DNA of 64,000 nucleotides from Candidatus Bathyarchaeota archaeon (GTDB lineage Archaea; Thermoproteota; Bathyarchaeia; Bathyarchaeales; Bathycorpusculaceae), in the NCBI GenBank assembly GCA_026014735.1, contig JAOZHT010000004.1, forward strand, positions 157,321 to 221,320. The letters run 5' to 3'. The notes under the pieces were generated by a model. That model ran no database searches. It was given only the letters and a program-made list of their open reading frames with translations, and was not told the DNA's origin. Below, piece by piece: positions 1 through 64,000 of the stretch. The first letter of the stretch is position 1. The number at the start of each line of letters is the position of its first letter. The position numbers and the translations under genes are program-made.

Positions 1-323
1 TCCGCAGGGTTTTTTAATCTGAAGTCCGCGCTCATATCTATGACTTTGAGGCCTGCGTCAAGCAGCTTGGGCACCAGGTTGACGCTGCCGCCGTGGGGGG
101 TGGCTGTGAAGACGAGGTCGCAGTTGCTTTTGAGTGCCTCCATGTCCTGGGGCACGAATTTAAGTTGGGTCATGCCGCGTAGGTTCGGGTGCACGTTGAA
201 GACGAATTCTCCTGCCATCTGCCGCGACGTAACCATCGTTACCTCAACCTCTGGGTGGAGCAGCAGCAGCCGCAGCAGCTCGCTTCCAACGTATCCTGAA
301 CCGCCAATTATTCCGATTCTCAT
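1..323 (-). CDS. lysY: LysW-aminoadipate/glutamate semialdehyde dehydrogenase (LysY/ArgC), N-terminal part
   Basis: The 5' end of an N-acetyl-gamma-glutamyl-phosphate reductase family gene; the rest lies beyond the window edge. It starts at an ATG at 323 and opens with a Rossmann nucleotide-binding motif (MRIGIIGGSGYVGSELLRLL). It continues with the family's VFTATPHGGS segment and a DMSADFRLK segment near the edge. Since lysX and lysW lie directly upstream on the same strand, it probably reduces the LysW-bound phosphorylated intermediate in lysine (and possibly arginine) synthesis rather than a free acetylated one. The family is clear; the LysY rather than ArgC assignment rests on the operon. 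Confidence 0.9.
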   Translation of the reverse strand, partial: MRIGIIGGSGYVGSELLRLLLLHPEVEVTMVTSRQMAGEFVFNVHPNLRGMTQLKFVPQDMEALKSNCDLVFTATPHGGSVNLVPKLLDAGLKVIDMSADFRLKNPA

Positions 324-346
324 CTTGTTTTCCTCTGTTTGATTGA

Positions 347-1531
347 TTAATGGTCTATTAGGCTCTGTGCGCTCCGCAGCAGGGTTTCTGCCACGTTGTG
401 TCCAGTTGCCAAACGCGTGTTCTCCCAGAACTCAGGGCACGAATTCGACTCGTGGAAAACCAAAGAGCACTGGTTCTCATCTAAGTTCTCTTCAATTATA
501 TCTGTTATGCCCCCATACGCCGCGGATTGCTGATAACCCTTGAAGGCAGCTTCAAGCTTGCTGTTCCAGCCTTCGAAGTCGGTGAGGCGGCTCTCGTCAG
601 CTTTCACCTTAGCCACGGGCGCAAACTCCTGCGCCGCCAAATCCAGCTGCGCCTTAAGCCAGCTGTCCTCGGCGTTTTTGTGGTCCTTCACGTCCACCAT
701 GGCGTCAAGCGCGAAAATCCATGCCTCGCTGCCCTCGCCCAAGACGTCTCCGCATTTGGTCGCCAACTCCTGCACCATCGAGGGCAACTTGGCGTGGAAG
801 ACGAGGTTACCGAGGAAGGTGTTGGTGCGGAAGTCCTTAAAGCCTGCCCGAGCCATCGCCACCGGGTAGCAAACGGGTGCTTTGCCGCGTTGCTTGGAGA
901 CGAGGATGCGCAGGTCATAGAACCATTTATCGATAAGCTGCTGGGCTACGACGCCGACGGGGTTGATGATGCCGGGCTTGGTTTCCTTGATGTTTTCCTC
1001 CAGCTCCAAGCGGGTTTTGCTGAGCATAATCATTTTGCCGTGGGTGCCCGCGTCCGCCTTAACCACGATGCCCTCGGCGATTGGCAGCTCCGCCTCGAAG
1101 AGGTCCGCGATGTCTTTTTCGTTGTGGATTTCTTTGCCGCTCTTCATTGTGTCGGTGGCGTCGCAGGGAACAAAGACGGTTTTTGGAATCGGCAGCCCCG
1201 CCATGCCCAGTTTGAGCAGTGTGCGGAGTTTGCTGTAGCAGACAAACTCGCTTTGGCTGGTGTTGAGGGTTTTTTTGCCCAGTGCTTCAAGGATGTAGCT
1301 GGCTTGGAGGCGCCGGTTTTTGCTTTGGGCACGGTTAAGGACAACCTGGGTCTGGCTGAAGAGGGCTGTGTAGTCTTTGCCCTTGGTTTTCGCGGAGAAA
1401 CCCTCTTTGCCGATGGATAACGCGATTTTCCGGAAGGGAATAAATGAGAGGTCGATGCCGAGTTTTTTAGCGGTGAGTTTAATGCCGTTTTCATCGTTTT
1501 CCGAGCGCTCATAAAGAAGTGCAATGCTCAT
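347..1531 (-). CDS. lysX: LysW ligase LysX-like ATP-grasp enzyme
   Basis: ATP-grasp ligase expected to join alpha-aminoadipate (or glutamate) to the C-terminal Glu of LysW, the first step of carrier-bound lysine/arginine synthesis. The N-terminus (MSIALLYERSENDENGIKL) and the NRAQSKNRRLQAS segment match the LysX/RimK type, followed by ATP-grasp lysine regions (GIVVKADAGTHGKMIM) and a C-terminal metal-binding segment (FHESNSCPEFWENT). At 394 residues it is about 100 longer than the bacterial LysX I know. The frame is open back to 1630, but the ATG at 1531 gives the normal family N-terminus, so I chose it. It lies 23 nt before lysY and 73 nt after lysW. Confidence 0.85.
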   Translation of the reverse strand: MSIALLYERSENDENGIKLTAKKLGIDLSFIPFRKIALSIGKEGFSAKTKGKDYTALFSQTQVVLNRAQSKNRRLQASYILEALGKKTLNTSQSEFVCYSKLRTLLKLGMAGLPIPKTVFVPCDATDTMKSGKEIHNEKDIADLFEAELPIAEGIVVKADAGTHGKMIMLSKTRLELEENIKETKPGIINPVGVVAQQLIDKWFYDLRILVSKQRGKAPVCYPVAMARAGFKDFRTNTFLGNLVFHAKLPSMVQELATKCGDVLGEGSEAWIFALDAMVDVKDHKNAEDSWLKAQLDLAAQEFAPVAKVKADESRLTDFEGWNSKLEAAFKGYQQSAAYGGITDIIEENLDENQCSLVFHESNSCPEFWENTRLATGHNVAETLLRSAQSLIDH

Positions 1532-1604
1532 CGCTGTGGCATCCCGTGATGTTTTTTCCTTAAAAGGGTGGTTTAACAAAAGAGTAGATGAAGGTGGATA
1601 CTGT

Positions 1605-1808
1605 TTATTCGCCCCAGTCTTCGCCTTCAATGGTTAACTCTTGAAGGTCTACGCATCCGCCTTTGATCTGTTTAACTTCTAGTTCGAGTCCGCAGCCGGG
1701 GCAGCTTAGGATTTCTCCTTTCTCGGTGTCGCATGGTACGTCTAGGTCGGCGTCGCAGTCTGGGCATTTTGCCTGTAGTTTTTCGGGGTTGTTTGCTTGT
1801 TTAATCAT
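1605..1808 (-). CDS. lysW: Amino-group carrier protein LysW
   Basis: A 67-residue acidic zinc-ribbon protein with CPDCDADLDV and CPGCGLELEV pairs that bind one zinc. It ends in the diagnostic EDWGE, whose last Glu carries the amino-acid intermediate as an isopeptide. It is the scaffold on which LysX, LysZ, LysY, LysJ and LysK act. First gene of the lysW-lysX-lysY run, divergent from an Lrp-type regulator, an arrangement common for archaeal lysine operons. Confidence 0.95.
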   Translation of the reverse strand: MIKQANNPEKLQAKCPDCDADLDVPCDTEKGEILSCPGCGLELEVKQIKGGCVDLQELTIEGEDWGE

Positions 1809-2048
1809 TTTTTGTTCGTCACGCTTACTTTATTTTTTGGAAATGTCATTTTGAGTATTTCGTGAATCTTTTAAAGGTTGTGACTTATTTGTTACAACTT
1901 GGGCAGGTAATGTCCCATTTGGTGCAGCCGTGTTGGCGCAAAAACCGCACCGCAAACGAACCCAAGTAACGAAAAACGCAGCCCAGACGCCTGTGCGGTA
2001 TGGAAAGCGTTAAATTTTTCAATGCTAACTATCCACACGGGGAAAGGC

Positions 2049-2459
2049 ATGGACGAAAAAGACAGGCAAATCATCAAAATCCTCAAAAACGACGCCCGAG
2101 CAGGCTACGGCGAAGTAGGCAGCCAAATCGGCCTCTCCGAAGGCGCAGTCCGAAAACGCATCAAAACCCTAACCGACCAAGGCATCATCCGCAAATTCAC
2201 CCTCAACGTCGGCCTCGCCGAAGGAGCCCAAGCCATCACGCTCCTGGAAACCAACCCCAGCTACCCCACCGTAGAGGTCTCTAAAAAAATCCAGCAGATG
2301 CCCAACGTAGAAACCATCTACGAAGTCACCGGCGAATACGACATAGTCGCCGTCATCACCGGCATGTCCGTAACCGAAGTCAACGACGCTATAGAGAAAA
2401 TCCGCCGCGTCGAAGGCATCATGAAAACCAACACCATGATAGTCCTAAGAAACTGGTAA
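2049..2459 (+). CDS. Lrp/AsnC family transcriptional regulator
   Basis: A 136-residue feast/famine regulator. Residues about 1-50 are a winged HTH (MDEKDRQIIKILKNDARAGY, then LSEGAVRKRIKTL) and residues 60-136 a RAM/AsnC ligand-binding domain with VTGEYDIVAVI. The frame is open from 2022, but the ATG at 2049 has GGGGAAAGG directly before it and gives the usual MDEKD start. Divergent from lysW, so it may sense lysine or arginine and control that operon, as LysM does in Sulfolobus; this role is inferred from position only. Confidence 0.9.
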   Translation: MDEKDRQIIKILKNDARAGYGEVGSQIGLSEGAVRKRIKTLTDQGIIRKFTLNVGLAEGAQAITLLETNPSYPTVEVSKKIQQMPNVETIYEVTGEYDIVAVITGMSVTEVNDAIEKIRRVEGIMKTNTMIVLRNW

Positions 2460-2520
2460 CTTCAGTTCTGAGATAAGCTATTTTGCCTTGGCATGGGGGA
2501 TGCTTTGGGCTGCTTGGGTT

Positions 2521-2588
2521 TATCCGATATGGTTTTGTATCGGATAAGCGGGGTTTTGGGTGTATCCGATATACTTTCGTATCGGATA
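2521..2588. repeat. Tandem pair of 9-bp hairpins (TATCCGATA/TATCGGATA)
   Basis: Two inverted repeats follow the lrp-like gene: TATCCGATA at 2521-2529 pairs with TATCGGATA at 2538-2546, and the same arms recur at 2563-2571 and 2580-2588. Both have an 8-nt spacer, and the spacers differ while the arms are identical. A direct repeat of about 42 nt therefore carries each palindrome. Possible roles are a dimeric regulator binding site in tandem or a 3' RNA structure for the lrp-like transcript. Confidence 0.8.
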
Positions 2589-2628
2589 GCGTCGGCTCAG
2601 GGTTGAACCAGAAGACTAGAAGTCGACT

Positions 2629-2648
2629 CTTTACATAAGGGGAGGGGG
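2629..2648 (+). repeat. ATAAGGGGAGGG element, copy 1
   Basis: CTTTACATAAGGGGAGGGGG. Near-identical 20-mers occur on the minus strand at 5968-5987 and 33711-33730. Here it lies beyond the 3' end of the rubredoxin-TPP gene; read in that gene's direction it is a C-tract followed by TTATG. Function unknown. Confidence 0.6.
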
Positions 2649-2683
2649 GAAGCGGTGGAGCAGTAGATGTCGCAGTTATGTTG

Positions 2684-2722
2684 CTATAAATAGAGGGGGG
2701 GTAGAGCTGGCAGAGCAACAGA
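2684..2722 (+). repeat. Left arm of 39-bp inverted repeat flanking the redox gene pair
   Basis: A 39-nt element beginning CTATAAATAGAGGGGGGG and ending GGCAGAGCAACAGA. Its reverse complement lies at 5750-5788 with one mismatch. The arm ends 9 nt from the stop of the rubredoxin-TPP gene. The TATAAATA core looks like an archaeal box A facing that gene's 3' end. Related shorter copies occur at 33073-33100 and 62994-63027. Confidence 0.8.
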
Positions 2723-2731
2723 TAGCCAGCG

Positions 2732-4498
2732 TTAGGGGAAGCGCCTTGGATCCGTATCAATATCCACGATGGCGGGTTTCTCGGATTTAAGCGCCCTATC
2801 CACCGCTTGGGGCAAGTCCGCTGGCTCTGTTACTTTGATGCCTAAGCCGCCTGAAACCTCAGCGAACTTTGCGAAGCTGAAGTCATGCAGCTCGGTTTGC
2901 CAGCCCCTGTAGCCCTCGACTTTCTGCTCCTGCATAATCATGCCCAGATGCTTATTGTTCACCACAAACACCTTCACGGGCAACCCATACTTATGCGCGG
3001 TCAAAAAGTCACCCAGCATCATGGTTAAGCCGCCATCGCCTGTTACGCAGACAATCTGCCGCCCCGGATACGCGAAAGCCGCCGCCAATGCACCGGGCAA
3101 ACCAAACCCCATAGTTGCCAAGTTGCCGCTCATAACCATCTTCTGGCTGCGCTTCATGCGGAAGTTGCGTCCAAACCACCAGCAGTTCTCGCCGACATCC
3201 AGCGAAATCACGGCGTCGGCGCTGAGTTTTTCGGTGAGGACCTTCATGATGTAGGGTGCTCGAATGGGTTTAGCTGAGGCATCGGCTTCTTTTTCAAGCT
3301 GGTTTAGCCATGCCTGCTTTAGCTGCTTTATCTCCGCTGCGTAGTCAGGGTTGTCTTTCTGCATTACTTTCTCGGTTAGTTTAGGAATCAAAACTGCGCT
3401 GTTGCCTAGCAGCCCAACCTCAACGGGGTAGCGGCGAGCCAGCATCAGGGGGTTGATGTCGATTTGTATCATGCGCCTCTTGGGAATCTGCGATAAATCC
3501 GCAAACGAGGAGCCAACCGCAATAAGCAAGTCCGTTTTCTCCATTAATTGCCCCGCAGCTGTGGAACCGACACCTCCGTGGCAGCCCACGTAAAGCGGCT
3601 CCGAATCATCCACAAAGCCCTTGGCGCGGAAAGTAGACATAATCGGCGCCCCAATCTTATCTGCCAGCGCCAGCAGCTTAGTGCCCTGTCCACGGCAGCC
3701 AAAACCCATCAAAATCACAGGGCGCTCTGCCTCATCTACCGCTTGAGCAGCGTTCTCAATCACCCAATCCTCCTGCCCATACGCCATGTTAGGCATTCTG
3801 CCTTCAAACGGCAAAACCTCCGCGCTGTAAGGCAGCTTCTGGACATCGTTGGGGATGCCTATGTGGGCGACGCCCTGGTCGAGGAGCGCATGCTTTATGG
3901 CAAGGGTCGCCAACGTGGCAGTTTGGTCCTCGGTCATGAGGGTTTTGTTATAGACGGAAAGCGGCTCAAAGAAGGCTTGCTGGTCAATCTCCTGCAGAGA
4001 GCCCTTGCCGATGTGCTTTCGGGGCACCATACCCGTCAACGCCAACACGGGCGCATGATCCAGCTGGGCATCGTAGAGCCCCGTGACAAGGTTAGTGGCG
4101 CCCGGCCCAGAAATCCCCAGCACCGCCGCGATGTGCCCCGTGAGTTTGCCATACGCCGAAGCCATAAACGCAGCGGCTTCCTCATGGCGAACCTGGATGT
4201 ATTGGACTTTGCCCTCGGTTTTGCGGATGGCATCCACCACTCCCAGCGTGGAGGTGCCGGGTATGCCGAAGACGAATTTGACGCCCCACGCAGCAATTTG
4301 CCCTATGAGCACGTCGCTGACGGTGGTTTCAACTTTCTTTTCAGCCGCCGCTTCGGGTGCTTCGGACAGCAGCACAAAGGCTGATTTGGGGGCGCCGCAG
4401 ATGGGGCAAACCCACTCCGCTGGCAAATCCGCGAATTTGATTTTCTCTTTTGCTTCGTCATAAACCCAGTTGCAGACTGTACACCGATACTTCGCCAT
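2732..4498 (-). CDS. Rubredoxin-domain fusion to TPP-dependent enzyme (pyruvate oxidase/acetolactate synthase-like)
   Basis: A 588-residue protein. Residues 1-45 form a rubredoxin with C6-x2-C9 and C31-x2-C34 (CTVCNW, CPICG), shorter between the pairs than classical rubredoxin. The rest is a three-domain ThDP enzyme: an N-terminal pyrimidine domain with the activating Glu ([11 protein letters not shown]), a central domain, and a C-terminal PP domain with [11 protein letters not shown] and a distal VVNN. It ends [11 protein letters not shown] as in PoxB-like proteins. The ATG at 4498 has GAGGG six bases upstream; a TTG at 4504 is less likely. The fusion suggests that 2-oxoacid oxidation passes electrons to the rubredoxin iron. 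The thioredoxin reductase-like gene diverges from it. The exact substrate cannot be read from sequence. Confidence 0.85.
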
Positions 4499-4607
4499 AA
4501 ACAACCCTCAAAACCTAAAAGAACTATTCAGCTTGGCATTTATCAGCTTATTGGAAATCGAACCATTCATAAACTTCGCCTCCAAAATATTCTCAGAGGC
4601 ACCGTTT

Positions 4608-5537
4608 ATGGAGAATTGGGATGTCATCATAGTGGGCGCTGGCTCAGCCGGCTTAGCCGCAGCCATCTACGCCATACGCAGCGGATTGAAAACTTTGGTT
4701 TTAGACGAGAAATTCGCGGGCGGAACCATCAGCGATGCCCCCATCATCGTCAATTACCCGGGGTTTGCCGAAATCAGCGGCGGCGAACTTGCCCAGAAAA
4801 TGGTTGAGCACGCCCGCAAACTCGGCGCGACCGTACATGACATCGAAGCCGTCACCGCCATGACTCTTTCCGGCGAAAACAAAACCGTAACCACCACCGC
4901 CGCGATCTATCAGGCTAAAGCCGTCATCCTAGCCACGGGGTCCCATTACAAGGAAATCGGCGCCAAAGGCGAAGCCGCATTCAGGGGCAGAGGCGTAAGT
5001 TACTGCGGCGTCTGCGATGGACCCTTCTTTAAGGGCAAGCGGGTGCTGGTTGTGGGCGGCGGCAACTCAGCCTGCATTACCACCCTGTACCTGTCGGGTT
5101 TGGCTTCTCAGCTTACGGTGGTTCATAGACGCGATGCGTTTAGGGCGGAGGAGTCACTGGTCAAGGACTTAACCGCTAAAACCAACGTGAAGGTCCTCTG
5201 GAACACCGAGATAGCGGAAATCAAAGGCGACAAGCAAGTCCGCTCCGTCACATTAATTGATAAAGCAGGCAAAACCAGCGAGGTGGAGGTGGACGCGGTT
5301 TTTGTGCAGGTCGGCGAAGCCCCCAACAGCCAACTTGCAGCCGCCAGCGGAGTCGAAGTCGACGAGCACGGCTACATAAAAATCGATATCCGCCAGCACA
5401 CCAACCTTGACGGCGTCTACGGCGCAGGCGACGTGACTAATCACCCCGTAAAGCAGGTGGGCACCGCGGTTGGGCAAGGCATTACCGCTGCTTTGGAAGC
5501 TTACGCTTTCATTCGGCGGCCCTATTACAAGCGGTGA
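4608..5537 (+). CDS. trxB: Thioredoxin reductase (NAD(P)H:FAD disulfide oxidoreductase)
   Basis: A 309-residue class with two Rossmann domains. FAD motif VIIVGAGSAGLAAAIYA sits near the N-terminus and the redox-active disulfide YCGVCDG at about 130-140. The NAD(P) motif is VLVVGGGNSA, and the C-terminal FAD motif is GVYGAGDVTN. The frame is open from 4470, but the ATG at 4608 precedes the FAD motif directly. Divergent from the rubredoxin-TPP gene with about 110 nt between starts, suggesting a shared control region and a redox partnership (thioredoxin or the rubredoxin domain as acceptor); the partnership is inferred. Confidence 0.92.
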   Translation: MENWDVIIVGAGSAGLAAAIYAIRSGLKTLVLDEKFAGGTISDAPIIVNYPGFAEISGGELAQKMVEHARKLGATVHDIEAVTAMTLSGENKTVTTTAAIYQAKAVILATGSHYKEIGAKGEAAFRGRGVSYCGVCDGPFFKGKRVLVVGGGNSACITTLYLSGLASQLTVVHRRDAFRAEESLVKDLTAKTNVKVLWNTEIAEIKGDKQVRSVTLIDKAGKTSEVEVDAVFVQVGEAPNSQLAAASGVEVDEHGYIKIDIRQHTNLDGVYGAGDVTNHPVKQVGTAVGQGITAALEAYAFIRRPYYKR

Positions 5538-5587
5538 GGCGTCTCTCCTTTCAGTCGTAGGTAAGAAAGCGCCGGTTTGTTTTTGTT

Positions 5588-5712
5588 TAGTTGTTGTGGG
5601 CAAGGCGCCTTTACACAACAACTACCTGAGGCGTTTGGGGGCGACTGCTTTTCCGTTTTAGGCCTGGCAGGCGGTTGCTGGCGGGTTGTGCAATCTGCCA
5701 CAAGCAGAACAA
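5588..5712 (+). repeat. ~125-nt structured repeat, copy A
   Basis: First of three copies (others at 52481-52607 and 60437-60561). It begins TAGTTGTTGTGG. AGTTGTTGTG at 5589-5598 pairs perfectly with CACAACAACT at 5614-5623, a 10-bp stem. A second short stem near the 3' end uses TTGTG and CACAA, followed by the conserved GCAGAACA. Between the stems the sequence diverges from the other copies. It could be a noncoding RNA or a small mobile element; no open frame is conserved across copies. Confidence 0.7.
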
Positions 5713-5749
5713 CAAAAGTTTAGTCGCAAATACGGATTATGCGCAAACG

Positions 5750-5788
5750 TCTGTTGCTCTGCCAGCTCTATCCCCCCTCTATTTATAG
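5750..5788 (-). repeat. Right arm of 39-bp inverted repeat flanking the redox gene pair
   Basis: Reverse complement of 2684-2722 with 38 of 39 positions identical (one G/A difference inside the G-run). Lies about 210 nt beyond the stop of trxB. Together with 2684-2722 it encloses the whole divergent rubredoxin-TPP/trxB pair. Confidence 0.8.
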
Positions 5789-6233
5789 GCTCAACAAAAG
5801 CAGTTTAGGCAACCAAAAACCCCAACAGATGTAAACACACCCACTGACAGGTTAGGCAGCTGCAGCGTTTAGCTTCAGAAACTATGCGACTGCTCCTAAA
5901 CTGAGACGATGGTTAGATTCAGCTGACGCTTCCCCATACCCCAAACGTCTGTTTGTTCAACCACCACCTCCCTCCCCTTATGAAAAGACAAAACGGACTT
6001 TCCCCCACACATGGCGGAGCGGATGCTTTTGGCGGGGCCGGCACTTGCTCAGGGGCAGGCCAGGAAAAATAGGGCAGCATAAAGATCGCCCATCTAGTTT
6101 TTATTTTTCCAATAATTCTGTTCAGACGAACAACTTTTGTATTAAAATATATGAATTACTACATACAACTCATTTAATATGTCTAGCAGTAAAACATATA
6201 TCTAAAAACTGAGGCTAGAAGATTGGTGAGTTG
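5789..6233. other. Intergenic region before the Kelch gene
   Basis: No gene seen. It holds a minus-strand ATAAGGGGAGGG element at 5968-5987 (19 of 20 bases shared with 33711-33730). An A+T-rich stretch at about 6100-6200 precedes the Kelch gene and contains several TATA-like words, so its promoter is probably there. Confidence 0.5.
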
Positions 6234-7353
6234 ATGAGAAGAATAGGCGTTCTTTTGCTTGCCATAGTTCTTATAGTTCCTTGCACGATGATTTTCAATC
6301 CTGTACCTGCGGCTACATCGGATGACTCATGGGAAACTAAAGCACAGATGCCCATAGCTACTTGCAGGTTAGGTTTAGCGGTTTGCGATGAAAAAATTTT
6401 CGCAATTGGCGGCTATGATGAGAACTGGAAATTAACTGGGACAAACCAGAGGTATGACCCTTCAAGCGATAGCTGGACTATTCAGGCATCGATGCCTACC
6501 CCACGCGCGTATTTCGGAATAGCAGTTTGCCAAAACAAGATTTATGTTATTGGTGGCGTAAACAAATCTGGGCTTGTTCCTTTTTCAAGTGGCTTGGAGG
6601 TTTCTGGGGTGACCGGAATAAATGAAGCCTACGACCCCTCAACAAATACTTGGCAAACTATGGCGCCCATGCCTACCCCTCGAAGCCAAATGCAGGCAAA
6701 CGTTGTGGATAACAAAATCTATGTTGCTGGGGGATTTAATCTGTATTCAAACTTTGAATTCGTTAATTTTACAGACGTTTATGATCCTTTGACTAACTCT
6801 TGGTCAAGGATGTCACCGATGCCGATTCATCAGGAAAAAGTTTTCTTCAGCCGTTTGTAACGATAAAATATACTATGTAAGCGATGAAATCACCCAAATA
6901 TTTGATCCTGAAACAGACACCTGGACCTCTGCAAGCCCACCACCCAACTCCGTATATCAGAGTGCGGCAGGCGCCAGGGCAGGAACGCCCACGGAACTGT
7001 ATGTTTTCGGTGGAGGAGCAAACGGTGATTTAACTCAAATCTATGATCCAGCGGGAAACACATGGACTCAAGGTGCCTTAGTGCCTACGCCGCGCACTAA
7101 TTTGGCAGTTGCAGTTTTTGATGATGCTTTTTTTGTGATTGGCGGAACGGAACCGATTAATGGTACAATTCTTGCGGTCAACGAAAAATACCTCTCCGCC
7201 GATTATGGAGCCTCCGATGACCAAGTGGCGGAATCGGGATCCTCCGACCAAACGCAAACCATCCACACAACATTACTTGCAGCCACAGCTGTAGCAATCG
7301 CACTCGTGACTATTGGGCTGGCTGCATATTTTAGGAAAAACAAGCACACTTAG
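6234..7353 (+). pseudogene. Exported Kelch-repeat protein, interrupted by a +1 frameshift
   Basis: Reads as one surface protein split by a frameshift. The first part (6234-6860) has a signal peptide (MRRIGVLLLAIVLIVPCTMI) and Kelch blades with repeated YDP...SW and MPTPR motifs. After GAAAAAGTTTTC near 6843 the frame ends at TAA 6858. The sequence resumes one frame over (SSAVCNDKIYYVS), with more blades, an end about residue 370 and a C-terminal membrane helix (ATAVAIALVTIGLAAYF) plus KNKHT. Removing one T from the TTTT run restores a continuous propeller. It could be a real mutation, an assembly indel or programmed slippage; a similar event is at 62512-62515. The ATG at 6234 is preferred over a TTG at 6231. 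Confidence 0.85.
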
Positions 7354-7930
7354 CCCTTTTCAGGCACATTACCATTTCCCAAACAGGGGCAGCCAGATAA
7401 AATAGGGCAACAGCAACCGCTACCAGGGTAGATACCGCGCAGTTATGGTGGTGCTGTCCTCCTGCTGGCTGCGCATACGTTTCCGTATGCAGCCTATGTA
7501 AAAGGGGTCTATAGTTTTGTGCAAGCAACAGAGAGTCAGTGAGTAGAACTGCATGCCTTTTCTTTAGGGGTACTGTACAGTTATAATGGTGCTGTAGCTG
7601 GGCGAAAAATAACTGTGCATTCATAAGAGTAGCCATTATAGTTGCCGCTGAAATCCCACAGGTAAGCAGTCAAAAACCAGCATGTACTAATCAACCGTCA
7701 CCGCACCTTTTGTTGGGCAGCAATTCTGCTGTTTATCTTTTGTAAAGCATGCAGTCAACTTTGTTTACTCAAATCTCGGCAAATAACACGTTTGTTAAGC
7801 CAGTATTGTATAGGGGATTTTCATTTTTTGCAGAGCAAGGATTATATGACTCAGAAATCCTCTTTGCGGTCAAGACTTTTAGCATTCACGCTAAAGTGTC
7901 GATTAATGGATAACGCAGAGAGGTTTACCG
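7354..7930. other. Intergenic region with hairpin and short direct repeats
   Basis: About 577 nt without a convincing gene. GCTGCGCATACG, a TTTC loop and CGTATGCAGC form a strong stem-loop at about 7464-7489 with a two-base bulge. AGTTATGGTGGTGCTGT near 7441 recurs as AGTTATAATGGTGCTGT near 7576. CTATGTAAAAGGGG near 7494 resembles the G-tract elements elsewhere. A minus-strand open frame over this region has no recognisable product. Confidence 0.5.
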
Positions 7931-9142
7931 ATGAGTGAAAAATGTCTCGCTGTAGTTGAGATTAATCAAGACTTATGCAGCCGCTGTTACGTCTGCAAAT
8001 CCATCTGCCCCTACCAAGCCATCAAAGCCGACGCCGAGGGCAAAGTGGAAATCAACCTAGACGAATGCCAGGTCTGCGGCATATGCTACAGTGCCTGCCC
8101 AGCTTCAGCCATAAAAATGCAGTATTACACCTACGATAACCTAACAGAATACCTAAAGCAAGCCCAGGCCAAGGAGCCCGAAACGGAAACGCTGGTTCTG
8201 ATGTGCCGCGGCAACTCACCCAACACAGGCGAAGTCAAAGACATCCTCAAAGAAGAAGGCTTAAACGTTGACAAGTACCTCTCGCTGCGATTGCCCTGTG
8301 CAGGCAGAGTCCCAACTGACTTTGTCTTCGAAGCCCTCAACTTAGGCATAAAAAACATCGTGTCGGTCCAATGCGAAGACCCCTTCTGCCGCTACAAAGA
8401 AGGCACCAAAATTAACACCCGCAGACTGGTCTTAGCCCGCAACGTCCTCAAACAGCTGGGCTACGATGACAAAGCCGTCCGAGTCATCAAGTTCAGCCGC
8501 AAAGCCGTCTATGACGTGCTGGAATGCGTCGGATGCGACAAATGCATCTTCATCTGCCCCTATGACGCCCTCGAATTCGAGCCCTTCGCGACACCCAAAC
8601 TAAACGAGGAGAAATGCGTCGGATGCGGCGCATGCCAACTGGTCTGCCCACACCATGCTATACAGGTGAAAGGCTTTGAATTCGAAAATGTCCTGGGCAA
8701 ATACAAAAGCGCCGCGGAGGCACTTAGAGCCAAAAACGGCCAACCCGCAGTTTTGGCTTTTGTCTGCCAGTGGTCAGAGTTCTCCGCGCTGGATAACCCC
8801 AACCGGGCATTCGAAGGCAAAAACGTGCTGGCGCTGGAGGTTCCATGCTTCAAATCCCTTGACCCCGTCCATGTTGTTAACGCGCTTAACTGTGGCTTCG
8901 ACGGAGTTATGGCGGTGGTCTGCAGCTCTAAAGACTGCAAGCTACAGGAGGGCAGAGACACCGCAGAGCGCAACTTGGGCATGATGCTTGATGTCCTCAA
9001 AAAAGAGGGGCTGCTTGACCGCTTCACGCTCTATGAGGAGTCGCCGCGCTGCGAGGGAGACTTCAAAGCTAAAGTTGACGAGTTCTACCAGAAAATCTCC
9101 AAGTTACCCCTACAAGAAGCAAAACTGGAGGCACCCGAGTAA
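7931..9142 (+). CDS. Duplicated ferredoxin/MvhD-type iron-sulfur electron-transfer protein
   Basis: A 403-residue soluble protein built as a duplicated unit: two [4Fe-4S] motifs, an MvhD-like domain, two more [4Fe-4S] motifs, a second MvhD-like domain. Cluster motifs begin CSRCYVCKSICP, CQVCGICYSACP, CVGCDKCIFICP and CVGCGACQLVCP. The MvhD-like parts carry LRLPCAGRVPTDFVFEALN with VQCEDPFCRYKEG, and a more divergent LEVPCFKSLDP with VVCSSKDCKLQEG. MvhD in methanogens passes electrons from hydrogenase to heterodisulfide reductase. Here it heads an operon with NfnA/NfnB-like flavoproteins (TAATG overlap with the next gene), so it likely adds a ferredoxin or other partner port to that complex. 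Confidence 0.85.
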   Translation: MSEKCLAVVEINQDLCSRCYVCKSICPYQAIKADAEGKVEINLDECQVCGICYSACPASAIKMQYYTYDNLTEYLKQAQAKEPETETLVLMCRGNSPNTGEVKDILKEEGLNVDKYLSLRLPCAGRVPTDFVFEALNLGIKNIVSVQCEDPFCRYKEGTKINTRRLVLARNVLKQLGYDDKAVRVIKFSRKAVYDVLECVGCDKCIFICPYDALEFEPFATPKLNEEKCVGCGACQLVCPHHAIQVKGFEFENVLGKYKSAAEALRAKNGQPAVLAFVCQWSEFSALDNPNRAFEGKNVLALEVPCFKSLDPVHVVNALNCGFDGVMAVVCSSKDCKLQEGRDTAERNLGMMLDVLKKEGLLDRFTLYEESPRCEGDFKAKVDEFYQKISKLPLQEAKLEAPE

Positions 9143-9993
9143 TGTACCGAATAATCAGCAAAACCGAGCTTGCACCCAAAATCAAGCTCTTCGAAGTTGA
9201 AGCACCTGAAATCGCCGCTAAAGCCCACCCTGGCCAGTTCCTCATAGTTATCCATGGCAAAACAGGCGAACGCATACCCCTCACCATCTGCGGCTACGAC
9301 ACCGAAAAGGGCACGGTTTCCTTTGCTTTCCATGAAGTCGGCAAAACCACCAAGGACCTAGGTAAACTCGAAGTGGGCGACGAAATCGACAACGTCACGG
9401 GGCCCCTGGGTAACCCCAGTGAAATCAAGAAATATGGCAAGGTGCTCTGCGTCGGCGGCAGCGTTATGATTGCGCCGCTTCTGCTGCAGTCTAAAGCCAT
9501 GAAGGAAGCCGGAAACCAAGTAACCACAGTGATCGGGGCACGCACGGAGCCCTTCATTATGATGGAGGAAGAAGCTAACAAGTACAGCGACAAAGTCTAC
9601 ATCTCAACTGACGATGGCTCTAGGGGCTATCAGGGACTGGATTTTCTCTCCGAGTTACTTAAGAATGAAAAGTTTGACCGCTGCGTCGTCATGGGACCCG
9701 TTATCCTCATGAAAGATGTCTCGGCAATCACCAAGCCCTACGGTATCCCAACCATCGTGACGACCACGCCGATTATGATTGACGGCATGGGCATGTGTGG
9801 GGTTTGCCGCGTCACCGTCGGAGGCAAAATGCTCTTCGGCTGCGTGGATGGACCCGAATTTGACGGTCACCTAGTTGATTTTGACGAATTGATTTTGCGC
9901 CAACGCACGATGCTTCCCGAGGAGCGGCTGAGCAGTGTGCTGGCAGAGTTGCATGAACATGGAGGTTGCAAGTGTGGTCGAAACAAAGCCTAA
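9142..9993 (+). CDS. NfnA/PyrK-like FAD and [2Fe-2S] oxidoreductase subunit
   Basis: A 283-residue ferredoxin:NADP reductase-fold protein of the sulfide dehydrogenase beta/NfnA/dihydroorotate dehydrogenase electron-transfer type. The N-terminal FAD barrel contains HPGQFLIVIHGKTGERIPLT, the middle an NAD(P) domain (VLCVGGSVMIAPLL), and the C-terminus a cysteine cluster (MCGVCRVTVGGKMLFGCVDG) for a [2Fe-2S] centre. Its start overlaps the upstream stop and its end overlaps the NfnB-like gene. In Nfn complexes this subunit binds NADH and pairs with the NfnB subunit for flavin-based electron bifurcation. Confidence 0.9.
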   Translation: MYRIISKTELAPKIKLFEVEAPEIAAKAHPGQFLIVIHGKTGERIPLTICGYDTEKGTVSFAFHEVGKTTKDLGKLEVGDEIDNVTGPLGNPSEIKKYGKVLCVGGSVMIAPLLLQSKAMKEAGNQVTTVIGARTEPFIMMEEEANKYSDKVYISTDDGSRGYQGLDFLSELLKNEKFDRCVVMGPVILMKDVSAITKPYGIPTIVTTTPIMIDGMGMCGVCRVTVGGKMLFGCVDGPEFDGHLVDFDELILRQRTMLPEERLSSVLAELHEHGGCKCGRNKA

Positions 9994-11386
9994 ACCGAAA
10001 CTTAACAAGAAAGCCATAGAGATGGCAAAGCAAGAACCAGATGTCCGCAACAAAAACTTCAGCGAAGTCGCGTTAGGATACACCGAGGAGGAAGCCCTGC
10101 AGGAAGCAAACCGCTGCCTGCAATGCCCCAACCCCATGTGCCGATCAGGCTGCCCCGTTGAAGTCCCGATTCCACAGTTCATCAAAGCACTCAAAGAAAA
10201 GAATTACGCTGAAGGCATCCAAATCATCAAAACCAAAAACGCACTGCCCGCCGTCTGCGGACGCGTCTGCCCACAGGAATCCCAGTGCCAAGCTAAATGC
10301 GTCATCGGCAGAATGGGCGACCCCGTCAGCATCGGGCGGCTGGAACGTTTCCTTGCCGACTGGGAACGCCAAAACGGCGCCGTGATTCCACCTAAAGTTA
10401 AAGCCACAGGCAAAAAAGTCGCGGTTATCGGCGCAGGACCCGCGGGATTAACGGTTGCAGCTGACCTTGCTAAGCGGGGACATGAAGTCATCATCTTCGA
10501 AGCACTCCACGTCGGCGGCGGTGTCCTCTCATATGGTATCCCCGAGTTCCGTTTGCCCAAAGCCATCGTGCAAAACGAGGTTGAATATGTCCAGAAACTC
10601 GGCGTAGACCTCAGATTGGGCAACCTCATCGGCAGAATCCACACCATTCCCGAACTGATGAAGCAAGGCGGCTACGACGCAGTCTTCATCGGCAGCGGCG
10701 CAGGGTTACCCCAATTCACCGGCAGCCCCGGCGAGAACCTGGGCGGCATCTACAGCGCCAACGAATTCCTCATCCGCGTTAACCTCATGAAAGCTTTCCA
10801 GTTCCCCGAATACGACACTCCAATCCGCATCGGCAAAAACGTCGTCGTCATAGGCGGCGGCAACGTCGCCATGGACTGCGCGAGATGCAGCATGCGCCTA
10901 GGCGCCCACGTCTGCCTGCTCTACCGACGCTCACGCGACGAGTTGCCTGCAAGGCACGAGGAAATCGAAAACGCCGAAGAAGAGGGCTTGATGTGCAAGT
11001 TCTTGGCAGCGCCGCTGGAATTCTACGGCGACGATAAAGGCTGGGTGAAAGGCATGAAATGCGTCGCTATGGAACTTACTGAACCCGACGCAAAGGGCAG
11101 GCGAGGAGTCAAAGCGGTGCCTGGCAGCGAATTCACCATGGACGTGGATACAGTTATCATCGCTATTGGGCAAACCCCCAACCCCATCATCCAGCGCACC
11201 ACCGACGGCCTGCAAAGCGACCCCCGGCACGGAACCATAACCGTTGATGAAGTGGGCAAAACTAGCCTCGAGGGCGTCTATGCGGGCGGCGATGTGGCGA
11301 CGGGTGCAGCGACGGTTATCAGCGCGATGGGCGCCGGTAAACGTGCAGCTCAAGCCATGCATGAATACCTCGTGAGCAAAAAGTAG
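9959..11386 (+). CDS. NfnB/glutamate synthase small subunit-like flavoprotein
   Basis: About 475 residues. The N-terminal domain has two [4Fe-4S] cysteine sets (CLQCPNPMCRSGCPV, CGRVCPQESQCQAKC), followed by FAD (VAVIGAGPAGLTVAA) and NADPH (VVVIGGGNVAMDCARCSMRL) Rossmann folds and the C-terminal YAGGDVATGAATVISAMG. This is the GltD/NfnB/SudA fold. No GltB-type large subunit is nearby, so an Nfn-like transhydrogenase is more likely than glutamate synthase. The ATG at 9959 is listed; a GTG at 9974 has GGAGG eight bases upstream and is equally plausible. It overlaps the previous gene, so translation is coupled. Confidence 0.9.
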   Translation: MEVASVVETKPKPKLNKKAIEMAKQEPDVRNKNFSEVALGYTEEEALQEANRCLQCPNPMCRSGCPVEVPIPQFIKALKEKNYAEGIQIIKTKNALPAVCGRVCPQESQCQAKCVIGRMGDPVSIGRLERFLADWERQNGAVIPPKVKATGKKVAVIGAGPAGLTVAADLAKRGHEVIIFEALHVGGGVLSYGIPEFRLPKAIVQNEVEYVQKLGVDLRLGNLIGRIHTIPELMKQGGYDAVFIGSGAGLPQFTGSPGENLGGIYSANEFLIRVNLMKAFQFPEYDTPIRIGKNVVVIGGGNVAMDCARCSMRLGAHVCLLYRRSRDELPARHEEIENAEEEGLMCKFLAAPLEFYGDDKGWVKGMKCVAMELTEPDAKGRRGVKAVPGSEFTMDVDTVIIAIGQTPNPIIQRTTDGLQSDPRHGTITVDEVGKTSLEGVYAGGDVATGAATVISAMGAGKRAAQAMHEYLVSKK

Positions 11387-11530
11387 GCTCAACCCTTTTT
11401 CTTTCTTTTTGTTTTCCAGCTTTGTCCTGTTGGTGCAACCAGCAGCTATCTTTTTGTTGGCTTAGATGTTTAGTGGGTTGTTTTAGCAAGCTTTTTATCC
11501 GATGGCAGCAACCGATGAGCAGGTATTCAG

Positions 11531-12145
11531 ATGCTGAATAACTCTCGAAAAAAAGGCAAACCAAAAAGCAAAGCCAAAGCCACACAAATCATCCCCGCCG
11601 TTATCCTCATCTGCTGCGCGGTTGGAGCCCTCTACTTCTCAGGGTTCTTCGATGACTTCGCAGCTCCATCGACGCAGCAGGGCACCTCAGACGACACAGC
11701 AAACACGCTGACTCCAATGAGGGACCTTGTGGGCACATGGAAAACCGCCGTCAGCACAAAATTCACAATAGCCACCGATTATGAAGCCTTTGACGGCTTA
11801 TCTGATGTGGGCTCCGAAGACCGCTCCATGACATGGACCATAACCGCAACCGGTGAGGAAAACATCGTGCTGGGGGATGTGGCGTTCAGCTACTCCAACC
11901 GGCAGCTGACTTCGGATTCAGGCTACACCCCTGATGTTTCGCCCATGCAGTTGAGGGGAATCGTAAACGGAACACAACTGACGCTGATCAGGGGCGACAG
12001 CGGCCCCATCCGGCAGGTTGGTTCAGTGGGCGAATTCACCTTCACCACACACCAGATGGAGGGCACATGGCATGACCACTGGAGCGGCGTCTATGAGCAG
12101 AACGTGTACACTTCAGCTAACGTTTTGAAACTGCAAAAACAGTAA
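11531..12145 (+). CDS. Membrane-anchored protein of unknown function
   Basis: 204 residues: a lysine-rich N-terminus, one membrane helix at about 20-40 (IIPAVILICCAVGALYFSGF), then an extracellular domain rich in Thr/Ser. The region around MRDLVGTWKTAV and EGTWHDHWSGVY suggests a lipocalin-like or beta-sandwich fold built of repeated GTW segments. I do not recognise a family. It stands alone downstream of the Nfn-like operon with a 144-nt gap. Confidence 0.7.
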   Translation: MLNNSRKKGKPKSKAKATQIIPAVILICCAVGALYFSGFFDDFAAPSTQQGTSDDTANTLTPMRDLVGTWKTAVSTKFTIATDYEAFDGLSDVGSEDRSMTWTITATGEENIVLGDVAFSYSNRQLTSDSGYTPDVSPMQLRGIVNGTQLTLIRGDSGPIRQVGSVGEFTFTTHQMEGTWHDHWSGVYEQNVYTSANVLKLQKQ

Positions 12146-12222
12146 CTCCAAATATCCATTTTGCTTCCCGAAGCCGCAGGTTTTTTAGGTACAAACCGCC
12201 AAATCCATAGAGGGCAACAACC

Positions 12223-12735
12223 TTGGACTCAGAAGAATTGGCTAAGATGCAAAAAGCGCAGATACCGCAAAAAACCACAACCCTCACGCCAGACGACATC
12301 AGGTTTCTGGTGGAGACACTCAGCGAGAAAGACGACAAACTCCGCTACAACGCTTTTCTGCTTGTGCAGGCAGCCGCGAAGCGGTCAAACACCATCTATG
12401 GCTACTGGGATGTGCTGGAGCAGAAGCTGAATAGCGACAACTCGTATCAGCGCAGCATCGGCGTAATGTTGATTGCAGAAAACGTTCGGTGGGACACTGA
12501 GGGCAAATTCGGCGGCGCCCTGCCTAAATTTCTGGCATGCTGCAACGACGAGAAATTCATCACTGCGCGGCAGACCCTTCAGGCATTTGTAACCATCATA
12601 AAATCGACAGATGCATACAACAAAGCTATCGGGGAGGCGGTGGCGGGTTTGAGTTTTGCTCAGTATAAGGAAAACCAGCAGTCGCTTCTAAGGAAGGATG
12701 CGGCGAATGTGCTTGCGGCGATAAGGCGCAGGTAG
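12223..12735 (+). CDS. HEAT-like helical repeat protein
   Basis: 170 residues, predicted soluble and all-helical, with two-helix repeats such as DDKLRYNAFLLVQAAAKRS and NSYQRSIGVMLIAENVRW that resemble HEAT repeats. It starts with TTG at 12223 behind GAGGG (12211-12215); an ATG at 12247 is the alternative. No catalytic motif is seen, so a scaffold or adaptor role is likely. Confidence 0.7.
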   Translation: MDSEELAKMQKAQIPQKTTTLTPDDIRFLVETLSEKDDKLRYNAFLLVQAAAKRSNTIYGYWDVLEQKLNSDNSYQRSIGVMLIAENVRWDTEGKFGGALPKFLACCNDEKFITARQTLQAFVTIIKSTDAYNKAIGEAVAGLSFAQYKENQQSLLRKDAANVLAAIRRR

Positions 12736-12920
12736 AAACCTCTTTCATGCGGCTGTCTCAAGGCAGCGGTTTTTCTGCTAATCGGCATTATCCGCTTTTA
12801 CCGCTCATGGGGGCTCCGTAGCCGCCAGCCTAACGGTTAGTCCAAATAGATTTAACCTTATATAATGGCGCCTATAGTTGTTGGAACATCAAGTAAACGT
12901 TGAGTTAGGAGAGAAGAAGG

Positions 12921-13352
12921 GTGGATGAAATCCTAGAGTTGATGGAAAAAACCTCCAAGCGAATACAGAAAACAGTCGAGCAGACCAAAGAAAACATCTG
13001 GAAACAAGCCGCAATCTATGAGCAGCTCCAGCAGTCACCTGAAGCCACACAGGACCAGAAGACCAAAGCCTTCATCAAAAAAACCTTTGAGCTGGACCGG
13101 TTGGAGTGGCAGAATTCACAGTTAAGCCTGATTTATCTGCTTCAGATCTTCGCGTTTAAAGTGAAGGTTCTTGAGGTTTCCGTCGGCAAAATCCATGACG
13201 AAGTAAGCAAGTCGGGGGTCCTGCAGAGCGGCGAAGAACTTCAGGATATCAAAAAGAACATAGATGCCCTCAAAATCCTCATGGAAGCCCAATACGATTC
13301 AATGAAGGAAATCAACGAATCACAGAACAAGAACCTCGGCTACATCCACTAG
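12921..13352 (+). CDS. Small coiled-coil protein
   Basis: 143 residues, almost wholly helical and charged, with heptad-like stretches at both ends (LMEKTSKRIQKTVEQTKENI and DIKKNIDALKILMEAQYDSM) and a more hydrophobic middle (LSLIYLLQIFAFKVKVLEV) too polar for a clear membrane span. Starts with GTG after a GGAGAGAAGAAGG ribosome binding site. A TATA-like TTATATAATGG lies at about 12857. Family not recognised. Confidence 0.7.
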   Translation: MDEILELMEKTSKRIQKTVEQTKENIWKQAAIYEQLQQSPEATQDQKTKAFIKKTFELDRLEWQNSQLSLIYLLQIFAFKVKVLEVSVGKIHDEVSKSGVLQSGEELQDIKKNIDALKILMEAQYDSMKEINESQNKNLGYIH

Positions 13353-13440
13353 CCGATTTTTTAAATAATAAAAAGAGCAGCTTGGCGATTCAACCATAGG
13401 GTTGATTGCCTACAGCTATGCTATGTTTGTTCCAGCTATC

Positions 13441-14361
13441 TTAGAAGAGCTTTTCCCAGCTTGTGACTAGGTCGAGTACTTCTTGGCCTGCTTTGCCGCC
13501 ATAGCTCTTAAGACGCTCGCGAGTGTCTTTTTCTGCGATGGCTTTCTTTTGGAATTCCTGCATCTGATATGCTTTGTCAGTGAGGTAAAGTAAACCGTCA
13601 ACGCCTGCGCGTGCCATGCGGACTGAGACTGTGAGCAACTCGCTTGCGGTGGGTGTTTCTCTTGGGTCGTCGCCGGGGCCAATAACGTAGAGTGCAATGT
13701 TTAGTTTTGTGTCTTTGAAGAGTTTCTTGAAGTTGCGTGTAAGCATTTCCCAGTACCATGGTGTAGCATAGTTCTTGCTGAACATGACAACGAACATTTC
13801 GGTTGTGAGCGGTAGCATGTCGTCGAAGTTGACGCCGAAGCGTTCATAGTTTGTAACTGGGTCTGGTAGGATACCGATGTAGAGTGGTTTTTTGGCTCTG
13901 TTGATTACGCGGTCGCTTGTTGCAGCCATGTATTCAGTGACTTCTTTTCGTCTCCACTCATACCAGCTAAGGCCGCTTTTTGCGTGGAGTTCTTTGCAGC
14001 GTGGACAGGTGCAGTGACCGTGTTCAGCGAAGTGAATGCTGTTAAGCCAGACACCTTGGCTTTTGCGCGCTACGTCTTCCATGTAGTCAAGTTGTTCTGC
14101 TCTGTGTTCTGGTTGAGTTGCGCAGAGGACTTCCCAGCGTACGTTGAAGTTATCGTTGGTTCTCCATGCTGGACCAAGATCACTTTGGCTGATCCAGTCT
14201 GGGTGCAGGCGTGCTGCGACGTTGTCACCGAAGATTGCGACGTTACTGTACATATCAGCTTTGGGGGGCAGTCGTCTTCCGACTTCAGGCTTAGTGCGGA
14301 AAAGGTCAAAGTCGAAGCCTGGAACTTTCTTTGCTTCAAACATGTATGTGCCGAATTTCAT
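13441..14361 (-). CDS. Conserved protein of unknown function, TIM-barrel-like
   Basis: 306 residues, no signal peptide. HFAEHGHCTCPRCKELHAKS contains a Cys/His cluster (HxHxCxCxxC) that could bind a metal. Later segments (KKPLYIGILPDP, LPLTTEMFVVMFSKNY, KLNIALYVIGPGDDPRETP, ARAGVDGLLYLTDKAYQ) alternate strand and helix in a beta/alpha-barrel pattern reminiscent of glycoside hydrolase-like proteins. I cannot name a family or substrate. It is monocistronic with clear codon bias, so certainly a gene. Confidence 0.75.
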   Translation of the reverse strand: MKFGTYMFEAKKVPGFDFDLFRTKPEVGRRLPPKADMYSNVAIFGDNVAARLHPDWISQSDLGPAWRTNDNFNVRWEVLCATQPEHRAEQLDYMEDVARKSQGVWLNSIHFAEHGHCTCPRCKELHAKSGLSWYEWRRKEVTEYMAATSDRVINRAKKPLYIGILPDPVTNYERFGVNFDDMLPLTTEMFVVMFSKNYATPWYWEMLTRNFKKLFKDTKLNIALYVIGPGDDPRETPTASELLTVSVRMARAGVDGLLYLTDKAYQMQEFQKKAIAEKDTRERLKSYGGKAGQEVLDLVTSWEKLF

Positions 14362-14509
14362 TTGCTTCTACCTTTTTAGAACTCAAAACGTTTGGCGCGG
14401 TTATAAAGTTTTGCGTATAGAGATTTATGGAAGTCACGCACCTTAAACTGCAGTTTGCCGATTGCTTATCTAATTAAAAGAAGAAAAAGACGGGTGAGCT
14501 TTACCGAAT

Positions 14510-15463
14510 TTATGGAGGTGGAGGCGGAGGCGGCGGTAAGCCGGAAACACCACTCTGCTTTTTACGCACAAACAAAACAGCCGCCAAAACAGAAACTACT
14601 ACAACTATGATGATTACGGCGATAAGTAGCGTTGTGTTGTCTGAGTTATTGATTGTTTGTGGCGGGGGAGTTACTGTGGCGGTTTGGGTTGCTGTGGGTT
14701 GATTGGTGGGTGACGCCGTTGGAGTGGTAGTTGGGGCGGGAGTTACAGTTTCAGTTGCGTTTGCCTGTACAGTGATGGAGGCGGTGGTTGCGTTCACCAA
14801 TGGAAAATCCGCTATGGAGACGGTGATGGTTTGTGTACCCACCGTATTGAGGGTTACATTATAGACGCCTGTGCCGCTTATGAGGTTACGCGGCAGTCCC
14901 TGCGGTAAGTAGATTGCTTGGGTGTCAGTTGAAGCAAAGTTGACTGATTTACCCCAACCAGACGTGCCAATGTCAGTCAGAACATTAGCTGAAGCATCTA
15001 CAACTGTAGCTGTAACGTTAACTTGTCCGCCTGCCTCAACCGTTAGTGGATATACTGAGACGACTAAAGAGATTGGCTGAACAGTGACGGTTAATGTGCC
15101 TGTTAAGGTGTTATCTGTGGTATCGGTTACGGTAACTGTTTGGTCGCCCGGAGTTCCAAAGTACATGGATCGGGTTGCTATTCCGTTGATTACGTCTATG
15201 GTTGTGTTTGTTGGAAGTATGGCGTGTGGGTCATTGCAGGTCAGGGTGACTGCACCGTTGAAGGTGGCAACTTTGGTTTCGGTGGCGTCCATGGCGGTGA
15301 TTATGATGTTGTTAGCCATAGCTTGAGTGTAGGGTGTTGTCAGGAAGGTTACTGTGTAGTGAGTTACGGGTCCAGCGGCGGATGCTGGGTTTGTTAGGTT
15401 TAGGGAAATGGCGCCAACTATTACTGTGATTAACAAAATTGTCAAGATATGTTTTTTTGGCAA
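14510..15463 (-). CDS. Exported Ig-like protein with C-terminal anchor and polyproline tail
   Basis: 317 residues: signal peptide (ILTILLITVIVGAISLNL), two Ig/invasin-like beta domains (about 32-130 and 132-235), a Thr/Pro-rich stalk (about 238-275), a membrane helix (LLIAVIIIVVVVSVLAAVLF) and a cytoplasmic tail KKQSGVSGLPP ending in eight prolines. It is probably a cell-surface or S-layer-associated protein. The run of prolines inside the cell is unusual and may be a protein-binding handle. Confidence 0.8.
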   Translation of the reverse strand: MPKKHILTILLITVIVGAISLNLTNPASAAGPVTHYTVTFLTTPYTQAMANNIIITAMDATETKVATFNGAVTLTCNDPHAILPTNTTIDVINGIATRSMYFGTPGDQTVTVTDTTDNTLTGTLTVTVQPISLVVSVYPLTVEAGGQVNVTATVVDASANVLTDIGTSGWGKSVNFASTDTQAIYLPQGLPRNLISGTGVYNVTLNTVGTQTITVSIADFPLVNATTASITVQANATETVTPAPTTTPTASPTNQPTATQTATVTPPPQTINNSDNTTLLIAVIIIVVVVSVLAAVLFVRKKQSGVSGLPPPPPPPP

Positions 15464-15587
15464 GGTTTACCCCTTAGTTAGCGTTATCTGGTTCCTTACG
15501 TTTTAAGGTTTGCGCTCACAGACACTGACTAGCTTAAAGCCCTACAGAAAAACCAAAAAAGTTCAGTGAAAATTAAGTGGAATCCGA

Positions 15588-16358
15588 TCATGCGCTGATT
15601 TTTGGCGGCGGACGCACCCGCTTCTTGCCAAGTTTAACCCGAAGAGCCACACGGTAGAGTTTGCGCAGAGACTTCACCAGCAGTTCCAAGGTTGGCGCGG
15701 TGCTGTAAATAATTGGGATTTGCTCGTATTCGGCTATGCGTATGGCTTGCTCGTCAGGCTGGGCTTTATGGAAGACCACTATGCGGGGTTTGAGGCTGCA
15801 TACCCGCACAATCATCATCGGCAAGCTTCCGCCATCTACGTTAGTGAAGATCAATGCCCTCTCCGTGGATGCCCCGAAAAGCTGCGCGTACTCCAACCCT
15901 GAGTATGCCTCAACTGCTTTTCGGCTGTCGATAACCGTGTAACCCGTGATTTCTTTAACGTACCTGTCCTTGCATGCTACAACTTCGCCGCCGATGGCTT
16001 TGCAGAGGTACTCCACTCGGACGGGAATGGGGAACTCGCGTAAATCCACCACCGCCATGCTTGGTGAACTGGTAAGTTTGGAGAATTCACGGATAAAGCG
16101 GCTGCCCTTCTGCTCGTCGATAATCAGCAGCGATAGGACGAATCGGCGGATGAATTTGGCTCCGGGGCTTTTGCGTCTGCCGCTTTCGTAGTCGCTTACC
16201 ACCGAAGAGGAGAGCCTCATCACCTGCGAGAGGCTAATTTGAGATATGGCGAAGAGTTCCCGCCACTTCTTCATGGTGGTGCCTGGCCTGCTTGAGAGAA
16301 TGATTTCTCCAGCAATCCTTCTAGCTAAAACTTCTTTTAGGCTAGGCGACACCGACAT
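15588..16358 (-). CDS. XRE-type archaeal transcriptional regulator (COG1709-like)
   Basis: 256 residues. An N-terminal HTH of the Cro/XRE type covers about residues 33-64 (FAISQISLSQVMRLSSSVVS then DYESGRRKSPG). The C-terminal part binds an unknown ligand and contains ALIFTNVDGGSLPMMIVR. The layout matches the archaeal regulator family I know as COG1709. It is divergent from alba with a 223-nt region between them that contains a 7-bp palindrome (AAGCTTC/GAAGCTT) at about 16467-16488, a possible operator. Confidence 0.85.
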   Translation of the reverse strand: MSVSPSLKEVLARRIAGEIILSSRPGTTMKKWRELFAISQISLSQVMRLSSSVVSDYESGRRKSPGAKFIRRFVLSLLIIDEQKGSRFIREFSKLTSSPSMAVVDLREFPIPVRVEYLCKAIGGEVVACKDRYVKEITGYTVIDSRKAVEAYSGLEYAQLFGASTERALIFTNVDGGSLPMMIVRVCSLKPRIVVFHKAQPDEQAIRIAEYEQIPIIYSTAPTLELLVKSLRKLYRVALRVKLGKKRVRPPPKISA

Positions 16359-16581
16359 GTAAGTTAATCTCCCTGTTTGTAACTTCCCTCCAAAATTAGG
16401 GTATTAAACTTTCCGTTTTTTCCCGAACCCCCACAACTTATTAGTCGCTACGGGATGGGAAAGTAAAAGCTTCTTTATTAGGAAGCTTGCATAATAAACA
16501 GTAACGTTCGCTCTCTCAGCGATGAGTGCCAGCGCAACGTAAATACAATGCAAAACAAATTCAAAAAAGGAGTGAAAGTAC

Positions 16582-16872
16582 ATGTCTGAAAAAGCCAGTG
16601 ACGTAATTTTCGTCGGAAACAAACCACCCATGAGCTACGTGCTCGCCATCATAACCGCATTCTCAAGTGGGTCCCAAAAAGAAATAACCCTAAAAGCCAG
16701 AGGTCAAGCAATCACCACCGCAGTTGATGTCGCCGAAATCACCAGAAGCCGCTTCATAAAAGACCTCAAAGTAACAAAGATCGCAATTGGAACCGCAGAG
16801 ATGCCACCCAGAGAAGGCGAAAACAGGTCCAGAATGGTTTCCACGATAGAGATTACTCTCTCTAAAGCGTAA
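16582..16872 (+). CDS. albA: Chromatin protein Alba
   Basis: 96 residues, whole-length Alba: SDVIFVGNKPPMSYVLAII contains the nucleic-acid binding lysine loop, followed by LKARGQAITTAVDVAEITRS and a C-terminal ISTIEITLS-like strand. Alba coats DNA and RNA as dimers in most archaea. It has a good ribosome binding site (AAAGGAGTG) and its own promoter region shared with the divergent regulator. Confidence 0.96.
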   Translation: MSEKASDVIFVGNKPPMSYVLAIITAFSSGSQKEITLKARGQAITTAVDVAEITRSRFIKDLKVTKIAIGTAEMPPREGENRSRMVSTIEITLSKA

Positions 16873-16927
16873 ACCTGACGGAATAAAAAATTAGAAGAGA
16901 GTTTTGACTCTCAAACCCTTTTAATTT

Positions 16928-17779
16928 TTATTTCTTCTCAATGTACTCTTCGACTTTTGCTACAACTTGCATGAAAGCTTTCGCTGCAGCCGAATCCTTC
17001 TGCGATAGCACAAATGGCTTGCCCTTATCTGAATCCACGCCGACTTTGGGGTCGATGGGTATGCTGCCTAAAAACTCCACGCTTGTCTCCTTAGCCATTT
17101 TTTCGCCGCCTCCTGAGCCGAATATCTCGGTTTTCTTTCCGCAGTGGGGGCAAACAAACCCGCTCATGTTTTCAACTACGCCGATGGTGGGCATTTTGAC
17201 TGTTTCTGCGAAGGTTATGGCTTTCTTTACGATGTTGCTTGAAAGCTGCGTGGGCATGGTGACGATTACGACGCCGTCCATTTCAGGCAGCAGCTGCGCG
17301 ATGCTTAAGGGTTCGTCGCCTGTTCCGGGCGGCAAGTCGATGAAGAGAAAATCAAGTTCGCCCCAGACGATGTCGACGAGGAACTGGCGGATGGCTCGCA
17401 TCTTGAGGGGCCCACGCCAGATAGTCGGTGCTTCCTGCGAGAGGAAGAAGTCGATGGACATCACTTTTATGCCCAATGGACCCTCGATGGGGAAGGCGCC
17501 TGCGGGGGTGGCTTTCACCTCTTTGCCCTCCAGACCCAGAAGCCTCGGTACGCTTGGGCCATGGATGTCCGCGTCTAAGATTCCGACTCTGTGGCCTTTC
17601 TGGGCGAATGCCACTGCGAGGTTGACGGTGACGGTGCTTTTGCCGACGCCGCCTTTGCCGCTGATAACGGCGATTTTATGTTTAATTTTGCTCATTCGAT
17701 CTTTAAGTTCTTGCTCTTCCTGCTTTTGTTGCTCTCGGTAAGCTTGAAGTTGAGCCATGTTTCTCTCTAAAGACGCCAT
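16928..17779 (-). CDS. Mrp/NBP35-type iron-sulfur cluster carrier ATPase
   Basis: 283 residues from ATG 17779; the frame extends to 17824 but the chosen Met gives the usual short helical leader. It has a deviant Walker A (AVISGKGGVGKSTVTVNLA), ILDADIHGPSVPRLLG, Walker B region LDFLFIDLPPGTGDEPLS and the cluster-binding C-x2-C (GFVCPHCGKK). It assembles and transfers [4Fe-4S] clusters to apoproteins, which suits a genome with many Fe-S proteins such as the 7.9-11.4 kb operon. Confidence 0.93.
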   Translation of the reverse strand: MASLERNMAQLQAYREQQKQEEQELKDRMSKIKHKIAVISGKGGVGKSTVTVNLAVAFAQKGHRVGILDADIHGPSVPRLLGLEGKEVKATPAGAFPIEGPLGIKVMSIDFFLSQEAPTIWRGPLKMRAIRQFLVDIVWGELDFLFIDLPPGTGDEPLSIAQLLPEMDGVVIVTMPTQLSSNIVKKAITFAETVKMPTIGVVENMSGFVCPHCGKKTEIFGSGGGEKMAKETSVEFLGSIPIDPKVGVDSDKGKPFVLSQKDSAAAKAFMQVVAKVEEYIEKK

Positions 17780-17875
17780 AAAAATCAACCCATGTTTGTA
17801 TTTAAGGTCTGATTCTTCCACCACTAAAAAGGGTTATGGATAAATTTTCCCCTAAGAATCGGCATAGAATGCAGG

Positions 17876-18376
17876 CTAGAGCTTGTAGCCTATTTTCCGA
17901 AGAAACCCCCGGCGCTCAGCCACATCCGCATCTGCCTCTATACCCTTGCTCCCATAGCCATCCACGACGCCGATGATGCCTCTGCCCTGCTCAGTCTCCG
18001 CCACCAGAACCTCCAGCGGATTAGCCGACGCAGCATGGATAGTGCAGACTTCGGGGACTGCCTTGATTTTGTCAAGCACGTTTAGGGGGTAAGCGTTTTT
18101 TAGGAAGATGATAAAGCTGTGTCCGCAGCTGATTTCAAAGGCTTTCTCCGCTGCCAGCCGACGCAGTTGTGGGTCGTTGCCTTCGTGGCGTACAAGGCAG
18201 GGTCCGCTGGCTTCGCAGAAGCCGATACCGAAGTTTATGGTGGGCACCGAGTTAACCATTGCCTCGTATAGGTCTTCGGCGGTTTTTATGAAGTGCGCCG
18301 TGCCCAAGATGGTGTTGCAGTCGGGTGGCGGCGTGATTTTAACGGTTTTTAACTCCAAGGTTTTGTCTCCAAGCAT
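17876..18376 (-). CDS. Adenosine-specific kinase (DUF355 family)
   Basis: 166 residues covering the whole family known as adenosine-specific kinase (PF04008). Characteristic segments are [51 protein letters not shown] and [19 protein letters not shown]. Members bind adenosine/AMP; in vivo function remains uncertain. It is upstream of the Mrp gene on the same strand with a gap of about 95 nt. Confidence 0.92.
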
Positions 18377-18464
18377 ATTGAGTGCTCTGGGAGATATAAC
18401 TATTCAAGGCAAGCCATTTTTTGGGGGTTATGCAAAATTATATATCTACCCGCTGACTGCATAG

Positions 18465-18502
18465 ATTCTGTTGTGCAAACCGTTTTTGCACTTCAACAGA
18501 AT
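18465..18502 (+). promoter_or_regulatory. Leader hairpin upstream of zinc-ribbon gene
   Basis: ATTCTGTTG (18465-18473) pairs with CAACAGAAT (18494-18502), and TGCAAA (18474-18479) with TTTGCA (18485-18490), with a three-base bulge CTT and a five-base loop: a 15-bp stem in total. A TATA-like AATTATATATC lies at about 18436-18446, which would put transcription start close to the hairpin's 5' foot. The ribosome binding site AAGGAG (18505-18510) follows at once. The structure is therefore likely the 5' end of the mRNA. Confidence 0.75.
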
Positions 18503-18521
18503 ATAAGGAGTTGAAAGCAGA

Positions 18522-18668
18522 GTGTCAGAGAAAGAGATGCATAAGGCTGTCTGTTCTGAATGCGGAAAAGAATGTGAAGTTCCATTCCAACCCGACCCCA
18601 ACAGGCCAGTTTACTGCCGCGAATGCTGGGCAAGAAAGCGTCCCCCCAGACCCAGAAACCGATACTGA
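18522..18668 (+). CDS. 48-residue zinc-ribbon protein
   Basis: GTG start at 18522 behind AAGGAG. The protein has CSECGKECEVPF then PVYCRECW, two CxxC pairs about 20 residues apart, and a basic RKRPPRPRNRY tail. This matches the small archaeal zinc-ribbon proteins with a CxxC...VPFxPxxxRPVYCxxC pattern. The basic tail suggests RNA or DNA binding. It is controlled behind a long 5' hairpin, which is notable for so small a gene. Confidence 0.8.
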   Translation: MSEKEMHKAVCSECGKECEVPFQPDPNRPVYCRECWARKRPPRPRNRY

Positions 18669-18800
18669 GCCTAAACGCATCCCCCAAGTCCCCGTGTTTA
18701 TTCTATTTTTGTTTGATTATTTTTCTATGTTTTATCGGTATCTGCCTCTGATGTGGCAAAACCTAAATATCAAAGATATGCATCAAGTTTGGCTACCCAA

Positions 18801-18874
18801 GGGCCGGTAGTTCAGCTGGTATGAACGCTTGACTTGCACTCAAGAGGTCGGGGGTTCAAATCCCCCCCGGTCCA
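18801..18874 (+). tRNA. tRNA-Ala (anticodon UGC)
   Basis: 74 nt, full cloverleaf. The acceptor GGGCCGG pairs with CCGGTCC and includes the G3:U70 alanine identity pair. The D stem is GTTC/GAAC. The anticodon stem CTTGA/TCAAG carries loop CTTGCAC, anticodon TGC. The T arm is GGGGG TTCAAAT CCCCC, and the discriminator is A. There is no intron and CCA is not encoded. Confidence 0.97.
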
Positions 18875-19153
18875 CTCTTGCTTTTATGCCGCCCCAATAA
18901 TTGGTTTTTTATTGCTTGGTTACTCTAATCGTTACCGAAGTATGTCGATGTGGCTTGATTGATGTGCTTGCCGTCAAGCGTTTTTATTTCATTCATTTTT
19001 TAATGTGTTTTGAATTAAGTAACATAATGTTTATAAAAGCGCACGTGTTTTAACTCTCCTGAACAGTTACGCTGTTGAAAGCATCCTGTTCAATTACTAA
19101 ATTGTCCCTCAGTTCGCTATTTGAGGAAATAACATTTTTGGAGACCCATAGCA
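18875..19153. other. Intergenic region with surface-protein promoter
   Basis: No gene. TTTATAAAAGCG at about 19030-19041 is a good box A for the downstream surface protein and would leave a leader of roughly 90 nt. That leader holds GAACAG and CTGTTC arms (about 19062-19093) that could form a stem. Confidence 0.5.
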
Positions 19154-21793
19154 ATGAGAGCGCTGTTAAGAATAACATCCACTTTGTTTCTATTATCATT
19201 AATCATATTTAGTAGTGCCATGGTTTTGATGCAGCCTGCAATCGCTGTTCCAGATTCAGCCTCATGGCCAATGTTTCACGCAGACCCAGCTCACACAGGA
19301 TACACATCGGCCAACGGTCCATTAACCAATCGCACACTATGGACTTATCAAACAGGTGGAGACGTGTTTTCTTCTCCCTGTGTAGTTAACGGCATACTCT
19401 ATGTGGGCTCAGATGACAATAACGTGTATGCCTTGAATGCTTCTTCGGGCGAAAAACTTTGGAACTACAGCACAGGCGATACGGTGGAATCATCCCCTTG
19501 TGTTGTCAACGGATTACTTTATGTGGGTTCCCATGACAGTAACGTGTACGCCTTGAATGCTTTAACGGGTACAAAAATTTGGAACTACTCAACTGGAGGT
19601 TGGGTAATCTCTTCTCCCTGCGTTGTTGATGGCGTCGTCTATGTGAGCTCTGGGGATAGCAATGTGTATGCCTTGAACGCTTCCACAGGCACTAAGCTTT
19701 GGAGCCATGCAGCAGGTTGGTTTGGTGCAGAGAGTTCGCCCTGTGTTGCTGACGGCGTTGTCTATTTAGGCACAGACCATTTCTATGTGTATGCTTTGAA
19801 TGCTTCGACCGGTTCAAACATTTGGAGCTATGACATAGGTGAGTACGTAGACTATTCTCCCTGCTTTGCTGATGGCGTAGTCTACATCGGGTCAGGCAGT
19901 GGCATCACGGCTGATGGCCATGTAACTGCTTTTAACGCCTCTTCCGGCGAAAAGATTTGGACCTACACAGCCGAGCATTTAGGAATAACAGCGGATGGCT
20001 GGGTGATGTCATGCCCCAGCATCGTTGATGGCATAGTCTATGTAGGCTCAAACAATCATAACCTGTATGCTCTAAATTCCTCCACTGGTAATCTGATATG
20101 GAACTACACAACAGACGGTTGGGTAGCCTCTTCCCCATGTGTCGCCAATGATATAGTTTATGTAGGCTCAACTGACTGGAATATTTACGCCATTAACGCT
20201 TCAAGTGGCTCAAAAATTTGGAGTTACATAGCGGGTTCAGCCATTCGATCATCTCCCTGCATGGCTAATGGTATAGTCTATGTGGGCTCATCTGACAATA
20301 AAGTCTACGCTTTTGGTGAAGCTGAAGCGGATGTATTTTATATCACGGCATCCGCGGGTGAAGGAGGCTCAATTAATCCAAGCGGAGTGGTGCCAGTCAA
20401 CCGCGGCGGTAATCAATCTTTCATCATTACACCCGACGCTGGTTTCTCCATAGCTGATGTTCAAGTCAACGGTGTTCCCTTGGGACCTCTTGCATCCTAT
20501 AAATTTAGCAATTTAATGGCAAATGCCACTATACATGCAACTTTTAGTCCCAATACCTATACAATAACATTAAATACGATTGGTTCAGGGTCCATTAGTC
20601 GTAATTCCTCTGAGCCCTATGTTTATGGGCAAGCTGTTAATTTGACAGCTTCTCCTTCTATAGGCTGGGTTTTTAGCGGTTGGAGTGGAGATGCTTCTGG
20701 CAAGTCCAACCCTGAAACAATAATCATGGATTCGAACAAGACTGTAACAGCCACTTTTATTCAGAACGCCTACATCTTAACAGTGAACACGGTTGGCGAG
20801 GGGTCAGTTCAACGAAATGCCACTGAACCCTACAGCTACGGGCAGGTAATCAGCCTAACAGCTAACGCTGCATCAGGTTGGGCATTTCAAGGCTGGAGCG
20901 GCGACTTAACAGGCAAAACCAACCCTGACACGATAATTATGTATGCAAACAAGACAGTCACAGCAACGTTTGCGCGTCAAAATCTGACTGGGAACACGAT
21001 AGTATTTACGCAAACCGGGTTGCCCGACGGCACCGCTTGGAGTGTTAAATTCAACAACATAAAAATAACCTCTACGCAATCAACAATTACTTTCGATAAC
21101 ATAACTAAGGGAACCTACTGCTGGGCTATTCAAACACCAATCGCGGGGACCACCGGAGTAAGATATGTTACAAAAGCCACATGCGGAATAATGACCGTTC
21201 CACTGCAAACATCCAAAAACGTCACCTTCACAACACAATACCAACTCACCATAAATACGGTAGGTCTTGCATCAAATCACCACACAACCATTTGGCTCTG
21301 CAGAAACATTCGAGGCACCGCATCAAACAACGTGCCCTTCATAATGTGGTTTAACGCTGGCGACCACACCGGAAGCATCGGTGCTAGCGCATTAATCGCC
21401 GACTCATGCACCAAAAGCAAGTTTACCTCCTGGAACAACACAGTTGACTCCAATCCACATCCCTCAATCACCATGAACTCGCCAGTAACCCTCACCGCAA
21501 ACTATGACACAAAAGTAAAAGTCACCTTCAAAGTGACGGGTGTTCCTGTATTCTTCAGGGGACCTGTCGTCAACATCGACGGCTATGACTACACGAGGTT
21601 TCAGTTACCCTCAACCTTCTGGTGGAGTCTAAGTTCAAATCACACGTTCCAATACTACTCACCGCTAAGCGTAAACTGCAATATTCAAAGCATTTGGGTA
21701 TCAACCTGCGGTTTATCAACTCAACAAGCAGCCACAGTTACTCTAAACAATGCAGGTGTAATAACCGCCAACTACTGCTTTAAGTGTACTTAG
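19154..21793 (+). CDS. Large exported surface protein with PQQ-type propeller and InlB-like repeats
   Basis: 879 residues with a signal peptide (LLRITSTLFLLSLIIFSSAM). Residues about 55-385 hold some eight or nine PQQ-like propeller repeats with the pattern SSPCV-x-G-x-VYVGS-x(5)-VYALNASSG-x(2)-IWNY. Residues about 390-600 hold three divergent InlB-type repeats (GWSGDASGKSNPETI, NKTVTATF). A C-terminal part of about 270 residues rich in Thr/Asn/Cys follows; it has no membrane anchor and ends YCFKCT. Probably secreted or attached through another protein. Many NxS/T sites suggest glycosylation. It lies between tRNA-Ala and a tRNA-Ala fragment. Confidence 0.9.
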   Translation: MRALLRITSTLFLLSLIIFSSAMVLMQPAIAVPDSASWPMFHADPAHTGYTSANGPLTNRTLWTYQTGGDVFSSPCVVNGILYVGSDDNNVYALNASSGEKLWNYSTGDTVESSPCVVNGLLYVGSHDSNVYALNALTGTKIWNYSTGGWVISSPCVVDGVVYVSSGDSNVYALNASTGTKLWSHAAGWFGAESSPCVADGVVYLGTDHFYVYALNASTGSNIWSYDIGEYVDYSPCFADGVVYIGSGSGITADGHVTAFNASSGEKIWTYTAEHLGITADGWVMSCPSIVDGIVYVGSNNHNLYALNSSTGNLIWNYTTDGWVASSPCVANDIVYVGSTDWNIYAINASSGSKIWSYIAGSAIRSSPCMANGIVYVGSSDNKVYAFGEAEADVFYITASAGEGGSINPSGVVPVNRGGNQSFIITPDAGFSIADVQVNGVPLGPLASYKFSNLMANATIHATFSPNTYTITLNTIGSGSISRNSSEPYVYGQAVNLTASPSIGWVFSGWSGDASGKSNPETIIMDSNKTVTATFIQNAYILTVNTVGEGSVQRNATEPYSYGQVISLTANAASGWAFQGWSGDLTGKTNPDTIIMYANKTVTATFARQNLTGNTIVFTQTGLPDGTAWSVKFNNIKITSTQSTITFDNITKGTYCWAIQTPIAGTTGVRYVTKATCGIMTVPLQTSKNVTFTTQYQLTINTVGLASNHHTTIWLCRNIRGTASNNVPFIMWFNAGDHTGSIGASALIADSCTKSKFTSWNNTVDSNPHPSITMNSPVTLTANYDTKVKVTFKVTGVPVFFRGPVVNIDGYDYTRFQLPSTFWWSLSSNHTFQYYSPLSVNCNIQSIWVSTCGLSTQQAATVTLNNAGVITANYCFKCT

Positions 21794-21813
21794 CGGGCAA
21801 ACGCCGAGGCAGC

Positions 21814-21849
21814 CGCTTGACTTGCACTCAAGAGGTCGGGGTTCAAATC
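21814..21849 (+). repeat. tRNA-Ala fragment, possible attachment site
   Basis: 36 nt starting CGCTTGACTTGCACTCAAGA match tRNA-Ala from its anticodon stem to the T loop (18826-18862) with one missing G, in direct orientation about 2.99 kb away. The 5' half of a tRNA is not recognisable and the T stem no longer pairs, so it is not a working tRNA. It looks like the distal copy left by integration into a tRNA gene, or a decayed duplicate. Confidence 0.8.
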
Positions 21850-22076
21850 ATCCCGCCCATTTTAACAACCCCTACACTTTTTCAGTGAATGATTGCTTGA
21901 TTTCGTCCCGCATAATTTTTTGCCATTCGCAGACAAATCCAAAGCCTGCCTCATGAATTGGCAGACTTCTAAGTGAGCGGGCGAGTCGGAAGGCAATACC
22001 TTAGTCTTCAGTGCACAATCGCCGAAAAGCAGGTAAACGCTTTTATCAATGGTGCCCTTAAAATGGGCTGAGCTCT

Positions 22077-22670
22077 ATGGTTGATTTAGTTTCAACAGCT
22101 GCCAACACACTCAACTTGCTCGGAACAGCGTCATTCATCATTATAATCGCGTATTTGACCGTAACATTCACCCAAAAAAAGTTAAGCACTAAAAACCCTT
22201 GGCTTCCAAAAGTAACTGTCGGCATAGTATTTGGGTTACTTTCTGCTTATGGAACACTCATGGCTGTCAAACTTTCCGATGGCACAATTCCCAACGTACG
22301 GGAATTAGGCGCCATGATAGCGGGGGTAACGGGGGGACCCATCGCTGGCACAGTTGCAGGGTTAATCGGTGGAATTCACAGATTTAGCGTAGGGGGCCCA
22401 ACGATGATTCCCTGCGGCGTCGCCACTATAGTTGCCGGCGCAGTTGCGGGAAGTGTTAGCGCCAAACTAACCGGGAAATTCTACCTGCTAAAAGCAGCAG
22501 CTGTCGGATTTGCTTTAGAATCCTTTGCTATGGCACTTGTGTTTGTGTTTCTGCCTTTTGAAGCAGCCTATATGATTGTTTACCAAGTGTATATTCCAAT
22601 GATTTCCGCCGCCACAATAGGCTTAACAATATGGACTTACTTCCTAAACAAACTTAGAACAAAGAAATAA
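22077..22670 (+). CDS. Stand-alone 5TM receptor (LytS/YehU N-terminal-like) membrane protein
   Basis: 197 residues, about five or six membrane segments. The segment LGAMIAGVTGGPIAGTVAGL followed by GGIHRFSVGGPTMIPCGVAT matches the 5TM-5TMR_LYT sensor domain found at the N-terminus of LytS-type histidine kinases. No kinase or output domain follows; the protein ends NKLRTKK. It may sense or transport a small hydrophobic or acid ligand. ATG at 22077. Confidence 0.8.
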   Translation: MVDLVSTAANTLNLLGTASFIIIIAYLTVTFTQKKLSTKNPWLPKVTVGIVFGLLSAYGTLMAVKLSDGTIPNVRELGAMIAGVTGGPIAGTVAGLIGGIHRFSVGGPTMIPCGVATIVAGAVAGSVSAKLTGKFYLLKAAAVGFALESFAMALVFVFLPFEAAYMIVYQVYIPMISAATIGLTIWTYFLNKLRTKK

Positions 22671-22804
22671 CCCCTTTAGGTCTCAAAAGAGGAAAGGTAG
22701 ACTTTTGCATGGTTGGCGGTGTCCTGCTAAACATAAGAAAGGGGAAGAACGGTGATTGCTCGGGGGCTAAGGCGGAGACAAATTTCGCTTGGCAGAATAT
22801 TTCC

Positions 22805-23392
22805 TCATTTTTGGTCTTGGAGGGTCAAATTTCCTATTTTTTGGTGCTTTGCATTATCGAGGGATTTTTTATTTTCCGTTTGTCTTTCTATCTTCTGCAT
22901 GAATGCAAGTAGTCCTTTGATAATTTGCTTGGGAGACGGCGGATTTCCAGGAATTCTGAAGTCCACGCTAAAAACCTTGTCTGCTCCGCCTAATACCGCG
23001 TAAGAGTCGTTTAGGATTCCGTTTCCGCATGCATCATCGCCTACGGCAACCACATATTTGGGCGACGGCGTTGCCTCCCAGGTTTTCTTTGCTGCCCCTT
23101 CCATGTTACGTGTGATTGCTCCCGTAACTATGAGAACATCTGCATGCCTGGGGGAGGCAACAAATGTCACCCCGAAACGTTCCACATCATAGTAGGCTGT
23201 TGATAGATTATTTAGTTCAATCTCCACGGAGTTATCGCTGCCCGTATCGAGTTCGCGGATGGCTAGGCTTCTGCCGAAAACCTTGTCGATTTTATGCTTC
23301 AATTCTGCGCCAGTCACCTCTAATTCCTCATCTTTGAATCTAAAATCTTCAGGCATTTTCTTTGAAAAAATATTTCGTAACGCTTTTGACAT
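22805..23392 (-). CDS. NuoB/HycG-like small subunit lacking all cluster cysteines (Ehr-like)
   Basis: 195 residues from ATG 23392 (an in-frame ATG at 23413 inside the previous gene is possible). Strong resemblance to the small subunit of group 4 hydrogenases: VERFGVTFVASPRHADVLIV and TGAITRNMEGAAKKTW. The four Cys that hold the [4Fe-4S] cluster in HycG are replaced: DTGSDNSVEIE instead of a CxxC motif, an Asp in VGDDACGNG where the third ligand sits (a shifted Cys is two residues on), and PGNPPSP instead of PGCPP. So it should not bind the N2-like cluster. Last gene of the six-gene operon. Confidence 0.88.
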   Translation of the reverse strand: MSKALRNIFSKKMPEDFRFKDEELEVTGAELKHKIDKVFGRSLAIRELDTGSDNSVEIELNNLSTAYYDVERFGVTFVASPRHADVLIVTGAITRNMEGAAKKTWEATPSPKYVVAVGDDACGNGILNDSYAVLGGADKVFSVDFRIPGNPPSPKQIIKGLLAFMQKIERQTENKKSLDNAKHQKIGNLTLQDQK

Positions 23393-23393
23393 T

Positions 23394-24962
23394 TTATAAG
23401 TCCGTTCCTGCATACGATAGATTCATGCTTTTGTTTATCAAAGGAAAGTCGGGAACTATGTTTCCGAGCACCGCATGTTCCATAGCTTGCCAATTACAGA
23501 AAGAGGCAGTCCTCACTTTGTACCTGTCAACTAAACCGTTTTTAATTAGAACCCAATGCATGTTTTGTCCACGCGCCGCCTCAACCAACGATAAAGCATA
23601 ACCATCCTTGACTTTGAGAGCTTCCCCCACTGGCCCAGCCTCCAAAGTTAGAAGCTGCTGAATTAGTTTCACTGAATCAAGCACTTCTTCTGCTTTAAGA
23701 GTGAATCTATCGAGAACATCGCCGTTTACCTGTGTTCTTTCCTTCAAATCTAGCTCTTGGTATAAGCCGTATGAGTGGTGGATTCGAGTATCGGTCTTTT
23801 TTCCAGCAGCCCTTGATACGGGACCAGTGATATGCAGGGGAGATAATATTTCCGGTTTAACTATGCCGGTTGTTTCAAAGCGATCAATGACTGAGAAGAA
23901 ACTGCTATCCATCGCTGTCGCCGCACTGAGCCTTCGTGGAAAATCATGCATATATGCAGCGAGCTGATTGAGCGATGATTCGTCAATGTCTCTTGTTAAG
24001 CCGCCTACGGTTACTATACCTTTCAGGAATCGGCTGCCCGTTAACGCTTCATTTAACCTAAAGATTTCCTCTCTGAGAATAAACAGGGGGCTGGCTCCGG
24101 CGGGGTAGGCGACATCAACGAACATGCCTGCGAGGTCACCCAGATGAGAGTACACCCGCTCCAACTCCAGAAGCATCACCCTTAACTGTAACGCACGTCT
24201 AGGGACATGTGTTTCGCATATCTTCTCCACAGCATCGCAGAAGGCAACCGCATTCGCTACTGTTTCGTCGCCGCTTATGGTTTCAGCGATTTTCACGCAT
24301 TCCTGAGGACTTTTGCCTTCAGCCAGCTTCTCCAGCCCGCGGTGCTTGTAGAAGAGGCGAACCTCAAGGTTAAATATGGTTTCTCCGACCACGCTAAAGC
24401 GGAAATGCCCCGGTTCAATGATACCTGCGTGAACTGGACCAACTGGAATTTGGTAGACTCCCTCGCCTTTGACTTCTTTGAAGACATATTCTTTTTGGTT
24501 TTGGGATGACAGAGCTTCGATTTTGCCGTTTTTAAATTCTTTGAGGAGCGGATGGAACGATTCAGGGTAGCTTTCATGCAAAAAAAGCCGTCGTGTGTCA
24601 AATGCGCCCTCGAATTCTATTCCGAAGCCGTCGGTGATTTCCCGTTCATACCAGCAGGCTGAGGCGTAAGTTTTAGCGATAGAAACCGCTTTGTTGCTGG
24701 TTAAATCCGTTTGTAGAATCACTACTTCGCGGTAGCAGGCTTTCTCAAATGCATATAGCAGAGTGAATCCTTGACGCTGAAAGTTTTGGACGCAGAAAAG
24801 ACATATGAGCTCAAAGCCGGCTTCATCCATTGTTTTGGTTGCCATCGCAGCTTGTTTTTCGTCCATGTTGATGTAGATTTCATCGTTGAAAACTCTGATA
24901 TTTGCTATTTGGCTTTCGAGGAAGATTCGTGGAATTTCTTGTTTTATGCTCATGCTTTTCAC
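23394..24962 (-). CDS. HyfG/NuoCD-like large subunit without Ni-ligand cysteines (Ehr-like)
   Basis: 522 residues: a NuoC-like N-terminus (about 1-150) and a NuoD/hydrogenase large-subunit part (about 165-522) with IPVGPVHAGIIEPGHFRFS and HRGLEKLAEGKSP. At the first nickel motif, where hydrogenases have RICGIC, it reads TISGDE (residues 229-233 region). At the C-terminus, where they have DPCxxC, it reads NLSYAGTDL. All four Ni-Fe cysteines are gone, so it is not a hydrogenase. GTG start overlapping the previous stop (GTGA), with an ATG nine bases on as alternative. Confidence 0.9.
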   Translation of the reverse strand: MKSMSIKQEIPRIFLESQIANIRVFNDEIYINMDEKQAAMATKTMDEAGFELICLFCVQNFQRQGFTLLYAFEKACYREVVILQTDLTSNKAVSIAKTYASACWYEREITDGFGIEFEGAFDTRRLFLHESYPESFHPLLKEFKNGKIEALSSQNQKEYVFKEVKGEGVYQIPVGPVHAGIIEPGHFRFSVVGETIFNLEVRLFYKHRGLEKLAEGKSPQECVKIAETISGDETVANAVAFCDAVEKICETHVPRRALQLRVMLLELERVYSHLGDLAGMFVDVAYPAGASPLFILREEIFRLNEALTGSRFLKGIVTVGGLTRDIDESSLNQLAAYMHDFPRRLSAATAMDSSFFSVIDRFETTGIVKPEILSPLHITGPVSRAAGKKTDTRIHHSYGLYQELDLKERTQVNGDVLDRFTLKAEEVLDSVKLIQQLLTLEAGPVGEALKVKDGYALSLVEAARGQNMHWVLIKNGLVDRYKVRTASFCNWQAMEHAVLGNIVPDFPLINKSMNLSYAGTDL

Positions 24963-26434
24963 CTTATACCCAGCTCAGACACGATAGTGGTGAGCAAATC
25001 GCTTAGTTGATGGGGGAAGAAAACACCTAACGCAAATACCGATGCCAGCAAAACCACGATTGTAACCTTCATGCTTAAAGGCACACGGTAAACCTTGGGC
25101 GCCATGGTGTCTTCTTGCTTGTTTGTCAGCAATTTAATCAGGAAAACTCCAAATGCTGCGGTGGCAAAAAGGAAAATCACCAGCAACCCCAAAAGCAAGT
25201 AGGGGGAGTAAGTGGCGGATTGCATCAGAATACTGATTTTGGGGATGAATACCGCTCCTGTTGGCATACCAATTATTGCTATGGCACCCAAAATGAGGGT
25301 CCATGAAGCAAAAGGCTGGAGTTTGAAGGCGTTTTTTATTCGTTCCATTCTTACGCTTTCATACTGGTGATGCATTATGCCGGATGAGAAGAACAACGAA
25401 GCCTTGGTGAAAGCGTGCGCCAAAATGTAGAAGAGCGTCCAGAAAACCGCTACTGCCCCGCCAACGCCTAACCCCACGAGGAGAAAACCCATGTTTTCCA
25501 CCGTTGAGTACCCGATGAGTTTCTTGAGGTTTACTTGCGTTAGCATCGTTAAGGCGGCAACAACCATGCTTAGCACTCCGAAGGCGATGAGAAGCAGGGA
25601 GACCTTAGGTAAGATGCTGTTTTGAGCAGCTATAGCGTACATTCTGATGATGCCGTAGATGCCCACGCTTGTTATGCTTCCTGATAAAATCGCGCTGACT
25701 GATGCAGGCGCTTTGGAGTGGGCGCTAGGAAGCCAAGCGTGGAAGGGCACGACGCCTGATTTAGCCGCGAATCCAACGAAGGTGAATATGAAGGCTGCAA
25801 GCAGAATGCCCGGGGAGAGGGCACTTGCTATAGCCATTAAGGCGCTCCAATTCAGGGTTCCTGAGCCATAGGAAACATCAGTCATCGTAAAAAGCAGAAT
25901 CAGCCCGATGAATGCGAATAGCATGCATGTGGAAGTTATAAAAATGTACTTGAGAGTAGCCCCGATGTTTTTAGGCGCGTTTAAAATTACGATTAGAACG
26001 GCTGAGAAAGCAGTTGTTAACTCTGCAAGTATCCAGAACAACGCCAAGTTATCCGCCAAAAAAGCAAATGTTATAGCGACCAACAACAGGTTGAAGGCAA
26101 CGTAGAATAATTTGAGGTTGCTGCGCTCCATCTCATGGATTTCAATGGATCCCTCGATGTAGCCGCGTGAGTAAACTGCGGCAAAGAGGAACAGCACTGT
26201 TGAGAGGAGGATTTCATATATGGATAGGTGGTCGATTAGGAAGTAGTCTGCGCCTAAATTGTAGGCTGGCAGCGCTTCATGGGTTAATGTGAAGAGTGTA
26301 AGCAAAAGGTAGGTGGCTGGCAACAGGATTGAAAGGATATTCATGATTCGGTGAGACTTTGACAGTAATGTGCACAGTAGAACTGCTAATGCAACTAAGC
26401 CGTAACTTATGAGTATGAGATTTAGCGAAATCAT
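24959..26434 (-). CDS. HyfF/NuoN-type proton-translocating membrane subunit
   Basis: 491 residues and about 14 membrane helices of the Mrp antiporter/NuoL-M-N family. Conserved ion-path residues include the Glu in LALFWILAELTTAFSAVL, the Lys in AAKSGVVPFHAWLPSAHSKA and the later LAHAFTKASLFFSSG. It starts inside the stop of the HyfE-like gene and ends over the large-subunit start, so the genes are translationally coupled. One of two antiporter-like subunits in the complex. Confidence 0.9.
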   Translation of the reverse strand: MISLNLILISYGLVALAVLLCTLLSKSHRIMNILSILLPATYLLLTLFTLTHEALPAYNLGADYFLIDHLSIYEILLSTVLFLFAAVYSRGYIEGSIEIHEMERSNLKLFYVAFNLLLVAITFAFLADNLALFWILAELTTAFSAVLIVILNAPKNIGATLKYIFITSTCMLFAFIGLILLFTMTDVSYGSGTLNWSALMAIASALSPGILLAAFIFTFVGFAAKSGVVPFHAWLPSAHSKAPASVSAILSGSITSVGIYGIIRMYAIAAQNSILPKVSLLLIAFGVLSMVVAALTMLTQVNLKKLIGYSTVENMGFLLVGLGVGGAVAVFWTLFYILAHAFTKASLFFSSGIMHHQYESVRMERIKNAFKLQPFASWTLILGAIAIIGMPTGAVFIPKISILMQSATYSPYLLLGLLVIFLFATAAFGVFLIKLLTNKQEDTMAPKVYRVPLSMKVTIVVLLASVFALGVFFPHQLSDLLTTIVSELGIR

Positions 26435-27183
26435 TCTTTAGCCTCCTTGGGCTGTTTTGGGGTTGCTTCAATGTCCTCTAAGCGTCCATCGCGGGGTTGC
26501 TGCAGTTTCTTGGTGGTTTCTTGAAAAATGTTGAGGCGCGAATGGAACTCCTCTATGGTTGAGTCTATCCCAAAAGCCAATATCGTCGCCAGCAAAGTCA
26601 ACATGATTAAGTCAACAACTATGAGGACCTCGATTAGCAGGGGCAGTTCAGTTAAAAAGAGGCTGAATAGGACTACGCCATTTTCCATGGTGAGGTAGCC
26701 CACGATGTTTGTGATGGTTTGTTTACGGGTGAATATGACCATCATGCCCATGAACATAAGAGACATCCCTGTTGCCGCGCCGAGGAAGAAAAGGCTGCCG
26801 TCGAAGATGTTGAGGGGGGCAATCAAGGTGGAGAAGGATAGGTAAACAAACAGAACTATGAAAATGCTGACAAACAGTGAAGTTATGGGGGAGAGGAAAT
26901 GGAATTGGACATCCCGTTTAATGTGAAGCCTTCTTTGTATCTGCCCCATAAAGTAGGGAATGACGACGACTTTGCTGACTATAATCAGGATTGCTAAGCC
27001 GAGAAGCGTCCAGATGCCTGTTTCCACAAAAAACAGCAACGCCATAACCGCAAGCAACGCTGATTGAAATGCGTAGGTTTGGATGAGCGAACGTAGATTC
27101 CTCTTGACAAGGATAATGGCTGCGGTAGCGAGCACAAGAACAATGAGGATTTGAGTGATATCTTCAGCAGGAGCAATAATCAT
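26431..27183 (-). CDS. HyfE-like membrane subunit (NuoK-like)
   Basis: 250 residues, about seven membrane helices; the middle resembles hydrogenase-4 component E with a NuoK-like stretch (NIVGYLTMENGVVLFSLFL, containing the conserved Glu). The C-terminal tail is polar (EFHSRLNIFQETTKKLQQ). Starts in an ATGA overlap with the NuoH-like gene. The position between HyfC-like and HyfF-like genes matches the hyf order. Confidence 0.88.
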   Translation of the reverse strand: MIIAPAEDITQILIVLVLATAAIILVKRNLRSLIQTYAFQSALLAVMALLFFVETGIWTLLGLAILIIVSKVVVIPYFMGQIQRRLHIKRDVQFHFLSPITSLFVSIFIVLFVYLSFSTLIAPLNIFDGSLFFLGAATGMSLMFMGMMVIFTRKQTITNIVGYLTMENGVVLFSLFLTELPLLIEVLIVVDLIMLTLLATILAFGIDSTIEEFHSRLNIFQETTKKLQQPRDGRLEDIEATPKQPKEAKE

Positions 27184-28124
27184 GCGAATACCTCGAGAAT
27201 CAACGTGATAATGGAAAGAAACAGCGCCAGAGCGAAGAGTCCGGGCAGACGGAAAAAGCGTGATTTGGCGCAGGACGATTCAAAGACACCGATAATGACT
27301 GCGAGTATTATTGCCTTAAACATGAAGGCGCCAAGCGAAATCAGGATGGCGACCACAGAGAATTCTGTTGCTAATCCCCATGGAACGAGAACGTTGATGA
27401 GTAAACCCATGAGGAGAAGTTGCTTCATGGCGCCGGAGAGTTCCATCAGCGCCAAATTTTTGCCCGATTGCTCCAAAATCATCGCTTCATGAACCATAGT
27501 GAGTTCAAGGTGGGTTTCAGGGTTATCCACTGGCACCCGTGCAGACTCCACGATAAGCACGATGAAGAGCGAGACACAGATGGGGATGAGAACGGAGTCC
27601 ACAAGCACTGTGGAGGTTAAGGCGCCCCGAAACATTTCGGGGATACTGGTGGTTTTAAAGGCGAAAGCCAACGCGGCGAACACCACGATAGCTGTGGGCT
27701 CAATAAGCGCAGATATCGCCATTTCCCGGCTGCTCCCCATGCCGCCAAATGTGCTGCCTGCATCAAGGCCTGAGAGAGCCATGAAAAACTTCGCCAACGC
27801 CAACAGGTAAATGAAGAGGATTATGTTGCCGACTAAGTCGGTGGGGTGTGGAATGACCAGCATTGGAACAAAAAGACTTGCCACCAGCAGGGCAGCGATG
27901 TTTATCAGCGGTGTAATCCGCATGATCCACGATGAATTCTCGGAATAAACCGTTTCCTTCTTGAACAGTTTTGCCAGATTGCGGTAGGTCTGCAGTAGGG
28001 GTGGACCTTGCCTTTTTTGGGCGAAGGCTTTGACTTTTTTGATGAGGCTGATGAAGAGGGGTGCAAGCATCACTGTGAATGCCACGTTCAGTATCCCGTA
28101 TAATACGAGTGTCAGATCCGTCAT
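27180..28124 (-). CDS. HyfC/NuoH-like membrane subunit
   Basis: 314 residues from ATG 28124 (ATGA overlap with the upstream stop). About eight membrane helices and the family's well-conserved loops: KAFAQKRQGPPLLQTYRNL, GMGSSREMAISALIEPTA and ESARVPVDNPETHLELTMVH. NuoH links the peripheral arm to the ion-pumping membrane arm, so conservation of these loops argues that this complex still couples a conformational or redox event to ion movement despite its lost metal sites. Confidence 0.92.
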   Translation of the reverse strand: MTDLTLVLYGILNVAFTVMLAPLFISLIKKVKAFAQKRQGPPLLQTYRNLAKLFKKETVYSENSSWIMRITPLINIAALLVASLFVPMLVIPHPTDLVGNIILFIYLLALAKFFMALSGLDAGSTFGGMGSSREMAISALIEPTAIVVFAALAFAFKTTSIPEMFRGALTSTVLVDSVLIPICVSLFIVLIVESARVPVDNPETHLELTMVHEAMILEQSGKNLALMELSGAMKQLLLMGLLINVLVPWGLATEFSVVAILISLGAFMFKAIILAVIIGVFESSCAKSRFFRLPGLFALALFLSIITLILEVFA

Positions 28125-30061
28125 GCAAACCACCAGATAATCAAGAGGAAAATCACTATAGTTGCAAATGCGTAGGCAACATGCAAGTCAACGTCGCCAC
28201 GCTGAATATTATTAACTTTAAGCGCCACCCAACGAACTATGTTAGCGACTGGCAGATAGAGGCGTTCTTCAAAAAATTTCATAAGACGAATTTCAGCTTT
28301 CCCCTCTTTGAAAATAACTTTGTGGTCGTCGCTGAAGGTGCGTTCGGATATCTTTTGGGTGCGGAAGATCGATTTGAGGATGGTAACGATTGGCTCAGAG
28401 AAGCCAGAGGCGGTGTATTCCATTTTGCTGTTTTGCACGGGGATACCGCAGCCCCAGGTTTCAGCAATGCGTTCCCGTTTGCATGCGAACTCTCTTAGGG
28501 CAAAAAAAGTAGCGCCATACATGACGGCAAGGATTGCGCCTACAAGCAGCATGTTAGGTAACTGAAAACTGTAGCCTAACAAACCAAAGATTTGAAGCGA
28601 GAAAATCCCCAGTCCAATGCATAGCGCCGCCAAAATTGCGGGTCCAGCCAGCATTAGCTTGGGTGATTCTTGGGCGTTTCTTGTTTCTTGTGAACGGGGG
28701 AGGGCCAGGAAGGTGATTCCGAAGGCCTTCACGAAGCATGCGGCTGCCAACGCGCTGGTGAGGGCGAACACTGCCAACGCCACAATTATGAGTAATTCAA
28801 GGAAGGGGTTGGCTAAGGCGTAGGATTGGAAGAAAGCCTGGAAGATCATCAGTTCACTGACGAAGCCATTGAAGGGTGGCAGCGCGGAGATGGAGATTGC
28901 GCCGATGAGGAAGAGCACTGTGGTGGCGGGCATGCGTTTGATTAATCCGCCCATTTCCTCGATGTTGCGGGTTCCTGTGGCGTTAACTATGCTTCCGCTG
29001 GTGAGGAAGAGGAGGCTTTTGAAGAGGGCATGGTTGAGGGTGTGGAAGAGGCCGCCTGCCAATGCGAGCAGTCCGATGAGGGGGAGATTTGAAGCTGTGA
29101 ATATGACGTATAAGCCTAAACCGATGAGGATTATGCCTATGTTTTCTATGCTGTGGTAGGCGAGCAAGCGTTTTATGTCATGTTCCTTCAATGCGTAGAT
29201 AACGCCTAGGACTGCTGAGGTTGCTCCCACGGCAAGGATAAGCATGCCCCACCATAACTGCAGGGGCATAAGCAGAACAAAGCGGACTAAGCCGTATATG
29301 GCGACTTTTATCATTACTCCGGACATGAGTGCGGATATGTTGCTGGGGCTTGCTGGGTGAGCGTATGGAAGCCACTTGTGGAAGGGAATGATGCCGGCTT
29401 TGATGCCGAAGGCGAGGAACAGGAAGATAAAAGCAATTGATGTAACCCATTGGCTTGCTTGTATATTCTGGATGTTAAAGGTGCCTGTAGCCGTGTAGAT
29501 GAATAGAAAAGCGAAGAGTAGAAAGAGTGTACTGAGATGTGTCATGATAAAGTAGAATATGCCTGCTTTCTGGGTTTCCTGCTTTTCATACTCGGTCATA
29601 ACCAGGAGGAATGAGGCGAGAGCCATGATTTCCCAGAAAAACAAGAAGGAGAACATGGTTGATGAAGCAACAACCAGAAGCATCGATACAACAAAGACGT
29701 TCATGAGGGAAACAAGCATGTTGCGCCTGTTTTCATGCTTCAAGTGCTCAACGTATGGAATTGAGTAAACCGCAACTGCCACCGAAACTATGCTTACTAT
29801 GAATAGGAAAAACGCGGCTAACCTGTCAATTGCGAAGGCGAATTGGAACGCGGGTGTTATCTGGTACGCCACATAGGAAGTGCTTTTGCCGGTAAGGACT
29901 GTTTCTGTAGAAAAAATTACAATACTTATGCTTGCGATGAAGGTGCATAGGAGAGATGTTTGCCGTGGGATTTTGCCTTTAGTTACCCTTGTACCTATCG
30001 GCGGCAAAATGATTGCAAGAAAAAATACTGTTAAACCTATTGGAAACAGAATCTCTAACAT
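28121..30061 (-). CDS. HyfB/NuoL-like proton-translocating membrane subunit
   Basis: 646 residues, first gene of the operon. A 14-helix antiporter-like core with WEIMALASFLLVM (Glu), GIKAGIIPFHKWLPYAHPAS (Lys, His) and LFHTLNHALFKSLLFL (His, Lys), then a C-terminal extension of about 150 residues ending in another helix (ATIVIFLLIIWWFA). The extension resembles the HyfB type. Its ATG is at 30061 with no gene close upstream, so the operon promoter should lie in 30062-30250. Confidence 0.92.
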   Translation of the reverse strand: MLEILFPIGLTVFFLAIILPPIGTRVTKGKIPRQTSLLCTFIASISIVIFSTETVLTGKSTSYVAYQITPAFQFAFAIDRLAAFFLFIVSIVSVAVAVYSIPYVEHLKHENRRNMLVSLMNVFVVSMLLVVASSTMFSFLFFWEIMALASFLLVMTEYEKQETQKAGIFYFIMTHLSTLFLLFAFLFIYTATGTFNIQNIQASQWVTSIAFIFLFLAFGIKAGIIPFHKWLPYAHPASPSNISALMSGVMIKVAIYGLVRFVLLMPLQLWWGMLILAVGATSAVLGVIYALKEHDIKRLLAYHSIENIGIILIGLGLYVIFTASNLPLIGLLALAGGLFHTLNHALFKSLLFLTSGSIVNATGTRNIEEMGGLIKRMPATTVLFLIGAISISALPPFNGFVSELMIFQAFFQSYALANPFLELLIIVALAVFALTSALAAACFVKAFGITFLALPRSQETRNAQESPKLMLAGPAILAALCIGLGIFSLQIFGLLGYSFQLPNMLLVGAILAVMYGATFFALREFACKRERIAETWGCGIPVQNSKMEYTASGFSEPIVTILKSIFRTQKISERTFSDDHKVIFKEGKAEIRLMKFFEERLYLPVANIVRWVALKVNNIQRGDVDLHVAYAFATIVIFLLIIWWFA

Positions 30062-30523
30062 TAAAAGCCCCTATCGTGATTTCCAAAGTGCCAAATTGCA
30101 CCCGCTTGCCCTAGGCAACGAGAATGTCGAATCCAATGCAATTAGCCTCTTAATCATGTGAAGTCTTTAGCGAGCATAACATTCTTCTAAAAAAGGGTTT
30201 TGGGTTAATATCACATAAAAACGGTATGTAGACTGGGATATAAGCTACAAACCATTTGTTCAAAGAAATAGCAAATGGCGGCTTAACTGTTTACCAAACA
30301 AACTTGTGGCGCCCTAAAGTAAGAATACAAAATAGGCAATGGCCAAATTGCAGTATTTGCCGATATAGGCAAAACGGAAAGGAATTTAGGTTTATGCCTA
30401 AACTTGCGCTTGCGTCAAAATCCCCGAATCTAAAAGAATGTACAACTTTTTTGCAGCATTCCAGCTCAACGATGCTGATGAGGGGATCCAAAAGGTGGCT
30501 GATGAGGAATCAGATTTTATTTT
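30062..30523. other. Intergenic region between the Ehr-like operon and a methyltransferase
   Basis: No convincing gene. The first 190 nt must contain the promoter for the leftward operon. A short open frame near 30443-30550 (MYNFFAAFQLNDADEGIQ) reads like protein but has no start context and no recognisable relative; it could be a gene remnant. Confidence 0.4.
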
Positions 30524-31285
30524 TTATGGTTTAATGTCTAGTGGATGAGGTTTGAGTGGGGCGAGGCAGTACATTGCCCAACCCATACTTTGACTTTGAT
30601 ACTGTAAATAGTCATCCTGGTCAGCGCGGAAGAATTTGAACACCTGCGCATAATCTGGGTGGCGGGGGTTTTCTTCCAGCCAACGTATCAACCCATACCA
30701 ACTGTCCGAGATGTATCTGTCCCAATCATCGCGGCTGGAACGGATGATATATTCGAGTTCAAAGCCTTCGTTTCGGGTGAATTCTGCCAGCTCTGGCTCC
30801 GTGTAGGTGGTTGTCTGTTTCTGGGCATACTGGGGAGGTACCTGATTGTTAAGCCAATATGTTTCGCCGATGCCGAGGCGTCCATTTTTATGTATTGCCC
30901 GCTTCATCGCCTGGATTGTCTGCTGGAAGCCGCCGAAAACAAAAGTTGCCCCAATACATGTTGCGGCGTCGAAAGCTCCTTCTTCGAACACGTAGTCGGT
31001 TCCGGGGGAGCATACGATTTCGATTTGGTCAGATAAGCCTTCCTTAGCCAGCTTTTCCCTGGCGCGGCTGCAGAAATCTCTGGATATGTCGATGCCAACG
31101 CCGGTGATGCCATATTCCTCTGCCCACAGAGTAAGGGGGTTGGCGCAGCCGCAGCCGAAGTCGATTACTCTGCTGCCTTTTTTGAGTTTAAGCAGTTTGC
31201 CGAGTTGGAGGATTTTTTGGGGGGTTGTCGGGTTGAGTAATTCCATATAGCGGTGGGAGATGCTCATGAGGTCAAAGAATTCCAT
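30524..31285 (-). CDS. Class I SAM-dependent methyltransferase
   Basis: 253 residues. Motif I is VIDFGCGCANPLTLW, the acidic loop is GVGIDIS, and motif post-I is EGAFDAATCIGATFVFGGF. The fold matches ubiquinone/small-molecule methyltransferases (MerR-associated or arsenite types cannot be excluded; the usual Cys pattern is absent). Substrate unknown. Monocistronic, ATG at 31285. Confidence 0.85.
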   Translation of the reverse strand: MEFFDLMSISHRYMELLNPTTPQKILQLGKLLKLKKGSRVIDFGCGCANPLTLWAEEYGITGVGIDISRDFCSRAREKLAKEGLSDQIEIVCSPGTDYVFEEGAFDAATCIGATFVFGGFQQTIQAMKRAIHKNGRLGIGETYWLNNQVPPQYAQKQTTTYTEPELAEFTRNEGFELEYIIRSSRDDWDRYISDSWYGLIRWLEENPRHPDYAQVFKFFRADQDDYLQYQSQSMGWAMYCLAPLKPHPLDIKP

Positions 31286-31569
31286 GTTTAAGCTTCCTGC
31301 AGGTAGGGTGATTTCGTTGTGGTATCGGTGATTAAGGAGTAGGTGATAATTAAGTATTTGGCGGCTGCTTTTTTTGTCGTGTTAGCCTTAGTTATCTGGC
31401 AACCGGAAATAAATGCGTCAGGTCGCATGCAAGCAGCAGTTGACATGTAAATTCGGCGGTTAATGCTGGGTTATCTTGCAATATTTATTTAAACTTGGAA
31501 CACCAAACATAGCCAATATATTTACCGATATATGTATGATTGGCATGATAAGACTGAGGAGGGCTTGGC

Positions 31570-32352
31570 GTGGTATGGTATGAGGATCCCCTGATTGTGC
31601 TGGCAGTCGCGTTAGTTATCGTCATCGCTGCAGGCACCGTAGTTTATGCCATGCGCCGCTACAGCACCAAAAAAGCTGACCCTAAACCTCCACAGCAGAA
31701 AACGCCTGCTCAGGTGCCAGCCGCCAGCAAAGTTGACCTCGAATACACCAGCATGCCGTTTAAGATCAGCAAGAGCATCCAGACCACGATGGCTTCCAGC
31801 GCCAAGGACGAGTTGCGTATGCTGGATTTGGAGCGGGAAATCCTCGGTGACGCCATCAGGCGTCTTTATGAGGCTCAGGCGGAGGGCAAAATCACTGAGG
31901 GTGAACGCGAGAAACTTGCTGCCAGCTATAAGCAGCGGATGAACACCATCAAAGACTCCATATCCAAGGATGAATCCATAATTGCCCTTCATGAACTTGA
32001 GGGTATGCAGGAGGACCTCATGAAGCTCTTCAGCGAACGCTTCGGTGAACTCACCAGCAAAGTTGAGGAGCTCCGCGGCAGAATCGATGTTAAACCCATC
32101 CGTGAAATCCCCGTCAAGATTCCGCAGGCTCCGGTGCAGATTGAGGAGGCTGAGTCCGAGGAGGATGAGGCTGAGGAAGAAGAGGGGGAGGAAGCGGCTG
32201 CTAAGGTCAGCGTGGAGAAGCCTAAGCGTAAACGCAAACCCATTGAGGAGAAGCCAACCGCCAAAACCGAGGCGGAGCGGCGAATCGAATCCATACGCAG
32301 TGAAGTTGAGAAGGTTTTAGATAAGTTAGGACAGATGGAAATTGAAGGATAA
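31570..32352 (+). CDS. Membrane-anchored coiled-coil protein
   Basis: 260 residues. An N-terminal membrane helix (about 8-28, PLIVLAVALVIVIAAGTVV), a long helical region (about 70-180) with coiled-coil heptads, a highly acidic stretch (EEAESEEDEAEEEEGEE) and a basic segment (KPKRKRKP) before a final helix. GTG start behind GAGGAGGG. It overlaps rpiA by 11 nt. Family not recognised; the acidic and basic blocks suggest interaction with nucleic acid or a partner protein at the membrane. Confidence 0.75.
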   Translation: MVWYEDPLIVLAVALVIVIAAGTVVYAMRRYSTKKADPKPPQQKTPAQVPAASKVDLEYTSMPFKISKSIQTTMASSAKDELRMLDLEREILGDAIRRLYEAQAEGKITEGEREKLAASYKQRMNTIKDSISKDESIIALHELEGMQEDLMKLFSERFGELTSKVEELRGRIDVKPIREIPVKIPQAPVQIEEAESEEDEAEEEEGEEAAAKVSVEKPKRKRKPIEEKPTAKTEAERRIESIRSEVEKVLDKLGQMEIEG

Positions 32353-33070
32353 CCAAACCCTAGATCCAATTACATTACAGAAGAAAAATGCGGCTCTCAG
32401 AGCCGTTGAGCACGTTAAAGACGGCTGTGTTGTGGGCTTAGGCAGCGGTAGCACCGCGGCTTTTGCGATACAAGCCATAGGTGAACGCATGAAAACTCAG
32501 GGCATATATGTGCTGGGTGTGCCCACGTCTTATCAGGCTTTTCTGTTGGCGGTGGAATGCGGCATACCCTTAACCACCCTTGATGAGCATCCCGTGGTCG
32601 ATGTCACCATCGATGGCGCAGACCAGCTTACCAGCGAGCTTTTCCTGATTAAAGGCGGTGGAGCAGCGCTTGCACGCGAAAAAATCGTGGCTGCCTCAAG
32701 CAAACAAAACATCATCATCGCCGACGAGAAGAAACTGGTCTCCAAACTTGGCGCTAACAACCAGTTTGTGCCCGTTGAGGTTTTGCCCTTTGCGCTGCCT
32801 CTTGCCAAACGCAAAATCGCAATGCTCGGCGGCAACCCCATAACACGGGAAGGCAAGGGCAAGCTGGGACCAGTCATAACTGACAACGGCAACGCAGTGC
32901 TCGACGTGTTCTTCGGCGAAATCGCTGATCCCGCATCGTTGGCGGTTAAGGTCAAGATGGTTGCGGGTGTGGTGGAAACCGGCTTTTTTGTGGGGCTAAC
33001 CGATTTTGCCTACATCGGAACCGCAGAGGGCGTAAAGCAGCTTTCCGTAGCCCGCAGCTCTGTTGTGTGA
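32342..33070 (+). CDS. rpiA: Ribose-5-phosphate isomerase A
   Basis: 242 residues. Family motifs: VVGLGSGSTAAFAIQAIGE near the start, VDVTIDGADQLTSELFLIKG with the catalytic Asp region, GGGAALAREKIVAASS and IIIADEKKLVSKLG. It interconverts ribulose-5-phosphate and ribose-5-phosphate for nucleotide synthesis. TTG start within the end of the preceding gene (11-nt overlap), so expression is probably coupled. Confidence 0.95.
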   Translation: MKDNQTLDPITLQKKNAALRAVEHVKDGCVVGLGSGSTAAFAIQAIGERMKTQGIYVLGVPTSYQAFLLAVECGIPLTTLDEHPVVDVTIDGADQLTSELFLIKGGGAALAREKIVAASSKQNIIIADEKKLVSKLGANNQFVPVEVLPFALPLAKRKIAMLGGNPITREGKGKLGPVITDNGNAVLDVFFGEIADPASLAVKVKMVAGVVETGFFVGLTDFAYIGTAEGVKQLSVARSSVV

Positions 33071-33072
33071 TT

Positions 33073-33100
33073 CTCTCTCTACCCCCCCCTCTTATATACC
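33073..33100 (-). repeat. TATA/G-tract element next to rpiA
   Basis: On the minus strand it reads TATATAAGAGGGGGGGG followed by TAGAGAG, related to the 39-bp arms at 2684-2722 and 5750-5788. It begins two bases after the rpiA stop. In rpiA's direction it is a pyrimidine-rich CTCTCTCTACCCCCCCC tract followed by TTATATA. Confidence 0.6.
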
Positions 33101-33242
33101 CTCTACGAATGCATGGGTACGCTTTGCCTAGGTCTGCAGTTGTGCAGCCGTGGCTTGGACTGCTGGCTGAATGCTGGTTGGGCGATTTGTTTTCTGTGCA
33201 TCTGCCGCCAAGTTCTTATGGCTGCCCGCTTCCTCTGATGCT

Positions 33243-33692
33243 ATGAAACTCGTCTCTGCCTGCCTGCTGGGCGTCAACTGCAACTTCCAAGCCCAAAACT
33301 GGGCAAATCCAGAGCTGCAATGGGAGTTTTTACGCGGCAACCTATTCCCCATCTGCCCCGAAGTCCTCGGCGGCCTCTGCGTGCCCCGGGTGCCCTCCGA
33401 AATCGTAGGCGGAAACGGCTCCGACGTACTCGACGGCAAAGCCCACGTCCTAAGCATGGAAGGCAAAGACGTCACCGACGCATTCCTCAAAGGCGCCTAC
33501 ACGGCGCTTGCCATAGCCCAATCCGTCGGCGCAACCGAAGCGCTGCTTATCGAGAAAAGCCCCAGTTGCGGCTGCGGCAGAATCTTCGACGGCACCTTCA
33601 CCGAGAAATTCAAAGCAGGCGACGGCGTCACCGCGGCACTGCTTAAACGCCACGGCATAAAGGTAACCACCATACCCGCAAAAAAAGCCTAA
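33243..33692 (+). CDS. DUF523 / TudS-like protein
   Basis: 149 residues, full-length DUF523: KLVSACLLGVNCNF, FPICPEVLGGLCVPR and LLIEKSPSCGCGRIFDGTF. Three conserved Cys (in SACLLG, ICPE and SPSCG) hold a [4Fe-4S] cluster in the 2-thiouracil desulfurase TudS, to which the family belongs. The role in archaea may be thiolated-nucleobase recycling. ATG at 33243 is preferred to an upstream in-frame start at 33171. Confidence 0.88.
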   Translation: MKLVSACLLGVNCNFQAQNWANPELQWEFLRGNLFPICPEVLGGLCVPRVPSEIVGGNGSDVLDGKAHVLSMEGKDVTDAFLKGAYTALAIAQSVGATEALLIEKSPSCGCGRIFDGTFTEKFKAGDGVTAALLKRHGIKVTTIPAKKA

Positions 33693-33710
33693 CTGCCGCT
33701 CCCACAGAGA

Positions 33711-33730
33711 CTCCCTCCCCTTATAAAAAG
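33711..33730 (-). repeat. ATAAGGGGAGGG element, copy 3
   Basis: CTTTTTATAAGGGGAGGGAG on the minus strand, 19 of 20 identical to 5968-5987. It starts 18 nt after the DUF523 stop. The A-rich stretch that follows to 33970 holds no gene. Confidence 0.55.
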
Positions 33731-33975
33731 GGTAAACCGCCAACACAGCCCTCGCCTAAATACAACACACAAACAAAAACAACTACACAACCACCCAACC
33801 AACTCCCCCACCAAAACATCTAACACAAAAACCAAATGGCTAAACTAACACATGAGCTGAGGTATAATTCTGTCAGCAACCTCGCCTAAATGAAAAAGCA
33901 AAACACATCAAACATAAAGAAGAAAACCGTTAATTTTTTAACTTACAAGAAAGCATAACTCATTCTGGTGAGCAT

Positions 33976-34323
33976 TTGTATTGCCCAAACTGCGGAGTAG
34001 AGATTAGGAAATTAGTTAATTTTTGTCCAAATTGCAGATTTTGCTTAGAAAAAATTTTGCCGCTTATGAGCCCAGCGGCTATTCGAGATAATAAGGTTTA
34101 TCTTAATGCTTCTAATGCCGAAGGGCAATCCCACTTTAAAGCCTATAATGTAAACACAATCAGACAAACGCATAAGAGAGCATACGAAAAATGGACTGAC
34201 AATGAAGACACCGAATTAACTCTCGGTTTTCATCAAGGTTTAACTATACCGCAATTGGCTGAAAAGCACCGAAGACAAGAAGGCGGAATAAAATCAAGAC
34301 TTCAAAAATTAAATTTGACATAA
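33976..34323 (+). CDS. Zinc-ribbon plus HTH DNA-binding-like protein
   Basis: 115 residues starting at TTG 33976. The N-terminus has a zinc ribbon (CPNCGVEIRKLVNFCPNC). The C-terminal 45 residues (KWTDNEDTELTLGFHQGLTI, then PQLAEKHRRQEGGIKSRLQK) are the small HTH seen at the end of some helicase and phage-type proteins. A+T content is higher than in flanking genes. It precedes the methyltransferase/nuclease fusion by 85 nt and could be its regulator or partner. A weak ribosome binding site leaves the start uncertain. Confidence 0.7.
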   Translation: MYCPNCGVEIRKLVNFCPNCRFCLEKILPLMSPAAIRDNKVYLNASNAEGQSHFKAYNVNTIRQTHKRAYEKWTDNEDTELTLGFHQGLTIPQLAEKHRRQEGGIKSRLQKLNLT

Positions 34324-34408
34324 CAACGCATGATATGCAAGATTTTAAATATGTAAACGAAAGATAGCTTGATAAAATTAAAAAAACACCTAAAATGCAG
34401 GAGATCCA

Positions 34409-35785
34409 ATGCCCCTCTGGGAAAGCTCAATTTACAGGTTTAGAGTACCAGTCGACAATAACAATCCAGTTGAATTAAAGGAAGTAGTTATTGATGTTAC
34501 TGGTTCCGCGCCAAATTTTGATACTCCTAGCGAGAACTTGAAGACAGTTTTAGAGGATGTGCTTCCTAATGAGAAAGGTTATGAAATTGAGAGTGTGTTG
34601 GAGTTCGGAGCTGCCAAGCTCAAAAACGTTCCATACATTTTAGACATGGGCAAGAAGGTCTGCGCTGTCGAATTTGAATCGATACTTGAATATGAGCAAA
34701 CACAGCAGAACCTTGCTAAATGTCGAGCAAAAGGACCCGATTTCCAAGAACTTGTCTTCCCTAATCCCTTCATTAGCGATAAAAAGCAGTTTGACCTTGT
34801 ACTATTGGCTAACGTCTTGCCTGTTATGCCTGTACCGGCAGAACGCTTGTACGTCATCAAAACCATTTACAACAAACTCAGGGAAGGCAAATATTTACTT
34901 TGGGTAGCGCAGAAAGAAGCCACAGAATACAAACGACTAAGAGACGAGGGCCGGAATAAACTTGGTGATGGAATATGGATAGGAAAGAAGCGTTACATAA
35001 AGAATTTCTATCGGTACCATCCACCTGAAGAATTGGATGAAATGATGGGTTTGTTTGGGTTCCAACTCGAGAAAAAATGGGGATTGTCAGATGATGTTAG
35101 GCTGTACAAAAAGATACCGCACGCTGTGATGAACAACGCAATCTCAGGTGAGTTATTGATGGAATACCTGCCAGTTGATCAAACCATCGCAGACCCTACC
35201 AATTCCATGCCTAAAATTGTGCAAAATCGGGCTGCCCGTATCGCTGAGCCTAATCCGAGCTACCTCGCGATAGAGAGCTTCTACAAAAGAAGATTGCATG
35301 ACCTTAGCTGTGGCACTGATTACGCCGAATTATACCATAGACTTACTGCCTGGGCAATTGCGAGAATTTTTAGAGGTTTTTTAAGAAATATGCGTATGAA
35401 GGTACCTATTGGCGACGGTACGAAGATTGTCGATACCATTTTTACCAACGTTGCGACTGAGGGCTTCTTTTATAATGTTGGGCAGCGGAAAATTGCCCAG
35501 TTTCCGATTTTTGAGATGAAAAATTACGCGAACGATCCAGTGAATGAGGAATTCGACCAACTTAATGGGCGACTCAACGACCAAAGAGGTAATTTTGGCG
35601 TACTTGTTTGTCGGCAAGTGGATGAAACAAAAGCATACGCCCGCTGCAAAACATTTCTACCAAACAACTGGATATTATTCCTCACAGACAATGATATCAT
35701 TCAACTTTTGCAATACCGAAGTAATAACGACGTAGAGAGTATCAATGACTTCATGGCAGATAAGTTGACCCGTCTTCTCTTTTAG
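34409..35785 (+). CDS. Methyltransferase-fold/PD-(D/E)XK nuclease fusion protein
   Basis: 458 residues. The N-terminal half looks like a class I methyltransferase: VLEFGAAKLKN (E65-G67 loop), KVCAVEFE as the acidic strand, FDLVLLANVLPVMPVPAERL and a GKYLLWVAQKE strand. No DPPY/NPPY motif of DNA amino-methyltransferases is seen. The C-terminal region carries a PD-(D/E)XK pattern: D342 in KIVDTIF, then E369-x-K371 in FPIFEMKNY, and a later QLNGRL helix. This combination suggests a one-gene restriction or anti-invader protein. A+T-rich codon use and the lonely island position support transfer. Family not recognised by name. Confidence 0.75.
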   Translation: MPLWESSIYRFRVPVDNNNPVELKEVVIDVTGSAPNFDTPSENLKTVLEDVLPNEKGYEIESVLEFGAAKLKNVPYILDMGKKVCAVEFESILEYEQTQQNLAKCRAKGPDFQELVFPNPFISDKKQFDLVLLANVLPVMPVPAERLYVIKTIYNKLREGKYLLWVAQKEATEYKRLRDEGRNKLGDGIWIGKKRYIKNFYRYHPPEELDEMMGLFGFQLEKKWGLSDDVRLYKKIPHAVMNNAISGELLMEYLPVDQTIADPTNSMPKIVQNRAARIAEPNPSYLAIESFYKRRLHDLSCGTDYAELYHRLTAWAIARIFRGFLRNMRMKVPIGDGTKIVDTIFTNVATEGFFYNVGQRKIAQFPIFEMKNYANDPVNEEFDQLNGRLNDQRGNFGVLVCRQVDETKAYARCKTFLPNNWILFLTDNDIIQLLQYRSNNDVESINDFMADKLTRLLF

Positions 35786-36242
35786 CACTTGATATTAAAA
35801 GAAGAATGCAAAGCAGCTGTCAGGGGATTACCTTGATAAAACTAACAAACGATCTTTAGGTTGATAAGTTCGCATTGTGTAGCTCTACTTAGGGCAAGCT
35901 AGCGAGATTATGTTTACCTCTCCAAGCCTTAACCAAATAGGTCATGAGACTTCTGATTATTCTCGTGGTCTTACGGTTTTGTTTTGTAGTTATCGGCAAT
36001 TGCTTGCTTGTTCAGGGATTAAATCGGCAGTAGTTCTATGATTGCAGCGATTAGGAGCCCCGCGAAATAGCTTATGGCGTTTTCCATGTGTGGCACTTTA
36101 GTCTGTCTGGAATAAGGTGGTTTGCCCCTTCTTTTTTGGTTTGTAGAGGACGCCGGCGATGAGCACAATTGCTCCGACAACGGGCAACCGCCGCTTTTGA
36201 TGAGGGCTAATTTTAAATCTCTAGGCATAACAAAGTACAGTT
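35786..36242. other. Intergenic region after the nuclease island
   Basis: 457 nt, no firm gene. On the minus strand a 22-residue hydrophobic frame (MENAISYFAGLLIAAIIELL) lies at 36016-36087, and another hydrophobic stretch (LPVVGAIVLIAGVLY) lies in a different frame just upstream; they may be parts of one broken membrane-peptide gene. Confidence 0.35.
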
Positions 36243-36611
36243 ATGAGATTGATTGCTGTACTTGGCGGTGTTGCTGCTGCGGTTTTGTTCTTTTTTGCAG
36301 TTATCTTTGCGCTTGCCTCCTCCTATGTGGGGCTTACTGCTCAGGCGGCTCAGGCTCGGTTGCTTACGGCTGCGATCCTCTTCATCGTGGGCTTAGCTGT
36401 GGTGGTGGGCATTTACTTCTTGACGCGCAAGCCCAAAACTGTCATCCAGTGTGTGGAGATGTCGGGGGAGATGAAGGCGGCGCAGATTAAGTGTCCCCAC
36501 TGCGGAGCCAACATCGACGCAGACCAAATCCAGATACGAGACGGCGTGCCATATGTTAAGTGCCCCTACTGCGGGACAACTTTTGAGGTTGCTGAGGAGC
36601 CGAAATGGTAA
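36243..36611 (+). CDS. Small two-helix membrane protein with zinc ribbon
   Basis: 122 residues: two membrane helices (about 2-27 and 40-62) then a cytoplasmic zinc ribbon (CPHCGANI and CPYCGTTFEV, about 25 residues apart). It overlaps the next gene by 7 nt, so it is the first gene of the operon with the DUF2207-like protein and the radical SAM enzyme. Possibly a docking protein at the membrane; function unknown. Confidence 0.8.
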   Translation: MRLIAVLGGVAAAVLFFFAVIFALASSYVGLTAQAAQARLLTAAILFIVGLAVVVGIYFLTRKPKTVIQCVEMSGEMKAAQIKCPHCGANIDADQIQIRDGVPYVKCPYCGTTFEVAEEPKW

Positions 36612-38218
36612 ATCGTGCACAGTTGCTTTTGGCGTTTCTGCTTGCCTGCATTTTAGCAGCGTCCGCATTCAGCTTCAGCCAAGCCCAGAGCCCAAGCTAC
36701 ACCGTGAATCAGGAGTGGGCGCAGCTCTTCATCAACCAGGACGGTACCGTGGATTTAACTTACAACATGTCCTTGACCGTGACCTCCGGCACCCTGAGCG
36801 CATTTGATTTGGGGCAGCCCAACACGGATTTCACCATCGGAGAGGCCGTGGACCAGTATGGCAACCAACTGCACACTTACAAGTTCAATGATGAGGTGGC
36901 ATCGGTGGATTTCCACACGCCGCTGACCGCGGGGGAAAGCATCTGGTACATCATAACCACCAACGTTGCAGGCATGATGCAGACCGACAGCACCAACGAG
37001 GGCAACTTGGGCATGGAGTTTACGCCGCAGTGGGATAAGACCGTGCCCATCAGTGATGTGCGGGTGCAGATTGTTTTCCCCGAAGGCGTCACCGTCGACG
37101 ACGTTAAGACGTTGCCGGACAAATTTTGGAATAGCAGCCAAACCGTGGAGGGCAGAACCGCCCTTTACTGGGAACTTCCGGCTCTGGGCGCTAACCAGCA
37201 GTATCCCATCGGCGTTTCCTTCCCAGCCGCGGCGCTTCCCAACTACACCCCGCCTGCAGGGATAGGCGCGTTGGGGATCATTTTTGCGGTGGCTGCGGCT
37301 TTAGCAGCCCTCTTCATCATCATATTCATCGCTTACCGCCTAAGCAAGAAAAGCTACACTAAACCCAAAGTCGGCATAGAAACCCTGGGCGTCAAACGGG
37401 GCTTAACGGCGGTGGAAGCCTCCTATCTGCTTGACCTCAAACCCCAGCAGATCGTAACGGAAATCCTCTACAGCCTGCTCCAGAAACGGGCGGTTTGGGC
37501 AACAGAAACCAAGCCCTCCCTCAAACTAAAGGTGCTATCGCCCTACGAGAGCAAAACCGGCACCAAAGAAAAACCGCTGCGCTACTACGAAATCGATTTC
37601 CTCCAAGCCCTCAAACCCGACGGCAGCCTCGACGAAGAGAAGCTGGCGCACGCCGTCATGTTCCTCCGCGACACCGTCGAGCAGAAGCTGCAGGGCTACA
37701 GCCGCAAAGACACCGCCGATTACTACCAAAAAATAGTTGCGAAGGCATGGCTGCAGGTGGAGCAGGCGGGGACGCCGGAGCTCGCATCCAACGCCTATGA
37801 TCAGCAGCTGCTCTGGCTCATGATGGACCCCGACCGCAAAGGCCGCACCGAAACCATCTTCCGTGACCGCCCCTTCCAGCCGCAGCCCCTGTGGTTCTGG
37901 TGGTGGTACGGCTACACCATCTATCACCCCCACCCCATCTTCACCCCGAACGTTAACGCCCCCAGCCAGATGCCCACTCCCGCTCCAGTTCCAGGCGCAG
38001 ACTTCGCCAACAACATAGCCACCGCCGTGGAAGGCACAGCCAACAACGTGGTGGTTAACCTCGAGAAATTCGCCAACGCCATCGTGCCACCGCCGCCTAA
38101 ATCCAGCCATCAACCCGCCCGCAAAGGAGGGGACTGCGTCTGCGCCTGTGCGGCTTGCGCCTGTGCCTGCGCTTGTGTGTCATGTGCCTGCGCCTGTGCA
38201 GGGGGAGGAGGACGCTAA
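36605..38218 (+). CDS. DUF2207-like membrane protein with ten-cysteine C-terminal tail
   Basis: 537 residues. A signal peptide (LLLAFLLACILAASAFSFSQ), an extracytoplasmic beta-rich domain (about 30-215, DUF2207-like), a membrane helix at about 220-243 (ALGIIFAVAAALAALFIIIF) and a large cytoplasmic part. The cytoplasmic part ends, after a Pro-rich linker, in a tail with Cys at 511, 513, 515, 518, 520, 522, 524, 527, 529 and 531, mostly alternating with Ala, closing AGGGGR. The tail is in the compartment where the next gene product, a PqqD-radical SAM-SPASM enzyme, would act; the ORFs are 1 nt apart. I infer the tail is its substrate. The DUF2207 match is from overall layout, not a search. Confidence 0.85.
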   Translation: MVNRAQLLLAFLLACILAASAFSFSQAQSPSYTVNQEWAQLFINQDGTVDLTYNMSLTVTSGTLSAFDLGQPNTDFTIGEAVDQYGNQLHTYKFNDEVASVDFHTPLTAGESIWYIITTNVAGMMQTDSTNEGNLGMEFTPQWDKTVPISDVRVQIVFPEGVTVDDVKTLPDKFWNSSQTVEGRTALYWELPALGANQQYPIGVSFPAAALPNYTPPAGIGALGIIFAVAAALAALFIIIFIAYRLSKKSYTKPKVGIETLGVKRGLTAVEASYLLDLKPQQIVTEILYSLLQKRAVWATETKPSLKLKVLSPYESKTGTKEKPLRYYEIDFLQALKPDGSLDEEKLAHAVMFLRDTVEQKLQGYSRKDTADYYQKIVAKAWLQVEQAGTPELASNAYDQQLLWLMMDPDRKGRTETIFRDRPFQPQPLWFWWWYGYTIYHPHPIFTPNVNAPSQMPTPAPVPGADFANNIATAVEGTANNVVVNLEKFANAIVPPPPKSSHQPARKGGDCVCACAACACACACVSCACACAGGGGR

Positions 38219-38219
38219 G

Positions 38220-39545
38220 TTGAGTTTCATCAAACACTTTGGCAGAAAACAGCAGGTGCCCACGGGACGCTACAGCTACCGGGGCGAAGACAAATACGCT
38301 GGCATGTCGCTGCAGCTGCGGGTGGAAGCCGACGGCCGCGGCGTCATGGTGATTAACGCCAACACCGTTCTGCACCTGAATCAGTCCGCGACGTCATATG
38401 CCTACTACTTCATGATGGGGCATACCCAAGCTGAGGTAGTCAACAAAATCCGGGGCATATACCGGGTATCGGCGCAGGACGCCAAAACCGACTATGAACA
38501 GCTCGTCTACACCATCAGCACATTGGCGCAGACCGAGAAAATCGACCCCGTCACGTACCTCTCCATCGAAAAAGAGGAGCCCTTCACCTACCAGTACAGG
38601 GCGCCGCTGCGGATGGATATGGCGCTTACGTTTCGCTGCCAAAACGATTGCCTCCACTGCTACGCCGGCGGACCCCACCAAACAGCCGAGTTAACCACAG
38701 AGCAGTGGAAAACCGTAATTGACCGGCTTAGCGACGTCGGCGTCTTCATCTTAACCTTCACCGGCGGCGAACCCACCCTACGCGAGGACCTATCTGAGCT
38801 GCTGCTCTACGCCCAGAACAAGGGCATGGTCACGGGCCTAATCAGCAACGGGCGGCGCCTCAAAGACCCGCAGTACGTGGCAGAACTGGAGAAGGCGGGG
38901 CTGGATTTCGTGCAGATAACCCTGGAATCCCATAAGCCCAGCGTGCATGACGCCATAACCTGCTCAGAGGGCAGCTGGAAAGAAACGGTTGTAGGCATCA
39001 AAAACGCGGTGCACAGCCAGATCTACGTCTCCACCAACACCACGCTAAGCAAGCATAACGAAGCCGATTTTCTACGCACCATAGACTACATCAAGGAACT
39101 CGGCGTGGACGCGTTTGGCTGCAACAGCCTCATCTACAGCGGCAGAGCCCCCGCAGCCCAAAACGAATTCGCCCTCTCCCTCGAAGCGCTTAAGGCGCTG
39201 CTGCCCCAGATACGCGACAAAGCCCAACTGCTCGGCCTCAAGTTCCTCTGGTACACCCCCACCCAGTACTGCCAGCTTGACCCCGTCTCGATGGGGCTGG
39301 GCATAAAAACCTGCACTGCAGCGCTTATCAACGCCTGCGTGGGCCCCAGCGGCGAGGTGTATCCCTGCCAGAGCTACTTTGAAAGCCTCGGCAACATCCT
39401 CACTGAGCCCTGGATGAAAATCTGGCATAGCCCCCTGGCGGAGAAGCTGCGTAACCGAGGCTACGTGGAGGAGAAGTGCCGGGGCTGCGAGGAGCTGGGG
39501 GTCTGCGGCGGCGGTTGCCCCCTGGAGCTGCAGAATAAGCAGTAA
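38220..39545 (+). CDS. PqqD-radical SAM-SPASM peptide-modifying enzyme
   Basis: 441 residues, TTG start at 38220 with GGGGGAGGAGG eight bases upstream and only one base after the previous stop. Residues about 30-105 look like a PqqD/RiPP recognition domain (LNQSATSYAYYFMMGHTQAE). The radical SAM core has C140-x3-C144-x2-C147 (CQNDCLHCYAGG) and GGEPTLREDL. The C-terminal SPASM region has ten or so Cys (GIKTCTAALINACVGPSGEV, VYPCQSYFE, EEKCRGCEELGVCGGGCP) for extra clusters. Enzymes of this build install thioether or C-C links in ribosomal peptides. The upstream protein's Cys-rich tail is the obvious target. Confidence 0.9.
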   Translation: MSFIKHFGRKQQVPTGRYSYRGEDKYAGMSLQLRVEADGRGVMVINANTVLHLNQSATSYAYYFMMGHTQAEVVNKIRGIYRVSAQDAKTDYEQLVYTISTLAQTEKIDPVTYLSIEKEEPFTYQYRAPLRMDMALTFRCQNDCLHCYAGGPHQTAELTTEQWKTVIDRLSDVGVFILTFTGGEPTLREDLSELLLYAQNKGMVTGLISNGRRLKDPQYVAELEKAGLDFVQITLESHKPSVHDAITCSEGSWKETVVGIKNAVHSQIYVSTNTTLSKHNEADFLRTIDYIKELGVDAFGCNSLIYSGRAPAAQNEFALSLEALKALLPQIRDKAQLLGLKFLWYTPTQYCQLDPVSMGLGIKTCTAALINACVGPSGEVYPCQSYFESLGNILTEPWMKIWHSPLAEKLRNRGYVEEKCRGCEELGVCGGGCPLELQNKQ

Positions 39546-39583
39546 GAAGAGCCAAGCCTGATGCATGGTATTATTTCGTTAAG

Positions 39584-40108
39584 CTATTTTGCATTTGCCC
39601 ATGCCCGATAGTTAACACTGGGCTGACCCAAACTACCCCAGACGCTTAAATCAAAGGTAAACTGCATTGATTTGCTTTCGCCTTTTGCTAAATATACAGT
39701 GTTGCTCTGCTGCTCATATTTGCCAGCGCCGTTTATTTCGGCAAATACCTCAACGTTTCCTGCTCCACCATTATTTCGGACGGTAACGTCAACCTTGTAG
39801 GTGTAATCCAAGTTAGAAAATGACTCGCGCCCGTTGATAGAGGTAACTTGGGGATTAGGCGGATCAACGATTGCTGTGATTGGATTTGAGGAGCCAGGCG
39901 GGTTAAGAACCACTGCTGCAACAATAATCACAACAATTACAGCCACAGCCACACCTGCGATTATTTTCAGTGGGCTTCCACTTTTTCTTGGAGGCGGTGG
40001 GGGTGGCATTTGCTGATAAGGCATTTGGTTAAAGGGAACAGGCGTTCCACAACGTGGACAAAACTTTTCCTGATGCAACTCGGTTCCACAATTTCTACAG
40101 TATGGCAT
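39584..40108 (-). CDS. Zinc-ribbon membrane protein with extracellular beta domain
   Basis: 174 residues: an N-terminal zinc ribbon (YCRNCGTELHQEKFCPRCGT), a Pro-rich linker, one membrane helix (IIAGVAVAVIVVIIVAAVVL) and an outside domain of about 100 residues with a CARDB/FxLYD-like pattern (YTYKVDVTVRNNGGAGNVEV). Common architecture in archaea; ligand unknown. ATG at 40108. Convergent with the radical SAM gene (38 nt between stops). Confidence 0.8.
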   Translation of the reverse strand: MPYCRNCGTELHQEKFCPRCGTPVPFNQMPYQQMPPPPPPRKSGSPLKIIAGVAVAVIVVIIVAAVVLNPPGSSNPITAIVDPPNPQVTSINGRESFSNLDYTYKVDVTVRNNGGAGNVEVFAEINGAGKYEQQSNTVYLAKGESKSMQFTFDLSVWGSLGQPSVNYRAWANAK

Positions 40109-40274
40109 CAAAATCGACTATAATTAGCGATGAATCGTTTAAAAGGTTTTGCAATTGATTCCTTGCTTCCTAAAATGGACCCCCGTGCTTTTCTGCTAAC
40201 AGACAAACGATTTATCTTTACCAAACCCCCTTCTGTTAACGTAGAGACCCCTATCTTGGGGGTTCAGATGCATT

Positions 40275-41510
40275 ATGGCGCAAACAACTAAGCCAAGACT
40301 CGTGGTCTTCGACGTTGAAGGAGTGCTGATTCCCAAAAACCGCTTCCTCTTCGACGTCGGCAAAGCCCTCGGCTTCGCTACGCTCCTCAAGCTGCTGCTC
40401 TTTGGCTTCCTCTACGAGGTCGGCATCCAAAAAATCGAGCCTACCCTCAGACACATCTTCGCTGAGCTAAGAGGCACAGAAACCGAGCTGCTTGGCGCTG
40501 TTTTCCAGAGAATCCCCGCGACTCCCTTCCTTAAGAACCTCTGCAGCGAACTGAAAGCCCGCAACTGCAAAGTGGCAGTCATCAGCTCAGGCTTACCTAC
40601 CTTTCTAGTTGAGAAAATGGCTTCGGAGATCTGCGCGGACTATGCCTTCGGCGTGGACGTGGAGGTGCGCAACGGCCGCTTAACCGGCAACATCACCGGA
40701 GACGCCATAGCCAAAAACGGGAAACTCAAAATCCTCTGCGGCATACTCAACAAGGAGGGCATGTTGACTAGCGACTGCATCGTGGTGGCGGATGACCGAA
40801 ACAACCGCTGCATCTTTATGCCCGGAACCCTTAAAATCGGCTTCAACCCCGACTTTATCCTACGCATAAAAGCTGACCGCGTCGTCAACGGCAGACTCGC
40901 CTCGATCCTACCCATAATCGATGGGAAAAAAGAGAAACGGGGTTTCCCCCAAACTAACGATTTTGTCCGCGAAGACATCCACGCCGCCGGCTTCTTCATG
41001 CCCGTCATCGCAGGCCTAGTAGGGGTTCCATTGGTGGCGTCCCTGATTATCTTCATCGCCATCCTCTACACTGCCTCCGAACTCTGCAGACTCGAAGGAC
41101 GCAGCCTCCCCCTGGTTTCCTCAGTCACCCGCCACGCCGCCTCGCAGTCGGAGCTCTACGGCTTCGCAGCCGCCCCCATCTACTTCGCCGTAGGCATAGT
41201 AGCGACGCTGCTTCTGTTTCCGACCTCTCCAGCCGGAGCAGCCATAGCCGCGTTTTGCCTAGGCGACAGCGCCGCCTCGCTCTTCGGCGGAATGCTCACC
41301 AACTCTTTGCCGTTTAACAAGGGCAAAACCATAGAGGGCTCCTTGGCAGGCTTTGTCTTCGCGTTTTTAGCTGCGTTGTTCTTTGTGCCGCCGGCTTGGG
41401 CGCTGGTCGCCGCCGCCGTAGCCATGACCATCGAGGTGCTACCACTACCCATAAACGATAACGTATCAGTGCCCATCATCACAGGCGCAGCACTAACCCT
41501 CCTGATGTAG
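40275..41510 (+). CDS. HAD phosphatase fused to CTP-dependent polyprenol/phytol kinase-like domain
   Basis: 411 residues. Residues 1-215 are a HAD hydrolase like SerB (VVFDVEGVL, VAVISSGLP, VVADDRNN); motif I is DVE, with Glu where the second Asp normally lies. Residues about 235-411 are a multi-helix membrane domain with LGDSAASLFGG and NKGKTIEGSLAGF, the signature of the SEC59/DGK1/VTE5 CTP-dependent lipid kinases. The pairing suggests one protein that removes and adds phosphate on a polyprenyl or isoprenoid alcohol, perhaps in lipid salvage; substrate is inferred. ATG at 40275. Confidence 0.85.
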   Translation: MAQTTKPRLVVFDVEGVLIPKNRFLFDVGKALGFATLLKLLLFGFLYEVGIQKIEPTLRHIFAELRGTETELLGAVFQRIPATPFLKNLCSELKARNCKVAVISSGLPTFLVEKMASEICADYAFGVDVEVRNGRLTGNITGDAIAKNGKLKILCGILNKEGMLTSDCIVVADDRNNRCIFMPGTLKIGFNPDFILRIKADRVVNGRLASILPIIDGKKEKRGFPQTNDFVREDIHAAGFFMPVIAGLVGVPLVASLIIFIAILYTASELCRLEGRSLPLVSSVTRHAASQSELYGFAAAPIYFAVGIVATLLLFPTSPAGAAIAAFCLGDSAASLFGGMLTNSLPFNKGKTIEGSLAGFVFAFLAALFFVPPAWALVAAAVAMTIEVLPLPINDNVSVPIITGAALTLLM

Positions 41511-41729
41511 CTAATAGAGCACGTTTTGGAAGTCTTTAACGTATGTGTTTTGCTGATTGATTTTTTTAATAATAGATTGAAGGTAGCGGTGCCCTTATTC
41601 ATAATCTTCTCGCCGACGTGGCTGGTTGCTTTTTAATTCTGCAGCGGCTTGGTTTGCAGGCTGGACTTTGGGGCTATCATGAACCCTTCGCTATGACATT
41701 CCCTTGAAATATCGATAAATAAAAGAGCC

Positions 41730-42764
41730 TTAGTTAGTTAACTTGTAACTATCATTTTCAGGGTATTGTCTTAATCGAAGTAATGTTAACGCATTGACAG
41801 CAGCAAGTGCTGGGAAAAACCAAACAGCGGAATTATTCCAGTAAGAAGCAAACGTCGTCGACCCAAAAAAAGACAGAATAAAGGCAGCTATCATAAATCC
41901 GCCGGCAAGAAAGGACATAATTTTTGCATGTTGAGAATCTCGAAATAATAATGATAATGCGTAAAGATTCAATCCACCACCTAATATAAGCCCTAATAAG
42001 AAAACCCATTCAGCAAACCCTGAGCCAGCTCCCAGAGGAAAATAATTAGAATATACAGAGGGCAGAGGCTTAGGCAAATACCACAAGAGGAGAAGAGCAA
42101 AGATACCAAATAGATTTAATGCGAAGACTCCTGCCGCCCAACGTCTAACCTGCGTTTTGCCCTTGGACAAAAAAAGCATTACAGCAACGGCTGGACCTAT
42201 ACCAACAATCCACACGATAGTAGAAAGGGTCGAATAAAATGAGAGCAAACCATAAGTTTGATCTGCATGTGAACGCCCGTTAACCCAATTATTGATTTTG
42301 CGGCCCTGAACGGTTGAGCCTAATTCTCTTGCAGAAATATCATAACCAGCATCTGTCATGATTCGGAAGGCAGGACTGGTATTGTTGGCTTCTTGGACGT
42401 TTACTTCGACAGAGATAGTAGACGAGCTACGGGAGTTAAGCATAAATGCGCTTGTATAGGATCCATATGCCTTCGGAAATCCCCAGTGTACCGGATTGGT
42501 ATAGTATTCAACTCTCACATCCCAAAGCTCAACGGCTGAATTTGTCGGGTTTTGGTAGGTTATGTTGCATAGGATGCTTCCTCCTGAATCTGCGTCAAAT
42601 AGATCGGAAAAATTGTAGTCAAGCTTGACGACCTTCACTTGGCTTAGCAGTTCCCCTTCCGCGGCATCTTGGGAAAGAATCTGCTGGTACATCTGAAAAG
42701 AATATAGGGAAAGGATACTGAGAACGGTGAAGAGCAGTACAAACGCTGCTAATTTAAACTTCAT
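41730..42764 (-). CDS. Multi-pass membrane protein of unknown function
   Basis: 344 residues. An N-terminal helix (KLAAFVLLFTVLSILSLYSF), an outside beta-rich region (about 40-165) with several N-glycosylation sites, then about five membrane helices (170-330). No catalytic motif or known family recognised. ATG at 42764. Confidence 0.75.
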   Translation of the reverse strand: MKFKLAAFVLLFTVLSILSLYSFQMYQQILSQDAAEGELLSQVKVVKLDYNFSDLFDADSGGSILCNITYQNPTNSAVELWDVRVEYYTNPVHWGFPKAYGSYTSAFMLNSRSSSTISVEVNVQEANNTSPAFRIMTDAGYDISARELGSTVQGRKINNWVNGRSHADQTYGLLSFYSTLSTIVWIVGIGPAVAVMLFLSKGKTQVRRWAAGVFALNLFGIFALLLLWYLPKPLPSVYSNYFPLGAGSGFAEWVFLLGLILGGGLNLYALSLLFRDSQHAKIMSFLAGGFMIAAFILSFFGSTTFASYWNNSAVWFFPALAAVNALTLLRLRQYPENDSYKLTN

Positions 42765-42815
42765 AAGGTCTAATTATCTTGTGAGATTTTTAGCTTTTTG
42801 CTAAAGTATTTCTAC

Positions 42816-43070
42816 CTACTCTTTATTCTGTGAAACTATCAGAGCCAGTTTCTGTTTGTGGCTGAGTTTTTTGATTTGCCGTTCCCGCTTCATGGCGGCG
42901 CTGCGTGTGCCAAAGAGTTCCACGTAGGCGACGCGTTGGGGCTTGTGGCTTTTGGTGTATTTGGCTCCTGTGCCGTTGTGATGCTGGCGCGTCCGCTCGT
43001 CGAGGTCGCTGGTGTAGCCCGTGTAGTAGGTGCCGTCGGTACATTGCAAAATGTAAACGTAAAACGACAT
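42816..43070 (-). CDS. GIY-YIG endonuclease-domain protein (YhbQ/UPF0213-like)
   Basis: 84 residues, a whole single-domain GIY-YIG protein: YVYILQCTDGTYYTGYTSDL (GIY and YIG strands), RTRQHHNG with the catalytic Arg, and the Glu-bearing ELFGTRSAAMKRERQIKKL. Members are small DNA-repair or uncharacterised nucleases. The ATG follows directly on the TAG of the upstream gene, so the two are translated together. Confidence 0.92.
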   Translation of the reverse strand: MSFYVYILQCTDGTYYTGYTSDLDERTRQHHNGTGAKYTKSHKPQRVAYVELFGTRSAAMKRERQIKKLSHKQKLALIVSQNKE

Positions 43071-43757
43071 CTATGGTTCAGGCCCCTGAAAACCGGCTGT
43101 TAAACAGTCATAGACCACGCCTTTCTGTATCGCACGTTTAAGGTATGCTTCAGGGTCGATTTCCTGCACGCTCACGTGGTCTACGTCGATTATGTAGATT
43201 TCCTGTATGCGGGCTTCGCGGATTTCCTCCAGCGTCACGGGGGGCTTGTGGTAGTAGGCGTCGCAGAGCGCCTTAACCTGCTCCAGCTCCAGTTCACTGC
43301 GGCTGCGGGGGGACTTGGCAAAGAGCCTTGGAAACGGCAGAATGTAATGCGGCGGCACCCCCAACGCGAATTTGCCGGCGAAGCTGCTGTAACGGATGAT
43401 TTTGCTTGCCAGCCGAGCCGACGTGTAGGTGAGGGGCGCCAACGCGTTTTCAGGGGGGATGTAGCCGGTTTCGATTTCCACCACAAGGTTGCCTAGGCCC
43501 TTGATGCCGTAGAGGTCGCAGTTTAAGATTTCGTTGAGGGGATACTCAAGTTGGACTTCGTAGTCTTTCTCGATTAGGTATTTGGCGCAGACAAGCTCCA
43601 TGACAGAGTGGTTGATTTTCACGATGTTTTCCCGCTGCAGCTTAACCAGCCAGTCTTTGAGCATGTTAAGCTTGTTCTCCACGGTGGGCGCGGCGCCGCT
43701 GGTTAACCTGTCTACGAGAAGGGTGAGGTCGCGTTCAAATTTCTGCCGGCTGCTCAT
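43071..43757 (-). CDS. Uncharacterised archaeal protein, possible nuclease-fold
   Basis: 228 residues, soluble. The segment MELVCAKYLIEKDYEVQLEY, then ILNCDLYGIKGLGNLVVEIE, has the helix, Asp strand and acidic strand order of restriction-endonuclease folds, but a catalytic Lys is not evident (EIETG). The stop is directly before the GIY-YIG start, suggesting shared function in DNA transactions. Nuclease activity is only a suggestion. Confidence 0.7.
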   Translation of the reverse strand: MSSRQKFERDLTLLVDRLTSGAAPTVENKLNMLKDWLVKLQRENIVKINHSVMELVCAKYLIEKDYEVQLEYPLNEILNCDLYGIKGLGNLVVEIETGYIPPENALAPLTYTSARLASKIIRYSSFAGKFALGVPPHYILPFPRLFAKSPRSRSELELEQVKALCDAYYHKPPVTLEEIREARIQEIYIIDVDHVSVQEIDPEAYLKRAIQKGVVYDCLTAGFQGPEP

Positions 43758-43914
43758 CTATCCGTTTCCCCAATCCATTCTGGGCGAATAAGCTATTTCT
43801 ATTTAACTAGTGAACTTTTGTATATATAAAGCCAGAAAACCCCCAGAGCCCATGGCTGGCAAGGCCCAGCGGGGAGGGTTAGTGTCCATGCGTTGCAACT
43901 GGACGTTAATTTCT

Positions 43915-44094
43915 CTAGGCCCCGACCAGCACAAGCCGCGCGTTGGGCACGTCGACCTCAGCGATGCGGCAGCCAACGAACTCTTTAGCTTGCCCCAGAA
44001 TGTTCTTGACGGTTACTTTGTCGCCGTCTACTTTTGCGTAGATTACGTCTCTGAACTCGGTTTTTCCGTTAACTATCACATTGAATTCACACAT
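43915..44094 (-). CDS. CooT-like small protein
   Basis: 59 residues, ATG at 44094: MCEFNVIVNGKTEFRDVIYA, then VTVKNILGQAKEFVG and AEVDVPNARLVLVGA. It matches the CooT family (a beta-barrel RNA-binding-like fold), in which the Cys2 next to the initiator Met binds nickel in the bacterial CooT dimer. That Cys is present. Whether it serves nickel delivery here is unknown; no CO dehydrogenase is in the window. Confidence 0.85.
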   Translation of the reverse strand: MCEFNVIVNGKTEFRDVIYAKVDGDKVTVKNILGQAKEFVGCRIAEVDVPNARLVLVGA

Positions 44095-44204
44095 CGAACT
44101 TCACCAGTAGCAAAAAACCAAGGCTCCGTAATAAGACTTACAGTGACAACACCCAAAAATCACACAACAAACCCAAAAAACCAGAAAACGTTACTCAAAC
44201 TTTC

Positions 44205-44246
44205 TTGACTGAACAATCCGCGGCTTAGTCAAAGTTTCTTGACGAA
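44205..44246 (+). promoter_or_regulatory. TTGACT...AGTCAA operator-like element, site 1
   Basis: TTGACTGAACA, a 16-nt spacing from TTGACT to AGTCAA, then TTGACGAA. It ends 42 nt before the ATG of the exported protein at 44289. The same 42-nt layout occurs at 61726-61767, and a shorter variant at 60645-60684, each upstream of an exported-protein gene. Confidence 0.75.
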
Positions 44247-44288
44247 AAAACCTAAAAACAAAAACCTCTAAGGGCATATTGACCAAAC

Positions 44289-45026
44289 ATGAAAACCCAC
44301 CTGACCTCAATCCTCCTTGTCTGCATAATCGCCTCCGCCGCAATAATCCTCCCCCAAACCTCAAACGCACAGACCACAGCATCGCCAGCCGTAGGCGTCA
44401 AAGTAGGCGACTGGATAGAATACAACATAACCGTAACAGGCAAAGGCTCAATGCCCCCAACCCACGACGTAGTGCATTTCCGCATCGGAATTTTCGACGT
44501 TGAAGGCGAGGCGTTCTCAGCCAATTTCACCTGCAATTACCGAAACGGCACCGTCGGCAGCGCAGTTTGGAAATACAACTTCAGCGAAGGCATCGTGGGC
44601 GGCTGGACCATCATCCCCGCGAACCTGAGCCCCGGGATGCAATTCTTCGATTTAGGTCAGCATAACCACAAACCCGTCAACGTAACCGTCCAGAGACAGG
44701 AAGACAAAACCGTGCTGGGCGCGACTCGAACCATCACTTACGGCAACGACTCGCTTAGGCATAAGGAATGGGACAAAGCCACAGGGGTAATGGTTGGAAC
44801 CCTGGAAGTTTACAAGAACGTCACCAGCAAAACAGGCTGGTACATCGAAGACATCACCGTCGTTGTGGAGGCGGTGGCGACGAACATGTGGAGCCCCCAG
44901 AGCACCCAAGCGCTAGGCGACCAAACCGCCCTCTTCGCGGCCTCTGCGGCTGCTGCAGGAGCGGCGGCGGCGCTTTTGGCAGCGGTGGTTTTGCGTAGAA
45001 GAAAACGTGTAAAGCGGCAGGTTTAA
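44289..45026 (+). CDS. Exported protein with C-terminal membrane anchor
   Basis: 245 residues: signal peptide (LTSILLVCIIASAAIILPQT), an outside beta-rich domain with VGDWIEYNITVTGKG and multiple NxT sites, and a C-terminal helix (ALFAASAAAAGAAAALLAAV) before RRRKRVKRQV. The layout is shared with the proteins at 60729 and 61808, which have the same upstream element. No catalytic motif. Family not recognised. Confidence 0.8.
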   Translation: MKTHLTSILLVCIIASAAIILPQTSNAQTTASPAVGVKVGDWIEYNITVTGKGSMPPTHDVVHFRIGIFDVEGEAFSANFTCNYRNGTVGSAVWKYNFSEGIVGGWTIIPANLSPGMQFFDLGQHNHKPVNVTVQRQEDKTVLGATRTITYGNDSLRHKEWDKATGVMVGTLEVYKNVTSKTGWYIEDITVVVEAVATNMWSPQSTQALGDQTALFAASAAAAGAAAALLAAVVLRRRKRVKRQV

Positions 45027-45033
45027 GGCTGCA

Positions 45034-45810
45034 ATGCATATGGGCAGGCTCAAGGGTGGCACGCACAGAAGGCTCTGTTTTTCCCTCTTCTCTTTTTTGG
45101 GGGCTGCGGCTGTTTTGTTTGCCCTATTCTGTGTGCCCTGGGGCAACGGTGAAACCGTCACTTTGGAGGCACGTTATATGCTGGGCGAAGAATTCGCCTA
45201 CAGCCTCACCGCAACCTCCACCAGCCAAACCGGCAACCAAACCTTAAGCACCAGCAGCCACAGCATCCTCACCGTCGAGGTTTTAGACATAACCCCAGAC
45301 ACTTACATCCTAAACTACACCCTTACCCCCAACGCAGCAGACGCCGCCCCGACTTCTCAAACCCTCGAAGTCAACTGCGCCGACGCCATCAACCTCTACA
45401 CACTCATGCCCGCCGCCCTGCTCCCCTACACCCAGAGCATAAACTGCAGCAGCCCCATCGAAACTGCCCTCCTAAGCCAGAGAGAAGCAAAGTTCGGTGA
45501 TTCATTGCAGGCGCCCGTCATATGTGCGGTTACGGGAACCCCCGACGCGGAAATCACTCTGAAGCTCACTGAGGGGAAGGACGTTGATGTTGAAGCAGGG
45601 AAGTTTAGGGTTTTCCGATTGGAGTTTGCGCAGACCCAGCAGAGCCAAGGGGGCTGCAAGCAGGATTATGGCGGCGTGTTGGGTTGGGCGCTGCTGGAGC
45701 GGGGCAGCGGCAAGCAAATCCGAAGCTTGCTGGAGTTCAACATGACTGCGCCGACGGGTTTTGCGGTGACGACTTTCCAGAGCATCCTTCTAAAAGATGA
45801 ACTTCGATGA
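45034..45810 (+). CDS. Exported or membrane-anchored protein of unknown function
   Basis: 258 residues: a basic N-terminus, one hydrophobic segment (about 14-34, LCFSLFSFLGAAAVLFALFC) acting as signal or anchor, and an outside domain rich in Thr/Ser with Cys pairs. VEVLDITPDTYILNYTL and FRVFRLEFAQTQQSQGG resemble the DUF of many archaeal exported proteins, but I cannot name it. It starts 7 nt after the previous gene and is probably in the same transcript. Confidence 0.75.
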   Translation: MHMGRLKGGTHRRLCFSLFSFLGAAAVLFALFCVPWGNGETVTLEARYMLGEEFAYSLTATSTSQTGNQTLSTSSHSILTVEVLDITPDTYILNYTLTPNAADAAPTSQTLEVNCADAINLYTLMPAALLPYTQSINCSSPIETALLSQREAKFGDSLQAPVICAVTGTPDAEITLKLTEGKDVDVEAGKFRVFRLEFAQTQQSQGGCKQDYGGVLGWALLERGSGKQIRSLLEFNMTAPTGFAVTTFQSILLKDELR

Positions 45811-45828
45811 ATTCCGCTGAGATGCAAG

Positions 45829-46149
45829 TTAGTCGGTCAGCGGTTGAACCTGCAGCACCAGCAGCTCCGAAGTCGCCGAAACAACCTTCATCTCCAGCCC
45901 CAAGTCCTGGTAAACTGCGCCTGCCACCGCGGGGAAGGACCGCGATTGCGAGGCGTTCTGTGACACATAAAACAGCTCTGAGGTGTCTGTGGCGGTGAGG
46001 CGGTAGCTGAAGACATATGAGTTTTTGCCCTGCTCATAGGTGACGGAGATGCCGGAGACCAAGTTAAGCTGTGAGCTGCCGGGCTTTTGGTTGCTGCTTT
46101 GGGATGGCGCCGTCAGGGAAGATGTCTGCCAAACAACCACTGCCGCCAT
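45829..46149 (-). CDS. Membrane-anchored protein, true start uncertain
   Basis: From ATG 46149 this gives 106 residues beginning in the middle of a membrane helix. The frame is open upstream to about 46254 and encodes PPIGWIVVIALIIIMAAVVV, a complete helix, but contains no ATG, GTG or TTG there. So the real start may be a rare ATT/ATC codon near 46230, or an upstream exon-like part is lost by a frameshift. The outside domain has YEQGKNSYVFSYRLTATDTS. Convergent with the preceding gene. Confidence 0.6.
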   Translation of the reverse strand: MAAVVVWQTSSLTAPSQSSNQKPGSSQLNLVSGISVTYEQGKNSYVFSYRLTATDTSELFYVSQNASQSRSFPAVAGAVYQDLGLEMKVVSATSELLVLQVQPLTD

Positions 46150-46376
46150 TATAATTATGAGGGCGATAACTACAATCCACCCAATCGGCGGGCCCTTGCT
46201 TTTTGTTATCGGCTGGTTAGAGCTGTTTGGCTGAATTCTAGGTTTACCCCCCGATTAAAATGGGGATTACCCCTTAAAAATTTTCATACAACGACATGCG
46301 TTTGCTGCATTCGGCAGGTGAATGCTTTTTAGGGCGAAAAACGGATTTTATAGGCATACGCTAAGAGGTTGATTTT

Positions 46377-48971
46377 ATGAGTTTTAATAATTTCACTGTA
46401 AAGTCCCAAGAGGTTATCCAGAAAACCCTTGCGGTAGCCTCTTCAAAACAGAACCAAGCCATCGAACCCGCCCACATCCTAAAAGCCATGCTGATGGTCG
46501 ATGACAACGTGGTTCCCTACCTGCTGGGCAAGCAGGGCGTAAACATGGCGGCGCTCTCCACGGAGCTAGACCGCCTCATTGATGCTTTGCCTAAAGTCAG
46601 CGGCGGCGAACCCTACCTCTCGGGCAACGCCAATAAAGCCCTCAAAAAAGCCCAGGACCTCGCCGCGGAGAGCCATGACCAATTCGTCTCCATCGAGCAG
46701 CTGCTCCTAGGCATCTTGTCAGCTAATGATGCAGCATCCAAACTGCTATCCGCCAGCGGCGTAACGGAGAAAGGTCTTAAGGAAGCGATTACCCAATTGA
46801 GGAAGGGATCAACTGTGAATAGCCAAACCGCAGATGAAACCTACAACGCCCTAAACCGCTTCGCCATAAACCTCAACGAGAGGGCACGCACCGGCAAACT
46901 CGACCCCGTAATCGGACGAGACGAAGAAATCCGCCGTGTTCTGCAAATTCTCTCGCGTCGCACCAAAAACAACCCTATACTCATCGGGGAACCCGGCGTG
47001 GGCAAAACCGCCATAGCCGAAGGCATCGCACACCGCATAGTCAACGGCGACGTACCCGAGAACCTCAAATCAAAGCAGATTTACTCGCTGGACATGGGCG
47101 CGCTTATTGCAGGCGCGAAGTTTAAAGGCGAATTCGAGGAGCGCTTAAAAAGCGTCATCAAAGAGGTCGTGTCCTCGGAGGGCGAAATCGTGCTTTTCAT
47201 CGATGAAATCCACACGTTGGTCGGTGCAGGCGCAGGGGAAGGAGCCATGGACGCCGCCAACATCCTAAAACCCGCCCTGGCAAGGGGGGAGCTGCGGGCG
47301 GTGGGCGCCACCACGCTTAAGGAGTACCAGAAATACTTCGAGAAAGACAAGGCGCTGGAGCGGCGTTTCCAGCCCGTCATGGTTAACGAGCCCAGCACGC
47401 TTGACGCCATCTCCATCCTGCGTGGCCTAAAGGAGCGCTACGAAGTCTTCCATCATGTCCGCATAAAAGACGAAGCCATAATCGCTGCAGTGGAGCTTTC
47501 CCAGCGCTACATCACCGACCGCTTCCTACCCGACAAAGCCATCGACCTCATCGACGAAGCCGCCAGTAAACTGCGCTTGGAAATCAATTCGGCGCCCGAA
47601 GAACTCGAAACCATCGAACGCAAAATCCGCCAACTCGAAATCGAGCGGGAAGCCATCAAACGCGAAAAAGACGAATCCAAACTCAAAGCGCTAAATCAGG
47701 AAATCGGCAACCTCAGCGAGGAACGCAGCAAACTCAAAGCCCGCTGGCAAGCCGAAAAAGACATCGTGGAGCAAATACAAAGCAAGAAAAACCTCATTGA
47801 GCAGCTGCGGTTTGAGGATGAAGACGCTAACCGCAAAGGCGATTTGGGCAGGGTGGCGGAGATCCGATATGGCAGAATCCCCGAAGCCACCAAAGCCATC
47901 GAAACCCTCAAGGCAAAACTCTCCGAGATCCAAAAGGACCAGCCGCTGATCAACGAGGAAGTCGATGCCGAGGAGATCGCGGAGGTGGTGTCGCATTGGA
48001 CCGGGATACCTGTGAGTCGCATGTTGCAGAGTGAAAAGCAGAAGCTGCTAAACATCGAAACCGAACTGCACATGCGCGTAGTCGGACAGGACGAAGCCAT
48101 CCAAGCTGTCTCCGACGCGATTCGCCGTAGCCGCGCGGGCCTTCAGGATCCCAAGCGCCCCATTGGCTCCTTTATTTTTCTGGGAACCACGGGCGTTGGT
48201 AAAACCGAGTTGGCAAAGGCACTGGCGGATTACCTCTTCAACAACGAGAACAATATGGTTCGCATCGACATGTCCGAGTATCAGGAACGCCACACCGTAT
48301 CGCGTCTGGTGGGTGCGCCGCCGGGTTATGTGGGCTACGAGGAAAGCGGGCAACTCACCGAGGCAGTGCGCCGCAAACCCTACTCGGTTGTGCTCCTTGA
48401 CGAAATCGAGAAAGCCCACCCTGACGTCTTCAACATCCTCTTGCAGGTGCTTGACGACGGCAGATTAACCGACAACAAAGGCCGCACCGTGGACTTCAAA
48501 AACGCCATAATCATCATGACCAGCAACCTTGGCTCGCAGCTCATACAGGAAAACCTTGAAAAAGCAACCGCTGATAACCGAGTGGAAATCTGGAATCAAA
48601 CCCGCGAACAAGTCTTCAGTCTCCTCAAGAAAACCATCAAACCCGAGTTCCTAAACCGCGTCGACGAAATCATCATGTTCCAGCCGCTAAGCGAGGGGCA
48701 AGTCCAGAAAATCGTGGAATACCAGCTTAAGGCAGTAACGCAGATGCTTGAGAAGAACGGCGTTAAGGTAGAGTTCACCAAAAAAGCCGTAGACCACATC
48801 GCCAAAGTCGGCTTTGACCCCCAGTTCGGCGCCCGACCCATCAAACGCGTCATCCAAAAAGAGGTGCTAAATGAGCTGTCAAAAATTATCTTAGCTGACA
48901 AAGTCACCAAGGACTCAGTGATTATGGTGGATGAGAAAGCCGGCGCGTTGACCTTCCATAACAAACCGTAG
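46377..48971 (+). CDS. clpB: ClpB disaggregase
   Basis: 864 residues, full-length ClpB: an N-terminal substrate domain (1-145), AAA-1 with Walker [14 protein letters not shown] and Walker [10 protein letters not shown], the coiled-coil middle domain (about 400-520, [20 protein letters not shown]), AAA-2 with [14 protein letters not shown] and [13 protein letters not shown], and the C-terminal [13 protein letters not shown] segment. It works with DnaK-type chaperones to rescue aggregated protein. Rare in archaea and probably bacterial in origin. A TATA-like ATTTTATAGG lies at about 46346-46355. Confidence 0.97.
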
Positions 48972-49019
48972 CGCCCCCATTTAGGCCAAAAATTAAAGCG
49001 TATACCCGCTTACTGTCTG

Positions 49020-49889
49020 GTGGATGGAAACCGCTTGGTATATGTGACGAAGGCAGACGGCTCCAAACAGCTCTTTAGCAGAGAAAAGGTTGCTTTGACT
49101 TGCCTGCGGATGGGTGCCGACCGTGAAGTTGCAGACCGCATTGCACTGCAGGTGGAGCGGCACCTCTACGAGGGCATACCGACAGGCAGGATTCTGCAGC
49201 TTATCTTCAGTTTGATGCGCAAGCCCAAACCAGCCGTGGGGCACCTCTACGACCTGCGACGCGGCATAAGCCTGATGGAGCCTAAACCCGAGTTCGAAGC
49301 CTTCGTACGTGTTCTGCTCGGATACAGCGGCTTTGAAGTTAAACCCAACGTGATGCTTCGGGGGCTGTGCGGGGAACATGAAGCCGACGCCATAGCCACC
49401 AAAAACGGGGTAACCTACTTGGTGGAGGCAAAACATCATTTTGCTTACCATGCACTTACGGGGCTTGATGAGAGCCGCATTGCACGAGCCATAATTGAGG
49501 ACGTCACCGAAGGCTACATCCGCGGCGTAACAGACCTCAAAATCGACTGCGCCATGATAGTCACAAACACTCGCTACAGCGAGCACGCCAGGAACTATGG
49601 GGGCTGCCGGGGTATATTGCAGGTGGGCTGGGAGTCGCCTGATGGGTTTGGGCTCAGAGAAACCGTGGAGAAACATAGGCTATATCCGCTAAGTTGCCTG
49701 CGGGGGCTGGATAGGCAGACGCGGCTGCGGCTGGTCAGCATCGGTATTGTGCTGATTCGGCAGTTGCTGGAGCAGGACTGCAGTTATCTTGAGCGGCGAA
49801 TCGGTTTATCTTGCGCGGCAGCTGAGGCTTTGATGGAGAAGGCGCGGCACACCACCGAGACCCTCTGGCAGCCTACCCCGCGGCCCTAA
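49020..49889 (+). CDS. ATP-cone and Mrr-like nuclease protein
   Basis: 289 residues. The first ~90 residues are an ATP-cone (VTKADGSKQLFSREKVALTC), the regulatory nucleotide-binding module known from ribonucleotide reductases and NrdR. Residues about 95-200 fit a PD-(D/E)XK restriction-endonuclease fold: FEAFVRVLLGYSGFEVKPNV, EADAIATKNGVTYLVEAKHH (Asp and ExK) and VTNTRYSEHARNY. A GTG start at 49020. A nuclease regulated by the adenylate pool is a reasonable guess. It follows clpB by 48 nt. Confidence 0.82.
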   Translation: MDGNRLVYVTKADGSKQLFSREKVALTCLRMGADREVADRIALQVERHLYEGIPTGRILQLIFSLMRKPKPAVGHLYDLRRGISLMEPKPEFEAFVRVLLGYSGFEVKPNVMLRGLCGEHEADAIATKNGVTYLVEAKHHFAYHALTGLDESRIARAIIEDVTEGYIRGVTDLKIDCAMIVTNTRYSEHARNYGGCRGILQVGWESPDGFGLRETVEKHRLYPLSCLRGLDRQTRLRLVSIGIVLIRQLLEQDCSYLERRIGLSCAAAEALMEKARHTTETLWQPTPRP

Positions 49890-49961
49890 AGCAAGTTCCC
49901 CTTCTATCCCGTAAAAATTAAATATCAACCCAGCGCTTCTTTTAGTTGACGGTTATATGGC

Positions 49962-50384
49962 ATGGGCATAGAGTTATTCATCTTCATTTTGCTCTCCGTT
50001 ACGCTGGAATGCGGCATGGGCATCCTCTACGGCGTCGCCGTGGGCTATGACCCCTGGCTGGTGTTTCCGATGGCTATCGCCATAAACTTCCTAAGCATAT
50101 TCGTCGCGGTGTTTGTGGTGGATAGGCTGCTTGCTTGGAAACAGGGCTTTAAGACGTGGCTTGAACGAAGGCTCGCCAGAGGCCAAAGAATCATCGACAA
50201 ATACGGCTGCCTCGGCATCGTGATGGGGATTGTGGTGCTTTCTCCGATGCAACTGGCGATTGTAGGCAGGCTGCTGGGAATAAGACCCCAAAAACTCTAT
50301 CCTGCGTTGTTCCTCGCCATAATGGTGGTTGCCACCGTGTTTCTCGCCGCTGCCCTAGGCATCTTTAAGGTTCTGCTGGCATAA
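49962..50384 (+). CDS. Putative small multidrug export protein (COG2426-like)
   Basis: 140 residues, four membrane helices with the pattern of the Sm_multidrug_ex family: ESVTLECGMGILYGVA-like start (SVTLECGMGILYGVAVGY), then RLARGQRIIDKYGCLGIVMG and VLSPMQLAIVGRLLGI. Function in transport is assigned by family name only. ATG at 49962. Confidence 0.8.
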   Translation: MGIELFIFILLSVTLECGMGILYGVAVGYDPWLVFPMAIAINFLSIFVAVFVVDRLLAWKQGFKTWLERRLARGQRIIDKYGCLGIVMGIVVLSPMQLAIVGRLLGIRPQKLYPALFLAIMVVATVFLAAALGIFKVLLA

Positions 50385-50399
50385 GCAACCATCCTCACC

Positions 50400-51617
50400 C
50401 TATTTCGCTGGGACACTCCATTCTGGCTCCCGCATAATCTCCATCACATCAGTGGCGGGTTGCCCCATCCGCAGAAGAGCAGCCATAATCTGCATGGGCT
50501 TTTTGGAGTGTACAAAAAAGGCTTTAAGCCCTGTGCATAACCAGTTGAGACCTTCTTCTCCATCGGGGGTTTGGAGCACACGGTTCTTGGGGCATTCCCC
50601 ATAGCAGGTGAAGAGGAACAGGCATTGTTTGCAGTACCTTGGAAGCCCGCTGGATTTGGCTTCGCCAAAAGTGGTTTGCTGCTTGCTTAAAATCAGTTCC
50701 TTTAGGGGCGTTTGAAGTATATTTCCCAACAGATAATCTGGCTCCACGTAGTGGTCGCAGCTGTAGACGTCGCCGTTATGCTCCAACGCCACGTTTTCGC
50801 CGCATCTGGGGCTTAAAACACAAAGAGAAGAGTAGCCCCGCAGATACGACATCAGCACCGCCTCGAAAGTTAAAACAAAAACTTCGCCGACGTCGCCCCT
50901 TACCCACTCATCGAAGATGTCGATTAAGAAGCGCCCATACTGTTCTGGCTTCACGGTCCGCTCCGTAAGTTGGCTTCCCTGCTGATTTCCCAGCATGTTG
51001 TCTCTTTCCACGATGGGTATAAACTGCAGATAGGGCGTTTTTAGTTGGTCGCGGAAGAAGCGGTAGACCTCCAGTGGATACTGGCTGTTTTGGGCGTTTA
51101 CGGTGCATAGAACGTTGAATTCAACTTGGTGCTTCTGCATGAGGCGAACGCTGTCAATGACCCTGTCGAAAACAGAGTTTCCCGCTTTGTCTTTGCGGTA
51201 GATGTCATGGAGGCGTCTGGGGCCATCTATGCTTATGCCGACTAGGAAGTTGTTGTCGTGGAGAAAACGGCACCATTCCTCATCGAGTAAAACCCCGTTT
51301 GTCTGCAGCGTATTCTCAGCCTCCACCCCCGCAGGCAAGCTGTCTTTGATTACTCCAAGGGAACGGCGGTAGAAGTCCAGCCCCATCAGCGTCGGTTCTC
51401 CTCCCTGCCAAGCAAACGTCACCGAGGGGGAACTGTGGGCTTGGATGGTTTGGCGTATGTAGGCCTGCATGACGTTGTCGGGCATCACGAAGCTGCTTTG
51501 GGGGTAGAGGTAATGCTTCTTGGTGAAGAAGCAGTAGTCGCAGCTAAGGTTGCATCTTGAACCGGTAGGTTTAGCCATCACGTGGAAAGCACAAGTTTGC
51601 GCAGGTAACCTTGGCAT
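50400..51617 (-). CDS. Anaerobic sulfatase-maturase-like radical SAM/SPASM enzyme
   Basis: 405 residues. CNLSCDYCFF is the radical SAM cysteine motif. VTFAWQGGEPTLMGLDFY, NTLQTNGVLLDEEWC and ISIDGPRRLHD are typical of anSME. A SPASM C-terminus holds further clusters (CGENVALEHNGDVYSCDHYV, CKQCLFLFTCYGECPKNR). These enzymes make formylglycine in sulfatases; no sulfatase gene is seen here, so the target may lie elsewhere or differ. ATG at 51617. Confidence 0.92.
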   Translation of the reverse strand: MPRLPAQTCAFHVMAKPTGSRCNLSCDYCFFTKKHYLYPQSSFVMPDNVMQAYIRQTIQAHSSPSVTFAWQGGEPTLMGLDFYRRSLGVIKDSLPAGVEAENTLQTNGVLLDEEWCRFLHDNNFLVGISIDGPRRLHDIYRKDKAGNSVFDRVIDSVRLMQKHQVEFNVLCTVNAQNSQYPLEVYRFFRDQLKTPYLQFIPIVERDNMLGNQQGSQLTERTVKPEQYGRFLIDIFDEWVRGDVGEVFVLTFEAVLMSYLRGYSSLCVLSPRCGENVALEHNGDVYSCDHYVEPDYLLGNILQTPLKELILSKQQTTFGEAKSSGLPRYCKQCLFLFTCYGECPKNRVLQTPDGEEGLNWLCTGLKAFFVHSKKPMQIMAALLRMGQPATDVMEIMREPEWSVPAK

Positions 51618-51842
51618 GTATAGTCCCCAAAATTAGTCATGTTGAACCAGACAGTGTACTTAACGATTTGTGGTTGCTAACTGCCAGCAACATGCAGGTG
51701 GATGGCAGCGGTTTTCTGTTTCATTTCTTTGGAACGGTTGGTTCAAAGTGTCCCTTAAATCAACTGTAGAGTATCCACGTAATGCTGCAGCCTGCGACGC
51801 ACAGGACATGAGTTAGTGATTGGTTACTCAGAACCAGAACCA

Positions 51843-51866
51843 TTTGGCTTTAGACGCTAAGCCAAA
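51843..51866 (-). terminator. Stem-loop beyond the SRPBCC gene
   Basis: TTTGGCT pairs with AGCCAAA, extended by TAG/CTA after a bulged T, with a short ACG loop. It lies 14 nt past the stop of the minus-strand SRPBCC gene. It could end or protect that transcript; no T-run follows, so classical termination is not shown. The rest of 51618-51879 holds no gene. Confidence 0.45.
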
Positions 51867-51879
51867 GCATGAAGATAAG

Positions 51880-52344
51880 CTAAGCGGCGATTACCCTCTT
51901 TTCCGCCACCTGCTTCAGCTTCTCAAGCGCCCTAGGCCAAGTGTCCTTAAACATCTCATTCATCTCGTCATCGCTACTATCGAGGTCAACTTCAAAGCAT
52001 GTACCGCCCTCCTGAGGAGTCAACGTGTAATTCTCGTATGCTGGAACCCAGTTTTTAGCTGCCTCGCTTACGGTGTCTTCCTTGCCGCCTAAAACCATGC
52101 CCAGATGCCGGATAGATAAGAAACGGTTTTTTTGGCTTTCAGCTATCTCAGCGATCATGCCTTCTTTTTCGCCTTTAGCGTTTGTGGATAGGAAGCGGAT
52201 TTTGTCGCCTTTCTCCCAGCCGCCCTCGAAGTAGGAGCCCTCCTGGAACACGCGGGTCCACTGCCTATACTTTGCGTCGTCTACAATGGCATCCCAGACT
52301 TCCTCTGGCGACGCCTCAATCATGATTTCGTAATGAAGCTTCAA
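51880..52344 (-). CDS. SRPBCC/AHSA1-like lipid-binding-fold protein
   Basis: 154 residues from TTG 52344, with GGAGG seven bases upstream. YEIMIEASPEEVWDAIVDDA and YRQWTRVFQEGSYFEGGWEK mark the START/SRPBCC fold, with ENYTLTPQEGGTCFEVDLD in the C-terminal half. Such proteins bind small hydrophobic ligands; no specific ligand can be read. The frame is open further upstream through a structured repeat, but that is not coding. Confidence 0.85.
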   Translation of the reverse strand: MKLHYEIMIEASPEEVWDAIVDDAKYRQWTRVFQEGSYFEGGWEKGDKIRFLSTNAKGEKEGMIAEIAESQKNRFLSIRHLGMVLGGKEDTVSEAAKNWVPAYENYTLTPQEGGTCFEVDLDSSDDEMNEMFKDTWPRALEKLKQVAEKRVIAA

Positions 52345-52831
52345 TAACAGTCCTCCTGTGGTTTCTGATTGCCAGAGGATATTAGGGTTTGTGACTGCAG
52401 AAAGCAGCCACGAAGCGCAGCTAAACCGCAGTTTATTTGGAGAGCTGAGGTTTGAAAATTTGGTTGAAGTTGTTTTTTTATAGTTGTTGTTGTGGCAATC
52501 CGCCTTTACACAACAACAACCTACGGTTTGCCTAAAACAAAGCATTTTGCCAACGGGCTTGGGGGAGCATTGCAGGTTGGTTGTGGAGCAAACCACAAGC
52601 AGAACAGAAATTTGATATTGAAACGTATCCTAGGGCTGAAAAATCGGTGGCATCGAGGTGCATCCGACTTTTCCATAAACTCTTACGCAGAAACGATTGA
52701 CGGGATTGGTTGTCTCTAAAAGCCAAGTTGGGGTAAGTGAGGGTGAAAGTCCCTCGCTCTTAATTCGAATTGGCGCTCGGCAGCTTATAAGATGTATTCC
52801 GAATTTGGTAATATATCCATCTTCAGCATTC
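52345..52831. other. Intergenic region with repeat copy B and a hairpin
   Basis: Apart from the structured repeat at 52481-52607, GTGAGGG and CCCTCGC (52737-52743 and 52751-52757) form a 7-bp stem with loop TGAAAGT. No gene seen. Confidence 0.5.
52481..52607 (+). repeat. ~125-nt structured repeat, copy B
   Basis: Begins TAGTTGTTGTTGTGG. Its 5' stem GTTGTTGTTGTG (52483-52494) pairs with CACAACAACAAC (52509-52520): 12 bp, longer than copy A by a GTT on one arm balanced by AAC on the other. The 3' part GGTTGGTTGTGGAGCAAACC, then ACAAGCAGAACA, is nearly identical to copy C and holds a TTGTGG/CCACAA hairpin. Confidence 0.75.
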
Positions 52832-53272
52832 TCAGCGCGGCGTAGGCCACGACTGCCCCTCTGCCTGCAGGCTGCTGGGCAATGACAGATGCATCTGCAT
52901 CCACAGCCACTTGCCGTTGCGGTTCTCCATAACACCCGTTAACCGCCCAGCGAAATCGATAACGCCGCCCTCCGCTGCTTTGCCATGGAAGGAGATGTCG
53001 GCGCAAAGCCACGCCACGAAGCCGGCGGCGGAAACCGCGAAGTTCTTGATACCGATTGACTCCACGGTGCCCTGTGCCCAGTCCCGTTTAAGACTCTTCT
53101 TTAAGTCGGCTAATCCGGTTCCTTTCTCGTCTGCGCCGGAGCCGAGGATAAAGATGTCGGGGTCTGGCGCCCAGAATGTAAGGAGCGTTTTTAGGTCTTG
53201 TTTTTTGTATGCGTCAAACATGCCTTTGAAGGCTAATGTGACTTCAGCTTGGGTTTTCGGGTCTGCTTTCAT
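52832..53272 (-). CDS. SnoaL/NTF2-like protein
   Basis: 146 residues, ATG at 53272. EVTLAFKGMFDAYKKQDLKT, LLTFWAPDPDIFILGSGADE and FAGRLTGVMENRNGKWLWMQ match the NTF2-like superfamily of the SnoaL-3 or ketosteroid isomerase-like type. Most are small-molecule binding or isomerase-like proteins of unknown function. The frame extends upstream to 53377, but the chosen Met gives the normal family start. Confidence 0.85.
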   Translation of the reverse strand: MKADPKTQAEVTLAFKGMFDAYKKQDLKTLLTFWAPDPDIFILGSGADEKGTGLADLKKSLKRDWAQGTVESIGIKNFAVSAAGFVAWLCADISFHGKAAEGGVIDFAGRLTGVMENRNGKWLWMQMHLSLPSSLQAEGQSWPTPR

Positions 53273-53541
53273 GGCAATTACCAAGCAAGCGTTAAGCAAC
53301 AATAAACATTTAAATTTTATCAATAAAACGACGTGCTGTGAAGATTTTTGTGCCATCACTAATCTTTTTGGGCACAATCACCAGTGACGAACTAACATGC
53401 CAAAGCATAACTTGTGAAGAGAGGGAAAGCGGCATAGAAGAGTCCTGATTTCGACTTTTTTATTTTTGATTTGATTTCTGAATATTATAAAAGGAAATCT
53501 AATTTAGAAAGTTTTAAACCTTTCAGTAACTATCATAGTTT

Positions 53542-53979
53542 ATGACTCAAAACGGGAAAGCTTTACTCGACAGTATTTGTTATACAAATCTGGGGATTAT
53601 GGTTATCTTTGCCGGATTATTGATAATTTCATGGTCAAGTAAACAGTACATCAATTTCCCCCTTGCACTGGTTGTGATAGCAGCCATATCCAGTCCAGTA
53701 ATTATTTATGGGCTAAAGCGCTTCACCCGCAATCGCATACATCTAAAAACCGACAATAAAACTACTAGAAAACTAGCCTATGCCGCATTGGCTCTTAATA
53801 TTTCAGGCTTTATCTTTTGGGGGGCAGCAATATTTCTCGGTTTTACATCCACATTATATAATTATATCATAATAGTGGTATTGGTTGGCTGCGGGCTTGA
53901 GCTTTTAGCGATGAAATATTACCGCGATTTATCCCAAGCGCCAACCAAAATTAGCGACCAACTTGGCGGGATTTTCTGA
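53542..53979 (+). CDS. Small four-helix membrane protein
   Basis: 145 residues, about four membrane helices (LGIMVIFAGLLIISW, FPLALVVIAAISSPVIIYGL, LAYAALALNISGFIFWGAAI, YIIIVVLVGCGLELLAM). No known family. A TATA-like ATTATAAAAGG lies at about 53483-53493, which fits a leader of about 30 nt. Confidence 0.7.
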   Translation: MTQNGKALLDSICYTNLGIMVIFAGLLIISWSSKQYINFPLALVVIAAISSPVIIYGLKRFTRNRIHLKTDNKTTRKLAYAALALNISGFIFWGAAIFLGFTSTLYNYIIIVVLVGCGLELLAMKYYRDLSQAPTKISDQLGGIF

Positions 53980-54046
53980 AAACCTTACCTTCTCACGTGT
54001 CTTAATAAGTCTCGATTCTAAATTTTCCTTTCAAGGGCTTTTCCTG

Positions 54047-54319
54047 TTAAATAGCAAGAAGACGCCGGATTTCTTCTTCGCCTAGGCCTCTGACAAGTAG
54101 CTTCTTTTCCTTAGAAGTGGCACCCGAAACAAGCTCTATCTGTGCATGCAGCAGCTTTGTTAACTCCTTAATTATTTCCTTGTTGACTTTGCCGCGTTCC
54201 GGCTCCTCGGTAGCGTAAACCACGACTTCGCCGCCGTCGACTTCGATTTTGAATTTGGGGCTGTTGGGCTTCACATAAATGGAGAGCAGGACGCCGTCTT
54301 TGGTTTCCTTGATGCTCAC
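54047..54319 (-). CDS. DUF167/YggU family protein
   Basis: 90 residues starting at GTG 54319, whose GTGA overlaps the stop of the topoisomerase gene. LLSIYVKPNSPKFKIEVDGG, VVVYATEEPERGKVNKEI and IELVSGATSKEKKLLVRG fit YggU/DUF167 (PF02594). Function unknown; coupled to topoisomerase IB here. Confidence 0.88.
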   Translation of the reverse strand: MSIKETKDGVLLSIYVKPNSPKFKIEVDGGEVVVYATEEPERGKVNKEIIKELTKLLHAQIELVSGATSKEKKLLVRGLGEEEIRRLLAI

Positions 54320-55983
54320 GGCGTTATGCACTCGCAGGGCTCTTCGGTTTTGCCCTTCTGCTGCTGCAGCGCCCAGCTGAATTTGCTTCGTAGCGTCGTA
54401 GGATAGAACTTTTCGATGTCGAACTTGACTTTGCGTGCCCACTTCACATAGGCGGTGGGGTCAATGTAGCTTTTCAGCGATGTGCCCAAGTTGTATTCTT
54501 TTGTCAGCTTGGTTAGTTCCACGTCAAGTTTGGCTTTTTCGATGCGGGTTTGCAGCGACTCGGTTTTTTTGCCTTCCTTCTTTTTGGCTTCAAGCTGCAC
54601 CTGCATCTCTTTGAGTTTAGCTTCCTTATCAGCTACGCGCTGGTCAAAGGTGGGGGGAACCTTGCGTTTGTGGTTTGCCACCTCGGCGACTTTGAGGTTC
54701 GCCATCTTCGCAGCATAGTTCTTCTTGTAGTCGGGGTCGGCTTTGGTGACACCGCTTTTTTCCAGCTCTTCCTTTAGCGTCTTGGTGCATTTCCAGGTAC
54801 GAAAAACCTTCGCGGTGAGTTTAGGAACCTTCTCGGAGAGGAAGCGGCTGACTTTTTTGCTGTCGATGCCCTCGAAGAGGTACTGTTTAGACTTGTCTTT
54901 TTTGAAAGCCACAAGGTTCCTGATGACTTCAGGGGGAGCCTGGATGGTTTTTACCCAGCGGACACTGTCTTTGCCCAGGAAATCAAAGGTAACCTCGTTG
55001 CCGTTGATGGTGATGTGTTCGTCTCGAAGCGTGATTGCGCCTACAGTGTCGGCTTCATCAGGATCCTTTTCGTCGCCGACCCTCATGTTCACGGCAAAAA
55101 TAAGCCACGCCACCGTCGCCACCTTGCGGCGTTCAACGTCTTTGTCCGAGAGGTTTTTGGTAATGTGCTTTTCGACTTGTCCGATTTGTTTGCCCAGGTT
55201 CTCTGCTTTCTGGAATTTCTCTTTCTCACGGTTCTGCTTTAGAAACGCGGTGTCGCTGAACCAGACGTACTTGATTTTGCCTGTTAGTTTATCTTTCCAG
55301 CTAGCAACGTACATTTTGTTTTTTTCCCAAACAGCACCAGCCCATCCTACGTCTTTTGCTTCTTTATCAGTCATCGTTGATATGTTCAGGGTTATGTCGC
55401 TTTTGGTTGGCCCTTCCTTCCATTTTCCGCGTTGTGGGTGGTCACCTCGACCAGCGAATAGACAACTAGGCTCTGCTGTCCAGTTGGCAATTTCAAGCTT
55501 TTGCCCATCTACCTCGGCGTACCCATAGGTTTCTTTCAATTCCAACCGTTTGACTTTGCGGTCTTCAGCTTGTTTCTTCTTTTCTTCTTTGGTGAAAGCT
55601 AATTTCGCTTGTTTGTCTTCTTCAATTCGTTTGCAGACATCGCTGAAGTCGATTTCAAGCATACGCTGTAAATTATTTTGAGCCGAGAACGCATTACCTA
55701 TGCTTTTGAGGTAATTTTGTGTAAATTCATCTAAAAATGAGGCTTGGGGGTTATCTTCTTTGAGTTTAGTCAGGAATGCAGTCATGAAATTTTTCTTGAA
55801 AACGTTATCAGACGAGGGATTGGAGAGGGTTCTGCGACACCACGCAAACGCCAAGGGCTCACTCTTTTCTTTAAGCGAGACACTATTTTCCATTATCTTC
55901 ACTGAAAAAGTGGCCTTGTAGTCGTATGGAGGCACGTATATGCCGTTGTGTTTTAGACTCTTCATAACATGTTTCATAACCAT
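54316..55983 (-). CDS. Eukaryotic-type DNA topoisomerase IB
   Basis: About 555 residues from ATG 55983 (frame open to 56028). The N-terminal core includes GDHPQRGKWKEGPTKSDITL and WKDKLTGKIKYVWFSD. The catalytic part has RVGDEKDPDEADTVGAITLR, FLGKDSVRW and VAEVANHKRKVPPTFDQRV. A charged linker follows (about residues 430-480). The C-terminal active-site Tyr is in LGTSLKSYIDP, followed by ARKVKFDIEKFYPTTLRSKF. It relaxes supercoils through a 3'-phosphotyrosine. In archaea this enzyme marks Thaumarchaeota and related lineages including Bathyarchaeia, which supports the placement of this genome. Confidence 0.94.
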   Translation of the reverse strand: MVMKHVMKSLKHNGIYVPPYDYKATFSVKIMENSVSLKEKSEPLAFAWCRRTLSNPSSDNVFKKNFMTAFLTKLKEDNPQASFLDEFTQNYLKSIGNAFSAQNNLQRMLEIDFSDVCKRIEEDKQAKLAFTKEEKKKQAEDRKVKRLELKETYGYAEVDGQKLEIANWTAEPSCLFAGRGDHPQRGKWKEGPTKSDITLNISTMTDKEAKDVGWAGAVWEKNKMYVASWKDKLTGKIKYVWFSDTAFLKQNREKEKFQKAENLGKQIGQVEKHITKNLSDKDVERRKVATVAWLIFAVNMRVGDEKDPDEADTVGAITLRDEHITINGNEVTFDFLGKDSVRWVKTIQAPPEVIRNLVAFKKDKSKQYLFEGIDSKKVSRFLSEKVPKLTAKVFRTWKCTKTLKEELEKSGVTKADPDYKKNYAAKMANLKVAEVANHKRKVPPTFDQRVADKEAKLKEMQVQLEAKKKEGKKTESLQTRIEKAKLDVELTKLTKEYNLGTSLKSYIDPTAYVKWARKVKFDIEKFYPTTLRSKFSWALQQQKGKTEEPCECITP

Positions 55984-56071
55984 ACCCCGTTCTGCCCGTA
56001 ATACGGCAAAGTTTCCGTTTCTTGCCAACTAGACTTTGAACCTTAAAAACTTTAAGCACGACACACCGGTT

Positions 56072-56482
56072 TTATCGGGAAAAAAGCGTTTTCTGCCGTC
56101 TTGCCGCTCGGTCATTTTGCAGTTTTCTGTAGACTGCCTCGACGTTTTTGCGTTCCACATAGCCCTTGTGGGGTCGAAAGCCGCCGCCGAAGCCGCCGGG
56201 GATATGCATGAGTTCATGGATAAGCGTTTTCTCTTTATCTTCCGGGGACATCCTGTCGAAGATTTCGCTGATTACCTCTATGGTGTAGGATGGCGGCAAA
56301 TTCAGCACGCCCTGCCAGACTTTGCCGAGGCCATGGATGCGGGCGATGGTGCGGCGGGCTTTGCTGCCTCTGCTGCGGACGCAGAACACGAACTGGGGCA
56401 CCACATGGTAGAACTCGCATTCCTGCGCTAGCTGGTCAACTTGTTTTTTGATTTCGGGGGCTTCAAAATATTTAATCGGCAA
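56072..56482 (-). CDS. Putative zinc metallopeptidase
   Basis: 136 residues, TTG start at 56482. TLIHELMHIPGGFGGGFRPH carries an HExxH-like HELMH with a third His (RPHKG) downstream, as in a short archaeal metallopeptidase family. The first half (QLAQECEFYHVVPQFVFCVR) looks like a DNA/RNA-binding-like strand pair (RSRGSKARRTIARIHGL). Upstream of topoisomerase IB on the same strand. Target unknown. Confidence 0.82.
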   Translation of the reverse strand: MPIKYFEAPEIKKQVDQLAQECEFYHVVPQFVFCVRSRGSKARRTIARIHGLGKVWQGVLNLPPSYTIEVISEIFDRMSPEDKEKTLIHELMHIPGGFGGGFRPHKGYVERKNVEAVYRKLQNDRAARRQKTLFSR

Positions 56483-56537
56483 ATCGGTCCCTCTCTCTGC
56501 GGTATGCTATGGCTGTTTGGGTTAAAAAGCTGCGTGC

Positions 56538-57599
56538 CTACCCTATGATTTTGTTGGCGAAGGGAATCTTCTCCAGCGGATAAACAATAAGCACAGACAC
56601 CGTGAAAGTCAACGCCGCCATCATAGGCACATCCAGCAGCGGATTACCCGTATAAAACGGCACAGCCCCAAGCAGCCCAAGCTGCAGAGTCTCCAGAACC
56701 ATCATGTGGATAAGGTAAAGCGGCAGCGTATTTTGCCCCACCCATGCCACGAAGCGGTTGATGGCTCCGTAGCGGCTTTCGAAGCGTGCTTTGGGGGCGA
56801 GGGCAAGAAGCGCAAAGAGGGCAGCGGAGGCAATTATCATGTTGAAGCTGAGGTAGCCGTGGAAGAAGCCCGTGTAGGATTCGCCCAGCGATGCGGTGAG
56901 GAGCCAGTCGCCGATGATGGCGGCCAGCAGCCCCAACACGAAGAGGACGCCGAGTCTGCGGGGAGCTGTTTTGGTGTTTATGAGGTAGATGCCTAAGAGG
57001 AAGTAGCCTACCCAGCCCTCCAGCACCACCATCACGGGGTTATAGTTGAAGTCAGTGAAGGTGTGCACGATGGGAACAAAGACTGTTCCGGCAAACCATA
57101 TCGCCAGAAGGTAAGCCATCATTCTGCGGCTAAGGTTCTTAACGAGGACACGCAGGATAGGCGTGATGAGGTAGAGTCCTATGATCAGGTAGAGGAACCA
57201 GAGGTGATAGTAGGCGCCGCCCACCACGCCCTCGGAGACGCTGCCGAAGGTGAGGGGTTTGCCGTGGATAAAGAAGTTCCAGCCAAAATACATCACGCTC
57301 CAGAAGAGCAGCGGGATGCCGATGCGGTCAAAGCGCCTCCTAAAGAAGACCCGGGGGGGCTCATCGGCTTTTTGGGGATCTAAAAGCAAGGCGCCGCTAA
57401 GCATCACAAAAAGGGGCACACCGAGGTAGCCGATTGCCGCCCAGACATCTGCTGTGAACCAGTTGAAGACATCTGTGCCGGTTGCTACTCCGGGGATGCG
57501 GTAGGGAAACCCCGAGCAATGCACCAAAATAACAAGCACTATGGCTAAGAAACGGATAAAATCGGCTGGATAGGGGGCGTCAGTTCTTCTGGGTTGCAA
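56538..57599 (-). CDS. Acyltransferase 3 family membrane protein
   Basis: 353 residues, ten membrane helices. The start RRTDAPYPADFIRFLAIVLV, the catalytic-type His in VLVILVHCSG and RFDRIGIPLLFWSVMYF are typical of acyltransferase 3 (OatA/NodX-like). It probably O-acylates surface sugars or lipids. ATG at 57599. Confidence 0.88.
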   Translation of the reverse strand: MQPRRTDAPYPADFIRFLAIVLVILVHCSGFPYRIPGVATGTDVFNWFTADVWAAIGYLGVPLFVMLSGALLLDPQKADEPPRVFFRRRFDRIGIPLLFWSVMYFGWNFFIHGKPLTFGSVSEGVVGGAYYHLWFLYLIIGLYLITPILRVLVKNLSRRMMAYLLAIWFAGTVFVPIVHTFTDFNYNPVMVVLEGWVGYFLLGIYLINTKTAPRRLGVLFVLGLLAAIIGDWLLTASLGESYTGFFHGYLSFNMIIASAALFALLALAPKARFESRYGAINRFVAWVGQNTLPLYLIHMMVLETLQLGLLGAVPFYTGNPLLDVPMMAALTFTVSVLIVYPLEKIPFANKIIG

Positions 57600-57666
57600 G
57601 CGTATCCACGATTTACCCTTCCCATTCTATATCAAAGACAATATAAAACCTATCAAAAACCGCCCG

Positions 57667-60267
57667 CTAGAGTTTGCCGCGGAGCAGCTTAGCTATCTCC
57701 ATCCAAAACGTCGAAGTAAACGCCGCCGCAAAAACCAGCAGCCAACCCGTCGGCTCAAGCGCGGTTATCTGCAGCGCGGTTTGGATAGGCGGCAGCGTGG
57801 TGGCCACTGCCAGGACGGCGACGGCAAGCAGCGCCCAAAGCAGCATAACCCGATTCGAGCGCAGTCCCTGCCGGATTAGCGGCTGGGTTTCGGAGCGGAA
57901 ATTCAACGCGAGAAATATGTGTCCCAGCATCCAGGTGGCAAAGGCGATGCTCCGCGCGTAGGTCACGTCGAGGGTGGTGTAGTAGCTGAAGAGGTATGTG
58001 GCGGTTACCGCCGCAAAGAGGCTAAGCGCGCCCAGCGTCAGCGTGCGCATCATGGTGCGGTTCATGAAGGGCTCGCGGGGGCTGCCGGGGGGCTTTTGCA
58101 TGGCGCCGCGTTCCATGGGTTCCGCGACGAAGGTTGCGGACGCCGCCAGATCCATGAAGAGTTCCAGCACGATGATTTGGATGGGGGCAAAGGGCAGCGG
58201 AATCCCCAATGCGATAGGCACCAGGAAAATCGATACCAACGCCACCTTGCAGGCAAGATAGTAACGTACGCCCTTACGCAGGTTGCTATAGAGGCGGCGG
58301 CCCTCGCTGATGGCGGTCTCTATGGTGGCGAAGTTATCGTCGGTCAAGATCATGTCGGCGGCTTCTTTTGCCACGTCGGTTCCCCGTTTGCCCATGGCGA
58401 TGCCTATGTGGGCTTCCTTGAGCGATGGCGCATCGTTTATTCCATCGCCGGTGACTGCGACGACTTCGCCGCTTGCACGCAGCAGCCGCACCAGCCGCAG
58501 TTTATCCTCGGGTGTGACGCGCGCGTAGATGGAGGTGGCTTTGAGGGCGGCTTTCAGGTCAGCGTCGGTCATGGAGGCGATTTCTGCGCCGGTGAGCACT
58601 TTGCCGCCATCGATGCCTACCTGCACTGCGATGGCTTTGGCGGTTTGGGGGTGGTCGCCGGTAACCATCATGACTCGGATGCCTGCCCGCTTGCATGCTG
58701 CGATGGCGGCGCGGACCTCGGGGCGTGGGGGATCAACAAAACTCACGATGCCCACCAGCACCAAATCCTGCTCCCACATTGCCCTGTCGGCGGCTTGGGG
58801 TATGCGGTGGTAGCTGAAAGCCAGCAGCCTCTCGCCGGCCTTAGCCATCTGCGCCATCGCCGCCGCCACGTTAACCCGCAGCTCAGGGGTCAGTGGCGCC
58901 TCTGCACCCTCCAGAAGCATACGCGTTGCCCTATCCAAAACATGCTCCGGTGCGCCGCTGGACAGCACCACCAGCGAGCCCCCGTACTGGTAGAGATAAG
59001 AAGCCATCTTGCGCTCCACATCAAAACTCAGTTCGTCCCGCAGTACCCAGCCCTCCGATATAGCTGCGGGGTCTGCTCCTGCTTCTTTGAGGCGCTGCAG
59101 AATCGCGTTGGACATGGGGTTGCCCAGCGGGTCAGCTGCGGAGTGGATGGCGTCGCTGGCCAATAGACCCGTGCGTAACGCGGCGTTTTCGTTGGCGCCA
59201 AATTCGCCTGCGCCCCGGATTTTGCCGTCGAAGTAGAGGTGCTCGACGCGCATTTTGTTCTCGGTGAGGGTGCCGGTTTTGTCGGTTGCGATAACTGTGA
59301 CGTTACCCAAGGTTTCTGCTGCCCGAAGCCTCTTCACTATGGCGCCCCGCCGCGACAATGCATAGCTGCCTACGCCCAGAACCATCGTGATGATGATGGG
59401 CAGCTCCTCGGGGATAACTACGAACGCCAAGGATAAGCCATAGAGCACCGCTTCGCCTGCGCTGGGCTGCAAGCCCCGGATGTAGCTGAGGACTGGGATA
59501 AGGACGGCAAAGAACAGCGCCACCCACACCAGCGACATAGAAAGATGCTTCATGGCTAGCTGCAGCTGCGTCTTTGGCTCCTTGACGGCTTGGGTGATGC
59601 CTGAGATTCTACCCAGCTCCGTAGCGGCGCCCGTCTGGGTAACCAGCGCTTTAGCTCTGCCCCGCGTAACCACGGTACCCGCGAACACCATGTTAGCCTG
59701 GTCAGTTACAACGGTGTCGGGGGGCAAAACGGCGTTGGCGTCCTTGGAAACTGGAAGAGACTCGCCCGTCAGGGAAGACTCATCGACCTCAAATCCGAAG
59801 GCTTCCAGAACCCTTGCGTCCGCAGGCACCCTCTGCCCTACCCGGAGCAGCAAAACGTCGCCGGGCACCAAAACCGCTGCCTCTGCCTCCACGGCTTTGC
59901 CGTCGCGGAGCACAAGGGCGGTGGGTGGCGCAAGCTGCCGCAGCGCATTTATGGAGCGTTTGGCGCGCCACTCATTCCACACCTCGGCTAGCACAAGCAG
60001 GATTATGATGACTATTATGGCTGCGGCGTCTTGGAGGCCGCCTAGGATGCTGTAGAGGACGCCGACGGCGATGAGTAGCAGAATCATGGGTTCGGTGATT
60101 TCCTCTTTCAAGATGCCCAGAAAGCGGATTTGCTGCTGCTCCACCAGCACGTTGCCGCCGTATTTGCCAAGCCGCGATGCTGCCTCCTGCATGCTTAGCC
60201 CCTGCTCTGCATTGGAGCCTAACGCGGAAACCGCTTCTTGGGTTGGCTTGCTGTAGGCTTGACTCAT
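57667..60267 (-). CDS. Cation-translocating P-type ATPase
   Basis: 866 residues of the P2-like (Ca/Mn/Na) class. An N-terminal cation-ATPase segment, the actuator SLTGES, the phosphorylation site DKTGTLTENK, the nucleotide domain with KMASYL, and GDGINDAPSLKEAHIGIAMG all appear in order, followed by six C-terminal helices. In M4 the ion-site motif reads PEELP rather than the usual PEGLP, so ion choice cannot be assumed. ATG at 60267. Confidence 0.94.
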   Translation of the reverse strand: MSQAYSKPTQEAVSALGSNAEQGLSMQEAASRLGKYGGNVLVEQQQIRFLGILKEEITEPMILLLIAVGVLYSILGGLQDAAAIIVIIILLVLAEVWNEWRAKRSINALRQLAPPTALVLRDGKAVEAEAAVLVPGDVLLLRVGQRVPADARVLEAFGFEVDESSLTGESLPVSKDANAVLPPDTVVTDQANMVFAGTVVTRGRAKALVTQTGAATELGRISGITQAVKEPKTQLQLAMKHLSMSLVWVALFFAVLIPVLSYIRGLQPSAGEAVLYGLSLAFVVIPEELPIIITMVLGVGSYALSRRGAIVKRLRAAETLGNVTVIATDKTGTLTENKMRVEHLYFDGKIRGAGEFGANENAALRTGLLASDAIHSAADPLGNPMSNAILQRLKEAGADPAAISEGWVLRDELSFDVERKMASYLYQYGGSLVVLSSGAPEHVLDRATRMLLEGAEAPLTPELRVNVAAAMAQMAKAGERLLAFSYHRIPQAADRAMWEQDLVLVGIVSFVDPPRPEVRAAIAACKRAGIRVMMVTGDHPQTAKAIAVQVGIDGGKVLTGAEIASMTDADLKAALKATSIYARVTPEDKLRLVRLLRASGEVVAVTGDGINDAPSLKEAHIGIAMGKRGTDVAKEAADMILTDDNFATIETAISEGRRLYSNLRKGVRYYLACKVALVSIFLVPIALGIPLPFAPIQIIVLELFMDLAASATFVAEPMERGAMQKPPGSPREPFMNRTMMRTLTLGALSLFAAVTATYLFSYYTTLDVTYARSIAFATWMLGHIFLALNFRSETQPLIRQGLRSNRVMLLWALLAVAVLAVATTLPPIQTALQITALEPTGWLLVFAAAFTSTFWMEIAKLLRGKL

Positions 60268-60436
60268 CAGGGCACCGTAAAGTTAGCGGGCAATGGTTAA
60301 TCTGCGAGAGGGCACGCCCTAAAAAGCTTGCGTAACCAATCACGGGAAATTTCGGTGGCTGCAAACGGCGTTTTTAATTATTTTTGTCCATTTTCCATAT
60401 TACCGCGTTGGAAAGCTGCGGTCAGCCTTTCTTCTA

Positions 60437-60561
60437 TAGTTGTTGTGGGGGACCCCTCTTTACACAACAACAACCCGCGGATTGAGTAAAACAATGCATT
60501 TTGGCATCAGACGTTAAGGCAGATTGCTGGTTGGTTGTGGAGCAAACCACAAGCAGAACAA
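60437..60561 (+). repeat. ~125-nt structured repeat, copy C
   Basis: Begins TAGTTGTTGTGGGGG. Its 5' stem is GTTGTTGTG with CACAACAAC (9 bp). The 3' end GGTTGGTTGTGGAGCAAACC is shared exactly with copy B. The middle (GCATTTTGGCATC here, GCATTTTGCCAAC in copy B) is partly alike. It lies between the divergent P-type ATPase and the exported-protein gene at 60729. Confidence 0.75.
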
Positions 60562-60644
60562 AAACCCAATCACAACGAGGGGCAAAGTTAAAAAAAATCC
60601 AAGATATAGCCCGCAGCATCTGAGTTTGTACGTCTAAGGAATTC

Positions 60645-60684
60645 TTGACTTACAGAACTCGTTTAGTCAAGAAACATAGACAAA
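60645..60684 (+). promoter_or_regulatory. TTGACT...AGTCAA operator-like element, site 3
   Basis: TTGACT, 14-nt spacer, AGTCAA, then TAGACAAA. Less conserved than sites 1 and 2. It is 44 nt from the TTG of the exported-protein gene, with a TATA-like CATTTAAAC directly after it (about 60688). Confidence 0.65.
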
Positions 60685-60728
60685 AAAGCATTTAAACTGT
60701 AAGCGGCAGAGGGCTTCTACGATTAAAG

Positions 60729-61706
60729 TTGGCTGTAACAAACAAGGCTAGGTGGGTGCTGCTAATCTGCGTATTTCTGCTGATTCAAGCAGCGGCGGCA
60801 ACAGCAGGCAACTCTTCCTGTGAACCTAAAATTTACGGTGACACAACCGTTTACGCATCATACAACCAAACCCCAAACATAACCATAACCGTGGAGTCAA
60901 TAGTAAACCAAGCAAACGCCACCACATTCAACTTTACCCTGCAAGTATCCTCGCCCTTCAAAATCCAAAACGGCCCCCTGATAAACACCACAGCGTACCA
61001 TCAAAGGGGACAAGCGGGCCTTTTAGAAGCGTACTTTGACGCTGGCGTCGCCGTAGACTACGAGGACGGGATGGATAATGCACTGTGGCTTTTCGGCAAG
61101 AATAGCGCCTCTGACTTTTACGGCGCCGAATCCGCCTTGCGTAGCCACAGCTGCATAGACATCAATTTTACCCAGCGGGAAAACATCTATCATGGAACAG
61201 TAACTTTGCCGATGTGGTCCGAGGGGTCAACCCACACGTTAACCGTCTGGGTGAGAGCACAACAGAACTATCTGTCATATTTTGACCCCCTGTGGATAGC
61301 AATCTCCAAAACAGTAACCTACACAGTTGACCACACCCCACCCGACATAGCCATCCTTTGCCCAACCGCCAGCCAATACACCACCGCGAGCCTACCCTTG
61401 AATTTCTCAGTTAACGAACCCATCTCACAAGCAACCTACAGCATAGACAACAGTGAAGCCCTATGCACCGAGGGAAACCAGACCCTAACAGGTTTGACCA
61501 TCGGCGAGCACAACATTACAGTCTACGCCTGGGATAACTCGGGAAACATGGGGACCTCGCAGACAATCAGCTTCAGCATAAACCCGCCTGCCCAAGCAGC
61601 AGATGTACTCCTTGAAATTGCCGCGGTTGCCTCCGTGGCCGCCGTGGTTGCGGCTGCTGGTTTAGTGGTCCACTACAGAAAAAAGCAGCAGCCTTATGGT
61701 TCCTAA
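60729..61706 (+). CDS. Exported protein with C-terminal anchor
   Basis: 325 residues, TTG start. Signal peptide (WVLLICVFLLIQAAAATAGN), an outside part with Ig-like strands (TYTVDHTPPDIAILCPTASQ, SINCS-free repeats such as LTGLTIGEHNITVYAWDNSG), and a C-terminal helix (AAVASVAAVVAAAGLVVHY) with a short basic tail RKKQQPYGS. The last domain resembles a bacterial Ig-like domain. Shares upstream control element and layout with 44289 and 61808 proteins. Confidence 0.8.
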   Translation: MAVTNKARWVLLICVFLLIQAAAATAGNSSCEPKIYGDTTVYASYNQTPNITITVESIVNQANATTFNFTLQVSSPFKIQNGPLINTTAYHQRGQAGLLEAYFDAGVAVDYEDGMDNALWLFGKNSASDFYGAESALRSHSCIDINFTQRENIYHGTVTLPMWSEGSTHTLTVWVRAQQNYLSYFDPLWIAISKTVTYTVDHTPPDIAILCPTASQYTTASLPLNFSVNEPISQATYSIDNSEALCTEGNQTLTGLTIGEHNITVYAWDNSGNMGTSQTISFSINPPAQAADVLLEIAAVASVAAVVAAAGLVVHYRKKQQPYGS

Positions 61707-61725
61707 AAGGCGCAGTCAAGAAACT

Positions 61726-61767
61726 TTGACTGAACAGCCGTCGGCTTAGTCAAGAAAATTTGACGAA
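61726..61767 (+). promoter_or_regulatory. TTGACT...AGTCAA operator-like element, site 2
   Basis: TTGACTGAACA, 16-nt spacing, CGGCTTAGTCAAG, then TTGACGAA, the same length and nearly the same sequence as site 1. An extra GTCAAGAAAC half-site lies just before (61714-61723). A TATA-like CTTTTATTG (61772) and the ATG at 61808 follow. Confidence 0.75.
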
Positions 61768-61807
61768 TACGCTTTTATTGCCACCAGCCAAACAACGCTT
61801 GATAGCT

Positions 61808-62867
61808 ATGAAGAGTAAATTGCAGGCAGCATTGTTGGCGTTGGCGGTTCTGCTCTGCAGCGTCGCCGTTATCGTTAACTTTTCAGGCAACCCGCAGATG
61901 CCTGCAACCGTTGACACACCAGAACCCCCCGAGGTCATTGCAGAAAACTACAATATCACGTCTGGTTCACCGTTGATTGCCAACGAAATCATCGATAACC
62001 TAACTATCAACGGCGGCTACCCAACAATCCAGAATTGCACCGTCCACAACCGAGTCATCGTTAAAGGCGGCTCTCCCACTTTTATCGGCAACGTGATTGA
62101 GGACGGAATCCACGCCGACGCCAAAGAAGGACCAGTAACCATCACAGACAATACGATATTTTCCAAGAGCAGCGTTCCTAACATTTACCTGCAGGGAATC
62201 CACGCGGATGTTTCAGGCAATGAGATAGTCGGCAACTTCTCAGATGGCATCTACATTTATCTGGGGGTTAGCTCTGCCTCAATCAAACAAAACCTAATCT
62301 ACAATTGCCAAAATGGAATATACCTGTTTACGGGTGTTGAACAGCAGTCAGAAATTATCGGAAACGCAATTTTCAACAATTCGGTGGGCATAACAAACGG
62401 CGATGGAGAACCCCTTATCAAAAATAATACAGTTACACAAAACGTTATAGGAATCGAATGTTACCGATGCATAGCGCAATATAACAACATCTACAACAAC
62501 AGCAAGTACAATTTTGAGAACCCGCATCTCATACATAGACGCACTAAATAATTGGTGGGGCACAAGCTACACAAGTGAGATAGGTCAAACGCTGTATCAC
62601 GATGACCGCTACCAAGGGGGAATTAATTTTGTGCCTTACCTAAATGCACCCAACCCGGAGACACCCGCCCTACCTACAGAATTCCATTCCCTTTCCACCC
62701 CAACTTCCCCGCCTACCCCAACCCCCATGCCCAGCCAAACACAAACCGTCCCAGAGGGCTTTTTGGGGTTAGGTTGGTTGCAGGTTGCGGTGTTGGCGGC
62801 GACGGCGGCTTCTGTGGGCTTGGCTGTTGGGGTTTTTGTGCTGCGTCGAAGAGCAAAACCCGCGTGA
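61808..62867 (+). pseudogene. Exported parallel beta-helix protein with +1 frameshift
   Basis: A signal peptide (ALLALAVLLCSVAVIVNFSG), then a right-handed beta-helix of repeated N-x-I-x-G turns (GNVIEDGIHADAKEG, SDGIYIYLGVSSASIKQN, IIGNAIFNNSVGI) to about residue 240. In the AATTTTGAG run at 62510-62518 the frame must change by one: the upstream frame ends at 62551, while the next frame gives SYIDALNNWWGTSYTSEIGQ, as beta-helix proteins do, a Pro/Thr stalk and a C-terminal helix ending RRRAKPA at 62867. Losing one T would join them. Like the Kelch gene, the event is in a TTTT run. Expected full protein about 353 residues. Confidence 0.85.
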
Positions 62868-62993
62868 TAGGTGAGGTGCTTTTGGGGTAAGCAGAGTGGA
62901 ATTCACAAAACAAGCCGCCTCAGCCCCGCCCACCTTTCCAGGCGGCATAGCGGAAAACGTGTCCATTTGAATTTATGCGGAAACTATGGGCAG

Positions 62994-63027
62994 TATAAAT
63001 AGAGGGGGGATAGACGGGCAGGAGCAA
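62994..63027 (+). repeat. TATA/G-tract element, copy near 63 kb
   Basis: TATAAATAGAGGGGGGATAGA is identical to the right arm at 5750-5788 over 21 bases, then diverges (CGGGCAGGAGCAA). It points at the exported-protein gene 160 nt downstream, unlike the copies lying behind gene ends. Confidence 0.65.
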
Positions 63028-63184
63028 ACGTGTCTGATCTATCTGTTTACCAGTACAGGAAATATGGCTGCTCTGCTTGCATACCGCTGCATCAGTTAGC
63101 TAACAGTTGCATTCGGAAGCTTGGTTTGGGTGCGAGAAGTTTATTTTTTGCCCCTGCATATAGGAGCGGTGAGAGGGAAACATA

Positions 63185-63655
63185 TTGAAACTCAGCACCA
63201 AACTCGTCTGCATATGCATAATCTGCACGGTCCTAGCCGTGTCATCTGCGGCTGCCCTGGCTGCTCCAACCGCAAGCTTGAGCTGGTACAAGAACAACGG
63301 CTACGGCATGGGAAACGACATTGGCGGTCAGTGGACCCTAACCGCAGAAGTCTCCTCCGACGTTGAACGCGTCGAATTCTACCTCGACGACGAGCTCCAG
63401 CAGAACATCACCGCCTCCCCCTACAAGTGGAGCTTTAACACCGCAGACTTCAGCCTCGGAGAACACACCGTAAAAGCCGTCGCATACAATGCCCAGGGGC
63501 AAACCTTTGTGGCGCAGGCAGACCGCAACTTCGTCGAGTTCTCGCTGGGTTCTATCTGGGTGATAATCGCTGTGGTTATTGTGGCTGTGGCGGTTTCGCT
63601 TGTGGCACTGCTGATGTGGGTTAATAAAAAGGAAGCTAAAAAAGGGAAAAACTAG
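63185..63655 (+). CDS. Exported Ig-like protein with C-terminal anchor
   Basis: 156 residues, TTG start behind GAGAGGG. Signal peptide (LVCICIICTVLAVSSAAALA), one Ig-like domain (EVSSDVERVEFYLDDELQQN, NTADFSLGEHTVKAVAYNAQ) of the type found in glycosidase and surface proteins, and a C-terminal membrane helix (IWVIIAVVIVAVAVSLVALL) with basic tail NKKEAKKGKN. Its stop overlaps the pgk stop by three bases, convergent. Confidence 0.82.
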   Translation: MKLSTKLVCICIICTVLAVSSAAALAAPTASLSWYKNNGYGMGNDIGGQWTLTAEVSSDVERVEFYLDDELQQNITASPYKWSFNTADFSLGEHTVKAVAYNAQGQTFVAQADRNFVEFSLGSIWVIIAVVIVAVAVSLVALLMWVNKKEAKKGKN

Positions 63656-64000
63656 ATTTTCTTGCTCTGAGATGCATTCTCCAGCGCCACCACACCCGGC
63701 AGCTTCTTACCCATCAAAAACTCGATGAGTGCGCCGCCTGCGGTGCTGATGTAGCCGAGTTTGCCGCCCAATCCATACTCCTGGATGGCTGCGATGGTGT
63801 TTCCGCCGCCTGCCAAGCTGAAGGCTTTGCTTTCTGCGATGGCCTGGAACACGGTTTGGGTGCCGTAGCAGAACTGGGGATCCTCGTAGACGCCCATGGG
63901 GCCGCTGACCACGATGGATTTGGCCTGCGAGATGATTTGGGCGTAGGCTGCGGCGGTTTGGTGTCCGATGTCAAATATCTGGTAATCCGTGGGGAAAGTG
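63652..64000 (-). CDS. pgk: Phosphoglycerate kinase, C-terminal part
   Basis: The C-terminal 115 codons of a gene running off the window. VSGPMGVYEDPQF is the nucleotide loop, GTQTVFQAIAESKAFSLAGG and GGNTIAAIQEYG follow, and KLGYISTAGGALIEFLMGKK closes the domain, all standard for phosphoglycerate kinase. It makes 3-phosphoglycerate and ATP in glycolysis or runs in reverse in gluconeogenesis. Confidence 0.95.
   Translation of the reverse strand, partial: TFPTDYQIFDIGHQTAAAYAQIISQAKSIVVSGPMGVYEDPQFCYGTQTVFQAIAESKAFSLAGGGNTIAAIQEYGLGGKLGYISTAGGALIEFLMGKKLPGVVALENASQSKKI

What the first reader, a model, noticed from the sequence alone, without database searches (positions are those of the whole stretch)
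22805..30061. Complex-I/hydrogenase-4-like operon with every metal ligand lost
All membrane subunits (HyfB, HyfC, HyfE and HyfF types) keep ion-channel residues. Yet the large subunit has TISGDE and NLSYAGTDL in place of both nickel-binding CxxC motifs, the small subunit lacks all four cluster cysteines, and no ferredoxin-like HyfH/NuoI gene is present. Complexes called Ehr, related to energy-converting hydrogenases but lacking the nickel site, have been described. This one seems further stripped, with no predicted redox centre. It must couple ion movement to something other than internal electron transfer, or use a soluble partner.
Basis: partly seen in the sequence, partly recalled or inferred. 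Interest (0 to 1): 0.82.

Follow-up and report, generated by a model that had tools for sequence, protein, structure and literature searches.

The report
Complex-I-like ion pump without redox metals
An archaeon carries a six-gene relative of respiratory complex I and hydrogenase that keeps the ion-moving membrane parts but has lost every residue that would normally hold metal for electron transfer, so it probably moves ions without doing redox chemistry itself.

Summary
A six-gene operon (22805-30061, minus strand) encodes HyfB-, HyfC-, HyfE- and HyfF-like membrane subunits plus a NuoCD-like large and a NuoB-like small subunit: an Ehr (energy-converting-hydrogenase-related) complex from a bathyarchaeon. 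Loss of both nickel CxxC motifs is ordinary for Ehr (0 of 34 sampled Ehr large subunits keep either), and so is the absence of HyfH (0 of 33 other loci). The unusual part is the small subunit: all four [4Fe-4S] ligands are gone in 9 of 9 members of one clade, while 24 of 25 other Ehr small subunits keep all four (exception: a Meiothermus plasmid). Both soluble subunits are under purifying selection (dN/dS 0.09-0.13) and channel residues are conserved. No Cys/His replacement set and no strictly co-occurring HyfH gene was found. Best reading: a redox-centre-free Ehr working as a Mrp-like cation/proton transporter, with the large/small pair as structural or gating cap. Function is inferred; a redox partner, an unusual Asp/Asn metal site or non-redox chemistry remain open. 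Close relatives of its membrane subunits occur in Methanosarcina acetivorans, a possible test organism. New variant of a known kind.

The parts
28121..30061 (-). HyfB/NuoL-type antiporter-like membrane subunit (646 aa)
   Evidence: Proton_antipo_M; NCBIfam NF006418 882 bits against cut-off 794; E144, K221, H340, H344, K348 conserved
27180..28133 (-). HyfC/HycD/NuoH-type membrane subunit (317 aa)
   Evidence: NADHdh 3.8e-34; E145, D203, E210, E216, E221 and others conserved
26431..27183 (-). HyfE-type membrane subunit (250 aa)
   Evidence: NF008556 hydrogenase 4 membrane subunit 6.4e-15, below cut-off; E167, E185 conserved
24959..26434 (-). HyfF-type antiporter-like membrane subunit (491 aa)
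   Evidence: NF006427 587 bits against cut-off 511; E138, K225, K304, H340, K344 conserved
23394..24962 (-). Large subunit, NuoC+NuoD / HycE type (522 aa), GTG start; both nickel CxxC motifs absent
   Evidence: Complex1_30kDa and Complex1_49kDa; best PDB relative FHL subunit 5, 7z0s_E, 1.7e-61; motif alignment
24264..24275 (-). Site of first nickel motif: S230-G231-D232-E233 in place of CxxC
23406..23417 (-). Site of second nickel motif: S516-Y517-A518-G519 in place of CxxC
22805..23413 (-). Small subunit, NuoB/HycG type (202 aa); all four cluster cysteines replaced
   Evidence: Oxidored_q6 4.9e-23; best PDB relative FHL subunit 7, 7z0s_G, 1.7e-29
23225..23236 (-). D60-N61-S62-V63 in place of small-subunit CxxC
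23027..23035 (-). D127 in place of third cluster Cys; nearby C129 kept
22943..22945 (-). N157 in place of fourth cluster Cys (PGCPP -> PGNPP)

Best explanation
A six-subunit Ehr complex that has lost every known redox-centre ligand and works without internal electron transfer: the HyfB/HyfF/HyfE/HyfC membrane arm moves cations and/or protons in the manner of a Mrp-type antiporter, and the HycE/HycG-like soluble pair is kept as a folded cap on the HyfC-like subunit that holds it together and gates it. Shown: gene order, homology, loss of ligands, conserved channel residues, purifying selection, a conserved clade. Inferred: assembly into one complex, ion translocation, its direction and ion, and the gating role.
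For: Ligand loss is complete and fixed in 9 of 9 clade members, with D60, D127 and N157 invariant, while the soluble subunits stay 57-76% identical to the window's and well constrained (dN/dS 0.086-0.130 for L and S in the two closest pairs, 0.041-0.103 for membrane subunits). All six genes are in the same order in the 6 other clade members whose contigs cover the operon. Proton-channel residues are retained. No electron-input gene is in the operon or its flanks. The same genome has an intact 11-subunit nickel hydrogenase of the Hfo type described in PMC7886697 (passages), so redox-driven pumping is served elsewhere. Classical Mrp MnhG is absent in 32 of 32 genomes of the genus, although the model finds it in 6 of 14 control genomes, so the operon does not duplicate a Mrp.
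Against: No biochemical data. Structure models of both soluble subunits were too poor to use (mean pLDDT 43 and 50). Strong conservation of the old active-site region of L (SGDE, NKSMNLSYAGTD) suggests that it does more than act as a lid. Invariant D60/D127/N157 plus C129 could still bind a metal. MnhG was the only Mrp marker tested, and since it is missing from operon-lacking genomes too it says nothing about substitution.
Confidence: 0.48

Rival explanations
1. A soluble or separately encoded redox protein docks on the L/S module and passes electrons, or a hydride, to a small molecule in the L/S cleft; the complex pumps ions as an Ehr does, bypassing the lost cluster.
For: Other Ehr are thought to work with partners such as formate dehydrogenase (PMC6349859 and PMC7894505, passages). 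The L cleft motifs are strongly conserved. An orphan NuoI-like gene exists in the genome next to flavodoxin-like genes.
Against: No linked partner gene recurs beside the operon (by eye) and no 2x[4Fe-4S] ORF is near it. The orphan NuoI-like gene is absent from 3 of 7 operon-bearing genomes of the genus. The small subunit's cluster, which is the usual last carrier, is gone.
Confidence: 0.16
2. A non-redox reaction or ligand binding in the L/S cleft drives or gates ion movement, as the DabA/DabB system is believed to couple CO2 hydration to a NuoL-like subunit (recalled, not looked up).
For: Former metal sites are replaced by polar, invariant residues (S230, D232, E233, S516, D60, D127, N157) rather than by varied ones.
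Against: 87 of the 202 small-subunit positions are invariant in the seven-row clade alignment, so three invariant polar residues are not remarkable. No substrate is suggested by context.
Confidence: 0.14
3. An unusual metal centre remains, held by Asp/Asn (D60, D127, N157) and C129, or by cysteines of L such as the clade-specific C222.
For: D60, D127, N157 and C129 are invariant in the clade; L C222 is Cys in 8/8 clade rows and in 0 of 16 other Ehr rows.
Against: Position 63 is V, T or A and cannot be a ligand. C129 is also Cys in cluster-bearing archaeal Ehr. No cluster with such ligands is known to me for this fold. Spatial proximity could not be tested.
Confidence: 0.12
4. A decaying relic of an Ehr complex.
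For: Patchy presence (7 of 32 genomes of the genus).
Against: Open frames in all nine copies and dN/dS of about 0.1 in both soluble subunits.
Confidence: 0.04

Closest known systems
[quoted passage not shown]
   Same: Same six subunits without HyfH, loss of both nickel CxxC motifs with the same S-G-D and NKS...SY(A/S)G signatures, in bacteria (Rhodococcus, Cupriavidus, Azospirillum, Bradyrhizobium and others) and archaea
   Different: 24 of 25 other sampled Ehr small subunits keep all four [4Fe-4S] ligands; this clade has none
E. coli formate hydrogenlyase / hydrogenase-3 and -4 (Hyc, Hyf)
   Same: Closest solved homologues of both soluble subunits (7z0s_E, 7z0s_G) and homologous membrane subunits
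   Different: Hyc/Hyf keep all nickel and cluster cysteines and carry HycB/HycF or HyfA/HyfH ferredoxin-like subunits
Respiratory complex I (Nuo)
   Same: NuoB, NuoCD, NuoH and NuoL/M/N-like subunits by sequence
   Different: No NuoE/F/G/I in the operon; cluster N2 ligands absent; the NuoD Tyr held to bind quinone (recalled) aligns with Gly231
Mrp cation/proton antiporters
   Same: Works like: NuoL/M-type subunits, no redox centre
   Different: No MnhG in the genus; has HyfC/NuoH-like and L/S subunits, which Mrp lacks (recalled)
Meiothermus (Allomeiothermus) silvanus plasmid pMESIL01 Ehr-like operon
   Same: Also lost all four small-subunit ligands and both nickel motifs
   Different: Different replacements and position in the tree: the large-subunit data reject one clade with the bathyarchaeal set (AU p = 0.011), the small-subunit data do not (p = 0.465)

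Membership tests
[quoted passage not shown]
   the large-subunit tree puts Ehr apart from hydrogenases + Nuo at 100/100; with more rows and without Nuo hydrogenases sit beside the archaeal Ehr at 88/78, so monophyly of Ehr as a whole is not settled
Ehr | Large subunit lacks the residues that bind Ni and Fe (as stated in PMC6349859, PMC10284858, PMC12342949 passages) | tested here: met
   0/34 Ehr rows, window included, have CxxC at either site; 6/6 hydrogenase controls have both
Ehr | Small subunit keeps the four [4Fe-4S] cysteines (usual, not part of the definitions read) | tested here: not met
   0/9 in this clade against 24/25 other Ehr
Group 4 [NiFe] hydrogenase | Two CxxC nickel motifs in the large subunit | tested here: not met
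Group 4 [NiFe] hydrogenase (Hyc/Hyf) | HyfH/HycF ferredoxin-like subunit | tested here: not met
Complex I (Nuo/Fpo) | N2 cluster ligands in NuoB | tested here: not met
Complex I (Nuo/Fpo) | Electron-input module (NuoEFG or FpoFO) in the operon | tested here: not met
   not among the operon's six genes or the two neighbours scanned; unlinked copies not searched
Mrp antiporter | Small subunits such as MnhG with MrpA/MrpD | tested here: not met
   MnhG in 0/32 genomes of the genus; other small subunits not tested
Mrp-like ion transport (works like) | Cation/proton exchange without a redox reaction | not testable with these tools
   needs vesicle transport assays

The most novel reading that the evidence does not exclude
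A member of the complex I superfamily that has become a cofactor-free ion-translocating machine, in which ligand binding or non-redox chemistry in the former hydrogenase/quinone cleft replaces electron transfer as the driving or gating event, arising at least once in archaea and perhaps again in Meiothermus.
Probability: 0.28. Interest if true: 0.85.

Novelty: new variant of a known kind. Interest (0 to 1): 0.6.

Why it matters
How complex I converts redox chemistry into ion pumping is still argued over. A natural relative that keeps the whole coupling route from large and small subunits through the NuoH-like subunit to the antiporters, but has no evident place for a redox centre, separates the mechanical part from the electron part and makes it testable. 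Ehr complexes are widespread and their function is called unknown in the papers seen (passages).

Tried and rejected
AlphaFold2 models of S and L from seven-row alignments were poor (mean pLDDT 43 and 50), so no fold search was run and no residue distances are claimed. Two viral-contig scans for relatives found none. Flanking ORFs were compared by eye for a partner: none recurs across the clade, beyond shared neighbours of close relatives. Idea that the operon replaces a Mrp antiporter: not informative, since MnhG is missing in all 32 genomes. Idea of a strictly co-occurring HyfH gene: rejected. Idea that the Meiothermus loss shares an origin with this clade: disfavoured by the large subunit, undecided by the small. 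Rows dropped before counts: Nonomuraea (complex I NuoB), Azospirillum argentinense p2 (a true hydrogenase, used as control), and Streptomyces (small subunit only, one ligand changed to Arg, no large subunit found in the stretch). The Ehr sample is not random: the 13 bacterial rows are plasmid-borne and were picked from hit lists of 247 records in each search; the 12 archaeal comparison rows are from one phylum. Papers: PMC6349859, PMC7894505, PMC10284858, PMC4378227, PMC7304191, PMC13194489, PMC12342949, PMC6688271, PMC10432482 and PMC7886697 were seen as passages only; Coppi 2005 and Marreiros 2013, the founding Ehr papers, were seen only as entries in reference lists, so I cannot say whether they already note loss of the small-subunit cluster. 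I found no mention of such loss in the listings of searches or in the passages read; [quoted passage not shown] PMC13194489 calls Geobacter Ehr non-functional because it lacks the NiFe site; PMC7894505 finds its subunits abundant in formate-grown cells.
Full report
What is there. Six minus-strand genes at 22805-30061 overlap one another by 4 to 20 bases: HyfB-like, HyfC/NuoH-like, HyfE-like, HyfF-like, a fused NuoC-NuoD-type large subunit (L) and a NuoB-type small subunit (S). The closest solved relatives of S and L are subunits 7 and 5 of formate hydrogenlyase. The window lies in a 2.9 Mb, 99% complete genome; loci from named records that match L at 66-73% are titled Candidatus Bathyarchaeota or Crenarchaeota.

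The ligands. Alignment with E. coli HycE/HyfG/NuoCD and HycG/HyfI/NuoB shows CGIC replaced by S230-G-D-E233 and CYSC by S516-Y-A-G519 in L, and the four cluster cysteines of S replaced by D60, V63, D127 and N157. The membrane subunits keep the charged residues that line the antiporter channels and the NuoH-like chain.

What is ordinary. Related operons were collected from plasmids and from genomes of the same phylum. In the combined alignment none of 34 Ehr large subunits, the window included, has a CxxC at either nickel site, against 6 of 6 hydrogenase controls (HycE, HyfG, the window genome's own hydrogenase, two archaeal ones and an Azospirillum one). None of 33 Ehr loci other than the window has an ORF under 300 aa with two [4Fe-4S] motifs in the operon or within up to 3 kb of it (flanks are shorter on several contigs), and the window has none between 18000 and 34000; 6 of the 9 control loci have one and a seventh, the window genome's own hydrogenase, has a one-motif hit that is its NuoI-like subunit. 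So the missing nickel site and the missing HyfH are features of Ehr as such, a family named in several papers (PMC6349859, PMC10284858, PMC4378227, PMC12342949, PMC10432482; passages seen). Some of these cite Coppi 2005 and Marreiros 2013, which I could not read.

What is unusual. 24 of 25 Ehr small subunits outside the window's clade keep all four cluster cysteines; 0 of 9 inside it keep any. The nine are the window, six genomes of the same genus, one of another genus of the same family (G143, a fragmentary contig), and a contig titled Aenigmatarchaeota (L008, which could be misbinned). They form one clade at 100/100 in the trees of both L and S. In the class, 8 of 256 genomes carry such a small subunit (341 bits or more, the next match 158): 7 of 32 in the genus and 1 elsewhere in the family. 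In a sample of 398 genomes of the phylum, 15 have an Ehr-type large subunit (484 bits or more; the next match 438.5 bits); 12 of these lie outside the class in two families, and all 12 keep the cluster ligands. The 25th Ehr, from the Allomeiothermus silvanus plasmid, has also lost all four, with other residues; the L data reject a shared clade (p = 0.011), the S data do not (p = 0.465).

Is it functional? L and S show dN/dS of 0.086-0.130 in the two pairs close enough to measure, against 0.041-0.103 for the membrane subunits. Reading frames are open in all copies. This is not decay.

Replacement centre or partner? No Cys or His has moved into the ligand positions. D60, D127 and N157 are invariant and C129 lies nearby, but C129 is Cys in cluster-bearing archaeal Ehr too, and position 63 is V, T or A. 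L has a clade-specific cysteine, C222. Structure models were too weak to test proximity, so an odd metal site is not excluded. The genome holds an orphan NuoI-like gene (G000:C2:754000) beside flavodoxin-like genes; such an orphan is in 4 of 7 operon-bearing and 6 of 25 operon-lacking genomes of the genus (counted by hand; p = 0.17), so it is not a strict partner. The genome also has a complete 11-subunit hydrogenase with intact motifs, matching the Hfo type of PMC7886697 (passages).

Mechanism. Shown: homology, operon structure, ligand loss, conserved channels, constraint. Inferred: the parts assemble as in formate hydrogenlyase and the membrane arm exchanges cations for protons, with L/S as a structural or gating cap. 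I give this 0.48. Rivals are a redox partner protein, non-redox ligand-driven gating, and an unconventional metal site.

A handle for experiment. The membrane subunits pass two NCBIfam equivalog cut-offs; of 14 control genomes only Methanosarcina acetivorans passes both. Its small subunit was not available here, so whether it shares the loss is the first thing to check. It also means that the clade may be wider, and better known, than my sample shows.

Verdict. Real, well conserved, and a new variant of the Ehr kind rather than a new kind of system.

Noticed in passing
L081 (Allomeiothermus silvanus plasmid pMESIL01) 3951-11126: A second Ehr-like operon whose small subunit has lost all four cluster cysteines, with different replacements and a changed first nickel-site motif.
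   Followed up: partly
L142 (Burkholderia cenocepacia plasmid) and L143 (Caballeronia plasmid): Divergent Ehr-like operons with SGVD and GLTI(A/S)GCAR in place of the nickel motifs; their small subunits carry an extra C..C..C..C motif, and the first has a DUF190 gene upstream.
   Followed up: no
L162 (G000:C2:744001-763000), 9301-10362: An orphan NuoI-like 2x[4Fe-4S] protein next to flavodoxin-like genes, unlinked to any complex I-type operon; present in about a third of the genus.
   Followed up: partly
L163 (G000:C1:768001-787000), 8590-18313: Complete Hfo-type 11-gene hydrogenase cluster in the window's own genome, motifs intact.
   Followed up: partly
22077-22670 (+): A lone 5TMR-LYT-type membrane domain protein (PF07694) without a kinase, convergent with the operon.
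   Followed up: no
19154-21793 (+): A large protein that by eye looks secreted (signal-like start, repeated PQQ-propeller-like stretches); not searched.
   Followed up: no
L141 (Streptomyces sp. NBC_01483 plasmid) 8860-9372: An Ehr-like small subunit with one cluster Cys replaced by Arg and no large subunit found in the fetched stretch.
   Followed up: no

Follow-up and report, generated by a model that had tools for sequence, protein, structure and literature searches.

A conserved Cys-Ala tail on a membrane protein as the probable substrate of a neighbouring radical SAM enzyme in archaea and bacteria

The window analysed here, a stretch of 64,000 nucleotides from Candidatus Bathyarchaeota archaeon, contains a three-gene operon on the + strand that encodes, in order, a zinc-ribbon membrane protein (36243..36611, 122 aa), a membrane protein with a cysteine-rich tail (36605..38218, an ORF of 537 aa), and an enzyme composed of an RRE (PqqD-like) domain, a radical SAM core, and a SPASM domain (38220..39545, 441 aa). 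The first two genes overlap by 7 bases. The enzyme gene starts with TTG at 38220, one base past the stop codon of the tail gene (TAA, 38216-38218), behind a Shine-Dalgarno-like GGAGGAGG (38204..38211, + strand) that lies within the tail's GGGG codons; homologous enzymes begin at the equivalent position with MSFLK. A purely Shine-Dalgarno origin of the tail's GGG was considered and rejected, since GGG is kept also in loci without the enzyme directly downstream and hence is not merely a ribosome site.

The tail protein was compared in an alignment of 34 archaeal and bacterial homologues. Its AlphaFold2 model (mean pLDDT 81.8) and hydropathy delineate a signal peptide (residues 1-22), an outer beta-sandwich (residues ~30-210), and a single membrane helix (residues 222-246; 37268..37342, + strand). 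Directly after the helix comes RLSKKSYTKPK, a Lys/Arg cluster which, by the positive-inside rule, places the C-terminus in the cytoplasm; we therefore infer that the tail is on the enzyme's side of the membrane. The cytoplasmic part is modelled as a helical domain, then helices at residues 464-493 (37994..38083, + strand; pLDDT 82-87), which carry the consensus PGxxFAxxI...VxNxxxF of the 34 homologues, and finally the Cys-Ala tail, CVCACAACACACACVSCACACAGGGGR (residues 511-537; 38135..38215, + strand), which has ten Cys within the final 27 residues of the protein and is disordered in the model (pLDDT ~30). The helices preceding the tail could be a leader-like recognition segment for the RRE, a role that is inferred. 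No Pfam or NCBIfam family matches the tail protein above cut-off. In fold searches, its outer domain resembles ribophorin I and the N-terminal beta-domain of M1 aminopeptidases; these model-based matches suggest a binding module, but give no function. The DUF2207 (PF09972) membrane proteins have a signal peptide, an outer domain, a transmembrane segment, and an inner domain with a low-complexity end, a build similar to that of the tail protein. The matches are weak and below the gathering cut-off (two of the 34 members match at E up to 0.01, the best at 7e-4, and the window protein not at all), and the Cys-Ala tail is not part of DUF2207.

The enzyme has Pfam matches above cut-off to Radical_SAM (PF04055, 3.6e-24) and SPASM (PF13186, 2.4e-10), and its AlphaFold2 model (pLDDT 92.7, pTM 0.90) contains an RRE-like N-domain, a TIM-barrel-type core, and a SPASM domain. 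The RRE/PqqD-like domain (residues ~16-104; 38265..38531, + strand) is modelled as antiparallel strands followed by three helices; it has a profile match to the TfuB1 RRE (6jx3, E 6.5e-5), and one homologue, L164, is above the Pfam PqqD cut-off. The CX3CX2C motif for the SAM-binding 4Fe-4S cluster (C140-C144-C147; 38637..38660, + strand) is invariant in 35 homologues, as are C365, C383, C420, C423, C429, and C433 of the SPASM domain (C365-X12-G-X4-C383 ... CX2CX5CX3C, C420-C433; 39312..39518, + strand). Signal peptide and ten-Cys Cys-Ala end of the membrane protein, start of the enzyme one base past the tail stop behind a ribosome site, and an enzyme with a peptide-recognition domain, a radical SAM core, and SPASM had all been part of the original prediction, and the reading frames, profiles, invariant cysteines, and model bear out each of them. 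The window enzyme lacks the usual last SPASM Cys and ends in LELQNKQ; this Cys is retained in most relatives from its genus. Its absence is a point against taking the tail as the substrate of this enzyme.

The nearest solved structures are SkfB, PqqE, and SuiB by profile and SkfB, SuiB, and CteB by fold, with PqqE, EpeE, and anSME also among the structural matches; the top match by either method is a sactisynthase, SkfB. Of the named NCBIfam radical SAM equivalogs, TIGR04055 scores highest, with 141.5 bits where the cut-off is 500, and thus the enzyme is outside any named NCBIfam family; the homologues that were scanned are likewise below the curated cut-offs. The targets of the ACGX system are Cys-containing repeats. 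Both this system and GeoRSP (TIGR04340, TIGR04303) resemble the present one in having a radical SAM/SPASM enzyme, but the window enzyme, at 71.5 bits to TIGR04340 and 114.9 bits to TIGR04303, is below their cut-offs of 400.

Among 61 relatives, we identified 20 orthologous loci, with E values of 1e-149 for the enzyme as opposed to 1e-44 for the next radical SAM matches, and the gene adjoining the enzyme encodes the tail in all 20. Across the 34 homologues, which span both domains of life, the tail-core columns have a mean majority identity of 92%, compared with 30-50% in the body regions and 67% in the best 18-residue window of the body; as judged by this alignment, no part of the protein is as well conserved as the Cys-Ala tail, and the remainder changes fast. 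In paired codons of 19 archaeal tails, 59% differ synonymously and 2.6% non-synonymously, so it is the peptide that is conserved and not the DNA. This codon comparison demonstrates, for the aligned tails, extreme purifying selection. Together with the recurrence of the tail in all 20 orthologous loci, the synonymous excess excludes chance. It also contradicts an origin of the tail as a DNA repeat, which we rejected. The chromosomal linkage of the two genes is strong, as it would be if they were neighbours only by operon inheritance and the tail were a simple repeat; we consider this reading barely tenable, because the codons are scrambled while the peptide is fixed and because the enzyme is present also in genomes where the two genes are unlinked.

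The co-occurrence of tail and enzyme extends beyond these loci. The enzyme is found in 30 of the 398 genomes of the phylum and the exact tail motif in 23, all 23 of which have the enzyme. A tail is beside or near the enzyme in 27 of the 30: four of the seven enzyme genomes without the exact motif encode a variant tail beside it, such as CACACHSCACHCACVSCACACAGGGAH. In the remaining three (G299, G430, and G360), no tail was detected beside the enzyme, nor with a looser motif; two of these genomes are only ~80% complete. These three genomes count against the substrate reading. In the Chloroflexota, 15 of 251 genomes have the enzyme, each with the tail next to it, and among the 61 relatives tail and enzyme occur in the same 20 genomes, and a contig end truncates the 21st tail gene. 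We also picked 13 genomes in which the enzyme was unseen, or was represented by a weak or partial match only, near an unlinked or contig-edge tail gene. An enzyme match exists somewhere in the genome for 12 of the 13, with G072 having it only in fragments; where tail and enzyme are unlinked, the enzyme is thus usually elsewhere in the genome. According to a sensitive whole-protein profile, the tail family is almost confined to genomes with the enzyme. Because the genomes are related, the counts cannot be treated as independent.

The type of tail follows the enzyme's descent. On the enzyme tree, the tail type requires five changes, and all label groups together require nine, compared with 48 in shuffles, which establishes that tail type and enzyme share common descent. 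Absence of the tail from most enzyme genomes would have refuted the original prediction; the counts in the phylum and in the Chloroflexota go the other way, the proposed co-occurrence check was passed also by the exact-motif genomes, and tail type agrees with the enzyme tree. These data demonstrate the co-dependence of tail and enzyme. The same co-occurrence would also arise from a metal-binding tail or from a tail that holds the enzyme at the membrane.

A scan of GTDB genomes with the tail pattern returned at least 119 loci, mostly C-terminal tails on one protein family; barring assembly breaks, all tail ORFs have a single body family. The matches listed cover more than 20 archaeal and bacterial phyla, among them Chloroflexota, Bathyarchaeota, Thermoproteota, Asgard lineages, and Methanobacteriota (Thermococci, Methanocella), as well as Bacillota, Planctomycetota, Armatimonadota, Fermentibacterota, Acidobacteriota, and Myxococcota. 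The tail-enzyme system is therefore present in both domains and not in archaea only. On viral contigs, nothing turned up beyond short chance ORFs and Cys-rich proteins whose bodies are different.

The tails carry between six and ten Cys, spaced as CXC and CXXC, and differ in type between lineages. Bacterial tails mostly have a Cys-Ala start and (CA)2-4, then GCACACAGGGR, and archaeal tails are mostly CVCACAxCACACACVSCACACAxGG; the Asgard archaea (Hodarchaeota, Heimdallarchaeota) have a tail of the bacterial type. Members from the Armatimonadota and Planctomycetota have an additional CA in the second strand, and a short extension follows the tail in those from the Bacillota, Krumholzibacteriota, and some others. 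The tail DNA pattern itself demands Ala at four sites, and so we restricted statistics on the spacers to samples found via the enzyme. In these, the single-residue spacers are Ala in 75 of 75 cases in the Chloroflexota and in 190 of 221 in the archaea (the others being Val in 30 and His in one). We speculate that the two-residue breaks (AG, VS) between the CA strands are hairpin turns, as in sactipeptides.

The small zinc-ribbon protein has two hydrophobic helices and a C-terminal CPHC/CPYC zinc ribbon, with matches to Zn_ribbon_3 and MJ0042_CXXC above the curated cut-offs. Of the 100 tail genes whose upstream flank was long enough, 72 are immediately preceded by a small zinc-ribbon-like gene. 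In Thermococci and Clostridia-type bacteria, six tail proteins whose genes lack this neighbour instead contain an internal zinc ribbon, a fusion that argues for a working link with the tail protein. Both observations support the earlier suggestion that the zinc-ribbon protein is a component of the system. In the Chloroflexota, a second homologue of the enzyme is encoded downstream, which keeps the RRE-like domain and has lost the cluster cysteines; we infer that it is probably a substrate-binding pseudo-enzyme. Recurrent clusters of ORFs on the other strand or in other frames of GC-rich loci were taken as out-of-frame shadows of the enzyme, and not as genes.

The zinc ribbon, whether upstream or inside the tail protein, and the CXC/CXXC spacing of the tail cysteines are also what would be expected under the main rival explanation, in which the tail is an unmodified, metallothionein-like strand for metal or Fe-S binding on a membrane sensor, and the enzyme, a component in its own right, makes use of the tail or is regulated by it. 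We think this improbable. A spacer that is almost always Ala, in a motif that is invariant across domains, is stricter than metal binding requires; the conserved neighbours included no conspicuous gene for metal transport or storage; and the presence of an RRE-containing relative of peptide maturases in nearly every genome would be left unexplained.

The pair of genes works like a RiPP maturase and its substrate, the modification itself being inferred. The enzyme meets all the features of RRE-dependent radical SAM/SPASM RiPP maturases (an RRE/PqqD fold, the CX3CX2C core, and SPASM). In the sactisynthases and ranthipeptide maturases (SkfB, AlbA, CteB/SCIFF, RumMC), as here, an enzyme with RRE, radical SAM, and SPASM/Twitch domains is encoded next door to a Cys-rich substrate. 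However, their substrates are short peptides, usually accompanied by a protease and an exporter, while the candidate here is the end of a 537-aa membrane protein. The sactipeptide and ranthipeptide feature of a short, released precursor with a protease or transporter was not met when the conserved neighbours were examined by clustering ORFs. Because these features are unmet and the bond type has not been demonstrated, we do not assign the system to a named RiPP class. The RRE and radical SAM logic usually serves released peptides, and the tail could in principle be modified, then cut off and set free as a RiPP. This is very unlikely in our judgement: most members have nothing beyond the Cys strands except GGGR or a comparably short C-terminal end, and the clustered ORFs of the neighbourhood included no conspicuous conserved protease or exporter.

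Two other systems are similar in part. The substrate in the first, from quinohemoprotein amine dehydrogenase maturation, is QhpC, which we take to be a small enzyme subunit without a Cys-Ala membrane-protein tail. As is proposed for the window enzyme, QhpD, itself a radical SAM enzyme, forms thioethers within a protein, here the subunit QhpC, and not in a free peptide (PMC8172795). In the second, TIGR04222 membrane proteins with C-terminal Cys segments have been proposed to be substrates of MNIO (DUF692) enzymes (PMC12452194). These are likewise membrane proteins with a C-terminal, Cys-containing segment of low complexity and a neighbouring RiPP enzyme. The enzyme class differs, however, as do the several transmembrane segments and the tail, which is predicted to be periplasmic and is Ser/Gly-rich, and the association is loose, with 490 of 1372 genomes having no MNIO genes (PMC12452194). 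The window tail protein has no TIGR04222 match (NCBIfam, E up to 1). This proposal is the closest published idea, with another enzyme, another topology, and a looser association.

We consider it probable that the membrane protein's cytoplasmic tail serves the adjoining radical SAM enzyme as a dedicated substrate, and that the product is a Cys-to-Ala thioether; both chemistry and function are inferred. This substrate had been named in the original prediction, and the co-occurrence supports it, although the support is genomic only and the modification has not been demonstrated. There is no biochemical evidence, which stands against the substrate reading. That the tail is the substrate is an inference; weaker inferences are that the bonds are thioethers, that Ala is the acceptor, and what role the system has in physiology. 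In the proposed mechanism, the RRE domain would hold the tail protein, probably by the conserved helices that precede the tail, and feed the disordered (CA)n strands into the active site. A 5'-deoxyadenosyl radical would abstract a hydrogen from an Ala (or neighbouring) carbon, to which a Cys sulfur would bond, and this would be repeated. The product would be a rigid, multiply thioether-bridged knot that, unlike a free RiPP, is left on its anchor. The extracellular beta-sandwich would be a module for sensing or binding, and the zinc-ribbon protein would be a partner subunit.

In favour of a thioether are the composition of the tail, Cys and Ala, the known role of Ala as an acceptor in ruminococcin C1 (PMC8172795), the S-to-C-alpha bonds formed by SkfB (PMC6231123), and the example of QhpD, which shows that protein substrates are possible. 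The bond type cannot be read from the sequence, since the same fold also performs C-C cross-linking, epimerisation, and Cys oxidation. The enzyme might accordingly modify the tail without thioethers, through C-C or ether cross-links, Ala epimerisation, or oxidation of Cys to formylglycine, a reading that overlaps our main statement and that we regard as unlikely. SuiB, PqqE, EpeE, and anSME, all among the structural matches, have the same fold, and nothing decisive speaks against this reading; the near-exclusive use of Cys and Ala in the tail favours sulfur chemistry, as does a sactisynthase as top match in both sequence and fold.

More tentatively, and with somewhat less than even confidence, we propose that these loci form a widespread, undescribed class of RiPP-like proteins tethered to the membrane, in which a (CA)n-turn-(CA)n tail would become a thioether-bridged hairpin that is kept on the cytoplasmic side of a transmembrane protein as a stable structural, redox, or metal module, and to which the Chloroflexota would add a cysteine-less pseudo-radical-SAM partner. 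A literature search did not find the tail-enzyme pair described; this is weak evidence of absence, since most subscription papers were outside the search. The tail and enzyme seem to be an undescribed system for the chemical modification of a membrane-anchored protein tail.

Radical SAM/SPASM chemistry that involves an RRE has been described mainly for small peptides that are set free. In the present loci, an enzyme of this build is linked to a near-invariant membrane-protein tail that is not obviously released, in a range of phyla that, among the matches listed, takes in the Asgard archaea. The loci provide a nameable family for proteins that no Pfam or NCBIfam model covers, and the system is directly testable in cultured Anaerolineae; the cultured Ornatilinea apprima P3M-1 and Leptolinea sp. 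HRD-7 both have the pair. If the proposed reading is true, RiPP-type modification would extend to resident membrane proteins.

The radical SAM-SPASM enzyme encoded in the window terminates (39502-39545) ahead of the last SPASM cysteine, a residue that is present in most close relatives, and because of this early end one of its auxiliary clusters may have an open site. A second enzyme-family protein is encoded 3' of the enzyme at locus L052 (3155-4519) and at 38 further loci, for the most part in Chloroflexota. This protein retains the RRE-like domain and lacks both the CX3CX2C motif and the SPASM cysteines (for example, LDCALTYETSDRQSVVSAP and VLPRQGSN); it looks like a pseudo-enzyme partner. 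In genome G074 (loci L238 and L314), the enzyme is broken across two frames and the tail gene contains an in-frame TAG; either the operon is decaying there or the assembly is wrong.

The zinc ribbon lies within the tail protein itself at six loci (L112, L149, L152, L159, L120, and L142), and no separate zinc-ribbon gene was found upstream of the tail gene at any of them. Another zinc-ribbon membrane protein (MMPYCRNCGTELHQEKFCPRCG...) is encoded downstream of the window operon and faces it (39584-40111, minus strand).

Cysteine-rich C-terminal strands also occur on other proteins. Viral contigs from IMG/VR (L177, L179, L181, L182, L183, L189, and L190, as well as L176 and L186) encode ORFs of ~86-167 amino acids with CNCACACACFVCACACW-like or CACVDCACACDCGG-like ends, the bodies of which look different from those of the tail family. 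At two loci, an extra canonical copy of the enzyme (L080, 2062-3744; L092, 2783-4429; both plus strand) bears GGGCSGCSGSCGTGG at its C-terminus and adjoins a tail-family membrane protein without a tail; here the Cys segment may have been transferred to the enzyme.
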